From contig WARS01000011.1 of assembly GCA_008933995.1 (NCBI GenBank), positions 9,205,516 to 9,269,515 of the forward strand: a stretch of 64,000 nt of DNA, given 5' to 3'. Of the stretch, positions 1 through 64,000 are shown in pieces (within the stretch, counting starts at the first letter, position 1; each line of letters opens with the position of its first letter). The notes beneath the pieces are model-generated. The model was not told the DNA's origin. It did not search any database and was given only the letters and a program-made list of their open reading frames with translations. A program made the translations under genes and the position numbers. Source of the DNA: Datnioides undecimradiatus. Taxonomy: Eukaryota > Chordata > Actinopteri > Lobotiformes > Datnioididae.

Positions 1-1822
1 CAGGAGACTATGTATTTAGTAGTTTAGTGAGATGTCATGTCACATAAAATCACCAGATTTTCTCTTTTTACTCGTTCTGCTGCTCTGCATTCCCACAGTG
101 CTCATCCAGCAGTATGGAAAAGTTAGGCTGTCATCAGTTGCAGAGGACATTTTTCACTCACATCTCAAAATACTAAAATGGCTGCCACAAGATCACACAA
201 AAACTACAAGTGTGATGTAACCTGCTGCAGTGTACAGTCAGTAAAATGCTGAGGGTGATTACCTGCATTTAGCATCCAAACTTCTCTGTGTCTTTATCTA
301 AAAACACAACAGTCTGTTGAGATCAGGCTAAATTACTATTTGTGAAGACAAGACAGCAATTCTTAGTACCATAACCTGACGTAAGGCCATAACAGTGCTG
401 TAAACATTTTTTTAAAGCAATGGCAAAGCCCATTGTATCTGAATTCCTGCATTATTCTGACACCATGCAAATAACCTTTTATTAGTTTTTAAAACCATCT
501 TTATTGATCAAAATAGAACTGTGTTTCCACTCATTTTGCTGTTTGAATATTCAGATAGCTGATATTATATTGGAAATACCATCTAAAAAGTATTTACCAT
601 CTTCATAAAAAAGAAAATACTATAAAAAATATAATATATTAGTGTCAAGACTTTTGGCCACATAACTTTAAATATATCCTTAACTGACAACTAAAACAAG
701 TTAAATCAGCTTTGGAAAGATAACATTGTTTTTGCTGTAACAATCACAATCGCCAGGCATGTTTAAAGTAGATGCTTAATTAACACATTAAACTCCATGT
801 ACCCAATATGAATTATTACAAAGTGCCTAGTAAAGTTGTCCATAACTAAAAAGTGACAGTTAATGCATGTGAAAGGCTATTAATGCATAAAGTATCTTGC
901 CTGACAAGTGAAAGCAGTTCAATAACTCAAATGAGAATTAAAAATCATTGTGTCCATAGAAACATTTGAAGAGAAACTGTCAGTGCAATCAGGTTCCAAA
1001 CAGAAAGTAAAAACCTTCTCCTGCAAACAAATATAAAGTTAGAGACTGAAAAGGTGTGTTACATAAGCAGGTGAACACTGACTTAACTGTCATGACAGTA
1101 ATGTTGAAGTGAGGCAGTTTTAAAATGTTCTATCCAACAAAAGCATGACAACATTGATAAAAAAAAATGTGTCATAATCTTATGGCTTTCTTTAGGCTTT
1201 AAAAAATAGAAAATAATAAACGTGGAACATCCTGAATTTACTAGAACTACAATTAAGTAAAAACTGTTGGTACAGGTCCAGTTAAAAGATTACAGAGACA
1301 TAAAAATTAAAATTTTAGCCACGTTCAAACTGTACTCAGGCCAAAGAAGTAATGACAGAGTATGTTACATATAACCAACCCAAACAGCATTACTGACCAC
1401 ACAGAACACAAATGCATTATACTGCTTCTGATACAAATAAAAACCAAACAACAACGTTGATAAAATGGTGCATTGCAGTACCAACTAGTAAGACAAGGTC
1501 ATATTACTTTATAGCGATGGGACATAATACATTTGTGACAATAAGTGTGCAACATAATACAGAACAAATTACTTTTTCTGTGGTCTCACACATACATCTT
1601 GTGGGCACTGATCTCTTAACACAGGCCTGAAACCTCAGTATTGAGTCTAAGAAATGCTAGGAAAATCAGGGTGTGGCTATTAAACAATAGCAAGGTCATT
1701 CATGACAGTAGTTCACTTGAACAAAACCACGTCGCAAACGTATACACAGGTGATCAACCATGCTTGACAAGGTAAACAATCAAGGCAGATATGAAAAAGG
1801 TTAAAAAGTATAAGGCTCATAC
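1..1822 (-). other. chd2: chd2 intron 1 (partial)
   Basis: AT-rich sequence downstream (minus strand) of the first coding exon of chd2. I looked for the serine/glutamate-rich second coding exon expected of CHD2 and did not find it, so the rest of the gene lies left of the window. The frames at 32-220 and 1412-1630 have no recognisable product. Confidence 0.6.
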
Positions 1823-1893
1823 CTTGATGCATTGCTTTGAGTCGATCCTTCATCCTCTTGTTTTTTATTTTTATTCTTCATCATCGTATTGTA
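1823..1893 (-). CDS. chd2: chd2 first coding exon (N-terminus of chromodomain helicase CHD2)
   Basis: On the minus strand a pyrimidine-rich tract and CAG precede nine untranslated bases, then a double ATG at 1884-1879. The frame reads MMKNKNKKQEDEGSTQSNAS and ends in phase 2 at a GTATGAG donor (1822). Vertebrate CHD2 starts [21 protein letters not shown], so the double methionine, the basic start, the QE(E/D) step and the SNAS end all agree. CHD2 is a nuclear SNF2-type chromatin remodeller with tandem chromodomains that bind methylated H3K4. Only the disordered extreme N-terminus is in this window; chromodomains and helicase lie to the left. Identity is further supported by the neighbours: fam174b and st8sia2 follow in the order known from human 15q26. 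Confidence 0.88.
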
Positions 1894-2461
1894 CTGAAAA
1901 GGTTTGAAAGGGTGGTCTTTAGTCCTGGTATTTACTGTCAAAAAGTTAGAGGAAGCATGAGCTATCATACAAGTCCCACAAGACTGCCTTTGCTCAGGTG
2001 GCAGTTAAAACCCAGGCGGTGCGACACGAGTCAAGAAAAAGGCATTAAATCGAAAGATTTGTAAAGCATTATTTACATCGCTAATGTAAATATAGCGAAG
2101 AAAAATGACAGATGCAAATACATTAAGTTATATATCCAAGTTGTGTCTCTCAATATAGTCCACGGATGAAGCCGCATGCAATTAATTCTAACTGCGTCAT
2201 CACATGAAGGATTAGAAAAACAAGATTTAAGAATGAAAAAAATCAGTAAATTATGCACCACACAATGTAAACAGTCCAATTCAATGTGAAGAAAGGTGCT
2301 ATCCAATAAATGAACTATTAGATTCACGTTCGCACTATCACAAGGTTTTATCCGACTCGAAGGAAAATAAACAGTAAAAATAATAATTTAACAATAAATT
2401 ACAAAAATGAGCTTTCGTTACAAAAAGCTTGTAGGCCTCTGAAGTCTTCATCTACTGTCAG

Positions 2462-2800
2462 ACTCAGAGCGACAGACGCGAGCAGCACACTAAAAATGGA
2501 GGCGCGCCATGGCTGCCAGAGCCCAGTATGGAAAACAACGACAAGCACTCCCCAGCACAGACGGCTCTTTCGGGTCGAAAAATGAGCACAAAAAACACAC
2601 GAAACGCCTAAATTCCCGTTAAAACACCGATCGTATGGTCAAATCCACTGAATTTGCATCATTTTCGAGCGGTTTTGGTCGAAAAACAGGCAAGAGAAAC
2701 GGTCTGACGAAAGCCCATGGCACCCTTCCCAAGGCTCAGCCGCCATCTAGAGCTCCTTCCTAGCTCTGAAAGCTTTGCCTTTGATTGACGTTATTTCCAT
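2462..2800 (-). promoter_or_regulatory. chd2: chd2 promoter and 5' leader (CpG-rich)
   Basis: A local rise in GC and CpG in an AT-rich setting, including an AscI-like GGCGCGCC block. On the minus strand AGATGGCGGC (2748-2739) matches the YY1 site that often sits just after housekeeping start sites. I infer transcription starts near 2750-2800 and runs left towards the coding exon at 1893. A possible leader donor was not resolved. Two short upstream ORFs are visible: ATG at 2746 to TGA at 2639 (35 codons) and ATG at 2510 to TAG at 2490 (6 codons). Confidence 0.6.
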
Positions 2801-3484
2801 TTACACCACACTCAGGTGATGTTTAAGTCCCACCCCTTTTATTATGTTTAAAATGTGCATTTATACAAACTTACATACAATATCAGCCCCAGGACAACAA
2901 GTTTAAGTTGAAACGTTTCTTCACGCTTCATTAAAAAGGTAAGACTACAGAGAGGCTGAAAAAGTGTATATTTCTTTTACACCAATTGCATCACTTCCTG
3001 CTCAGACAGGAAGAAGGACAACCAGGAGCCATTTTAGAGAGCCTTTGGAAACCATTACTGTGCAGACCAAATCCTTTTTCACTACTTTCAATGTGTCTTA
3101 CAAAAACAAGTGTGTTCATTTGTTTTGAGTGATTCGATTAGGATTTATTCAAGCACACGTGTGCATTTTCATCTACCATTTCTCCTTTATCTCACCCACT
3201 GGATGGCAATTTTCTCTGAATAGCAATGCCTGAAACACAACATTACTTTGGGGGACTCGTCAACCCATATTGAAATTTACGCACTTGGCTAGCTAGAAAT
3301 GTAATGGGCAAAACTTGATGATGACTGACACAGAGTCAGTGCAAACGTAATTAAATTTTTGTGTGTATTTGACCAAATATTACAACCAACAGCCGAGCTA
3401 ATGGACTTCAACGTTATCAAAATGCTAAGCCAATTATCCTCTTGTGATTTTCTGGTTAATTAGCTAATGAAACAAACCAGTAAA

Positions 3485-3768
3485 AATTCGGTAACATAGA
3501 CTTTATTTAAAGACAACATTTGAATATCAAATGTACAAAGGCGGATTTTCTGTTCCCCAAAAAAATATATAATTTTTCAACAAGTCCACTACATGGCCAG
3601 CAACGGTGTTCCAGAGTCCATGTTGTCGTAAAAAATAAAAATCCAAACGTCAAAGTCCAGTCAGAAAACGGTTTCATCTTGTCAAAATTTGGCTAACTGC
3701 CAAATTACTTGCAATCTTCACGTTAAACAACGCTGTCTCCACTTCAGCAATTTCCAGTTGAATGGAGT
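3485..3768 (-). ncRNA. chaserr: candidate chaserr last exon with poly(A) signal
   Basis: Starts after TTTTTTTATCCTATCAAG and ends about 20 nt beyond AATAAA (3507-3502). It contains AAGATGAAAC (3680-3671), which fits the AARAUGR-type motif I recall being reported for the conserved last exon of CHASERR, plus two other ATG contexts. A 10-codon ORF starts at 3621 and stops at 3589. The end lies about 0.7 kb upstream of the chd2 promoter. Confidence 0.6.
3502..3507 (-). terminator. poly(A) signal AATAAA, candidate chaserr end
   Basis: TTTATT on the plus strand is AATAAA on the minus strand. It falls at the end of the last exon-like block before the chd2 promoter. Confidence 0.5.
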
Positions 3769-5184
3769 CTTGATAGGATAAAAAAAGAAGGAAAAGTTGT
3801 AAGCCCACAGTACAACTGAAATGAGTAATGATTCACTGTCCAGCAGTTAAGAGTTGGCATGCTAAACTATACTGAAATTCGAGAATTTTACACCTACATG
3901 GCTAGCTTTCATTTAAGTTAGCTAGCACTGTGCAAGTGCATATCTTAATATGAAATATGGATGTTACACAATACACCCACAATTGTTTAAATGTTCAACA
4001 AAGTTGGTATTCTCAAACTAGTTTAAATTCCTATTATCATAATGTATTGATTTAGGATTTAGGAGTGTTCGTAATCCACCTTCATAACTGAAATTCATTT
4101 CAGAGTCAAAGCTGTTTCAATATTGTTTTACATCCAAACTTCTAAATCAGACATTGAATCCAACCTTTTATTAGCTTTTCGCAAAACGAATCAATAGATT
4201 TGGCAGAAGCTCCAAAGCTAAAATTCCTGGTTTTAAGTGGAAATGCAACAAACAATGCTGACACTGTACGTTCATTTAAGTTTTTATTAGGCTCTGACTT
4301 GATATTGTTTTAGTGAATTCTTAGTTATCAGCAAAATGAAGCCCACGTTGAATAAAGGCTCCAATAATTTCAAAATAAATTCATCAACTGACCACCAGGG
4401 GTAAGATGGGCATCGAGTTAGCAAAATTCACATTGTGCGTTCTGAATAAAACTCAACTACAGAGCAGTGACGTTAAACAAATTACGATCAAGACAACAAA
4501 ACACTGGCATGTGAGCAAACAATGCAAAATTCACACATTCAGATTGCTTGCCTAAATTGACAAAATGATGACCAGAGTTACCCAAGAAACGTCATGGCTG
4601 ACCAACAGATTAACACCATGATAGCATCCTTTAAGTATGAAGCAACCCTCCAAATAATGGCAATGTTCATCTTAGAGCTATTGCTCAAAATTTAAACATT
4701 TCCAATTAACTCCTGAAATACTAAAATATGGCAGTAAAACGGATTTATGTTTGATACTGATTTCAAATTTTAGGCCATCAGATTCTAGCAAAAAATGGAG
4801 GATGTAGCAACTCCTGGAGAGCGTGGCTTTTTTGTAACGTACCAGCAGGAGACACACAGAGTTACTGTAAAATAGCTTACAATTGCTAGAAATAATGAAA
4901 GTAGACACATGATAAAAAAAAAAAGTCTTCATGTGCTACCATTAAGTTATATTTTCATAAAAACCTTTATTAATGCACTCTATGTGCTAACATCTAGGTC
5001 TTTTGCAAGCCATTAGAACTAATACTGGTAGCAACTATTTGTGGCGTAAGGTCCGTTTAAAATAGGAATGCTGTATCCTCAAACTGTCTGAATGCAATTT
5101 AGGGAAAATATAAATTCTCCTCATTACATTTATGAGCTCAGTGGGCAAGTAAATAAATGAGCAGTTCAAACAAGAGAAACTTAC

Positions 5185-5241
5185 AGAGCCGTCTTCTTTT
5201 TCTTCAAATTTTGAAAATCTTCACACCAGTGCAGGAGTCCA
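5185..5241 (-). ncRNA. chaserr: candidate chaserr exon 4
   Basis: 57 nt between the acceptor CTTCTACAG and the consensus donor GTAAGTTT. The 3' half is A/G-rich (GAAGAAAAAGAAGACGG), like an enhancer-rich short exon. No coding frame is recognisable. Confidence 0.6.
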
Positions 5242-7886
5242 CTGTAGAAGAGATAAGGGACAATGAGTGATACCCATATAACCATTCATCATATCTACTC
5301 AGTAATATTAAATAAATGGACTACTCAGAGTGGTTGGCTTTTTTCCTTTTTTTCCCCAAGGCAATTCTCTGATTTAAATAGTGACTGATCAATGAAACAA
5401 GCAATTATTTGAAATCGAGGATTGTGTTAACTTTCTCGACTCTTTGCAGTAATAATAACCATAAATTCGTACCTGATTGTCTATACAGCCAATACTTTTG
5501 CTTTAAATTGGTCTAACTCTGTTTTTTTTGTTTGTTTGTTTTTTTTCAAGGACCTATTTTAACAAAGACCTTAAACCTAGATAACGGGCTTCTTTTCATA
5601 ACTGACTTTTGTGCAACCTTACAACCAGTTACTGTATTGACAGCCAACTCTTTTGCTGATTATAATTAAAAACATCCAACAGGAGTTTACAAAGTACAGA
5701 AGGCCAAACACAGCAAACAAAAATGCAATTATCATTGTTTGACATTTTCTCATCAAATCTAACTAATAATTACATCTAATTGTGTGTGTTATTTCAAAAT
5801 AGTTGCACTTTATCCTCAATCCCCTCATTCAAGGCAGAGAAAACAATGCCTTAGGTATATGGCCAGGAAAAGCACCAGGCATTTTTACTGAGGGCATACA
5901 TCACTCAAGTGTTGGGCTGTGTGGTGCATTTCTGCTCTTTTGAGGAACTCGTGCATCTTGGAGTTCACAAGTGATTGCAAAATGGAAACTTTTTTCTGTT
6001 TTTGTGAAAATCTATCAAGCTCAAACAAGACAATTCACATTGGTAACTACAAGGTTTTATCTTGATGTTCTTTGGGGGCATCACATCCTCAGGCTTTTCG
6101 TTGCTAGATACCCTGGTTGATTTTTTAACGCTACTAGAAAATAGATTTATGGAGGAAAAGCAAAATTTTGGTTTTCTATGTTCCGGTAGAGTTGCTTATC
6201 AGTATTATTTAATTAACAATGTCCATGAAATATATCCAGTAATTTATTTTGAGGGAGCAAAACTGTTATTATTAGCTATACACACTGATCAGTAAGTACT
6301 GTAAGCAGAGTAAGTAGTTAGTGTAGTTACTTTTTCAGAAAGTGTGTTGGTGTATCCACAAAGTAAAGAAATTGTTGTTGGTATTGCTGAATCTCAACTA
6401 AACCTCAGATTTAAAGAGTGGCTTTTATTATTCATACTTTGAATTTGAGGAAGTAACAGCATGCTGCTCACAATCTGACATCTGACTGATCATTTGAATA
6501 ATATTTAATGTTAACTGAGAATATCAAAAACCAAAGGGTATTGCATGGGAAATAGCAGGTAAAATGTCCATAACAGTACACAGTATTTAACTTGTGATGA
6601 AAACATGAATGTTCTTAATAATTTATTTTACTGTTGTGATGCCCTCTACAGGCCAAAAATAAAATAATGTTGCTCAAGTGCAACTTTACAGCCAAATTAG
6701 CTCATTAGCTTAATTGTTTTTTTCGTTACCAGTGCACTGCAAAATGCAGTAGTCAAACTTCATGTAACCAAACATAATCAAAAATAATGTTATCAAATTA
6801 AACTGTTTGTCCCCAGACACTCTGTCAGACTACTGTCTGAAACAGCAGTAAGAACGAAAATTGCGCTCCAAGAACTATATGTTAAATAGAATCCACCCTA
6901 GCTGAGTTGTAATTGGATTAACAATACAACTCCTCTAACATTTGAATAAGGAGACACAATGTCTTAGTTAGTAAAGGGCGGAAAGCTGCGACAGCAAGAA
7001 TGTGTACAACTATTTCAACCAGTTTGCATGGTCAGTCTATTCAAACCACAGGATTTGACGCATGGTCTGCCACATCTTTTGAGATTGCAAATGCTCCAAA
7101 AGCACTTCTTATGTATGGGACAATGTTACAATATGACAGATTAGGGCTGTAATTACATGACACATAATAATAAAGATTGTAAGGCCATTATGGGTTAGCT
7201 AGCTAATTAAACATTATGAGTGCATTATAAATCTATATAGTATTTTAAAGCAACTGAATGTTTAATGTAATAAAATATGTAATAGGATCTATCTGTAAAT
7301 GTTTTGTCATATTAACTCTAAAACTTAATCACTGCTGTGAACAATTTAGATATAAAGATAACACTGAGAGCAGTTGACAATAAAGACAAATTTGGGGTGC
7401 ATCCTATAACTTTAGTTTTCCCACAGTATGCTGTGCTGCCAAACTCTTGCAATGAAATGTCAGAGCCACTGATTAAGAAAATACCCTAAAATGTGAATAA
7501 GTTTAATTTGTTTACATAATCACTTGAAAGTAACAATGAAATGTCTCTTCCAAGGTTGAATTTTTGATCACTGATACATACACTATCATTCATTGTAGAG
7601 TGCATGCTCGCCACATCAAATACTAGATGGTGGAACTGTCTGGTTGTCAGACACGAATGTTATTCATTTTAGTCGTAACTGTGGCTAGCCATGCTATCAT
7701 ACACAGAAATTACATTAAAATTACACTTAGCTGTTTTTTTAGCCAGGCATTTCCTAATGAGTGAAAAAATACTATGCTACTCATTCCACAGTTTACTCAG
7801 TTGTTTGTTGTTACCAAAACAATGATGACTTACATAAATGTTTATGTATATACATGTATATATTCAATTTAAAAATATATACTTAC

Positions 7887-7954
7887 AAATCCTCGTTGCA
7901 GTGCGAATCACTAAAATGCTGAATTCACGACTCCATGGTGGCTAAGTTTCAACC
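7887..7954 (-). ncRNA. chaserr: candidate chaserr exon 3, with a Kozak-perfect micro-ORF
   Basis: 68 nt after a long T-rich tract ending in AAG, with donor GTAAGTAT. It contains GCCACCATGG, and the ORF from that ATG (7936) is Met-Glu-Ser-stop, ending at 7925. It is separated from exon 2 by a 148-nt intron. Confidence 0.6.
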
Positions 7955-8102
7955 CTTAAAAAAGAAAAAAACATAAAAGAGATTCAGAGCGGAAATGTGA
8001 CACCAGCACTCCCTACTGGTTACACATATGTAGCAGTAAAAACAAAGACACTGGTAAGACCGCAAAAAACATTTAAAAGCCTAGACCGTTAAAAACACAT
8101 AC

Positions 8103-8167
8103 CATTTAGCATGGGTCAGCTGATCTCCTTTCTTCTTCACACACTTTGTGAAATGTCATGGGAATCC
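8103..8167 (-). ncRNA. chaserr: candidate chaserr exon 2
   Basis: 65 nt between a strong acceptor (T-rich tract, GCAG) and donor GTATGTG. Purine-rich centre (GAAGAAGAAAGGAGA) typical of an exonic splicing enhancer. It contains two CCATG triplet contexts. Confidence 0.6.
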
Positions 8168-9563
8168 CTGCAAAATACAAAACAGCTTGTAGTTTGTTTG
8201 TTTAAAACAAAATCGCAACTTACATTGCTATTAATAAGACGTAAATTGTATTGGTTGCTATTTGTTCATTACAACTTTTAAAGGCTATTTTTAGGAATAT
8301 TTGGGCTCATTAACATATTCAGAAAACCATAAATAAGTCATTGCATATTTAGTTAGGAAAATGTACAATCTTCACATCTTAGCGTCTAAAAATGGAACTA
8401 AATTTGTCTTCAACAGCAACATCCCACTGAGAATAGCTTTGAGAGGACATTTTGTAACGTGCAGAATAGTACTAATCCTTTGGATTTAACAATGTAGTTT
8501 AAGATGAGAAAATATCTACTGTATAGTATATCATCTATTTTAATAATGTGTAGCATCTGCCTTCATAGGTGGGTAAATCAACAACCTTGTCAATAAGACG
8601 GTGATACTTACATCAATTTATTTCTTTATTTAATTTTAAAACAGTTCTTTGAAGTTTCCTTAAATGTATATGCTTTTGGTGAAGCTTTTTGCCATAAAAT
8701 CTTTCTTTGCACATTTTGCAGGTGTAAAGTGAGCCAGAAAAACAGAATTAGTGTACATATTTAAATTACTTCTCTATTCAGTACCTCAAAGGGTTAAAAG
8801 CCAACACCCTATTTTGTATTTCGAAGTATATCTAAGCTTTTAAAACATACAGGACCTTCATTTGTCAAACAAATCAAATATAGTTTATGTATTGTGGCTA
8901 CACTGGAAGAAATTTGTCCAATAGTCATATTTTGAGCATTTTGGCAACTTGTCACTATTTATTTAAACTATTTTTAATTGCCAAGTATTATGCATCTCAC
9001 ACTTAGTTAAATCTTGTTAGAAAGTACATCTGTACAGTCTATGCTGAGATGATGTGAAAATTGATCATTTTTTAAATATATATTTGATTTATAATTCGGT
9101 GAAAACCTTCAAAAAACGACTATACTGAAAATAAACAAAATTCTGCTTAAGCTTGTTGAGTTGATGTCAACAGTCTCGATACCGTATTTAAAAAACGAAA
9201 CATTTGTTTAATTTGTCGTTTTTATCGAGTATATTCGCACAAGGGCATTTGCCCTTTCAAGGACAAAGCAAATTTTAAATGCGTAGGTTGAAATAACTCC
9301 TAACTGGTCGAGAATAAATGTGTTTGTCCAAATATTAACTAAGTGAAGTCGAAACAGGGTTCGCAAACATGCAAAATTCATCGTCTAATCCACAATTTCA
9401 TGCATTTAAATCAGTCTGCGTCGTTATCTTTATTCTTCGCTGACAACACACCATGGCCATTTTTACAACACTGCGTCCAACTGTCGTTCCTTCCACCATA
9501 TTGCCATACAGCCCTGATTCCTATTTTACTGCTATTAATGTTAGTTTGCTGGTAAGTTCTTAC

Positions 9564-9840
9564 CCATTTCACAGGCTGTGTCTATCCGCCGTCATCTGCC
9601 CCGACCTTTATCGCATTTTTGGCCGATTTTCGTCGTTTTGGTGGGTCTATCGGCCGCATCGCTGCGTCTTTCCTCCTCTCCGTCCTCGTCTCCCCGCTCC
9701 GCTGCTGTGTGTGCCCTCCTCTCTGCCTCCGCCTGAGCTGATATCCTTCAGCGGCTCTGCCCACTTTGCTCTCAACGTAAGCCAAACTCCACTTCCTCTC
9801 CAGCCCCATCTAGCTAGCGCTAACAGCCGACTGAACACGA
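9564..9840 (-). ncRNA. chaserr: candidate chaserr exon 1 with CpG-rich promoter
   Basis: GC- and CpG-rich block with its minus-strand donor GTAAGAAC at 9563. The 5' end is set only by where the CpG-rich sequence stops, so it is approximate. Frames of 60-160 codons cross this block on both strands, but they have compositional bias and no recognisable domain. Confidence 0.55.
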
Positions 9841-12800
9841 AAAACAGGTTTTACAGTTTTTTTGCCCCACAATTTTTTGTTTCAAGTAACGTCAAAAACA
9901 CACATTTTATTCATTTCTTTCCTTACTTTTTAATGTACACCTGAAAAATACACACAGCTGCTTGAGAAACAGTTACACCAACCACATCAGTTTAGAGTTT
10001 GACGGTAGTAACGGTTAGATGTCGACTAACCCGTGGGACACTGATATGAAGTCATAAAAACAGTGATATCTACTCTGATCTGTCATAATAAATGGTATGT
10101 TACTCTGAATATCTAGGTAGATGTACAGGGTTTTTTGTTTGGTTTTTTGTTTTTGTTTTTGTCCAGAGTGTTTGCTTCATGCCTCCATTTTTTTTTAGCC
10201 ATATAGCGTTAAACACAAAACATAAGTGGGTCTATGTGCTATGTTTCAACCTCTGAGTCTTGCTTTAGGAACACAGGCCTTTGTCGAACCTTTAACTTCA
10301 GGGTAGCCTTGTAATGTAGCGTATTGTGTGTGGGCAGGGCTGTTAATAAATGGTCAGTGGGATGTTTATGCCATAGCTTATGCACCACATAGTTCAAACA
10401 CCAGAAGTAGTTCTTGGTATCGATAATGATGGTATTGATGTAGGTTTGCTGAACACTGAGATTTGTGGCTGTGTGCACCTCTCCATTATGGTTTCAGATA
10501 TGCTCTGTATGTGTCATGCTTGCCGTCTGTATATTACAAAGATAGACACCAGAAAGTGAAAAGAAAAGAAGAATTATCAAAACTCCTCTGAATAGGTGTT
10601 ATTGAACACAGTGTTAAAATGCTGGACAGAAGCATGTCTAGCTGACAAAATAAAATTATTTGGATTACTTGTTTCAACCATTAAAGTTTTAATAAATAAA
10701 ACTAGAAGCCCAATGGGAACAACCAAACTTGGCAAACTTCATCTGCTCAGTTAGTACAGCCTTTATTGGACAGTCCATGGAGTCTGTGGTATGCACTCCA
10801 CCCCCATCACTGGCCAATGAGATGCTTGACACAACAGCGCATGCTCTTTTCAGTGGAAGATTTCTTTAAAAAGATCCTGAGCCTAGCAACAACAGTGCTC
10901 CTGCAAGTGCATTACAAATCCAGAAATCACAGCTGAAGTGAACAAGGCTTATATTGACCAACTGTTTGGACTGGTTTTTATAGGGAGGTGTTTAGTCTCA
11001 AAATCAATTAATATCCCATAAAATCTATGTCCTTTGTCTTTATCAGAGTGCTTGTAAGTCCTCTGAATGTTGCAATGTATCTGCTGCATCACAAAGCTCA
11101 GTGATTACCAATATACTTCTCATAAGAGCACTTTTGGCTTCAGTTAAGGCAGGTTCTTAATTGTGTTGAGCAAATCATTACTATTAGTGCTGCATGCAAC
11201 TAATTTAGTTGTGCTATAAGCATCAAATATAACCATTTGAGTACTTTATTATAGTGTAAATAAATGGTCTTTAAAGTAACATAAAGGCTGCCATTTTATG
11301 TCTTGAGTGTCTTCAGTGAGCAGTGTGAGCTTTTATATAGGCCTCTGTGTCATATAAGCAAACCTATTCTTATCTGCAGCCATGATCAACACTTAACATT
11401 AAACATGTCTTTGTCTGAATGGAAAGGCAGAAATTGATGCTGCAATTAGAGAAGTACACAGTAGGGTGTGCCTGTGACACAGCACCAACAACGGGCAGGA
11501 CTGCATTCATGGGTGTGTTATTTTAGTTATTTTAGATCCAAACGTCATGTTACATTGCAAACAAATTTTGGCAATTGACATAAGAACAGGCAGGCTGTGT
11601 TCTTATATTTGCCCTTCTATTAACAACACAAATGATGCTGTATTTAGACTTTGACAAACAGACTCTTAGAGTCAAGTTTCAAAATCAATATGAAGGTATT
11701 TTCAATGTATGTAATGAGTGTAGAAAAGTATCTAAAAATTGATTGTAAACCAAAACTAAATTGCATTTTAAGTCAGTTCAAAACAGTGTAACACTATCAC
11801 TAAAGACACACTCAGAGCTGTTTTCTCTGTGCAAAGTTCAGGGCTTCCACAATGTAAGAACCTCCTTCAGTTTAAGAGTCCTATTGAATTGTGGCAACCA
11901 AATCATGTTTTGCTGTGGAAAATCCTCTCAGTGAGCAATAAATATCCATGCAAAATCAAGATATAGCTAATGCACAGGCACTATACAGTGCAGATGTAAA
12001 GATACAAATGTACAGATGTAAAAATATAGACACATTTCATATGCAGGAGCCAACATTCCTCACTTTTATAAACTACTCTAAATCATAACAATATAACTGA
12101 TCTTTTTAAATAGAAACAGTCATGGGCCTCCATTATCTTTTTATTAACTGAATGATAGTACAAATCAAACTAGTCTCCCTTGTATTTTGAGCTATGTGTT
12201 GAAGAAAAATGCAGGCTATGTTGTTACTTTGTGCTGCCATCTGCTGGGCTTTGATCAAATCAAAGGCCTCTCATATTCGGGAGTGTAGTAGAGGGCCATC
12301 ACTCCCAGTAGAAGGTGCTCAGGAATAACAGAGACATAAAACCAGAAAAAACTATAAACAGACTGTCTTGTTTTTGTTTTCAGATAAAGGGAGCTCCTTG
12401 CACACTGCAAGAAATTAGTCTGATCTAAGAGTCTGAAGTATGTCTTCAGTAATTTTGAAAATAAGTGAATCTAAGTGTTGGTTTACCCTTTCAATATGAC
12501 TGCAGATTCCAAACCCTGAGTCTATATACAGTTAAGATATAAATGGTGATAATCTCTGTCTGACAGTGTCTGAATAAGTGAGACAAAGACAGAGATTTAC
12601 TGTGTGTGCCTTATATCTATGGATTTGCTGAATGATTATCACCGTCACTGATCAATTGACTGCTTGTCACCGTCTGGTCTGGTCAAGATTTTCCCTGGAA
12701 TTTGCGGTTGTGACCCTGGAGTCTGCTGCCCTTGGAAAATTGTGTTTGCTATGTCCCATTGGTAAACAGAGAAATGCTGCCTTCTGATGCTGTCGGAAAT

Positions 12801-13980
12801 TTGCCACTGCCACTTAGCCTTAAGATGTGCAGTCAAGTCTTACGGAGTGTTCAAACGATCTGCGAGACAAACTGTGATGTGATGACTGATTGTTAATGAT
12901 GACTTTAATGTGTTGTCATCAGAAATGTTTAATGTAGATGTAAACGTAAAACCCATTTTCTCCTCTTGACTTTGTTGCACGTTATGAAAACGGGTCGACT
13001 GATGTTTAAAAATACTAAGTAGTCCAAAATCATTGGCTGGAAAAGGAATAATGCTGCAATATGCACAAGTATATGTATGGTAACAGTAAGTGAAGGCAAA
13101 GTTGTGTCTTCTGTGTTGTTATAATGTGGGGCCCGTAATGACCTAAGGGTGAGTTTACATTCTGTAAAGTATAATATAAAGTACACGTCAGACATTTTTT
13201 TTTTTCAAAACTGTGATATTTATTTAAATTACATTATTTTGAGAAAAAATATAATTAATATAAATAATATGAAGAAACTGTCTTCACCAAAATGATATTA
13301 CTGGTAGCGTTGAAAAGATGCATTTATGAGATAAAAGTTACCATTAAAAATAAATATAATAGTACTTGAATACTTGAATAAGTTTTCTTTCTTGAATAAC
13401 AATAGTCCACGTCAAGAGATGAAAGAAAACGTCACCGATAATCATTAATTCATAAATAAATAGGCTAATTTAAAATAATCATTTCAGAACTTGAGAAGAC
13501 AGATGACAGCAAACGTATTCTATTTCTGACTGAATAGTTAATATTCTTATTTGTTGAAATTGATCCCAGGAGAAACAGGAGCCAAACATGAACCACAAAA
13601 ATAGGTTTGCTTGTCGTTTCTTGAAGCTGCCAACATCCTTTTGTTGGTGTTAGAAAATACGAGGTTGCCATGAAGGCAGCACAAGTCCATATAATGCTCC
13701 TCTTCAGCACTAGGAACAGCAGGCCAGCCTGCAGAGCTCTTCCGGAGGCGGATAATCCCCATCTCTACACGAAGTCCTAATGCAATCAGGAAGGAATTGC
13801 TTTAACTCACCTCAAGGGAAACACGTTTTGGAATCAAACTGCCAGTTACGACCCAGAAATCCACTATTAGGAAAAGCTTGGACCAACAGGGAGATGGTTA
13901 TTTGCGTCTCACGTTCTCTTTATTGTGAAAATAGCAAAATCTGACACTGATAAGCCGATCCTCTATAATGTGACAGCTGC
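9841..13980. other. intergenic, candidate chaserr to fam174b
   Basis: Divergent intergenic region. It has AT-rich sequence, a T/G-rich run at 10127-10165 and no exon that I can support. Short frames at 10239-10478, 12645-12836, 12929-13195 and 13465-13762 lack recognisable products. A moderately GC-rich, CCAAT-containing patch near 10780-10880 could be regulatory, but nothing proves it. Confidence 0.5.
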
Positions 13981-14050
13981 TGTCGCGTTTCATCTAGTTT
14001 GGACAAACTACTAAGAGAACACCCTGCTTGCGTTTTCTTATTTCAGCACC

Positions 14051-14325
14051 ATGGTGTCATACAGTCTGGCGTTAACTTTTATTATTGCGGCTCTTTGGCG
14101 GGTCAGCTGCGAGCCACAAACTCTCTCTTCGCCCGCGACGCACTTAAATTCAACATCATCACCCATCATCAGCGAAGATGAACTGACAAATAATATGACA
14201 GATGCTGCCGTGGGATCCCGGATTTCATCTCTAATGACGCATCTTCCAACTCTGAAAAACATTGTTATTTTCATCTGCGTGTTAACAGCTGCTCTCATCA
14301 CATGCCTGGTCATCAAAGTGGTCAG
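14051..14325 (+). CDS. fam174b: fam174b coding exon 1
   Basis: Encodes the signal peptide, the glycosylated lumenal part and the membrane helix. It ends AG|GTAGGC in phase 2, just after Val-Val. The frame would stop at TAG if the exon were not spliced. Confidence 0.88.
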
Positions 14326-15999
14326 GTAGGCAGGTTGATGCATCTGTTTCTCTTTATAGCCGCTATAAGGACTATGATAACCCTCCTACAATGATGCAGT
14401 CACATTGCGATATATTTAAATCTCAGCAGTGTTCCTGGTGAATGAATCGATTAGGAGCATGTGGTCGTGTTAGGCTCAATGTGACGGCAGAGGCTGTAGA
14501 GGAAAGGTCTGGGCCTATTAATAATGCCGCCACAGGGAACTTCAGTAAGCAATCTGCTTTATGTGGTCACTCTTATGTGTCTGTGACCTGTGGATCTAGA
14601 TCAGGGAATATGTAGTGTGAAGTCTCTTTTTTATACTTCTAATCATTCCCTCCATTTTTGCATTCATCACATAGAATTTTTAGGTTTAGGTTTACTGTAG
14701 TCATATTTCATTAAACTGTTGCAGTTTTTGTCATTAGTCATGGATCATTCCATCCATTAAATAGCAGGAATCAACTCAACTGGTATCTTTGGTTAATCAA
14801 ATAATGGTTTCAGCTTTATTTTATAAAGCTGAAAGATATTAGGCTGTTAAAACTGCTTTACTAGCCACCTTAAACGTTTGTTAATGCTCAAATTTGACCA
14901 ATTTAATCCTCTCCATCTGGACAAACTAAAATGTCTTAACACTGTGGTTTAGTCAGCCACTCTAAATGGTTTGATTTAAATTCTTTTACTTGTCTCATGT
15001 CTCACTTTTCTCTTTCCCACAGATCTGGAAGACGCATCAGAAAAACACGGAAATATGACATTATTACGACACCTGCAGAGCGTGTAGAGATGGCCCCTCT
15101 TAATGAGGAGAATGATGATGACGACGACTCAACGCTCTTTGATGTCAAGTACAGGTTTGTTCCATTAAGCATCAAGAACCTTATTCAACAAATAATTAAG
15201 TTATTCTAAAACCAAAGAAAATGTGGCTTTGGCTTCTGATTCTGCTGCCCACATGAGAATGATTGTAGAGTTAAGTTGTAGATGTATCAGATACATTAGG
15301 TCTGTGATCCCTTGTATAGAAATATATCTGTTCTGGGTGTGCTTTTCTTCATAGGGAAAAAGATTGGCATATTTGCAGGGTTTTTATACTTGTAAGCTGC
15401 CTAGTTTAGTCTCACAGGTGTAGTTTTTTTCAGTGTCTCTACTTATCTCACTCCTCACTGTTGTAGTCATAAAATATTTTAACCTTGATTTCCCTAAGTA
15501 AAGCACCTTGTAGCTGTTTTGACTATTCAGCTTTGCAAGGTGGCGCCACTGTTTCTAAGCTAGTTAGCTTGTGCTGCTAAAGTAGCACGTAGGAGCCTCT
15601 CACTACTTTTGGTGTCCATCTGTTGCACTTAATCTGAAGCAATGAATGCGGTAAAAAATGCACAGAGTGAATATGAATAATTACATTACATTTAAAGCAT
15701 GTGTCTGAACTGCTTACTCTTCTTGAAGACACACACTATTTTAAAGAAACACTGTTTAAGTTTTCACACTGTTGATATTAGGTTTCACCCTTCCGTCCTT
15801 TCCATTGTCCTTTAACACACAACCGCTTCCTCAAAGGAAGGTATGATGTCCTGTTTACCTGACATTCTTGACTTCCAAGTCAGACAGGACTCAGCAGGCG
15901 AACATATTTCCTCCTCACTGGGCAGACAGAAACACCAGATAAAAATTCTGTGAAGAAACTGTGAGTTTTCACTTTTTTTCCTTTTTTTTTTGCAGGTGA
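14051..15999 (+). CDS. fam174b: fam174b, small single-pass membrane protein (whole CDS, 3 exons)
   Basis: Joining 14051-14325, 15023-15154 and 15996-15999 gives a 136-residue protein. Residues 1 to about 20 are a signal peptide (hydrophobic, ending near Trp-Arg-Val-Ser-Cys). The lumenal part is Ser/Thr-rich with N-glycosylation sequons at HLNSTS and NNMT. One membrane helix lies at about 68-91, preceded by LPTLK. The cytosolic tail has the family block [20 protein letters not shown], then LNEEN, an acidic run and DVKYR at the C-terminus; this tail is nearly invariant in vertebrate FAM174B. The protein is a poorly understood type I membrane protein, linked as I recall to Golgi upkeep. The ATG is in a good context (GCACCATGG). 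The gene lies between chaserr/chd2 and st8sia2, as in mammals. Confidence 0.9.
15023..15154 (+). CDS. fam174b: fam174b coding exon 2
   Basis: Acceptor TTTCTCTTTCCCACAG, then [20 protein letters not shown] in frame, the conserved cytosolic tail. The donor is AG|GTTTGT, leaving the terminal Arg codon split. Confidence 0.9.
15996..15999 (+). CDS. fam174b: fam174b terminal coding exon (one base plus stop)
   Basis: A long T-tract then GCAG at 15992-15995. The next base completes the Arg codon and TGA follows at once, giving the family's usual C-terminal Tyr-Arg. Without this splice the frame would run on for 18 unrelated residues. The 3' UTR continues from 16000. Confidence 0.72.
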
Positions 16000-18382
16000 A
16001 TCCCAGCATGGACATCAATATTTGATAACTCCTGTTTGGCCCGAGACAACTCAAGTTTCTGTATTTTATGTGTTGCTAAGTCTTATCAAACCAGAAACTT
16101 CATATGCTGCTTGTGCATGGCTTTCTGTGTTTTAGGGACTGGAGCGGTATCAGAATCATTGTTTACTGTGTTACTGACGTTTCTGTCATGTGGCCCAAAT
16201 AACCTGCCTAGTTCTGTCGAATATTAAATCAGGGTGCTTCATGTTTTGACTTCTCTTTTAGAATTCAGTAAGCAGGCTGTTAGTGACTTGGACTTCAGTT
16301 TTCTTCATAACAACTCTTTTTTTTTCTTTCTCTGATAGTTTTTAAAATTTGTTGAAATATTTTACACTTGAGCTACAGTATGTTGGGCTAAGGCGTTAAT
16401 AATAGGAACCAATGCCTGCTTGGAAGCTATAAGCTGCACATATTAAAATGCAGGATAAATCACACTTTGTGATTATATTAAAACATATAATCTATAAATT
16501 CATACAGGGTGGCCCCTGATGCCCACCATTGAATGCATAAAATGTAAACATGCAACAAATATTGTGCAGAGAATACTTTAGTTAAATGTAAAATTTGCAC
16601 ACTTTAAGAATCTAGTGATATACAGTAATTGATATTTTTAACTAAACTTTCATACCAAATATATTTCTATCTACTAACCACTTTATTGTGCATATATACT
16701 GAAGGCTTTCTGTCCTCATGTATGGAGTAAGCGTCTATTTTTTTTACTGTTTGTTGTTTTAGACATTCCTTTTTTGCTGCTATCTCAGCTGAAATTTTAA
16801 GTTTTCAAGTTTCAAAATTTGGTAAAAAGATCAAAGAATATTGTCCAGATTTGCTGTATTTCTGAGGTGTTCATGGGAAACATCCATTTGCAATTAATGT
16901 GAACACTGTACTCTGTTGTGATCAGGTATGTTCAATCATCTGACAGTTGGATTCAATCAAACAACCACTGAACAATGTCTACAACAAGTTGAAAGATTGT
17001 AGCGATGCTGTTACAGTATTTATCACATACCCAATGTCTTACTCTAAATCAAAACAATGTTATATTACCTTTTAATTTCTGATTAAAACAGCTCCTCAAA
17101 GTCTGGTATCTCTTGTTTGAGATAGAAGGTAAACTGCTAGTTCAGTAGTACTCTCATGTGCAGTCTCTTTACCATTAATGGTTCACTAACTCTTGTAATG
17201 TCTAACTTAAAAAAGGGCCATTTTTTCCTGAAGAGTTGTGCCTCTGTGCCATACAGATCCTGGTGAGAAAAAACAAAACTCTTCAATTGGATGAAATATT
17301 TTGGAAAAGTTGAGTGAGTTTTTTTCATAAATCAGTTACATCATGTAAGCTATTCTCGTCAAATTTGATTTTCAAGAGTGGTCAGTGTATTTAATTTACT
17401 ATTTTAGATGCAGTGGTGGCTTGCAGAGACACAAACTGCCAGCTGCCAGCAAACTGTGGCCTAGTGTTTTCTTTCTCTGAATTAAGCTGAACACCAGCTT
17501 TGACTGGAAATGTTTTAACCTTTGAGTTTACATGGATTTCTTAACCTCATATTGACTAAGTCCTCAAATAAGTTGGGCCATTAGATGATATTAAATTACT
17601 ATCAAATATAACAAAATATATAACTGCTTTGCTTTATTGTTTATAGCTTTAATTCAAATATATTTCACAAAAATGAACCAAGAGTCTGGCTTAATGAACG
17701 AAATGGCAGAGGAGTTTACAAACCTTTGTCTCTGTCTGCACTCTGAATATAATTAGAGTAAATCAACAACAATGCAGAGTGCACCTTGATTAGGTTTCTG
17801 CAGTGGATGTAAGGGTGGCTGTTGTAGGTGACCTTCTGTTTTGTTCCAAACTGTCATTTGATAGTGCACCATGGCCTCCAGGTGCAGGTGTTTCTAAGTG
17901 ACCTCCATCCAAAGCTAACAGAAGAAAAGAAATTGCAGTGGGTAATCTTGTGCACCTTTTCAACTCGTTCTTTCCAGGAGAGAGAACATTGTGCGCTTTT
18001 CTCTTTTTGAAGTTATTGACAGTCGACTGACTGAAGACTGGATGGTGTTCTTGTCAGTGATGTACAAGCAGTATGCAGGGGTGTGTGTGTGTGAACGTCT
18101 GACAAGGTGTTTGAATTATACATTGAATCATATGTGAATAAAACTTTCAGCCATAGTTTTGATATGAAGTTCCTTAGCAGGCTGTTTCATGTGTTTTTCC
18201 ATCAGACTATATGACCACTGTTCATTCCAGTGTTGTGTCATGTTTAATTTTAGTCTTTCACTGTATGTGCACAGAGCTGCAGATCCATGTTTGTGCCTCT
18301 GCCGAGTTTGTCTCAAGCAAGTATTTCACCCTTGTACAGTTATCCTCTTTCATTTCAGCAGTGTCTTTTATTTTATCTTTAG

Positions 18383-18383
<1 letters not shown>

Positions 18384-18449
<66 letters not shown>

Positions 18450-18457
18450 CGTGTGTG
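18384..18457 (+). repeat. (GT)n microsatellite
   Basis: About 28 uninterrupted GT units followed by an alternating GCGCGCGTGCGTGTG end. Purine-pyrimidine alternation could favour Z-DNA. Confidence 0.95.
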
Positions 18458-18601
18458 AAGTTGTGGAAAAAGCCTGCTCATTAAAAATGCTAATTCTGGT
18501 CTTTTATTAGCACTGAATCATCTGCTACAGAAAGTTCCTCTTGTAAAATGAATCAAAGTCATTGTGGTAGCTAGTTAATCTCCTGAATCCCACATTTAAA
18601 C

Positions 18602-18607
18602 AATAAA
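18602..18607 (+). terminator. fam174b: poly(A) signal, distal fam174b
   Basis: AATAAA in CAATAAAAAAG, only 26 nt from a minus-strand AATAAA of the convergent gene. Confidence 0.4.
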
Positions 18608-18632
18608 AAAGATGTTCAAACTGTTTTGGAAG

Positions 18633-18638
18633 TTTATT
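18633..18638 (-). terminator. st8sia2: poly(A) signal, candidate distal st8sia2
   Basis: Minus-strand CAATAAAC followed by a T-rich stretch. Other minus-strand AATAAA candidates nearer the stop codon are near 19234-19270 and 19603, so the true site is uncertain. Confidence 0.35.
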
Positions 18639-21017
18639 GAAAACAATTCCCTGTTTGGTTTTCTGACACAGAGATGTTATATGTACCCACGGCTGTTTCC
18701 CTAGTTTCCATTTGTTTGAATCCACTACTGAAATAAAATTGCTTCCTTTGAAGTGTTAAATTGTTTTTTAAGGGAGAGGCTTGAAGTGTTATTTTTCCAG
18801 TCTGGTCTTTTGTGTATTTTCTGCCACAGAAATGTACATTCACTTTGTCATAACTGCACAATTTAAGGGCCCTTGAGTCAACCTGAACATTACAAATACC
18901 AAAAATTTCAACACAAGTTGTATATATCAGGATGAGGCAAACACGCAAAAGCTAACAGTTTGCCGCGATTTGTCCATGAAACAGAGGTTATCATACCGTA
19001 TGCATGATCAGAACTAAGGTTAAAATGCACAGCATAATCCTGAGTTTCACAGCAGAAGCTACGTGTTAGTAGAAGCATTTCTAAACTGTGGCAAATGCCA
19101 GATACTGGGTTAATGAATTTAATTGTGTTGGTCACAGAATGCTTCTATTTTTGCCAAGCTCAGACGCGCTTTCACAAATAAACCTTTCATTGCTTCAGAC
19201 TGCTGACGTCACTGGTGCAACTTTCAAGTTTATTCTTTATTTATTCTTATCACACTTATTATTTATTCTTATTACAAATCACATGACTGGAAGCGCATCA
19301 GAGGCTACTTGTTAAGTTGCAGAGCACTTTGAATATCTCAAATGCTTCTTTTTTTTCAAAGAGGAATTTTGTTGCAGAAAAATATCCAAAACGTTACTAT
19401 CAAGGCAACTCCTACAAAAAACCTCTAAAAACTCATCGACTGAACATAGAGACTTTAACTTTGATGGAGCTTGAAAGAACACAATTACAATCGAGACAAG
19501 CATTAAACTAAACGGTCTGGTATTGACCAGAAATAAACATAATGTTGAGTTTTTTCCCTGGTATAACAAGTCAGTAACAAAAAAAAAACCCCTGCACATT
19601 TGTTTATTTTTCATGTTTAATCATATGTAAGTTTAAGAAGTGAGTGAAACTGTGATACAATCATGCGACTCTTCATTTTTTCTCATCCTGTTAAGAATAA
19701 CTTGGACAAACCCCGAACATATTTCTTTTTGGGCATTAGCCCAATTTTAAATAGTCAAATTTATTAATTATAGGCACAATATATTGGCAGCTTGAATTCT
19801 ACAAATATCTGCATCAACCTATAGTGGTTGAATACCAGCCCAAACACACTGTACATGTACATTATTTTAAATGAATAAAGGCATTCAAGTCATCAGCTTC
19901 AGTGTCACTGCGCTGAAACTGTTGCTAGTTGTGTCTAAGAATAAATCTAATGCACATTCTGGGGCTCATGTCTCACAGCAAGAGTATTACCAATACATTC
20001 ATTAAAAATGAAACTACACAGCTGCAGTCTGATCTTAAAACTAAGAACTCCAGTGCAGAAATGGGGCTGGTGCATGTTCTTTGAGAAAAGTTTAAAGTTG
20101 AGTTTACCATTGGCGAAGTCTGTGTAAACATTCGTATGTGAACAGCTGGCACACTCCCTTTTTATGCTCACAGAAGCTGAATACAATTCAAGGTGCATCC
20201 ACTCCTTAATTTGTCTCTCAGGGTAACCACACCATATCACATTACCACATGGCAGTTCTGGTTGACTGAATTTTTGCTTATGAATGACCTGCTTTAATAT
20301 CAAGTAAGGTGCTTTATAAGACCCTACAAAATGTTCCCTACCAGAAGTAAGTGTGTTATCAAAAGTTGAACACTACAACACCTCTTTGAAAACATCCCAA
20401 TCAAAAAGGCCTTGTCATATTAAAAACTAATCTCTGACCTACGTTTTTTTCTTTTATCATCATTCTCCCTGATTATTAAGTGCTTCCATCTTGTGGCCCA
20501 ACCGGTGACTCACAACAGCCATTAATTCAACAGCTCTTCAGGCTGTTGACATGATGGGTGAATTACAACACATGATTAATGGAGCCCTATCATACCATAA
20601 AGTGGGAAGATTAGTTCATGGTGTCTCATGATTAATTTAACAAACACAAGTATGTGATCTGAATCCTTAATCCACAACTTATAACCACAGTAGTCTAAGT
20701 GAACTGTTAAACTGTAAAGGTCTGCTGTTTAAGAGGAATAAGGGGCCACAGATGGACATGACAGGATCTCCGTGAACAGTTGGGTGACACCAGCTGGACA
20801 AAAGGGGTCTCATTATTTTAACGGTTGCCATAGAAATCTCATTAAAACTTAAAACACACCAGTGAGACAAGTCACGAAAAGAGCTTGAAATAGAAAAAGT
20901 TCATTCCAATTACTGAAAATAAGTTAATTCAAGTTTCAAAAAAGTACTTTAACAAGAAAACAGAGTCTGCTCAGTCAGGAAGGGGGTTTCCATGGAGATC
21001 TCCTCCCATTAAGCTAC
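18639..21017 (-). other. st8sia2: st8sia2 3' UTR region (probable)
   Basis: Sequence after the st8sia2 stop on the minus strand, with several candidate AATAAA signals and no supported coding frame. Mammalian ST8SIA2 also has a 3' UTR of several kb. Confidence 0.4.
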
Positions 21018-21327
21018 TTAGCTCTGGAGATCCTTCTGTGGCTTCCTCTCTACATCACAGGTCCCAGTGTGGAGCCGGAGTGCCCCCTGTCTGTGCAGTG
21101 TGCTCAGGGTCCTGAACTCCAATGGCATGGTGTGAGGACTGGAGCTGGAAGTGTACTCATACTTCAGAGTATCGTAGTAGTGGTATTTGACTGGTTTACC
21201 CTGTGGGTCAAGGGGGAAAGGCCAGAAGCCGTAAAGATGGATCTCTTCACAGAAGCGGGTGGCCATCGTGTACATGAGGAGCCCGGTGGTCGGACGCTTG
21301 ATGTGGACATTGTTGGTTAGCCAGTAC
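21018..21327 (-). CDS. st8sia2: st8sia2 terminal exon: sialylmotifs S, III and VS
   Basis: Acceptor TTTTTGTCAACAG, then [20 protein letters not shown] in frame. HYYD and HTMPLEF follow, the latter giving the H-x4-E of motif VS with its catalytic-type histidine. The stop is TAA at 21020-21018. The C-terminal tail (about 20 residues after [11 protein letters not shown]) is longer than and unlike the human one. Confidence 0.93.
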
Positions 21328-24300
21328 CTGTTGACAAAAACATGCAGAGTGTGGTTAGCTGCATTCACTGGCCCTGTAACTGTCTCCAGGAACAGAAATA
21401 CTGAATATGTTCAAGCTCTTTTCTTATCTCCTTCAGTAAGGGCAGTCTCCCTCTGGGTTTTGATATTAAGCCGGATATACAATATGCTGGAGCGCAAAGA
21501 GTGGTGCTGAATCCTAAAGAGCCACAGAAGTAAAAAAGAAGAGCTTGCCGGATACTCTGATACTCTACTGCAGACCACCAAATTGCCCCTTCAAGAGCTG
21601 TCTGCCCACAGATAATCAATAAGTGACCTTTGGTTTTCTTCTTTAATTTACTGAGTGAATGAGCTGCAAAACCTCACCCTTTTAAGAAGCCATTTAGTCC
21701 AAAAGTCTTATTCTTTATTTAATGCTGAAGCAGCTTGCAGTATCTGTAGTCCATTTTGACTTAATAATGAATTGTTTAAGTCATTTATCAGGCAAAAACA
21801 CACAAATATGAATATTAACTGCTTTTCTCTGCTTTATATCAGTGTAAATTAAACATCGTGTTTTCCACCATTGATGGAGTAAAAGAAGCAATCTGCAGAT
21901 GCAATTTGAGACTCTAGAACGTGGCATTTTTCACTATATTCTGACATTTCTTTCTTCTTGCAGCGCTATTCCTCACACAATAAAACAAAATTATTCCAGA
22001 CATTTCCAATTCAAATAAAACTGGTTAAAAAATATTGAATCGAGGGCCATTTATATTGCTGCCATTTGTACAGGAAACAAATAATTTGTTTCTTGTTTCC
22101 AGACAAAGAGAAACGTGAAATAACAGAACCCTGACTGAAAAATGGATTAATCTCACCACAATGGGTAGAGCATTCTTAATATGTTTCTTATCCTTTTTAC
22201 GCCCCAAAGCATAATTTTAGATAAAATTACTTGTTGGTGTTTGCTGAGTACACATGTTCTTTTACTGCAGGTGACTTTTAACAAGACTACACAAAGCGCA
22301 CACTCAGGCTCGTCTGCACAATTGTATTCTTCTACTTTCAGTGAGCCAGGAGTTCCTATGACAGTGAGATGCCACAAGCTGCCCTCAAGAGCAGCTTCAG
22401 GGGCAAGTTGGTCAGAAGTTCACTTGCTCCAACTTCAATTTTCCTTTCCACTCATTAGCCTGTTTCCCCAACCTTGAGGGTATCACTGCCTCCTCCGGCT
22501 GTGCACTCCGTGGTTAGCATGGAAGGTCGTTTTGAGATGCAGAGGTTGTACTATTTAAAGCAGTTCATGTGCCATGAAGGGCATACAGCGGGCAGGTTTA
22601 AAGTCCACCCAGCCACTACAGGAGGTGATGAGCATTTTAACAAGCAGGAAAGGTGGTCTAATTATCAGTGATCTGATGTGACATTTAGCTGGGGTGAATG
22701 TGAGCAAATCCTTTGTCCTCTGCTGCACCTTGATGGTGATTTAAGGTTCAGCCTTTCTGAGAAAAGAGGCAGGTTCAGGATGGTGATTCATCAGACACAA
22801 CAATAAAAAGCACATAGTCATTTTGTTTTTCATCTCAGGAAGATTTCAGGCTAATTATTTTTCTCTTATAAAACACTGATCTTACAAACTCTTAACTCCA
22901 TGGCCCCTTAGCAATACAGAGAATGTTAGTTGGGGCATAAAAATCTTATAATTTTGTCACTGGCCAGCAGTGGCTATTAGGAAAAGATCAGAGCAAAGTC
23001 TGGCTGAAGTGAGAGAGAGAGACAAGAACAGCAAAAAGAGATGCAGCAGGAATTTTATAAAACCAAGAGCAGAGGCTGTGTTGACAAAAAAGTTTCCTAA
23101 AAAAAGATCCTTGACCAGCCTTTAAATAAATCCTTTCATCATGAGATTAACAAAATATAGGACTCCTGTTATACCACAGTTTAACAGCATGTAACCCCAA
23201 TATCTGTGCTATTTCTGGCCACTGCAGCAGCCTGTCAACAACACTATCCTGAATGACACAATTTGTGGCCTAACAAATAACCAATATTTTTTAGCATAAT
23301 TGAATCATGCGGACAAATTGATCCTCAACATAAATTTATGTCTTCCTTGGAGAATGTTTTCATAACTTGACATTTTTAGAAAATGCACTTATTTGCTTTT
23401 CTTGCAGAGAGTTAGATAACAGGATCCAATACTGAACAACAGTTTTATCCATCCACTCAGCACTCTGAGCAAGCGTCTCTGCTAGTTTGCCTAGCAACAC
23501 AAGCAGGACAACAACAGTCAGGTAAATCACAGCACCTGGCTATTGATCAGCAAGAAACAGTCAAAGCATGTCACTCACATAAAAAGCATGAACTCTTTGT
23601 TGCAATGTTATTGGTGAGAATGTATTGGGAAAGAAGTGTCAGTTGGTCAGTCCACCAGTTTGGTCCAACCTTCAATTGATCATGAGGATGACATTTTGTG
23701 TCTTTGTGTGAAATGTCTGGATGGTGCTTGTGCTGGCATTAATGTTCCCTCAGAATAAACCGAGGGTGACATAAAAATATATCCAATGTGTAGTTTGGTT
23801 TATTACCAAATATCTGCAAGCATCAGCTGTACTCTGTGTTTAGTTCAAATTAGCAGTTGTTAGCTTAACATTAAGTTAGCATAATGCGTTGTCTTTTATG
23901 TGAGGATGCTGTGGTGGCAATTAATAAAACACCACTGTTCTAAAATACAGTCTTACAAGCTGCTATGCGATTTGTAAACTCTTGGTCTTGTTACATTTCT
24001 GCTTGTGTGCAGATTAGACAAAAGACCACAATGTGATAGTTAGCGCTTTTATGGCATTCTTTTACCTAATTTCCGGTCTCATATAAGCAAGCTGCCTCTG
24101 GCTCATATTCCTCAATAGTCTCACTCAGTCAGATATTGCCAGTGTGGAGGAGGGTTTGGTTGAACCCATTATCATTTCATTAAAAATTAGGAATTTAAAT
24201 TAGATTACAATTCAAATACAATCTTCATGAAAAGAAAAAAGAACAGCTGCTAACGTTTGTGGCCAGGTTAAAATTTGGGAAACCCACCATTTTTTTGCAC

Positions 24301-27300
24301 GGACATTGCTAGCTTTGAGTTTGTAGGCAAAACCCAGGTAGCAAGTGGGAGGAAAATGCAGACAAATGCTGCCTTTACTTCCTGTGAGTCAGATGTCTCT
24401 TACTTGGCTTCTTCTCATCTAACTCAAGAAAAAAAAATAACCAGAGCATCTCCCATGTTAACTCTAATAGAGCATAAATGATTGATCTGTTTTTCGAGTC
24501 ACATAAAAATAGATTGATAAAATCAACAGAATCAAACACACAAGACAAATTTCACATAATTAACAGACAGATTTTGGTGTGGCGACTCCAAGTGCAGTGA
24601 TGAGAAATCAGAGTAGTGTTCTCCCATTGACTGCCCCGGTGAGCAGTTTAATGCTCTGTTTAAAATAATACCCAGGTTGCAGATTAAGTTTATAACCCTT
24701 GATTATGCTGTTCACAGGTGTTCTTGGGAGACACAGCACACCAAGAGCAGCAGCTATGAGTCTGAGCTGCATCTTACCCCCTGACAGCGTGGAGAAGCCG
24801 CAGTGAAGGGAAGGCGGTGCGTACATCCACTGTGCAATGCAGCAGGATGAGACGGGGCCCCACTCCTGGCGCTCCTCTCCCCCTTGGCCGCGAACGCTGG
24901 GATCACAGCACACTGCCGCTGAGGAAAAACTGAAGCCACTGCAGGAAGCAGCTCCTCCCGCTAACCGCCAGCCAGGTGCTTGGAAGCCCGTTTGCACCAC
25001 CCGAAGGGTTCACCAGTCCGCAAGTTTTGTCTGCCAACCTACATCATGATAGTATTAGTCACTGGTGCAGGTTCACGCTGGGACAAACACACAGATCATT
25101 CAACTTCAAAAGAGAAATGATTTTCAACAATGATATGAATGAAACTCTATTTTCTACAGCAACAAAAAACACAGTTTCCTGGGATATAAATAAAAAATTA
25201 ATGAGTAATAAGATAAATTAGTAAGTCATGGAAATAGAGAGAAAATATAGAGAGCATAATAAAACCTTTTCTGATGCAGAAGAGCTAAGATACAAGTCTC
25301 AGGAAGCTGCTGTAAAGTGTCATTTTAAAGGGAGACAGAAAGAAATCAGCTGTCCCCACTTGATCTTCTCTGCAAGGTGTTCCATAGATTGAGACCCTGA
25401 TGGCAAATTCTGTATCACCATTGCAGAAATATAATGTAATTATCTGTACCAGTATCCAGTTCTCTGTCTTTTTGCTGAACCTTCAAACCATAGACATCTG
25501 CATATATAAACTTATTATTTAGGTGTAAGACCACGATGAGGAGAGAGAAATTAAAGGAAAACCTAAATGAATAAATTGGAGAAACATTACTGCACGTAAG
25601 CTACAGGACAGTTCATATGCTGTGGTTTTTCTAAATGAGCCAAAATTTAATATACACTTCTGATTAACTCTACGTGCTTTAATTTTAACTACAGACAAGT
25701 ATATTTTAAAATATCTTAACTGTTTGTTACATTGAGTGCCAACAATAACTGGACTATATGTCAATAAGTACTGAAAACTACTCCGGCAGCTCATGAAACA
25801 AACACCTGACAAGACACTTTTGATGAGTGTTTTTTTCTCTTTAATTTATCACCCATCTTTTATCTATATCCTCCAAGCCAGTCAAACTATTTTCCTGCAG
25901 AAAATTCTGGCAGAGTGAAATAGAGCAATCAGTGAAATTCAACTGAAAAGGAAGCGGAATGACATTTTGTTAATTGATGTTAACCTCGGCCTCGAAATAA
26001 ATGCCAGAAAACACAAAAGCCAGTAATTATCTTCATGGTGAAGCATTGCCTCTGTAGAGCGTGGCAGGAAAACACACGGGAGGGCCTGTTCTTAATAACT
26101 TTGCATACTCTAATTTACAAATGGCATCTCCAAGATCAATTTTCAGTTTTTCAGATAATCTACAGGGGTTTGTTCTTCTGATTTGTTTAGTATGGGAGGA
26201 AGTAAAGGAAAATGAAAGAAAAGATTCTGAATCATCAGTTTGTGGATCGTGGTCGTCACTGGATGGAACTTTGTGTTCTTTCACAACAACAGTTACTGTC
26301 AATATACCAAGTAGTGACAGTACCTGCTTTAGTATGTTCAAAAAGATTAAATGCAAAAAGGAAACGTGACAAATGTACCGTCCACTGACTCTAATTCATT
26401 TTTGAAAATAACAATAAATTGCTCTTGTACACCTAAGTATTTCATTTATTATTATGACACTGGAATCTGAAATTATCTATAACTAGTGCCCCAAACACCG
26501 TCAACCTGCTTTGTAGAAACCAAGCGTGGGAAAGAGATCTATATTTAGCTGAGACATTATCTCCCTATCTGATATGTGAATGCCGGGTACCAAATTCCTC
26601 AGCTTCTCAAAATGCCACGTTCCCCTGTTGTCTGCCTTCAGCCAACCATTACCGCCATGCCCCGGCATTATTATCATGCTGCTGGAGTCTAGAAATCATG
26701 ACCTCTTCCTCATCAGCATTACATACTTGGCTCTTACAAAGACAAGATTCACAGGCAACAAGAATCAATTTCAGAATAAAGAAAGAGAAAATACCAAAGG
26801 ATTTTTGTGGCCCATTCGGCCATCAATCAACTCAATGAGCTGCTGCCTGAAGAGCTACTTCCCTGCTCCATTTATACAACAACATAAAGTCAATATTAAG
26901 CAGAGAGGATGTTTCTCACAGTAGATGGATCCACTGTTATTGCATGTTCCTGTTGGGTGTTCTAACAGTCCTTCAAATCCTTGTCCTCTGCTGCTGCTGA
27001 TGGTGATTTAAGGTTCAGCCTTTCTGAAAAAAAGAGGCAGGTTCAGGATGAGTGGATTCATCAGACACAACAATAAAAAGCACATAGTCATTTGTTTCAT
27101 CTCCAGGAAGATTTCAGGCTAATTATTTTCTCTTATAAAACACTGATCTTACAAACTCTTAACTCCATGGCCCACTTAGCAATACAGAATGTTAGTTGGG
27201 GCATAAAAAATGTATAATTTTGTCACTGGCCAGCAGTGGCTATTAGGAAAGATCCAGAGCAAATCTGGCTGAGATAGAGAGAGAGAGAGACAAGAACAGC

Positions 27301-30300
27301 AAAAGAAGATGCAGCAGGAATTTTATAAAACCCTGAAGGCAGCAGAGGCTGTATTTGACAAAAAGGATTCCTAAAAAAAGATCCTTGACCAGCCTTTAAA
27401 TAAATCAACACAAATACTTGAGATTAACAAAATATAGGACTCCTGTTATACCACGGATTTAACAGCATAAACAATATCTGTACTATTTCTGAGCCACTGC
27501 AGCAGCCTGTCAACAACACTATCTGAATGACACAATTTGTGGCTATGGAAATAAGCAATATTTTTACATAATTGAATCATACGGACAATTGATCTCAACA
27601 TAAATTTATGTCTTCATGGAAGGAGTATTTTCCTCAACGACATTTTAGAAAATGCACTTATTGCTTTCTTGCAGAGAGTTAGATAACAGGATCAATACTG
27701 TGAACAACAGTTTATCCATCCACTCAGCACTCACGAGCAGCGTCTCTGCTGGTTGCCTAGCAACCTGGCAGGGACAACAACAGTCAGGTAAATCACAGCA
27801 CCTGGCTGATCAACCAGAAACAGTCAAAAGCCTTGTCCTCCACATAAAAGCTTATGAACTCTTGTTGCAATGTTATTGGTGAAAATGTATTGAGAAAGTG
27901 TCAGTTGGTCCAGTCCGCAGTTGGTCCAACAACTAATTGATCATGAGGATGACATTTGTGTCTTTGTGTAGAGAAATGTCTAGATGGTGCTTGTGCTTGG
28001 CATTAATGTTCCTCAGAATAAACCGAAGGTGACATAAAAATATATCAATGTGTAGTTTGGTTGTGCAAATATCTGCAAGCATCAGCTGTACTCTGTGTTT
28101 TTAGTTCAAATTAGCAGTTGTTAGCTTAACACATTAAGTTAGCATAGTCGTTGTGCGCATGTGAGGATGCTGACGGTGGCAATTAGCTAAAAGCACCACT
28201 GTTCCTGGGTAGGCTGCAGTCTTACAAAGCTGCTAGCACGGTTGTAAACTCTTGAATGTATTACATTTTCTGCTTGTGTGCAGATTAGACAAAAGATACA
28301 ATGTGATAGTTAAGCGCTTTATGGCGTTCTTTTACCCTAATTTCGGTCTCTGTGCTAAATCTGGCTCATGATTCTCAATAGTCTTACTCAGTCAGATGTG
28401 CCAGTGCTGGAGGGTTTTAGTTGAACCCATTATCATTTCATTAAAAATTAGGAATTTAAATTAGATTACAATTCAAATACAATCTTCATGAAAAGAAAAA
28501 AAAGTGGCTGCTAACGTTTGTGGCCAGGTTAAAATTTGGGAAACCCACCATTTTTTTGCACGGACATTGCTAGCTTTGAGTTTGTAGGCAAAGCAGGTAG
28601 CAGAAGTGGGAGGAAAATGCAGACAGAAATGCTGCTTACTTCCTGTGAGTCAGATCTGTCTCTTACTTGACTTCTTCTCATCTAACTCAAGAAAAAAAGC
28701 AAACAAGAGCATCTCCCATGTTTAACTCTAATAGAGACATAAATGATTGATCCTGACACTCGAGTCACATAAAATAGATTGATAAAATCAAGAGAATCAA
28801 ACACACAAAGACAAATTTCACACTTAATTAACAGACAGATTTGGTGTAGCGACTCAGAGTGCACCCGGGTGATGAGAAATCAGTGAGTGTTCTCACAGTA
28901 GCTGCCCACATTGAGCAGTTTTAATGCTCTGTTTAAAAATAACCACCGGGTTTGCAGATTAAGTTTGCCAACCCCTTGATTATGCTGTTCCCCAGGTGTT
29001 CTTGGGAGACACAGCACACCAAGGTAGCAGCTATGAGTCTGAGCTGCATCTTACCCCCCTGACAGCAGTGGAGAAGCATGATGAAGGAAGGCGGTGTGCA
29101 TCCACTGTGTGCAGCAGGATGAGACGGGCCTCCGCAGCTCCTCTCCCCTTGGCCATGAGCGCTGGAGATCACAGCACACTGCCGCTGAGGCTTTAGGCTT
29201 GCAGAGGCAGCCCTCCCTCGCCGTGACCAGGTCTTGAAGGCCCGTTGCACCACCAGAAGGTTCATAATCCGCAAGTTTGTCTGCCAACTACATCATGATG
29301 ATGATGATCCACTGGTGCCAGGTTACACCCTGAGACAAACACAGATCATTCAACTTCAAAAGAGAAATGATTTTAACAATGATATAGATAAACTCTATTT
29401 CTACAGCAACCCAAAAAACACAGTTTACAGGATATAAATAAAAAAAATTAATGAGTAATAAGATAAATGCGTAAAGTCATGAAATGAGAGAGAAAATATA
29501 GAGAGCATAATAAAACCTTTTCTGATGCAGAAGAGCTAAGATACAAGATCTCAGGAAGGCTGCACAATAAAAGTGTGTTTTTAAGGAGACACTTGAAGAA
29601 AGTCAGCTGTCCCATGATCTTCTCTGCAAGATTGTTCCATAGATTGGAGACCCTGATGGCAAATTCTCTGTCACCATTGCAGAAATATAATGTAATTATC
29701 TGTACCAGTATCCAGTTCTCTGTCTTTTTGCTGAACCTTCAAACCATAGACATCTGCGCCCATATAAAACTTATTATTTAGGTGTAAGATTACGATGAGG
29801 AGAGAAATTAAAGGAAAACCCTAAAATGAATAAGTGGAGAAACATTACTACACATGCTTCACAGAGGACAGTTCATATGCTGTGGTTTTCACAAATAAAA
29901 CCATAATATACACTTCTGATTAACTCTCACGATGCTTTAATTTTAACTTTGAACCATTATATTTTTAAAAATATCTTAGCACAACATTGCATTGAGTGCC
30001 AACAATAACTGGACTATATGTCAATAAGTACTGAAAGCTGAAATAAACGGCTCATGGCGACAAACACCTGACAAGACACTTTTATTGAGTGTTTTTCTCT
30101 TTAATTTATCACCCATCTGTCTATGTCCCTCAAGCCAGTCGAAACTATTTTTCCTGCAGAAAATTCTAGCAGGAGTGAAATAAGAACTTAATCTGAGTGA
30201 AATTCAGCAGAAAAGGAGCGGACGGCATTTTGTTAATTGATGTTAACTTCGGCCTCAAGAAATAAATGTAGAAAACACAAAGCCAATAATTATCTTCATG

Positions 30301-33300
30301 GTGAAGCATTGCCTCTGTAGAGGCGTGGCAGAGAGAAAACACCTGCAGGGCGGCCTGTTCTTAATAACTGCATACTCTAATTTACACAAATGGCATATCT
30401 CCAAAAGATCAATTTTTCAGTTTTCAGATAATCTACAGGGTTTATGTTCTTCACAGTTTGTTTAGTATAGGAGGAAGTAAAAAGGAAAGTAAAAGAAAGA
30501 TTCTGAATCATCAGTTTGTGGATCATTAATTGGAAGTCACTGGATGGAACTTGTGTTCTTTCACAGCTTAACAGTTACTGTCAATATACAAGTATGGTGA
30601 CAGTATAGCTTTAGTATGTTCAAAGATTAAATGCAAAAAGGAAACGTGACAAATGTGCACCATCCACTGACTCTAATTCATTTTTGAAAATAACAATAAA
30701 TTGCTCTTGTACACCTAAGTATTTTCATTTATTATTGACACTGGAATGCAGAAATTATCTATAACGCTAATTACTAACACCGTCAACCTACTTTGTAGAA
30801 ACCAAGCGTGGGGAAAGAGATCTATATTTAGCTGAGACTTGTATCTCCTATCTGATATGTGAATATGGTGCAAATTCCTCAGCTTCTCAAATGCCACGTT
30901 CACATTACATCTGCCTTCAGCCAACCGTGCCGCCATGCCCGGCATTATTATCATGCTGGAGTCTAGAAATCATGACCTCTTCACTCATCAGCATTACGCC
31001 ATAGCTCTTACAAAAAGACAAGATTCACAGGCAACAAATCAATTTCAAGAATAAAAAAAGAAAATACAAGGATTTTTGTGGCCCGTTAGCCATCAATCAA
31101 TCAGCTCAATGAGCTGCTGCCACAGAAACTACTTCCTGCTCCATTTATACAACAACATAAAAGTCAATGATTCATGAGAGGATGTTTCTCACAGTAGATG
31201 GATCCATATTTATTGCATGTTCTGTTAGATTGTTCTTAAATGTGCAAAGAATCCTATAATTGTTTGTGTGTGCATCTGCCATTATAATATAACCCTGGAC
31301 AGATGTATTTTCCTCCAATGACAAGTATGAATAGTGATGAATAACCCTGTCCTGACGGACTCCTTTGCTTACACCCAAACACAAAACAGAGCCGGCTGAT
31401 GGCCTCACAAACAGAATTCTCCGGTAAATGAGAGCAGGACCCCTGAGAGAGAGCCGCTGGTTCTCTGACAAGCACAATGTGTTTCTGCTGGATGCAGGCA
31501 CTTTTCAAAATGTCAATTTAACATATAATCATGCATTTAATTGCTCTCAGTCTGGCAGTTGGGTTTCCAACTTTAAATCATTAAAAAAAAAAAGCTTTGA
31601 CAGATTTTTCAAAAATGCAATTAATGTATTTCCAGCCGTGCGAGCACCGACTCTAAACCTGAATTAAAACTGAGAACTCAGGAAAAGCAAATGAATTATG
31701 CTCTCAGTACAAAATGTGATAAACCTAAAACTGAAACTAATGTGCTTATCCATTTCAATTACGGTCCACTTATACTTGCATGTTTTCTGATTTATTTCAA
31801 GTGGAAGACTTCCGGCAGTGAAATCACGTATGCTGTTCCTGTGAAAAAAAAATACTACCTGATAACAAAGTTGTGAGAGTCAATCTCGGGTCCGCAGCTG
31901 CTGTTCAGCAGGATCCCAGAGTTTCCCACAATGGCACAGCGCCTGTGATGTTGGTTCTTCATGGGGGATACAGTTGGCAGGAGACGGTAGAGATTCTCTG
32001 AGATGTTTGTGGTGCTGTGGCGATCAAAAACATAGTGGATGATATCTCCCGGTTTTAGCGTGCCCTTCAGAATAGAGATGTCTCTCTCGGGATCAAGAAA
32101 TCTCAGAATATTCTTCCTGTAAGAAAAGAGAAAAACATGCTCCAGTTACGAAAGGCTAGAGTCAAAGGGTCGAGTGTGAAAATGTTCAGATAATTGTAGG
32201 GAGCGATGAGTCTACCTGATGAGATTGGAGAGGGTCTTGTTGAAGGTCCACTTGCTTGAAGAGAGCTTGGCAGTGTTATTGTAGCTCGGACCAAGACGAT
32301 TTATATCTCTGCTCAGTCTTGTCACAGCAGTTGGATCAACGCGTGCTGCAGCCTTTCTAAATGAGAATGAAAAGTCACTTTTAGTATGTATACAAATACA
32401 AATGCTTTTTACTTGTTTTTAAGAAACAAAAGAATAATATTTTTATGCTGCTTTATACTATAATTGCTCTGTATTGGACCGTTTTAGTTATGAACTAAAT
32501 ATCAATGTATACATCAAATATAAAACTTTGTTATACATTAACATAACAGTTTTTATTAATAAAATTAATTGCATCTCAACCACCTTCAACCAAATATTGA
32601 ATATTTACAAATGAATGCATCCGTAATGTTAATTTAGTCACAAAATGTATAATAAAAACACTCAAAGCAGTAATTTTCATAATAATGAGCCATTTTGACT
32701 TTGAATACATTTTGGCACCAATACGTTTCTGCTGTTAATTAATTATGAAGGATTTTTCTCTTGATTGAGTACTTTTCCGTAGAGGTAGTGCTACTTTCAC
32801 TGAAGTAAAAGATCTGAATACCGCTTTCTTCTTCTCCACCACAGTCTATGTGAACAAAATCAACTGCACTTGACTTGAGCTGAATGACACTTGGAAAGAT
32901 TTAAATGCAATAAAGTGACGGTATTTGAAATTCAGCATTTCATTTACGTTTATTCAGCTTTGAGCTTCTGGCAGATGTTTTTGTTTTGACATATAGCACC
33001 AGATTGATGGATATTTATAGCAGCTGGCGTTTATTCATTTATTTATTTTTTTGCTGTAGAAAGTAATGAGACACTCACTGTGAATGACTCACTGTGTTCA
33101 AGGCTGCAAAGGAATCAAATGACCAGCTCATACAGAGAGACCACTGAGCAGTAGAGGTCTACAGCTGGTGTATGTATGTGCGTGTGTGTGTGTGTGTATA
33201 AATATATATATATGCACACACAAATGAGTGTGTGTGTGTGTGTGTGTGGAGATAATTGGATTTCAAACCTGTGTGGTTTAGGGATGAGCCTCTGCAAGTT

Positions 33301-34379
33301 TGTCTTCTTTGAATGTCCATTATTTCTAGAAAAAAAGCAACGTAGATTGAATTATGAATCAGTCTGAAGCCTTGGCTGATAATGGGCGGATGCTTTGAAT
33401 CCTTCCTGTAATCATATCATGTAACAGTAATGCAGCCACTGTATTGAACACCAGGCGTACTGTACTGTCTATCTTTTAAGGCAGAATGAAGGTGAAAAGC
33501 ACATCAAGGTATTTTTAGAGCAAACCACTGTGGGCCCATTTGCTGATGTAACGAGGAGAAATGTGGCCTTAATGGAGCCCCATTATACTGAATGGAGGTT
33601 TTCTTTTCACAGGGATGTTGAATTCGCCAGCCAAGATGCATTTACAGTAAACTCACTGTGTGTGCATTCAGATTTTAAAGCGTCAGTCTATTTTGCAATC
33701 ATGACCTTGGTCACATCTGATAAAAGTCGTGACGAGCTGGCAGCAGCAGCTGTAAATGAAGGAGTTAAAAACTGAAACAGCAGAGTGCTGCTCTAACAGA
33801 CAGGTGATCCTGGTGGCTTTAAATATATAATTGTATTAAGCTGCATTTGTGCACAATTGGAATTGGTTCTGGTTCTTCTCCCGGGCGAATCACAAACCAA
33901 TATGACCTCATTACGATGTGAGCCACAGCCGGGTAATTGCATTCAAAACAAAATGTTCTTGCTGAAAGGGAAATGTGAGGAATCCAAAAGCTTCAGAGAG
34001 AAAACAAAAAAAGTCGTTTTTTTGCTATTAAGGTAACGCAGCATCTTTATTGATGAGATGATGATAATGAGAGGAGAGAGGAGAGGAGGATGCTGAACAC
34101 TGTCAGGGTCTGGTTGGTTTTTGCATGTGACAGAAGTATTTTTCATACTAAACTAATGTATTTTATTTCTAGCAGGTCAAATGCAAGTGGGGCATGTGTC
34201 CATTCGTGTGTGTGTGTCTTTGACTTGAGAGATTTCTGCTGCACTGCTCAACATTTCAAAGTGTGAAAAAGAAAAAGAAAAAAAAAGACAGAGGAAAGCT
34301 TCTTTTGTTTCCAATCTGTCTCCCCCTCCATCTCTCCCCTCTATCTGTCTGTCTCTCATACACATACACACACACTCGG

Positions 34380-34420
<41 letters not shown>

Positions 34421-34895
34421 TACACATACTCTCTTATAGTGTAAACGTATCCTATCCCGCATGCAGGCTGCTGCAAGACAAATAGCCTAATCCTTGGAGA
34501 CCCAGGCAGGCTGCTGTCGGAACAGCTGCTACTGCTGCACCCAAGTGTTACAAACGTGGAAACAAACCACACGCACACAAACACAGTCTCCACATTTAAC
34601 TCCAAACTTCAGTTCCATTCAAATGAACTCATTTATTTCACTCAGGCATTCTTCACCCATAACACCACCAGCACCACTTAATATATTCAAACCTGTGAGA
34701 AAAGCCGGGAGGAAATAAACCCGCTGGACAAGAAAACAATGGACTACACACACACATACACACACACTACATGGATAAATTACGGTGGGCTACTTACGCA
34801 GTTTCTTCTTCCACTTCTGCAATATCATCTATTATCAAAACCACAACCAGCAGCGTTACAAAGCCGAACAACAGCGTACGGAATACAAGCGGCAT
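21018..34895 (-). CDS. st8sia2: st8sia2, alpha-2,8-polysialyltransferase (five exons recognised)
   Basis: Exons on the minus strand: 34895-34798, 32356-32216, 32116-31859, one exon present twice in the assembly (29329-29055 and 25077-24778), and 21327-21018. The enzyme (GT29) is a Golgi type II protein that adds alpha-2,8-linked sialic acid, making polysialic acid on NCAM. Visible parts: a short cytosolic tail, one signal-anchor helix (residues about 5-23), an N-glycosylated stem (NNT, NKT), sialylmotif L ([20 protein letters not shown]), motif S ([18 protein letters not shown]), HYYD (motif III) and HTMPLE (motif VS). Phases join cleanly throughout if the duplicated exon has its expected 294 nt. 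The total is then about 366 aa, against 375 in human. The human short exon 2 was not located; exon 1 and the stem exon are phase-compatible without it. Both copies of the duplicated exon carry frameshifts, which I take as assembly error. Confidence 0.88.
21328..22703 (-). other. st8sia2: st8sia2 last intron, single-copy part
   Basis: No coding exon or recognisable element. Frames at 21259-21510, 21365-21619, 22181-22477 and 22474-22671 look like chance. Confidence 0.5.
22704..26973. repeat. 4.27-kb tandem block, unit 1 (probable assembly duplication)
   Basis: From CAAATCCTTTGTCCTCTGCT to about 26973. Long runs match unit 2 in the same order (for example 24181-24240 with 28441-28500), broken by clusters of 1-6-base insertions, deletions and changes. 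It contains one damaged copy of st8sia2 exon 5. The frames in it differ between units, showing that none is conserved coding sequence. Confidence 0.9.
24778..25077 (-). CDS. st8sia2: st8sia2 exon 5, first assembly copy, frameshifted
   Basis: 300 nt between CCCAG and GTAAGATG. The last part reads [17 protein letters not shown] in one frame, matching human [17 protein letters not shown]. The beginning has single-base losses in the codons for CNLA, and the middle has an extra A in a run of A, so the reading frame jumps several times. The exon should encode the region from CNLAPV to HAVRG between sialylmotifs L and S. Whether this copy or the one at 29055-29329 is nearer the truth cannot be settled here. 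Confidence 0.75.
26974..31240. repeat. 4.27-kb tandem block, unit 2 (probable assembly duplication)
   Basis: Starts again at CAAATCCTTGTCCTCTGCT. The last shared sequence is the segment holding GGATGTTTCTCACAGTAGAT (unit 1 about 26908, unit 2 about 31180) and a little beyond. The right end is approximate. Same orientation, with no target-site duplication or terminal repeat to suggest a mobile element. Confidence 0.88.
29055..29329 (-). CDS. st8sia2: st8sia2 exon 5, second assembly copy, frameshifted
   Basis: Between CTCAG and GTAAGATG. Fragments of the expected exon occur in shifting frames: the codons for CNLAPV at the start (with one extra G), QTN and QRAF in the middle, and TAF near the end. 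Its length is 275 nt against an expected 294, so it cannot be in frame. Relative to the other copy it lacks a G in GTAGGTTGG and a three-base block before the conserved [12 protein letters not shown] region, and has an extra G at the donor. It lies in the second unit of the 4.27-kb tandem block. Confidence 0.7.
31859..32116 (-). CDS. st8sia2: st8sia2 exon with sialylmotif L
   Basis: 258 nt, acceptor TTTTCTTACAG, donor ATCAG|GTAGTA. It encodes [20 protein letters not shown], then [12 protein letters not shown] and the donor-binding sialylmotif L with CAIVGNSG, ending FVIR. It is clean, with no frameshift, although the adjacent downstream exon is damaged. Confidence 0.92.
32216..32356 (-). CDS. 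st8sia2: st8sia2 stem exon
   Basis: 141 nt after CATTCTCATTTAG, with donor AG|GTAGAC. It encodes the lumenal stem, including sequons YNNT and FNKT and the family pattern [15 protein letters not shown] (human SSKWRHNQTLSLRIR). An alternative acceptor four bases further in would break the phase with exon 1. Confidence 0.85.
33170..33249. repeat. compound (TG)n/(TA)n/(TG)n microsatellite
   Basis: Two TG runs flank a TATATATATA core and a CACACACA stretch, so the array can fold back on itself. Confidence 0.9.
34355..34429. repeat. compound (CT)n(CA)n microsatellite
   Basis: CACACACTCGG, about 10 CT units, then about 11 CA units and imperfect CATACACATAC. Confidence 0.92.
34798..34895 (-). CDS. 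st8sia2: st8sia2 exon 1: start and signal anchor
   Basis: 98 nt from ATG (context CTCAGCCATGC) to donor GTAAGTAG. It reads [19 protein letters not shown] and on to AEVEEETA, which parallels the human start MQLQFRSWMLAALTLLVVF to EIEEEIG. The exon length matches the human exon as judged from protein alignment. Confidence 0.85.
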
Positions 34896-35110
34896 GGCTG
34901 AGGGACGGAGGAGGAGGAGGGGGGCTGCAGCCGGGTGTCCCTCCTTTCACCAAACACTGTGTTACATTAACCTTCTTGTGTTTTCCATTTATATATCGAC
35001 AATCCGCTCAGTCATCTCTACCATTGTTCTTCTCGCCGGAGTCGGGCGCGAGCTGCGGTCCTTCTTCTCTCCCCTCAGATGATGATGACTGCCTGGAGTC
35101 TGTCTCCCGA
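34896..35110 (-). promoter_or_regulatory. st8sia2: st8sia2 promoter and 5' UTR region
   Basis: GC-richer than its surroundings, with GGAGGAGGAGGAGG-type tracts and several CpGs just upstream of the start codon. The exact start site is not visible. The plus-strand frames 34739-35170 and 34771-35082 overlap exon 1 antisense and are not supported as genes. Confidence 0.45.
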
Positions 35111-38100
35111 CGGGGCGACACTCGCTGCCGTCTCCACTGTTGGTACCTCTATTCCCCAGTCAAACTTTGAAAGCGTGCACCTTACTGAGCCTGCCATGGG
35201 AGCAGCAAGATGTAGACCACATGCAGCCTTAAAGGCGCAGGGGCACAGCTCTACATCTCGATCCAGCAGCCGGTTTGGTTTCATTGTCCAGGTGTTAGTT
35301 TGCTAACTGAGAGGAGGTGGAGGACCGCAGTGAGGAGGCAGCAAGACAGGTGTAAGAGGCAGGTTTGCGCGAGACTGATCAGATTCAGGATTCAAAAATA
35401 TTGGTCAAATCTCAACTTAAGCTCATGTGGTTGAGCTCCAGACACCCGCTGATGGTAATGGGGACATCTTTTAATAGCTGTGGTCAACAGTGGTGCAAAA
35501 TACATTTCATTTCTAAGGTGCTTGTACTTTCCCTTTGAATGTTTCTAATCCAGTGCATTTTAAATATAGTACACATTTACAACACCAAACAAACTGATTA
35601 AGATTTAACATCAACACATAAAAATGCAAAAGCTCTGTTACAGTAAAACTTCAGCTGAAGACTTTCCCCCATGATTTACCCTCTAAACGTCTCTGATTTT
35701 GTTTTTAAAGAAGATTTGATGTAGCAAAGCAGTAATATGATCCAAGAGCAACAATTAGAGGACAGTCAATAAAATATCATATGGAAACCCCTCACATTTA
35801 TGTTGTAGCTGGACCCCTGAGTCAGGAACAACAGGACTGAGCAACTCAAAGTAGCTGCTCTGCAACAAGTTACACCAGTAAAATGCAGCATGCACTGATT
35901 GATGTATCAGTTTGAATTGTTAAAAAAGGGTCTGGTGTATAATAATGTATAAGTCACAAGATTCACTTTCCTGCACTTTAAATACATTTTACTGATGATA
36001 TTCAGTTACATTGTCGCTGAAGGTATTGTTACATAAATTAAGGATTTGAATATGTCTTCATCCTGCAGATACAAACCTCTTGAATGAGGTGTAAAATTTA
36101 ACATTTTTGGTGCCATCAGCTTCAATACTTGTGGGAAGGGCTGAGATGAAAGTAATATGAGTTTCCCTCTTTTCATTTGGGGCTGAGATATTCCCTAAAA
36201 TAAATGTTGAACACTGCCCTCGTTTCCAAAAAAAAAAAGTTTTTGAAGCCTGCATCTCTCATTTCTTTTGCAATGCTCAGGGAATTTCTGTTTTTTTGTG
36301 TTGTACAAAAAGGCAGGACTGCTGATGCTGGAAAAAGAAATGCATTAGGCCGTATATCTGTCACTACATGCGGCCCTGCTGCTTCTTTGATTATATATAT
36401 TTGAAACCTTGAAACCTGAAAGAGGTAGCTGGGCATGCTCTTTCCTGCTAAAATGTTTGCTATACCTCCTATACACATTTCACCTCAGAGCAGCAATTTA
36501 CACCAGAGTTCACAAATTACTGCTTAATTAAATAGTGATTAAGCATTGAGTAAACACATATTTACATTTTAATTATCAATAAGTTACAAATGTTTTTAAT
36601 TACAACAGCTGCGTTTACTGCACTGAAGGCAATCCACTTAATTGACTACAGTGTATGACAACACTGTAGCCATATTTTGATGGTTGATGTGTCAGTGCTC
36701 AACTTCATAAATAACTAAAATTAAAAACTAAATAATTAAAGTGACAACAGATTGCATTATGCATTTGCTTATCATCACCGTCATCGTCCTTCAGGACTTT
36801 CCTTTAGTTCTGATTACAAAAGATTGTGATCTACAAACATCCGTCACCAGTCCTGCCTGTCAAACTTAACAGCTGCTTAAAACAACTCACATGTACTGTA
36901 TCTAATTTTATTGTTATTTTGTATGTATATGCTGAGAACAAGATAGCTGACCACATGGTAAACACGTGATTAAGTGGGTGTTTCATTGCAAATCCAGCCT
37001 TAATTAGTCAAAACAAATGTAAAGTGTCTGTTTTTAAATTTCATGCATACATTAGCTACACTATTGTATTTCATAGACATGGCTAAAGGGCTAATTTACA
37101 TAAAGTGAAAAGTGCAGCTGGAGCCTTGAGAGTGCGCATAATGACAAGACTCACAATAATTACACATATTCCCCCTTGTAATAATATCTAATATTTTCTA
37201 TCGCTGTTCAATTATCGAAACTGTATCTTCTGCTTTTATATACAGTTATTTTCAGGTATACTGTCAAATCTCACATCCTCTTTCATCTTCAGTTTGTAAT
37301 CTTGTTGTTAAAAATCAAGCATGAAAAGCAAAATGTCAGCAGGCTGAACTCAATCACTCTGGTTGATGAATATTCTCTGAAACATGCACAGTGTATCCCT
37401 CGACAATATGAGAAAGACATAAATCAAAGCTCTCCACTCGGGATTTATTGCTTTATTTTTTTCAGCCGGAGTTGCTGTGTAACAGTCCGTCTTACTAAAG
37501 TGCCCATTAGGCTAATTGACGCCTTCTTGATGAAAAGAGAAAACTCTTGCCTGTAGCAGCTTCTATTTCGAGGCTCAATTGGTGACTTTTTTTCTGCGTT
37601 CTGACTCTCACATATGACACTTTCCCGGAAACTGGGGGTTGCATTTTGTCTGTCTTTGATGTGACGAGCATCAGGAGCGAGGTGTGTATCAGAGACTATT
37701 GTCAACTGAGGCAGATGCTGTTGATACACACAGACACATACGCTTTTTTGTCTTGTTGAAGAATCCCACTGTGCTGTTATTAGACCTTACAACCACCTGA
37801 CAACCATACACCACACGCACACACACTTTACACACTCACTCATTTTTCAGAGTATGTTATGTTTACATTCACAGGAGCTTAGAAATGATAGTAACTATGA
37901 CTTGTTTACATGAAAGGCTGTTTCTCTGATTGCTTCAGTGCACAAGCCAAATGTTAACATTTTCAATAAAGTTAAGATGTTTTATTTATTGTTTACATGG
38001 TATCAATTATTTATTTCATCCCAGTGAGTATAACTTAGGGAAGGAGTGCGACTCACTGCGGCCCAGCACGCTGTGTGTTGTTGTGTTTGATAAAGATAAG

Positions 38101-39600
38101 GAAATGGTGCCATGATAAATGTCTCCTTTTGTGGGAGTTTTGGACTCAAAAACAAAAAGTCCAGTGTTGGCTCAGTTGTTTTGAACTGCAGAGGGACTTC
38201 AGCTTTGGTCCAAAGTCATTATTTAGATTCATTTAAAATTTTCATGTTCTCGCCTCTGATCAAATTCACAGCACACTAAATGCAACATGACTCTACAGAC
38301 TAAATCGAACCTGCATTGACCCTGATCAGCTGTGTGCAGGTGTGACAGTTTCCTTTTTGAGATGTGGAGGGTGACCTTTTGAATTATTCTGACAGAGTAA
38401 TTGTTGGCTGCAAAGAAATGTCATGTCTTATTTCATGCTGTTCTTTTAAAATTCACTCACATACAGTCCAGCCAAAATGTCAGTATACTGTATGTCAGTG
38501 TTGGGATTGATACAGTACTGTAAATGGACTGTACTTATACTACTATATCAACATGATATCAGGTGTGTAAGCTAAAAGGCAAAAGCAACGTCAAAAGTGC
38601 TCAGCCACTGAATAGATGTGTGCGTGTGTCCCTAAATGATGATTTATTGAGCTCAGTCGTAATGTTTAGACTTTTAATCAGGCAACTTAGAGGCTGAAGG
38701 TAAAAAAAAGACAGAAAAGTGCATCCAGCCCACTGTTTTGAGTCAATAAATATCAAAATACATTAGTAACAATAACCATTTTTATCTCTTTTGAAAGCGG
38801 TTAAAGTTGAGCAGCTGAGCAGCTTTCAGTGTTATCACAAACCAGGCTGGTGGACGACAGGAATATTTGGCTCAAATATTTACCTACTTGAGAATATATG
38901 GAAATTATTCCATATCTTGCATAGTAATTTACAGCCTCACTAATTCCCAGTGGCTCCTTTGTGAACAGTGACTGAACACTAAAATCTAAAAGCTAAATTA
39001 GAAGCTTTAAATCTTGCTGTGCGAATCAAAAACATGATCTCTGTGCTTGTGTGGTCCATTAATTTCTCCGCTCAATACTTGACATCTTACTCAGTGAGCA
39101 CTTAGTACAATGTTGGGAGAATATGATGAGCTGTGAACAGACACTGACCATGAAAAAAACTTTTGTTCCCTTTTTGCTGCTTCAACGTTAAAGTGGATAT
39201 TTGATAGAAAATAATCTAGTTATACAATATGTTCTGTTCATCAAAGTTGAATATTCACCATAAAATGTATAATTAAAGGATGCTTTCTTTAGGATTCAAA
39301 TAATTTATTTTAAAATAAATGTATTATGTGCTTAATTAAAAATGAAAGCGATAACTTACAGGTAATTGCAATGTAAGTGAAGCACAGCAGTCTTTGTTAT
39401 TTTGATTGGAAAGTGGCCACAGTGGATAGAAGTGATATATCCATTCTGTGTTTCAACTGAGAGTCGACTTACTGCACAACACATTGTTGATATATTATTA
39501 CTGGTTTTTATGCTGTTCAGATTCTCTTGTACATTCCTTAATTGATTGAGTTAAAGTAAAAAAGAACACGAAAGGGACACTCAAATGTTCATCTATTTTC
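35111..39600. other. intergenic, st8sia2 to slco3a1
   Basis: Tandem (same-strand) intergenic interval. AT-rich, with short CA-rich stretches near 37730-37840 and no coding exon that I can support. Confidence 0.5.
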
Positions 39601-39610
39601 TGAAAAATAA

Positions 39611-39616
39611 TTTATT
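39611..39616 (-). terminator. slco3a1: candidate distal poly(A) signal of slco3a1
   Basis: Minus-strand AATAAA about 1.4 kb after the stop. A proximal AATAAA at 40965-40960 is the other candidate. Mammalian SLCO3A1 has a long 3' UTR, so both may be used. Confidence 0.3.
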
Positions 39617-40959
39617 TCCAGAGTAAAATAAATGATATGTTGCCATACAAAAAGTGTAAGAAAAGGGACGATGTCAAAACTGTAACTGCAGAGAGATCAG
39701 TAGGTGAAGAGGTCGTATGCGCCAAGATGCTGAAATTCATGTCCAGGAATAAACACAAAGTGTGTTCTTTGTGTTGTTCACCTTGTTTGACCCTGCACGC
39801 ACACAACTTCCTGTAGCATTTCTCTTAGCCAGGATTTAAAGGTTTGAAGACAGGTTTCTTTTGTTTTGCTCCAATAATACAACATATAACTTTCATCGCT
39901 ATAAATTGTCCCAAATCTTCTGTGGCATCAGACACATATCTCAGACATATAATATATAATTTATACTGTATTTTCAAATACAATCTAATAAAACATTCTG
40001 GGCCTAATGAAACAAATAAATTACTCATTATCTCTTTTACTTGCATGTCCAAACACAAAAGAATTACTCTCAATTTTCTCTTTTGCTCTTCCACTACGTG
40101 AAAAAGTCAATAGTTAACATTCTTATTGAATAATCCCTTATTAAGACATATTAGGTGGAATAAACTCTGCAGATGTACAAACAAACATGTACGTGAGACA
40201 AACTGCTAAAATGAAAAACAAACCTGCAGTCTGACACAAAACTTGCAATAAACATGAATGCATCAGATGTGAATTGCACATTTGCACCTATGAGACGAGA
40301 CCTCACAGTCTACACAGTATCAAGAAACAGTGCCTGTGATCCAGCAAGAGAACTGAACAGTGCATGATTACTTGAAAACACTAGCTTGTTTAAAGTTATT
40401 AGACTTGACTTTTCTTGACAGTTAAACATCTAAATAGGCCACTAGAACAACCCGGTCTGGGTGTCTCTGTTCTGGTATTACAAGAAACCTTCCTGCATCA
40501 AAATAAAATGCACTAACTGAGGAACTATTAGTCTGTAAACACTTGGCAACTTTTAAATGTGAATAACTAAAGAACCATCTTTTTTAATGATCATAACAAT
40601 CTCGTGTTTGAGAGGTCGACAGACAGGACACACAGTGCACTGACTGAAAGGAAACTGTCATTTTTCAGACCGATCACTGGAGTGACAGACCTAAAACAAT
40701 ATGGCAACTATTAGTTGTAGTAGCATCATGTCCGCTCACTAATAATCGACTGTGGGACTGAGCCAGACAGTACTGTAGTCATCTTCTACCACCAAGTCAA
40801 CACAGGAATTCAACGGCAACACTGGACAACACCTCGCTGATACGTAAACGGCTAAAATGGAAACTTTCAAAAGTTTACTGAGGATGTGGAGCGCGGCGGG
40901 CAGCCACGTCTCCTGTGACCTGAACAGGCCATTAAATAGATTGCCTTTATCAAAAACAC

Positions 40960-40965
40960 TTTATT
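40960..40965 (-). terminator. slco3a1: candidate proximal poly(A) signal of slco3a1
   Basis: Minus-strand AATAAA about 90 nt after the TAG stop. Confidence 0.35.
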
Positions 40966-41054
40966 TTATCCTTTCAAGAAAAGAAGGATAAAATCATGAA
41001 AGAGTCCTTTGAGAGAATACGAATGTCCGCATTGTCCATTTCTTGCATAACAAA

Positions 41055-41407
41055 CTATAAAACTGACTCCATATTTTCACAAAACTCATGGTCCTCTAGG
41101 TTATATATAAACTTTGTCCTGTCCACTAGTTTGGGGCCGTCTGAGAGAGAGGGGTAAAACTCAGCTGGCGTCATGTGGCCCTCGTGACCTTTGATGTACT
41201 TCTTGTAGTTCCTGCGTAAGCAATACCACGTGGTGGTGTACAGCAGGAAGGCAACACCCTTGAGAATGATGGCGAGGCTCACATACAGGTGCCTGTAAGC
41301 TACGTTGTCATATAGCAGGCAAGCGCCCCTATCGCCGCAGTCTGAACTCCAGAAAAGGCAAGTGGAGTCGATCCCAGCGCCGAAGATCAATGGAGGGGGG
41401 ATGAATC
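41055..41407 (-). CDS. slco3a1: slco3a1 terminal exon
   Basis: Acceptor TTTGTGTTTTACAG, then FIPPPLIFGAGIDSTCLFWS. The last helix follows (SLAIILKGVAFLLYTTTWY), then a basic cytosolic tail and KFIYNLEDHEFCENMESVL with TAG at 41057-41055. The tail before this end is shorter and different from human, but the final 15 or so residues are kept. Confidence 0.95.
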
Positions 41408-44400
41408 CTGTAAAACACAAACATGGACTGAGAATTCATTTTACTGATTTTTCTCCTATCCATCTATCCATCTATCTATCTCAGCATGAAGAAATTAATG
41501 ATGTGTTGCATTTGGCATGAATTTACACTGGACAAGCTCCACAGCTGGTTATTGCTTAATATAATTAATTTATTGTAGATTATATCTCATGTCTGTCATA
41601 AATATTAAATACAGTATTTTTTTGAGATTACAGAAATATGTCAAATAGGTATGCTTGTATTATATCACACTATGTTTTATGCAGTTTACCATCGTGCTTC
41701 AAGATACCTTGAAACTTTCTTAATCCAGTTACTTTTCCCACACCTGAATGTGCTGTTGTTTATCCAGTGTAAGAGTAGCAGCCGTATGGTTGCTCTGATT
41801 TGTTTGTTCTCCGTTTGGAAATAAACAAACAAACAAAGAATCTGGGTGTATGTATGTGTTTGTCTTAACCGAATATTGAGACAGACCCATAATATGTAAA
41901 GTAAGTGTGTTATCTGATAAACGTTCTTACCGAGGAGACGTAACAAAAGAAACAACACTCCAAGTGCGTACGATTTCAGTTCAGGGCTGACAGTCCTTTA
42001 ACCGAAGCAGAAAGAATAAACCATTATGTTTTGTTTTTCCTTTCACATAGCCTTCCCATGCACACACACTGGTTAAGTTATTATCCACAAACATACCTGA
42101 TTAGGATGATAACTGAGGGAGTCTGGGCCATGGCTCCAACCAGGCTGCAAGCACAGATCACACACAGGAAGATGAGGAAAGCCTCTTGGCAGCCTGGCAT
42201 CGGACATTTCCCTGGAACCGCTGTGGCGAATTTACTCTCAGTGGATATACAAGAACATCCAGTCAGGTTCTGTGAAGAGCAAAATAAGACTTCTTGAACA
42301 AAGCAAGTTAATCAAATTACTGGAAAACATGTTATTTTCACTGTTTTTCGAGGGAAGCCCAGCAACAACACGGCAGAACTAAGTGACTTGTGCTTCATAT
42401 CAGCACTTAAAAAAATAAAATACTGTAATAGCTGTAATGGGGAGACAACAGAAATAGTGATACTCTGAGCAGCTGAGCTGAGAGAAATTCTCTTTGCATG
42501 TGATTTGAATATAATAATACAGAAGACACTAATCTGCAGTCGGCATCTGATCTTGAAATAAGCCTGATTGCCCAGTGCGTGATATCTGACGACAGAACTA
42601 TGAAATACTTTGAACTTTAATATCAAAGTTTATAAAAAACACTTTAATACGCTCAAAGAAGAGTTTACATCATCTGCAGTTCATTTGGAAGCTTTTGGAA
42701 ATGGAGATTTTGGCCCCACATTTTTTTTTTTTGCTGATCACTATAACAAGACAGCTGTGTGGTAAAGACCTGAGAGATACTCGATGTTCTCTGAGCACTT
42801 CCTGTTCCAGTGCAGCCGGCGAAGCAGGCGGACAGGTAGGTGACACCGTTGGAGCCGCACACGGGGCTGATGGAGGAGGTGAAGCAGTTGCAGTGACTGA
42901 TGCACTGGGCTTCCGGTTTCTCTCCCACCTTGAGCAAAGTCCTGAGCAGAGACACAGAGAAAGAAAGCTGAGCATCCTTTTCCGCTGTAAGTACCAACTA
43001 TATCTGTATGAGGCACAAACAAAATCAAAGAAGCACTCTCAGCCCTTTATCACTGATACTATGGGTCTCTGGTCCAATTTTAACATCTCCATGGAAACTG
43101 CACTGTGCTGCTAACCTGCTCAGGAGCAGGGTGGGTTCAGGCTGCCAGATCAAAAAGAAGTAAAGGAATGGAGTCAGTATTTCTGGAGGACCACCATACA
43201 GGGGAAAATATAATGCTTTCACAGTGGAAATGACCAGAAAACCTTAATACATTACTGGTCCTGTCTACTGTGTGTCTGTGGCACAAAGGATCAAAACCTC
43301 AATTAGCTTGGACTGAAGTAGAGCTGAATTACTGGATAAATGTGTTTTTAGGATGAAAATGCTCACCGTCAAAGTGGAGCCATTAAATGACTAATAATAC
43401 AATGGTATAGATGCATTTTTCTTTCTCAAACAAGAGACTCAGCAGCAAAATAAAGGAGGCTGCAAAAACTTTATGCATCTATAACTGTGTTAATTAATTA
43501 CTTGTCTGATGATCTGCAGTAGGAGGTCTAACCTAAAGGAAAAGGGTCACACTGACCAGGAGCCCCTAACAAATTAATGTAACGCATAACACAAGTGTAT
43601 CCGTAGGGTCACATTAACTGTTTGACTGTTTTTACACAAGTATGACATTTACTGTCTTTGGTCTCACACCTGTACAGCTCAGGAGATGATGATTTCCCAG
43701 AAGAATGGATAAAACCTGAAAATGTCTGGTTAATTATCTATCAAAGATATTTAATTAAATATTATGAAAATCTCTACTTGAAAATTGAAAGTCAGTCTTT
43801 CTTGAGGACATTTATTATATAATTTTTTGGTATTTGTACTAAATTTGGGTTTTATATTTCCACTGATGTTCAAACAATTCCCTGCTCTAGACAAAAACAG
43901 GCTCCAATAAATACACAGGCAGTGACAAAGGAGTGTAATTCATCAAAACAACACAAACAGGAATTTAATAAACACCTTTGTCTTTATGTAAAACAGTAAT
44001 TCTACCAAGTGGCTATTAGTCATAGGGGGAAATACATCAATATAAAAGTGAAAGAAATGCCCCTTTGAGTTACAGCTTTGCTCCGACACTGCTTCAGTGA
44101 AGTCCGCTGCATTCGTATTCAGTCTGTGCAGCCCTGAGGAACGTGAGGTCACGTTCTGAATAGAAAATCTTTTTATAGACTCGATGAGATGACACAAGAT
44201 GAAGTTATTTGAATAAAAAGTGTGCCCACTGTGCCACCATGACCAGCAGTGAGAAGAATTTCTATTTACACATTTAGAGCCTCTGCAGTTCACCTCCGAT
44301 AAAGTCCTCTAACCTTGGCAGCAGCTTTTCACAGCTCATATTCATTTGTTAGAATTACTGGGTCCCTACGCGTGGGGACACAAATACTGAGACAAATCAC

Positions 44401-46590
44401 TTCTTGCACAAACCAGCTCACTGAAAAAAAGCTGCTCACGACACATATAATATTATTACACATTACCTATATTATAAATTATTGCATTTAATCTATACTC
44501 TCTGCTAAATCTGGATGGTTTTGTGGATCAGATTTCATTTTAAGTCTATATAATACTCTGAAATACTGAATATGATTGGTTAGTTGTTACAAAACCACGT
44601 TTGTCATAAAAATGGAAGTGAATCTTGTGTGAACAAGGTGCCCAGGAAGTTAAACTTTGACATTAGATGACTTTAAGGCAGCTTGACCTTACTGCTCTAA
44701 AGTCAAGGAGTTGAAAGGTCACTCTGACTCAGTGGTTAACAACTGCAGAAAGACTTGTGAGCCCTCTTCATTGGCTGCCTACTGCACATAATCAGGTAAT
44801 CTGATTACACAGTGATAATTTCCTCTGACTTTTTTTTTTTTTTTAAATATTCTTTGGAGTCCTAAAAAAAACATGGGTATAATATATTTCAGTCTTTTAT
44901 GGCAGAAACATGTTATCTCATCTTATGACACCTCAAACATATCTTGGAGGCCAGGTACTATTTCACCCTGGATTCAGTGTTAAATAGGAATGGTTTTTTC
45001 AGTCGATTCAAGTTCAAGTTACCTGTTGTTGTATGAGACTGTCACCCCTGCGACAGGACCAGTGTCACAGCCCAGGAACAGGAAGGAGATGTAGCAGGCA
45101 GTGGAGATCAGGTTGACCAGCATGGCCATGCGAATGGCTCCCAGAGCTGACAAGTTCAGCTTCTTCACAAGCAGACCACCCATGAAGATCCCCAGACATG
45201 CACATGGAATGGCTGTCATACCTGGAAAGACAGTTGTGTCAAGACATTTTTGTTACTCTGGCATATAAATGTGTATAACTGTCCATGTGTGTTCTTGTGC
45301 ATGACTGACCTAGCAGCTGGTTTGCAGAGGTTGTGGTGAGGTTGAACTGCTGCTCGAGGTATTTTCCCAGAAAGGCTGCAAAGCCTGCGACAACTGCGAT
45401 CTCCATGCAGGCTGCCAGGATGATGCAGGTGAACACTGGGTTTGACAGAAGGTGCTTGGTCACCTTGGGGATCACTAGTTGTAAAAAAATAAGGTGACCA
45501 TTAATACATGTCCTAGCATGTTGAGTAGCAGGACAAACATGATTTTCAAATTCAATCAAATTAAAAGGACAAAATTCTGGGTTAAAAAATTTTTTTTTCT
45601 ACTTTTATACAACACATTGACAAAAAACAAATTTTAGTACCTTAAGTGACCCCTTTTCACAATGGACAACATAAATATACTGTTCACATAAATTCTAACA
45701 AGAAAAAATAAGATTTATTATCATACATTCATTTAATACTTAATAATCTCTGACCGGGGATTTGGAAAATAAGTACTTTCACTTTTGACGCTGTCAGTAA
45801 ATTTTGCTGACAGTACTTCTAATTAAATAAAATTTTCAGCATATTACTTCACTTTGAGTGTTTTTCATTGCGGTATTACTATGTTTTTAAAAGAACTTTA
45901 TTAAAAAGAGCTGAAGACTTTCCCAACACTGCACTCATCTAACCATTTTTGGTTGTAACAATTTTAGATCAACTCCAGCAGCAAACTTATAGATTAGGAC
46001 ATCACACCAAAATAGAAATATAGAAAATAAATTCATAAATATAAGTAATGAATTCTAAAACATTTTACTTCAACAGAATGTGTATATCTCTTGCATGACA
46101 ACATCAAAGCACTACATGGGATCTTGCACACTCACCCCTGAGTTGCTGACAGCAGGTGGGGCTGTTGGCAGGCTCATGGTTGCGTACAACCCCATTACTG
46201 GACTTTGGAGCCTCATAGTCTGAACTCAGAGAGGGAGGAAGCATCACTTGTTCACTGTCTGCTCCCTCCTCTCTCTCCTTGGTTGGCAGCGACTGAGGGA
46301 AGCCAAACATCAAGAGGGCTGAGCTGAAGAGTAAGGCACCACACAGGAGGAAACCTGCCCACCAGGCCCCGATCCACCGTGGGTGGTCTGGAGTGATGCC
46401 CAGATTACCTGCGGACGCGCACAGCAGGAGTCAATGTAGCACATGCACAGAGAAGCATGTTAAAAGAACTGTGGAGAAACATTAAACTCACTTGTGTCGA
46501 TGAAGATGGCGTCCACATAGAACTTAGTGCAGAGGGAGCCAAGGATGAAGCCACAGGCCGGACCAAAAACCAGTGTAGAAAAGAGGATTC
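41055..46590 (-). CDS. slco3a1: slco3a1, organic anion transporter OATP3A1 (last eight coding exons)
   Basis: Exons on the minus strand: 46590-46492, 46408-46136, 45474-45310, 45221-45023, 42941-42770, 42269-42097, 41995-41931 and 41407-41055. All phases join, giving about 499 codons of an expected 710 or so. The protein is a 12-helix plasma-membrane carrier of the SLC21/OATP family; OATP3A1 moves prostaglandins, thyroxine and other anions. Visible marks: FGPACGFILGSLCTKFYVDA, FLLCGALLF, the exact ACMEIAVVAGFAAFLGKYLEQQF block, GLLVKKLNLSALGAIRMAML, the Kazal-like Cys-rich extracellular loop, AMAQTPSVIILIRTVSPELK and a C-terminus ending NMESVL (a class I PDZ ligand, Ser at -2, Leu at 0). These match SLCO3A1 better than other OATPs. 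The first two coding exons lie right of the window. Confidence 0.94.
41458..41481. repeat. short (ATCT/ATCC)n tetranucleotide tract
   Basis: CCATCTATCCATCTATCTAT, just upstream of the acceptor of the last slco3a1 exon. Confidence 0.8.
41931..41995 (-). CDS. slco3a1: slco3a1 exon (9th), 65 nt
   Basis: Encodes TVSPELKSYALGVLFLLLRL LG across a split codon; the donor is G|GTAAGAAC. A microexon-sized block that open-frame methods miss. Confidence 0.92.
42097..42269 (-). CDS. slco3a1: slco3a1 exon (8th)
   Basis: 173 nt, acceptor CTCTTCACAG, donor CAG|GTATGT. It encodes NLTGCSC (a sequon), then PGKCPMPGCQEAFLIFLCVI, and ends QTPSVIILIR. Confidence 0.93.
42770..42941 (-). CDS. slco3a1: slco3a1 exon (7th): Kazal-like loop
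   Basis: 172 nt, acceptor CTCTGCTCAG. It encodes CISHCNCFTSSISPVCGSNG, then VTYLSACFAGC, with cysteines spaced as in OATP Kazal-like loops. The 3' end is uncertain: no good donor follows CFAGC, and the only GT that keeps the next exon in phase is CAG|GTCTTT, which adds about 14 residues (TGTGSAQRTSSISQ) where human has a three-residue NST. Confidence 0.78.
45023..45221 (-). CDS. slco3a1: slco3a1 exon (6th)
   Basis: 199 nt, acceptor TCTTTCCAG, donor ACAG|GTAACT. It encodes MTAIPCACLGIFMGGLLVKK and then NLSALGAIRMAMLVNL, with LGCDTGPVAGVTVSYNN at the start of the extracellular loop. Confidence 0.92.
45310..45474 (-). CDS. slco3a1: slco3a1 exon (5th)
   Basis: 165 nt after TTTTTTTACAACTAG. It encodes VIPKVTKHLLSNPVFTCIIL and the AACMEIAVVAGFAAFLGKYL block, which is the same as human as I recall it. 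The donor GTCAGTCA is less than ideal but in phase. Confidence 0.92.
46136..46408 (-). CDS. slco3a1: slco3a1 exon (4th): helix and long intracellular loop
   Basis: 273 nt, acceptor CGTCCGCAG, donor AGGG|GTGAGT. It encodes PDHPRWIGAWWAGFLLCGAL, MFGFPQSLP and a variable acidic loop, then CCQQLR. The PRWIGAWW pattern is the OATP family signature region. The loop is more divergent from human than the helices. Confidence 0.92.
46492..46590 (-). CDS. slco3a1: slco3a1 exon (3rd coding by human count)
   Basis: 99 nt, acceptor CTTCTCTGCAG, donor ACAA|GTGAGT. It encodes GILFSTLVFGPACGFILGSL and then CTKFYVDAIFIDT, a membrane helix and loop. The Tc1 element starts about 157 bp upstream of its acceptor side. 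Confidence 0.92.
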
Positions 46591-46746
46591 CTGCAGAGAA
46601 GCAAAGACCAACTTTAACGTTTGTTTGGATTTCCTTCACATGACACCTTCATTGATACAGCAAGCTCAAAAACAAGACTAGTTCGTCAAAACAGCTATGA
46701 ATATTGTACATAAAGTCACCAACCTACATCATGAGATGTTGATATA

Positions 46747-46775
46747 CACTACTCACAATAAGTTAGGGATATTGT
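46747..46775. repeat. Tc1 left terminal inverted repeat
   Basis: 29 bases matching the reverse complement of 47932-47960. Confidence 0.92.
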
Positions 46776-46844
46776 GAGAGACTCAGTGGATGTCATACAT
46801 ACGGTGTTTGTTTCACTTCAGAGATTTTTGGGATAGGGAGGCAA

Positions 46845-47756
46845 TTGTATTGGGGTGATAGACACAGAACTACTGGCAGAGTTTGTGACAGACCCAGGAG
46901 TGGAGCCCCACGAGTGACAGACCGCAACAATGACCAGTACCTAAGGACCTATGCACTCAGACATCGTTATGCAACTGCCACACAGCTGCAGGCCCGTTTA
47001 CGAGATGTGAGGGGTACTAGGGTTTCCAGACAAACCATTCGCAACCGACTCCACCGCTTTGGCTTGAATGCCAGACGACCGTTGCAGGTGACTCCACTGA
47101 CACCAAGACACCGCCGTGAACGTTTGCAGTGGGCACAAGACCATGTGACCTGGACAATGCAGCAGTGGTCTACCGTCCTGTTCACTGATGAGTGTCGGGT
47201 CACCTTGCACAGAAATGATGGTCGTCAGCGTTGCTGGAGAAGGCGAGGTGAGCGATACGCCAAGGTCAACATTGTCCCCAGGGTTTGCTTTGGTGGAGGA
47301 GGTGCAACAGTCTGGGCAGGCATCACCAGTCAGCGCAAAACAGATTTGGTTATTGTAGATGGCTCAGTCACTGCACATTCTTACCTCAGAGACATCATAG
47401 AACCCATCATCATCCCCCAATTCCGCCAGCACACCCCCAACTTTCTGTTCATGGATGATAATGCTCCACCACATCGTGCCAGAATTGTCACAGCTCGACT
47501 TCAGGAAGTCGGAGTGCCTCATATGGTATGGCCAGCAATGTCCCCTGACCTGAACCCCATAGAGCACGTCTGGGACCAGCTGAAGCAGAGACTGGATGAT
47601 CGTACCCCACCCCCATGTGACCTGGCAGAACTGCGTGTAGCACTTGTGGAAGAGTGGAACGCATTGCCTCACAACAACATCATGAGGCTAGTGAGGAGCA
47701 TGAGACGTCGCTGTCAAGCTGTCATTGCGGCAAATGGTGGAAACACCCGCTACTGA
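46845..47756 (+). CDS. Tc1-like transposase (DD34E), N-terminally incomplete
   Basis: An open frame of about 303 codons to TGA. It includes a [15 protein letters not shown] linker of AT-hook/GRPR type, a second helix-turn-helix ([20 protein letters not shown]), and the catalytic triad: Asp in LFTDECR, Asp in FMDDNAPPH and Glu in [10 protein letters not shown], with 34 residues between the second Asp and the Glu. The glycine-rich [13 protein letters not shown] segment is also typical. Position 46845 is a TTG, and no ATG lies in frame between the upstream stop (46764) and the DNA-binding part. The first helix-turn-helix of the paired-like domain (about 50 residues in related proteins) is absent. 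The element is therefore probably not autonomous unless the missing part is supplied by splicing. Confidence 0.88.
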
Positions 47757-47931
47757 CATTGTCAATTTTTGTTATTTGGGGCTATCCTTGTTATTGTCTA
47801 AATTTCTGGGGTAATAAATATTAAACTAATGAAAATGGTGTTTCTTCTCATTCATTATTAGTAATATCAAAGGGAACTTTTACTTATTTCATTAAAATTC
47901 AGACCAAATAGGAAAAGCACTCATGTAAATA

Positions 47932-47960
47932 ACAATATCCCTAACTTATTGTGAGTAGTG
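47932..47960. repeat. Tc1 right terminal inverted repeat
   Basis: Mirror of the left end; followed directly by the TA target duplicate. Confidence 0.92.
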
Positions 47961-48486
47961 TAATACTGTTAATGCCATATGGATGTTCCTCTGAAGCTCT
48001 TATCAACTTTTGCACACATATTGCTGATGTTTTTAGATGCATATTTTATTCCATTTATTGGTGAAGACAAAGATACATTTTCTACTCTGATGGGATGCAT
48101 TTTATTTTAAAACCATATTAAAGCCCAATGCTGCAAAGCAGTCCATGTGCTTAATGATGTCATGTCACATTCACAGCATGTAGGTCCTGGGCGCTTTCAT
48201 ACTAAAAATTACATTCATAATTAACTAAACTGTTAATATATTTTTATATATTTGATCAACAGTGATATGTTGTTTCTTTCATTGTCTTGCTTTGTCTAAC
48301 CAAACAATCCAAAAAGCTGCAAATCTTGATACTGAGAAGTCATTTTGGCTCCATTTCAGCTCGACTTTTAATGTGTGACTTTTTCCAAACAGTGTGAAGC
48401 AAGACAGCAAACAGGGAAACATTTTGGCTGACATGAAAGATCAAATCAGCCAGTTAAAACCATGAGGTGAGTGCAGCAGCGGTGGC

Positions 48487-48515
48487 AACACACACACACA
48501 CACACACACACACAC
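48487..48515. repeat. (CA)n microsatellite
   Basis: About 14 CA units in the slco3a1 intron. Confidence 0.93.
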
Positions 48516-50414
48516 CCCTCTCTATGATCGCATGGTTCAGCCTTTTCATCCTCGCAGGCCGACACACTGAACAAACAGATACAAACACGCACTGCGAGGA
48601 GGATACCTGACTACAGATATCACTTCTTTCGTCCCAACCTGCTCCGGTGGGCAGCTGCAGATAAAATGTAGGGCTTGGTCCAAAATCCTCATTAGAGTGC
48701 TGTCAGCGGGTGAGAGGCTGGCACTGTGACTCAGACTGCAGGCAGATAATGAAGACTCAAAGCTCAAAATGGGAGACAAATTTCTCCCTGACTCTAAGTC
48801 CTGTGATCTGTGGTATTATTAGATTGCAGTATGTAGTGTTGGACTGTATCTGGCACACAGCGACAAGCCAGAGTTGGACAACTGCTACACACAAGAACGG
48901 CAACGCTAGCTTCAAATTACCATCAAAATAAGATAAAATCATCTCTGCTATTCCACTTCCTCCTCCGGCCCTGCAGCATTAGAAACATCCCCTTTACTGG
49001 CTGCAGGTTGGCCTGCACATCGCTGCTATCAGCATGTCGTCTCCAGTAAGATGTTGTTTGAATGCCAGGAGCAGCCACTTAATGAACAAGCGTGGAAACT
49101 GTGACTAAGCTTTGTATGTCTCTGCTTGTGCTGAGAGTTAATGCACGGTCTGCTTCCTGCTGCCTTGACCACCCACATAGGAAGGGAGGCAACACGTTGA
49201 CATGATTGTAGCCTCATTTCACATCATAGTTTATTCTTCATATGAAGGAAATGGCTGACAGATTTGTTAGGTGTGGCTCAGTACCTACAATGTGTACAAC
49301 TGACTCATTCAGGCAAGACAACAAGTGAAATGAAAGAGAAACAGGCTGTCATGTTCAGATGGGAACATACTGCCTTTTTTTTTTTTCACACGCTTACAGT
49401 TGAAATATCTTTGCGGTTCACATTGAGACCAAAACAGAAAAGCAACGACACAGATGTGACTCTGTGAGGCGCCATAGCATGACAGGTCCTAACCTCTTCC
49501 TTCATATAGCTTCTGTGGTTTTGCAGTTAGAAAAAAATGGATATTGATAATTTCCTGTCTGCATGCAAGACTGCCAAATCGGAAAGAAAAGTTTAAAACA
49601 ATTAAGCTCAAACGACAGTGTTTCTTCACCTCTGATATACACAGGCAGAGGGATTCACACCCACACACAGGGAAGAGCTCTTGTGGCAGGATACCAGTGA
49701 AACTGTGCAATTTAGCAGCACTTTCATGGAGGAGGGCTGCAGTCGCTATGTGACTGGTGAATTTGCCTGTGGTGTTGCAAATGAGGCCTGCACACTCTCT
49801 GTTTTGAGTGTTTCCTTAGAAACTGAGTGTTGTCTTCTCATAGCAACATCATCACAATTGCCTTCACCACAGGAAACCTCATAGAGGAAATTCAGTTAGT
49901 GAAATCACCTTCCAGGAGATGAGGGCTCAACCAGCCCACGAGTCCACAACCACTGAGAGGATAAATGTTTCCACTGAGAGTCATGCCTACCAACCGTTGC
50001 TTTAAGAAACTCTGTCTCCTTGATGATAACATTGTGGCACAGCATGAGCCTAACATGTGAAAAAGATAGCTAATCTATGAGCGACCATGCCTCCTTATCA
50101 ATGGGCTACCTCTGTACATGAAACAAGGGGGAACTTGATTTTGAATGTGGTGATAATCTTCACATGAAAGATGAATGGCAATGTTTTAGCTTTTTTTTTT
50201 CCCTCTTAAGGTTCAAAGCCAGCAGAGGAAAAGTACACAGCAAGTTGAGTCTTTCCCAATAGGATTAAGCTAGCATGAACATGAGCTTGATCTTGTAGTC
50301 AAAACATAAGCAAAGTATCATATCCAACACTACTTTAGCATGCTTAAAAGTTTCCATATTTTTCTCTAAGCCGAACACAAACTTCTAAATGTTCAATTCA
50401 ACAGCAGTTCTTTA

Positions 50415-50563
50415 AGCTAGCCGTTTGCCCCTGCTTGCAGCCTTTATGCAAAGCTAAGCTAACTTCATCCTGGCTCCAGGGCACAAAAGAGCTTTTTCAA
50501 TCCTGTCAACTAACTATCTACAAAGGAGCGAGTTCCCAAAATGCGCAATCTACTATCCTTTTA
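50415..50563. repeat. decayed interspersed repeat, teleost type
   Basis: The order CCTTTATGCAAAGCTAAGCT, then CTGGCTCCAG and AGTTCCCAAAATGCG, ending CTATCCTTTTAAG, resembles a very common percomorph interspersed repeat that I recall (CTAAGCTAAGCTAAC ... TTCCCAAAATGT ... CTATTCCTTTAA). I cannot give its class, and the left limit is unclear. Confidence 0.45.
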
Positions 50564-53500
50564 AGGTAAAGAACCAGGAAGTCCACCATTTACATAAAGA
50601 CACAGAGCAGGTGACATAAATGATGTGTGATTATAAATGAAAGTTGATTTGGATTTAATAAACTTCCTTTCCTCATCAGTCTCATTTCAAAAGTAAATCT
50701 TATTTCAAATAACTGGTCCTTGATCTCAGGTCATAGATAAAAAGACAACTGCGCTTTCACTGCGTGAGCCATAAAAAGACATATTTCATGTTTGTCACAA
50801 CAAGGTTGAGTGGAAAAAAACAAAAAAAGAAACCAAAGTTAAGCACATTAAATCTCCATGAAGGGCAATACGCAACCACAGCCGAGGGTAATCTTCGTAA
50901 CACACTGCTTCTGCAAACTGCCTCTAAATCCCTTTTCCCTTCCAGTGGTCCTGTTACGAGATAAGTACAAAACAAACTAATTTGTTCATGTTGTAGTTCG
51001 GCCGAGCCTTTTAGTATCCTGTGAATTATGCTCTCAGGGGAGCATGTCAGATGTAATTCAATAATGAAGCTCAGCTGTAGTGTTTTTGTCTGCCTCTAAT
51101 TTGTTTAGAGACCAATAGAAAAGGCTGGGAATGCTACTGTCCATGAGGCTTGTCCTTTTCCGGATATTAATTAGCCCACAGATGCATCCCCTATCCTAAG
51201 TGTTCCATTTGGACTTAAACATTGTATTGAATGTACAAATGCCCACACATAACCTTAAACACAGAGGCCTGGTTTTGTGTCTTGTGCAAGCTAAACTGTA
51301 GATCAGTCACCGTTTTAAATGTGACACTTGTGGTTTATGTCACTGAGGTCATGCATTTATCTTCGCACTTGGACAACATTTCCACATAAGTGCATGACCA
51401 CATACAAGCACCATCACCACAAACATCTCCATAATGGTTCTTCTAAAACACTATGGAAAAATTAAGCCCTGACAATAGCAGTGATAACTATGACAGGCTG
51501 CAATGTTCACAAAATGACTCCTGAGATTAATGTGGAGCCAGGTGAAACCAATGAGAGGCTGATTTAATGCTGTTTGACGCAGATACACGATCCCCCACAA
51601 AAATAATGGGCATTTAAAATCTGTAGTGGCAAAGTTTAGTTTCTAAGCCAAGATGTTGAGATTATGAGCCAACTCAGCGTGAGGTTAAACAGAAAAGCTT
51701 GTGGTAATCGAAATGTCAGATGCATTATGCCTACACCATCCTCAGTTTATTTCCTGCTCTCACTGTACAAAAGGAATTCCTTCTCCTCCATTAATCCTGC
51801 TCAAGTTGGTTCAGTAATCCCCTGAGCTAAATAAGAGCAGAGGAACAGTGTGATGTGGGAGGCCAAACAACAGCTTGTGCCACTTTCACAAGGGGCCAGA
51901 CTGAAACTGAGAGTGAGCCAAATGATCACTAAAGATAAAGTTGAGACTCTGCCTTCATCTCTGTGGGTTAAACTTGAGTTTGATTCAGAAGGTCAAAAGA
52001 AAGTGTTGTGGGACAGAAGAACTGCGTGGACTTCAAGGTTACATTTACTATAAAGTTTTAAGACTGTACGATTTAAAGAGCTTTCAAACAAAAGCCCTGC
52101 CTTCCTTTTCTGCTGTATGTCAGGTCATAACATCCTCTGTGTCTCTGTGTTAAGACATTTTTAAGATTGAAGAGAGTCAGGAGAAACACTCAGACTGGCC
52201 AGCGATGTCAGGGCAAGCACAGGCCATTTTCACTGAAGTATCACTCACACTGACAGCTACACAAAAGAGGGGGACTAAAACACCTTCATTCATACACCAC
52301 ACCTAACAAACATCCATCTGCTTCCTGGCAACGCTTCCTCTCCCCTCGGCTTCACAGAAACAGCATGCAGCTGTTTTCAGGTATGCACAGTAACTGTTAA
52401 ATGTTTTTGGCTCTGTGAAACAAGTTTATTGCCACGCAGTGGACTGAGTTTAATAGGTTTAAAGTATTTTAATGGACATAAAGCAAAAGTTTCACAGCTT
52501 CTTATCTATGGTTTAAAGCCATTTTGGCTTGTAAATTGGTATTAATTAATATTGAAAATGAGAATTTATGACATTTTAAATAAACGTTTAATGACCAGTG
52601 GTGTTCATGGATCCAGTTGCATAGTATCCAGTTACTATAATACATCCACGATTGTCAGCTGGTGACTGTTAGCTAGAATAATGACATCAGGCTAGTTATT
52701 TTCACATTGTGAGAGAAATCATCACTGTTTATCTTCCATCTTCCAGGATCTGGCAAGTATCCAGGTTTTACAATGTCTGCATGCAGTCAGAGTGATGATG
52801 GTGTCAACTTGTCAGTCAATGCTATTGTTAAGCGAGAGGACACAGTTAGGTTCTACATAATCCTTGATGTTATATATGTAAGATGTAGGAGCAGCAGCAA
52901 GTTTTTTCTGAGGAGACATTTCATACCTCAGTGATCTGTGCTTTCACCATCAGGTCAACGCTGTCTTCTAATTAACTGTTAAACAGCCATCTACACACAA
53001 GCTGGTAAAAGGACTCACATCAGCAAGTTATATTTTTCACAATTCACAACCTGCTGCAGTTTTTCACCTGTATTTAATAAGAGAATGCATTTAGATGTCA
53101 TGTCTTAGTATGTCATTCATAAGTAAGACAATATTGACATAACTTGTAGTTCTCAAGATGCCTGTGACATCTGATAACAGAGTAAGGCTCTGCTAAACAC
53201 CTACACGTTAACAGCTACGACCATAGCAATCAATTCAACTACATCAATCCTGTGAATGTTAACCACACACATCAAATTTATTCAGGGAATGAATGGATTA
53301 AATGAAACTTGAAATGCCGGGGAACTGGTTGTTCAGTCACTGTAAAGTTTTGTCTCTTTCATTTTTTGTACTTTTTTTTTTCACTGTCACATCTGATCTC
53401 AATCGCAAAGTCATTTGTCTTCAGGCACACTGAGGGGAACTGACGAAATTCTCATCTTACATTTCTCAAAGCAAATCTAACTGAAGCACCACTTCCTTCC

Positions 53501-56500
53501 TTCTATCTTCGGACAATACTACTGAGACTCTGATTCTGCAGACTCTTGCTCAGAGTCTCCTTGACATTTGTTTGACACCACCAACATGTGAATCTGCGAA
53601 CAGCAACGAAAACAAACTTGCTGACAGGAAAAGAACCCATGTAAATGGATAAATCCCTTTACTCAGATTAATTGTGATTGACTTTAAATTCTGTAAACAA
53701 TTAGCTTGACACAAAACCCAGTTTGTACACAGAGCTGTTATGTAAACTTGACCCCGCTCGTGCTGATAGGATTAATAGCAGACAGGTAAAAGTCATGCAA
53801 AGGTCGCCTCTGAGGTGAAGTCTATTTTGATGAGGTACAGCCCACCTAAGGGTCTTTTCGTATCAACATCAAAAAGACATTATTCATACTGAAGACAAGA
53901 AGTCTGGGTATAAAAATATCTTTAAAACATTTGCACCCCTGCACGTCTCTCCTATGACAACCAAGAATTTCTGGCTTAATTATTTGGTTTTGAAATGCAA
54001 GGTTTGTGAAAAATGCTGTGTATAATTTCCCACAGCCAAAGATGATGTTTTAAATTCACTCTCTGGTAACTGGCCAAGTTTCAGACGTCAAACATTTGGC
54101 ATTTTGGCTTGCAAAGTTACTAAACCAATCGACAAAATAGAAAAAAATGGATATGGCTTGTTGGTCAGCTGTACCCTATAGTAACCCTGTTGGCTCTGCA
54201 CAGCCATGACCTAAATAACAAGCCAAAGCTTAAAGTAGGCTCTCAACTCACATTCAAATGCCATTACATCAGGATCATCCTGCTTTAACTTCCGCTTACG
54301 TCAAATCATTTCAAATTTTAAACCAGCCCGCCGCACACGTCCGGCTGCGATCTGCCATCAAAATAGCATCTTTTCTTCAAGTAGATGTCTAACTTGCACA
54401 GGAGCAGACAAGTGTTAGAACAGTTTCACTGATGCCATATGGTTGCTATATAAAAAGTGCAGCTTAAGGACAAGTTTAAAACTATTAGCATTTTGACCCT
54501 GAGGATGAGCAGTGGGGTTACTACAGAGCCTCGACTGGTGCTGTCGCCGGCCGACACGCCGGCTTCTCAGCGGATCTTTTCCCCCTCAACACCCTGTCAC
54601 GTTAAGCTGAGCTCTGGCTCAATCTAAGCCACAGAGAGGTCACGGCCTCCAATGGGAGGTCAACGTCGGGCCTTGCCGAAGGCTTCACTACCTCATATCA
54701 GCGGTTTGTTTTAACTGACTCCTGATACGAGTCTAGACTGCTTATAACAAGATTATTTTTTATGCCATGGTCAGGTGGCTTTACTGAACCTTTGGTACAC
54801 ACAGATTATTTATTACTACATCATTTTGTGTAATATCACCACAAAACACACCACTGTTTTACACACACATCCATTTCACTGCCTAATGTCAGATACACAA
54901 GGCTTGTTATCACTGTAAATATTTTTTGGGAAATGCCACTTGATATAACATTTCAAGCAGAGTTACACCAAAATATTTCCTTTAGTATCAGTCTTTTCAG
55001 ACAGAAGGATATGCTGTCAAACTCAATAAATACCCTAAAACATATCTGAAGATGCCAATTTAATTTTGATCAGTGCGCATGTTATGTCGTAAAAAAAAAC
55101 CAGTGTATCCAATATCCAAATCCAATATGGAATTAATATAGTTAGTTTTATTAGAAAATTAAATTGCAAAGGAAGCACAATATACATTTAATATCTTTAA
55201 TAATGCTAAAATATAACTCAATATAAAGATATGCTGCTTTTTACAGTTTTATACCATTGTAAATTGAATATCTTTGGGTTTGCATTGTTGGTTAATCAAG
55301 ACATTTAAAAATATTGCCCTGGACTTCTGTTTCATGAAAGAAGTAAACGCAACAGAAAACAGTAAATGCAAACTGAAGACTGCTGTGCCCAACAGATCTC
55401 TGTCCTGTTTTATAATTCAGGGGCTGCGACAACTGAGCTGCCACATCCCATGACTCTTTAGATGACAATACAGAGAAAAATCACTTAAGTAAAACACGCT
55501 GCAGCGGGATGAGAGAAGCACGGTAGAGCTGGAACAGTGAGGCCCTGTCATGGAAATAAATGCTTTTTTTAAATCTAAAAACAACAACAACGAAAACAAC
55601 ATCCATCATATTAAACAATCTCTGTATATGTGTTTGTGTGCGTCCATATCCCAATTAGACCTTTATAATAAAGGCAGAGAAAAGACAAAGTCACGAGGGA
55701 AATTAAACAATTGGAATAAGCATTAGACACATCTAATGCATTTAGTCTGTAAACTTGTAAATAAATATTAGGGAGGTTAATAAAAGTCCAACACCTTCAT
55801 CACAGCACCAAGTGTTTCTTTTTTACTGTACCTACCTACTGTACCATAAAAGTTATCACAAATATTTAAATATTATCTGAATATGTAATATTATCTTGTC
55901 ATCTTATCTATTATTGATCAACAATGATTACAAATGAACCTTATGATGAGCATATTTTTTGAAACCTCATTATGTGGCCTTTAGCCTGTTTTGGGTGAAA
56001 CATAGTCAGGAGGAATGTCAAGGCTCTGTATTATGTACAGACACTCACAAAGGTGTTTTCAGTTATTTGAGATTATTTGTTTGAAGGTGGGCAAAGCGTT
56101 GCTAGAATTACAAGGTGTTTCCACACTCCCTGTACCGATAAAGATGATAAATGTGTGTCTCCACCTAAAAGGTGCAACAGAGCTGACAGGAGAGTCAGGG
56201 AATTGTCAGTCAATCACAGCCTGTTCACGCCCACATGGTCCTGAGGCGGGCTCTAATAGGTGCTTTTCATGGAAGACGTTTTGACATGTCACAGCAGGAA
56301 AAGGTGTAAATGATAAGAGAGCTCCATTCAGCTGCTTCAGTTTCAGGGTCCTGCTATTGTGGCTGAGGCTGGCTCACTGTCAGCCTGCACAATGTAACAG
56401 AACAGAGCCTTCGTTAATGTTATTAGTTACACCAGTACTTTTCCAACTGTGACTATCAAAACGTCTGCCGTGAAAAAGGCAAAAACAACTCGCATCACCA

Positions 56501-56723
56501 GTGTGGGTTCACTCACCAGAACATTTTTACTCATTTTTTCTTTACAGCTGAGACTTAAATGTATCAATTACTGTAAAATCACAGAGACACAGGCTGATCA
56601 CAGTGATAAGAACAATGTCAACCACAGAGTGAAACTTGAAGGAAAACATCTGACGTCATTTGGTACACAAGGTACTCTTGATCCTGTTTGAGTTGTTTAC
56701 TCAGCGTAAGCCAATTTACTTTC

Positions 56724-56745
56724 TCACACACACACACACACACAC
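56724..56745. repeat. (CA)n microsatellite
   Basis: About 11 CA units. Confidence 0.9.
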
Positions 56746-59700
56746 TTAATAAAGGCACCCTGGAATCCATTAAAAACCAAACACATATGTTAAGACTCAA
56801 GGTAATTTAATCAGAATGTTTTATCAAATAGATTGTACGTTTATAATCTTTTGTTGTAAAAAATATGTTTTTGTTGAATACACTGCTGTAAAATGTCAGT
56901 GGTGCTTCTTAGCCGTCAAATAAATGGAGATGTGTCACTTTGTAACTGAATGGTTGAACCACATACCACATGGTTGCAACCATGACAACTTTAATTGCAG
57001 CCGGTGACCTTTGTTGCAAGCCATACCTCTCTCTCTGCCCTAAACAACTATAATTTTTAAATAGATAAACAGTTCTAAAATTATCTAAATGTTTCTTGTG
57101 TGCATTTGCGTTGTGCTCCGTCTGCCTGTAAGGACCTGTGAGGTTCTTCCTCATGGGTCACTGGCATTAGGCTACTTTAACCTGACATGCAATAAGTTAA
57201 TCTTTGAGTCCAATTAACCTTGTGTCATTGCTCTCCAACCATTCCAGGAAGCAGTAAAAGCCCTCATTAACCTAAATGGCATCAGTATTAGTTAGCTCTA
57301 ACTGAGGTCCATTTGTTTTTGTTTCATGTCCTACAGATTTAAATCCATGCTGCTAATTAATCTAATGATCAACATTGTTCGGAACAAGTCATTATAATGG
57401 TCAACACGTAATTTCATTGTTCCCCCAAATGAGGGGGATGTCAGGTCTTTTCTGTGCAAGATTTTAAAATATTACAGCAATGCAGGCTGCAGACTGCTGT
57501 TACAATAATAATGATGATCTCTGTGCCATAAGATTACATAAACTGACCGGGCAGGTTTTCAAACGGGGTACTGATGTGATGCTGGAAGCTCCGAGGACCC
57601 GGCCAAGCTGCAAGCTCTGTGAACACTAGGTCAGCAGAGGAGGGAAAGAGAGGGTGACAGAGGCAGACAAGGATGGATAGACGGTGGGTAGGAGTTGATG
57701 TAACAGAGCAAAGCCTTGTCATTCTGCCCCGCTACAGTGATCTGTTTGTAATTCTGCTTCAGATGTTTTCTTGGAGCCGAGACGGAGCTACCCACAGTCT
57801 CCATTGTTGGGCAGTTGGGTGGTAGGATGAAGGCATGGAGGAGAAAGGGCACAAGACCAGAGTGTATATGTCTCTCTGCTGGAGAGCCGCAGCTGCTCTA
57901 TTGAAGACGAGAAGCACAGAGAGGTTTGGGACTCTTTGACAGCAGCTGGTAACAGCTTCTTCAGCAGGTGGTGTGGCCTAATTATCAGGGTAGAGATGCC
58001 AACAGCCCATTTCCCCCTTTCTCCATGAACATATGAGAAGCAGGCGCACAATATACGGACGATTGCCACCAATTATAATGGTGTGCCAATTGTGCTGCAT
58101 CCAGAGGGGAATCGATGGGGTAGGCCAGATGTGGGAGGTGTTATCAGAAGAAGAAAAAGTTGAATATGAAGTAAAGAGACAGAACTGTGGTTTAATGATC
58201 TGATTTAAAACTAAATCGAGATATTTAGATGATGTTTCTCTGATATGTATCACAACATTTCAAATATTAAAAAAAAAACACTAAAAGAATCAATCTGAAG
58301 CAACAAGCTGTGAACTGATATTACGAATGGGGTTCAAGAGCCATTCATCTCAAATATTTATACCAGATCTGTTTCAATCTGTTATTTGTTTTGCTAAGGC
58401 ACAAAACAAATCTTTCTATTGAGACCTACTACCTAAAAATGATGTGATCAATGGAACATACAGTATAAGATGTTGAATGCATCTGAATGACACACTGAAC
58501 CAACAGCTGCAGTCTACTTACTTTTTTAGACTTGAATGATCAGGATGATATGCACAGATTCTAAAACTGACATGATGTCAAACAAATCTTGGAAAAACAA
58601 CAGCTTGCTGAGAGCAAACTGATGTGACCCAAGGATTTCATTTTGAGCTTTGAACAAGTTATTTACAGAATTATCATTAATTAGACAAAGCTGTTGGTTG
58701 TCATTTCAAATAGCTGTGCAGAAAATAAGAGACCTGCTAACTGAATCCTTTGTTCATTGGCATTGGCTACTAAAAACTAAAGATTTGTTAGCCTCATAGA
58801 TTTGTCAGTCCTGGTATTCTGTGAGCCTCAACAGTTCACCAAAAGGGCAGTAGATCAGATCTTCAAGCATAAAAGTTTCCCTTTTTGGATTTTTGGACAC
58901 AATTTTGTGATACAATATTACAACATAATTCCACTAAACTTGATTAAGAATATTACTGAAATATTGCTGAGCCCTGCAGAGCCATCAATCAAAAACAGAG
59001 CTTTGACGATTCAAACTGAATAACAGTTTGATTTACAACTCCAGGTTGTTATGCAGGTGTAAATCAAGCTTCAATATGTTGAGTAAACATCCACTGTTAT
59101 CAAATGGATCAGAGTGAAGCCAGAAAGAAATAGACTCACCTCTGTTTACACACCAAGCAAATAAAAGTTGACTGAGTCAAACTGTTAATTATAATTACGG
59201 CTCACCCTATTGATCAGAGTCCATTTAATTAGGCACCGTTATCCCTCACCCTCCACCATCAGTGATATGGGGATTAAGTGCTGAACATGCTTCTGAGTAA
59301 TCCTAGGAGCCCAGAGAGCAACCACTTACACACCACTCAATCAATGAGGCTTGGGATTTGTGGTAAAGCCACGAGCGCAACATGAATCAGTATTTCCTGA
59401 GCAAAGTCCTTGTCCAAGGTCAGGACATACTCTACACTTAACTGCTCATTTTTCACAACAAAAAATTAACTTAACAACTCAGTTTTTCTGAATTAAAAAT
59501 GAAGAAAATCTTTGGATCCAAGAGGGAGAGCTGACCAGCAGCCTGCGTCTCCAGTTGTATGGTTTATTTTCAACTTGTTGTGGTTTGAAGATCGAGCAGA
59601 GTAGAGTGACAGCTGCATCCTCCACAGCAGGAGCAGAGGAAGGACTGAGCATCTCAATCTAATAGTTAAAAAACCCCCACTAACCCTAACAACCGTCCGT

Positions 59701-62514
59701 TTCTGTGGCAACGGCTTGCTGATGCCGCTGTGTTTATGATCCGTCTCCTCCTACCTCTTATCCCTATGCTCCTCCCCCAATGGATGACAAAAAAAAATCC
59801 CCTTTTTAATCAGCAGTGACAGAGCCTGACCCAGATTGCCTCGAGGAGGCTGCATGGTGGCATGGCGAGCTTTACTGAAGCCATGGGGGTTCATGATGGG
59901 GAGGAAATAGGTGCCAAAAGCATGTTTAGACCAAAACACTTCACTACGCAACAGGATGCCACATGGAGCACCTTTCAGGCTGCTGAAGCTCATCTCTACC
60001 ATTGCAGATGGTGATCTGGTAGGGAAAAAAAGCCAACGCTGCTCATGGCAATGGCAAGAGGCTTCAACATACGGCTCTGCAGGGTCTGGTGAGACAGCCT
60101 GAGGGTGTCATATCTTTTATCCAATACTGATCCACTCCCTACAGAGGTCTGACCTATTTTCTGGCTTCCAAACTCACACTTTTTCAGTTCCCTCATGGTC
60201 TAGCTGAGAGATGAAATGTTCATCAGGCCAGAAAAGTTGATCATTGGAAGTTATCTTTAAAGGATTACAACACTCCAGGTGTTCAATGCTCAGGACAGAT
60301 TCACAACTGACATTTTGGACCAGTCTCTTGTGTTAGATCACTTTGACTCTACTCTTCGGGCTAGAAAGTTTGTCATTCTGGGGTAAAAACTATGTTTCCT
60401 AGTTCTACAGGCAAGTATCACAACAATACCAATAACCATTAAGATGAAAACTAGATCATGCACTGGCATAATCACATTGTCACTGCGATACTATCCCACA
60501 AACACAGATTGACTGGGAAAGGTGATTCACTTCAGATGAGCAGCCAGATAACGAGGCCTTTTGAGGCTACTACACAGCCTGAAACGCAGCAGAAATTTAC
60601 AGATTTGAAGATCAATCTCCCACCACACCCTTCTGAGGCTCATTTAACACGATCAGATAGCTTTGCACACCCGCCCCATCAGATTCATAACAGAACCATG
60701 TATAAACAAACAATTCTTCAATCTGAAAACCATGGCTGCTGAAGAATCTAAAATTATTACAGTGGATAAATTTGCTCTGTGTGTTTTGCCATAACGGGAC
60801 AGGACAGGCAGGTCTGAACGATTTATTAGAATCAGGGAGCGACAGCAGATTCAAATCAAATAATTTCCCGTGCCCAAGTTCAATGAAACTTGGGGCAGTG
60901 ACTAATCAATCACAGTCACCTTCCGTTTATTAAAACCAGAGCGCTGTGAAGTCTCTGCTCAGCGCCATGTTAGCTCAGTTCCCTTCTACCTCTTTAACAT
61001 GATATTCTGAGTATTTGGGGATAATTACCAACTAGCTTTGAGACAACAGCAACATGTTGTTGACCAGTTGGACTCAAGTTAATCTCATGGTCAGTGCTCT
61101 CTTCAGGACCAGGCAGAGGCAGGGGGGCGGCTGCCATGTCTGGCCTGCAGCACAATGTGCAGCGAAAGCCTCTGGGTTGTTCAGTGCAGCAGACTGGTGA
61201 GCATCCTGTCACACATGGTGCACACAGTTCATCACAGTGATGCAGAGGAGCAGCGGCTGGCTGATGAACGTTTACTGCAATGCCATTTATTATCTTGAGA
61301 TAAAACAAAGTGGTGTTGCTAGGCAAACTCAGCATGCAGCTTATGGCAGGGACGGAAAAACCCATTTAGAATCTAATCCTTCAAGATGACATTAACATGC
61401 GCTGAGTTTAAGTAGCTTATATAAACGCCCTACTGCAGCAACTGTTTGGAGTCAGAGCATTTTAGCAGGAATGTTGACAAGTCTCTCGAGGATCCCTCTG
61501 AGACCTTTGTCACTGCGACTGCTGCAATCTGTTTTTTTTTTCCTAACAAACCTGAAACTAAATTTATCCCTGCAGAGCTGAAGTGAACACAAAATGAGGA
61601 TATACATCATTACAAAATTGCTGGAATATGTAGGTTTGGAATAATACACAGTAGCTGTGGTAAAAGACGGAGTCCAGGCCTGAAAATAAAATACAAACCA
61701 GACGTTGGCAGCAAAAATACAGAGATATAAAAGGCAAATTTTTTTTGCTTTCGCTCTCCAGGTAGAAGCAGTTATCTTGTCTCAGGCCACAATGGAAAAA
61801 AGGGACCTTTGTGCTTCCCCACAGCTAGTCTGTCATTCCTAGTTTGGTAGTTTGGCTGTGAAACAGAGGAGGAGGGAGAGAGAGAGAGTCAGCATGTCCG
61901 CTACAGTTGCTCTGACAGGCTTGTGTTCACCAATAAAACTCAGAGGCACTTCTTACTGTCGGCTGTTGCTGCACACTGTGAGTGCTGTCTGTCACTGTTG
62001 CATGTAGTTGCAAAGTCCAACTGAAATCACAAATTGTTATCATTCAGCATTACGATAAAGAAAAAAAGGGCTTTGGGGATAGTAGAAATGCTCCTTTAGC
62101 ATTCAAGCCCCTGATTTGGTGGGCTATCTAAACTAACAGATCCTGAAATAAGCTAGTTTTGTTTTCAGTTGTGCAGAGTGCAACGGATGAATAGCTTGCT
62201 ATCACACCAAACTTACACCAGCTATGCACTCTATCAAAAGTGCAACACATGGCATGTTTTTATTGGAAGGGAAGGCCAAATTGGCTATAAAGCTAATTCG
62301 GACTGTTCTCAGTCATTGGATCTTTTTGTGTCATGGCTGTTGTCCAACAGTAACTAAAGCAAACCACTGATAGGAACAAACAAATGTTTCTTACCCAGGT
62401 TCACACCATGCTCTAGGTATGACAGTGCTGGTCACTCAGTCCACCATTCTGAACATCTCAGCAACATCTAACAAACAGTCCAATACTTTGATTCATTACC
62501 AGATGCTTATAAAA

Positions 62515-62536
62515 TGAATAATGAATGAATGAATAA
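62515..62536. repeat. short (AATG)n tract
   Basis: About four AATG units with one interruption. Confidence 0.75.
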
Positions 62537-64000
62537 TTCTCACCAACCACAGCTGCACATTGTGTTTAATGCTAATTAGCAAACACTGCTATGCTGGAAG
62601 CCATTGTTGAATAAAATCGAGCTATTGTAACTATTTAACTTGTTCTCTCAACATGCATATACAATTATAAAGTTGTGCCATTTTGCCCAAAGACCAAAAA
62701 GTGGTCTCAGGATATATTTAAGAAGGTGATCAATCCTGTGTTTGATTAATCTGTATTTTTTCTTCTGCATCTTGTGCTAGTGCGGTTAATGTTAAGAGAC
62801 TGGTATGAAGCTGGAAGCTAAAATTGGAAGCTGATTTAGTGAATTGTTTCAAAATGCAAATTCTCAGTTAAGTGTCACATTTTATCAGGAAAACCTGTAA
62901 TTTTCAGCAAAACTGTTTCTTGTGCCAGTGAAAGAAGATGCTTTTGTAAATGGCACTTTAAGCCTCTTCTCCATCAGCACGCCTGAATCTGATCATACAT
63001 TTCTTATATTTATTATGCAACAAGCAACGTGTACATGTCCAAATCTGTGTGATTTTACATAAAAAAGTTCTGACATTGATGAATTAATCAATGTCATCCT
63101 TTCAGCTCCCATGTACTGTACCACAGGCACTACACACTGTACATTACAGTTTAATGAAGAAATCCCTGCCTGTTTAAAAGGTTCTCAGACCTGGAGAGGC
63201 AGCTGGGTGGAGTTTGTTCTGTACGCCACACAACGCCAGCTCTAAAGCCTTCTCTGTGTGTCCTGTACAGTATATTTATGCAGTCAGGGGTCCTGTGGGA
63301 AGAGCCAGAATTAGCAGTGGATAGTGAAAGGTCATAGAGCAGTGGGAATAGAGATCCTGTTGACGCAATCTGTCCAATCATATTTATTTCCTTTGGCCAG
63401 GGACGAGTGGCTACGTCTAGACTTGGGAAACAAACCAAAACAACACCATCGGATAAAACACATGTGTTTATATTTGACTCTGCTTCTAAAGCTTGAGACG
63501 ATGGTGGTGATTCTGGCATTCAAATTCTGCTTTCCTGAGAATGCTGAAGTACTTCCTTTTAAGTGGAACATCACCACTTAGCAGCACAGCCCTAAAAAAC
63601 TTGACAATAACAATGAACATATCTTAAGCAGATACAGACAAAAAGCTCTCAAAACAGTCACAGCCTACTTTGCTTGAGTGTATTTTACAGCTGTTTAACC
63701 AGCAGTAAGCTGTGTCTGCTGCAGTATACACAGTAAAAACAGGCAGCCGGAGCCTCTGGAGGAGTTGTTTTTCACAGGCCTGTGTGGTATGCATGTGCGT
63801 CCCAGCCCACTCAGACCCACCTCATGGCTGGCTGGTTGGCATTCCTGGCTCACTCTGTAATTATGGCTCTTCTCCAGGCCTCTCGGCTCTGCTCTGCACC
63901 GCCGTACTCTTAAAGGGCGGGACCTTCCTCTGTTGAAGACACATACTTCTCACCTGGCCATTTCGCTCAGGCTCTAACTTTAACAATAACACATCACCGG

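Follow-up and report, generated by a model that had tools for sequence, protein, structure and literature searches.

The region directly upstream of chd2 in Datnioides undecimradiatus very probably holds the fish orthologue of CHASERR, which would be a five-exon, polyadenylated, NMD-prone nuclear lncRNA with its own CpG-rich promoter that restrains chd2 in cis. The window, as we call the whole stretch of DNA analysed here, comprises 64,000 nt of the forward strand of contig WARS01000011.1 (positions 9,205,516-9,269,515; assembly GCA_008933995.1). Within it, the anatomy of the locus and its family-level synteny can be read directly; from these we infer orthology by descent, so that the locus is a candidate by position and architecture. 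A sequence-only reading of this DNA had proposed such an orthologue, and the proposal is supported: a distance to chd2 below 2 kb, five exons, AAUAAA, AAGAUG and synteny are all present. Its remark that few lncRNAs can be traced to fish carries less weight than it implied, because the presence of CHASERR in zebrafish and other fish is on record from two papers (PMC7798263, PMC6841665). The locus is probably one more member of a family whose occurrence in fish has been reported before.

Mouse Chaserr is described by Rom et al. (2019) as a five-exon, polyadenylated, nuclear RNA that is transcribed from the Chd2 strand and represses Chd2 in cis (PMC6841665). The same authors report Chaserr homologues in every vertebrate examined, with zebrafish RNA-seq named in the legend of their Figure 1 (PMC6841665). 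Ross et al. (2021) curated 16 vertebrate CHASERR sequences of 579-1313 nt, recognising homologues by a short distance (<2 kb) from the start of CHD2 and by a five-exon architecture (PMC7798263). According to these authors, two k-mers are conserved in all 16 sequences: a 3′ AAUAAA and a last-exon AAGAUG that is typically followed by a purine. The latter occurs on average 2.1 times per transcript, while AAAUGGA (motif 2) is less universal, being found in 11 of the 16 species (PMC7798263).

The window is most likely the chd2 region of this fish. The ORF that opens with MMKNKNKKQEDEGSTQSNAS at 1884 resembles, over 20 residues, what we take to be the N-terminus of CHD2. These 20 residues have no match in Pfam or PDB, and the identity of chd2 is based on their resemblance together with synteny. 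The acceptor of this first coding exon, at 1893, scores 1.74 by a generic splice-site position matrix. Between 1893 and 2770 on the minus strand, the best listed donor after the inferred chd2 start is AGG/GTGCCA after 2724 (-4.7), about as strong as the donors of predicted exons 2-4. On the other side of the predicted lncRNA, FAM174 (DUF1180) lies at 14.0-15.2 kb (+), recognised by two Pfam pieces, one of 69.1 bits, well above the curated cut-off of 27.7 bits, and one of 26.3 bits, just below it. Further Pfam matches mark a GT29 sialyltransferase exon at 31.9-32.1 kb (-), nearest to an alpha-2,8-sialyltransferase among the 5 solved sequences matched, and OATP and Kazal exons at 41-46 kb (-). 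In trout and pike-perch, st8sia2 is reported together with slco3a1a, fam174b, chd2 and rgma, and the FAM174, alpha-2,8-sialyltransferase and OATP families of the window match this published fish chd2 region (PMC7693511). In human, SLCO3A1, ST8SIA2, CHD2, RGMA and MCTP2 are reported within one 2.5-Mb interval (PMC3364966).

Two other features lie elsewhere in the window. A Tc1/mariner-like transposase frame (HTH_Tnp_Tc3_2, DDE_3) is open for 329 codons at 46767-47756 (+) and adjoins the OATP exon at 46104-46430. Furthermore, 22705-26963 and 26974-31236 form a head-to-tail direct duplication of ~4.26 kb with 86.0% identity, whose alignment of 4425 columns contains 292 mismatches, along with 210 gap openings that account for 328 gap bases. 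Short indels are so frequent relative to substitutions that a segment left unpolished or duplicated falsely in the assembly seems more likely than a tandem duplication of old age.

The predicted gene lies on the minus strand between these neighbours and chd2 (Table 1). Five splice-bounded blocks had been claimed on the chd2 strand between fam174b and chd2, and once the strand was read and the blocks were cut out, GT or AG was found at each of the 8 splice boundaries, at coordinates given beforehand. The other structural claims of the sequence-only reading hold as well: AATAAA closes the last block, no ORF in the spliced model is longer than 75 codons, and the last block, said to end about 0.75 kb before the chd2 CpG promoter, ends ~0.72 kb before the inferred promoter core (AATAAA at 3507-3502, core at 2770-2739). 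The start of exon 1 is approximate (~9825-9832), being placed by an initiator-like TTCAG; taking 9825 as the first base, the five blocks add up to 736 nt. At E 1e-3, the exon sequences match nowhere else in the 64-kb window. An Rfam search of the window gave 0 matches at the gathering threshold, and exon 5 had no match among phage records, as expected.

Table 1. Features of the predicted lncRNA and of the chd2 start, in positions of the window
Feature	Position	Strand	Evidence or remark
Predicted CHASERR exon 1	9564..9832	-	At CpG-rich patch; donor TGG/GTAAGA at 9563
Longest ORF of exon 1, 75 codons	9582..9809	-	P 0.0195 for at least 75 codons in 2000 base shuffles
Predicted exon 2, 65 nt	8103..8167	-	GT/AG boundaries
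Predicted exon 3, 68 nt	7887..7954	-	GT/AG boundaries
Predicted exon 4, 57 nt	5185..5241	-	GT/AG boundaries; ends with GTAAGT
Predicted last exon (exon 5), ~284 nt	3485..3768	-	AAGATGA and poly(A) signal
AAGATG, followed by A	3675..3680	-	Family motif in last exon (AAGATGA at 3680-3674)
AATAAA poly(A) signal	3502..3507	-	Strand reading and motif count
chd2 promoter core	2739..2770	-	Initiator-like TTCAG and CTAGATGGCGGC; exact chd2 start inferred
First coding exon of chd2	1823..1893	-	ATG at 1884, MMKNKNKKQEDEGSTQSNAS...; acceptor at 1893, donor after 1823

The features by which the published family is recognised recur in this model. It lies on the chd2 strand and ends less than 2 kb from chd2, whether measured to the inferred promoter or to the ATG, its length falls within the published range, and a 3′ AAUAAA is present. 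The five-exon architecture is matched by the predicted GT/AG blocks, in a region where the count of exon-like pairs is not above that of shuffled sequence. The last exon contains a single AAGATG, followed by the expected purine. Motifs were counted as six patterns in two sequences against base shuffles, with uncorrected P values: AAGATG in the 284-nt exon has an expectation of 0.107 (P 0.103), and AAGATGR a P of ~0.057. The only pattern below 0.05 is ARATGR in the whole transcript, with 5 observed against 1.5 expected (P 0.0155); one of the five copies spans the exon 2/3 junction, and we do not use this count as an argument. AAAUGGA is absent from the 736-nt model, while ACATGGA is present in exon 5.

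CpG content is consistent with two promoters, as it sets apart two separate patches. The CpG observed/expected ratio is 0.98-1.55 at 9001-9750 and 1.0-1.25 at 2001-2750, the patch that holds the chd2 start, against 0.36 for the whole window. Within the first patch, 9501-9750 combines a GC content of 0.53 with a ratio of 0.98 (window GC 0.39), and at 9751-10000 the ratio is 0.67 with a GC content of 0.41. The ratio is also raised at 3251-3750, to 0.72-0.91. The chd2 promoter core includes CTAGATGGCGGC, which we take to be a YY1-type site. In both predicted promoters, at 9835-9806 (-) and 2770-2743 (-), TTCAG is followed by CTAGATGG, after 17 and 15 nt, respectively. Allowing spacers of 12-22 nt, this layout occurs in the 64-kb window, both strands included, at these two places only; when AGATGG is swapped in for CTAGATGG, a third place (15638) also fits. 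Some 8-mer is shared in 17% of shuffles of the two promoter segments, so the CTAGATGG match is weak evidence. Blastn of the two promoter regions against each other returned matches of 9-11 bases only (best E 0.19).

How far the splice sites stand out from their surroundings bears on the view that the exon pattern is due to chance, that is, that strong-looking sites in AT-rich, T-rich intergenic DNA were picked because CHASERR was expected. Between 3400 and 9900, the minus strand contains 382 GT and 381 AG sites. Among the latter, the internal acceptors rank 1 (exon 4), 2 (exon 3) and 3 (exon 2), and the acceptor of exon 5 ranks 20. By U1 pairing, the donors of exons 1-4 rank 1, 19, 14 (tied) and 14 (tied) among the 382. 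With the position matrix, the donors come 6th, 7th, 24th and beyond the top 25, and the acceptors 1, 2, 3 and 16; this matrix yields no internal exon whose two sites both reach 4, and its high-scoring donors and acceptors are more numerous on the opposite strand. The U1-pairing score was adopted after the matrix result had been seen, because the matrix penalises GTAAGT donors whose exon does not end in G. Exons 2-4 have donors of -4.8 to -4.9, weaker than the one that closes a FAM174 coding exon (-10.7). At the loosest threshold, the region holds 8 internal-exon-like pairs; 100 dinucleotide shuffles give 7.2 (s.d. 4.7), and 40 of them reach 8. At three stricter thresholds the counts are 0, 2 and 3, with no excess over shuffles. 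At least 8 such pairs at the loosest threshold are likewise found in 17 of 18 other 6.5-kb tiles, taken from both strands and in some cases overlapping the region. As the counts are no higher than in shuffles, the splice pattern alone is no proof of a gene. The exon ends are not unique either, with 7954-7834, 7954-7815 and 8167-8017 scoring about equally, and the minus strand of 2700-9900 has 13 copies of AATAAA, so that the poly(A) signal by itself is weak evidence. Chance is nevertheless a very improbable source of the whole model. One model with a CpG-rich first exon combines the region's top three acceptors with its top donor, which we counted in favour of CHASERR, and the model sits where Rom et al. 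report Chaserr in every vertebrate examined (PMC6841665). Even if single exons were wrong, a CHASERR gene would be expected in this interval.

The blocks might instead be alternative upstream 5′UTR exons of chd2, with transcription starting at the 9.8-kb patch and exon 4 spliced to 1893. An acceptor does exist there, exon 4 ends with GTAAGT, and the best listed donor for this acceptor, the one after 2724, is about equal to the donors of exons 2-4; in mouse, moreover, the RefSeq last exon of Chaserr overlaps Chd2 (PMC6841665). We consider this arrangement improbable, if somewhat less so than chance, since a terminal exon with an acceptor, AAGATGA and AATAAA precedes chd2, and chd2 owns a separate CpG-rich patch. 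In addition, start-site, poly(A)-site and RNA-seq data are reported to show that mouse Chaserr is independent of Chd2 and that its main isoform ends before it (PMC6841665). Least credible of all is a locus that codes for a small protein, either through the 75 codons of exon 1 (-) or through an ATG ORF of 163 codons at 9453-9944 (+), antisense to exon 1. Most shuffles give a shorter ORF than that of exon 1, whose 75-aa product has a weak Ribosomal_S7 match (E 5.6e-4, 20 bits against a Pfam cut-off of 24). The antisense frame is long as well, with a P of 0.007 in whole-segment shuffles and 0.053 in block shuffles that keep local composition; it has no Pfam match. Both were considered as proteins and rejected, as basic, GC-rich sequence can presumably account for the weak match and for the open frames.

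With CHASERR as the preferred reading, the exon 1 ORF would take on another role. It is the longest ATG ORF of the spliced model, followed by one of 56 codons in exon 5, and its stop lies ~18 nt before the exon 1 donor, upstream of all 4 junctions and ~208 nt before the last. With a stop so far ahead of the last junction, NMD is expected, and the predicted RNA should be exposed to it as in mouse, through an ORF that depends on the true transcription start. Mouse Chaserr is reported to be NMD-sensitive, likely through an ORF of 117 codons (PMC6841665).

By analogy with mouse, we infer that the locus is transcribed, that its RNA resides in the nucleus and that it represses chd2. The RNA would be transcribed from the CpG-rich promoter ~7 kb upstream of chd2 and would end ~0.7 kb before the chd2 start. 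Either the nascent RNA, or transcription and 3′-end formation as such, may then lower the activity of the chd2 promoter further downstream, in cis, with the AAGAUGR element of the last exon as a contributing RNA part. CHD2 protein acting near the 3′ end of the lncRNA would complete the circuit as negative feedback. In mouse, loss of the Chaserr promoter or gene body, or knockdown of the RNA, is reported to raise Chd2, with repression acting solely in cis; the account of Rom et al. leaves the exact mechanism undefined (PMC6841665). Of three antisense oligonucleotides directed at AAGAUGR-type elements in mouse cells, ASO1 and ASO3 are reported to raise Chd2, singly or mixed (PMC7798263). Another group has proposed an action in trans, in which CHASERR guides CHD2 to promoters and so activates targets (PMC7764144), a proposal on which nothing in the window bears. 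One could also read the observations jointly, in that the compact 7-kb fish locus would keep all that CHASERR-CHD2 feedback needs (two promoters, an RNA open to NMD, one AAGAUGR element and a gap of ~0.7 kb between lncRNA end and chd2 start), and that the shared layout suggests one YY1-type input driving both promoters. We regard this joint reading as speculative and on the whole unlikely.

The find extends a known family by one species and provides a gene model for annotation. With the predicted lncRNA and the first chd2 coding exon within 8 kb, the compact fish locus could be a convenient testbed for asking which parts of the RNA, or which aspects of its transcription, restrain chd2. The dosage of CHASERR matters in humans too, judging from one report that is said to link CHASERR deletion to neurodevelopmental disorder in people.

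Among known systems, SRG1-SER3, a case of transcriptional interference in yeast, resembles the fish locus in that a non-coding transcript lies in tandem ahead of the regulated gene, on the same strand, and Rom et al. draw this comparison for Chaserr (PMC6841665). The likeness is one of analogy, without kinship: in yeast the two starts are ~500 bp apart and SRG1 overlaps the SER3 promoter, whereas the predicted fish RNA is spliced and ends before the promoter. The closest likeness is to CHASERR/Chaserr itself (LINC01578, 1810026B05Rik), known from human, mouse, zebrafish and other vertebrates. Like it, the fish model lies on the same strand directly upstream of chd2, with five exons, a CpG-rich first exon, a 3′ AAUAAA and AAGAUGR in the last exon, and its exon 1 ORF, like the mouse Chaserr ORF, ends before downstream junctions. 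It differs in having one AAGATG where the family averages more, in the absence of AAAUGGA and in its compactness: the start-to-start distance is ~7 kb against ~17 kb between mouse Chaserr and Chd2, and the gap from lncRNA end to chd2 start is ~0.7 kb against ~2.2 kb. If anything, these shorter distances favour interference as the way in which the predicted RNA would restrain chd2.
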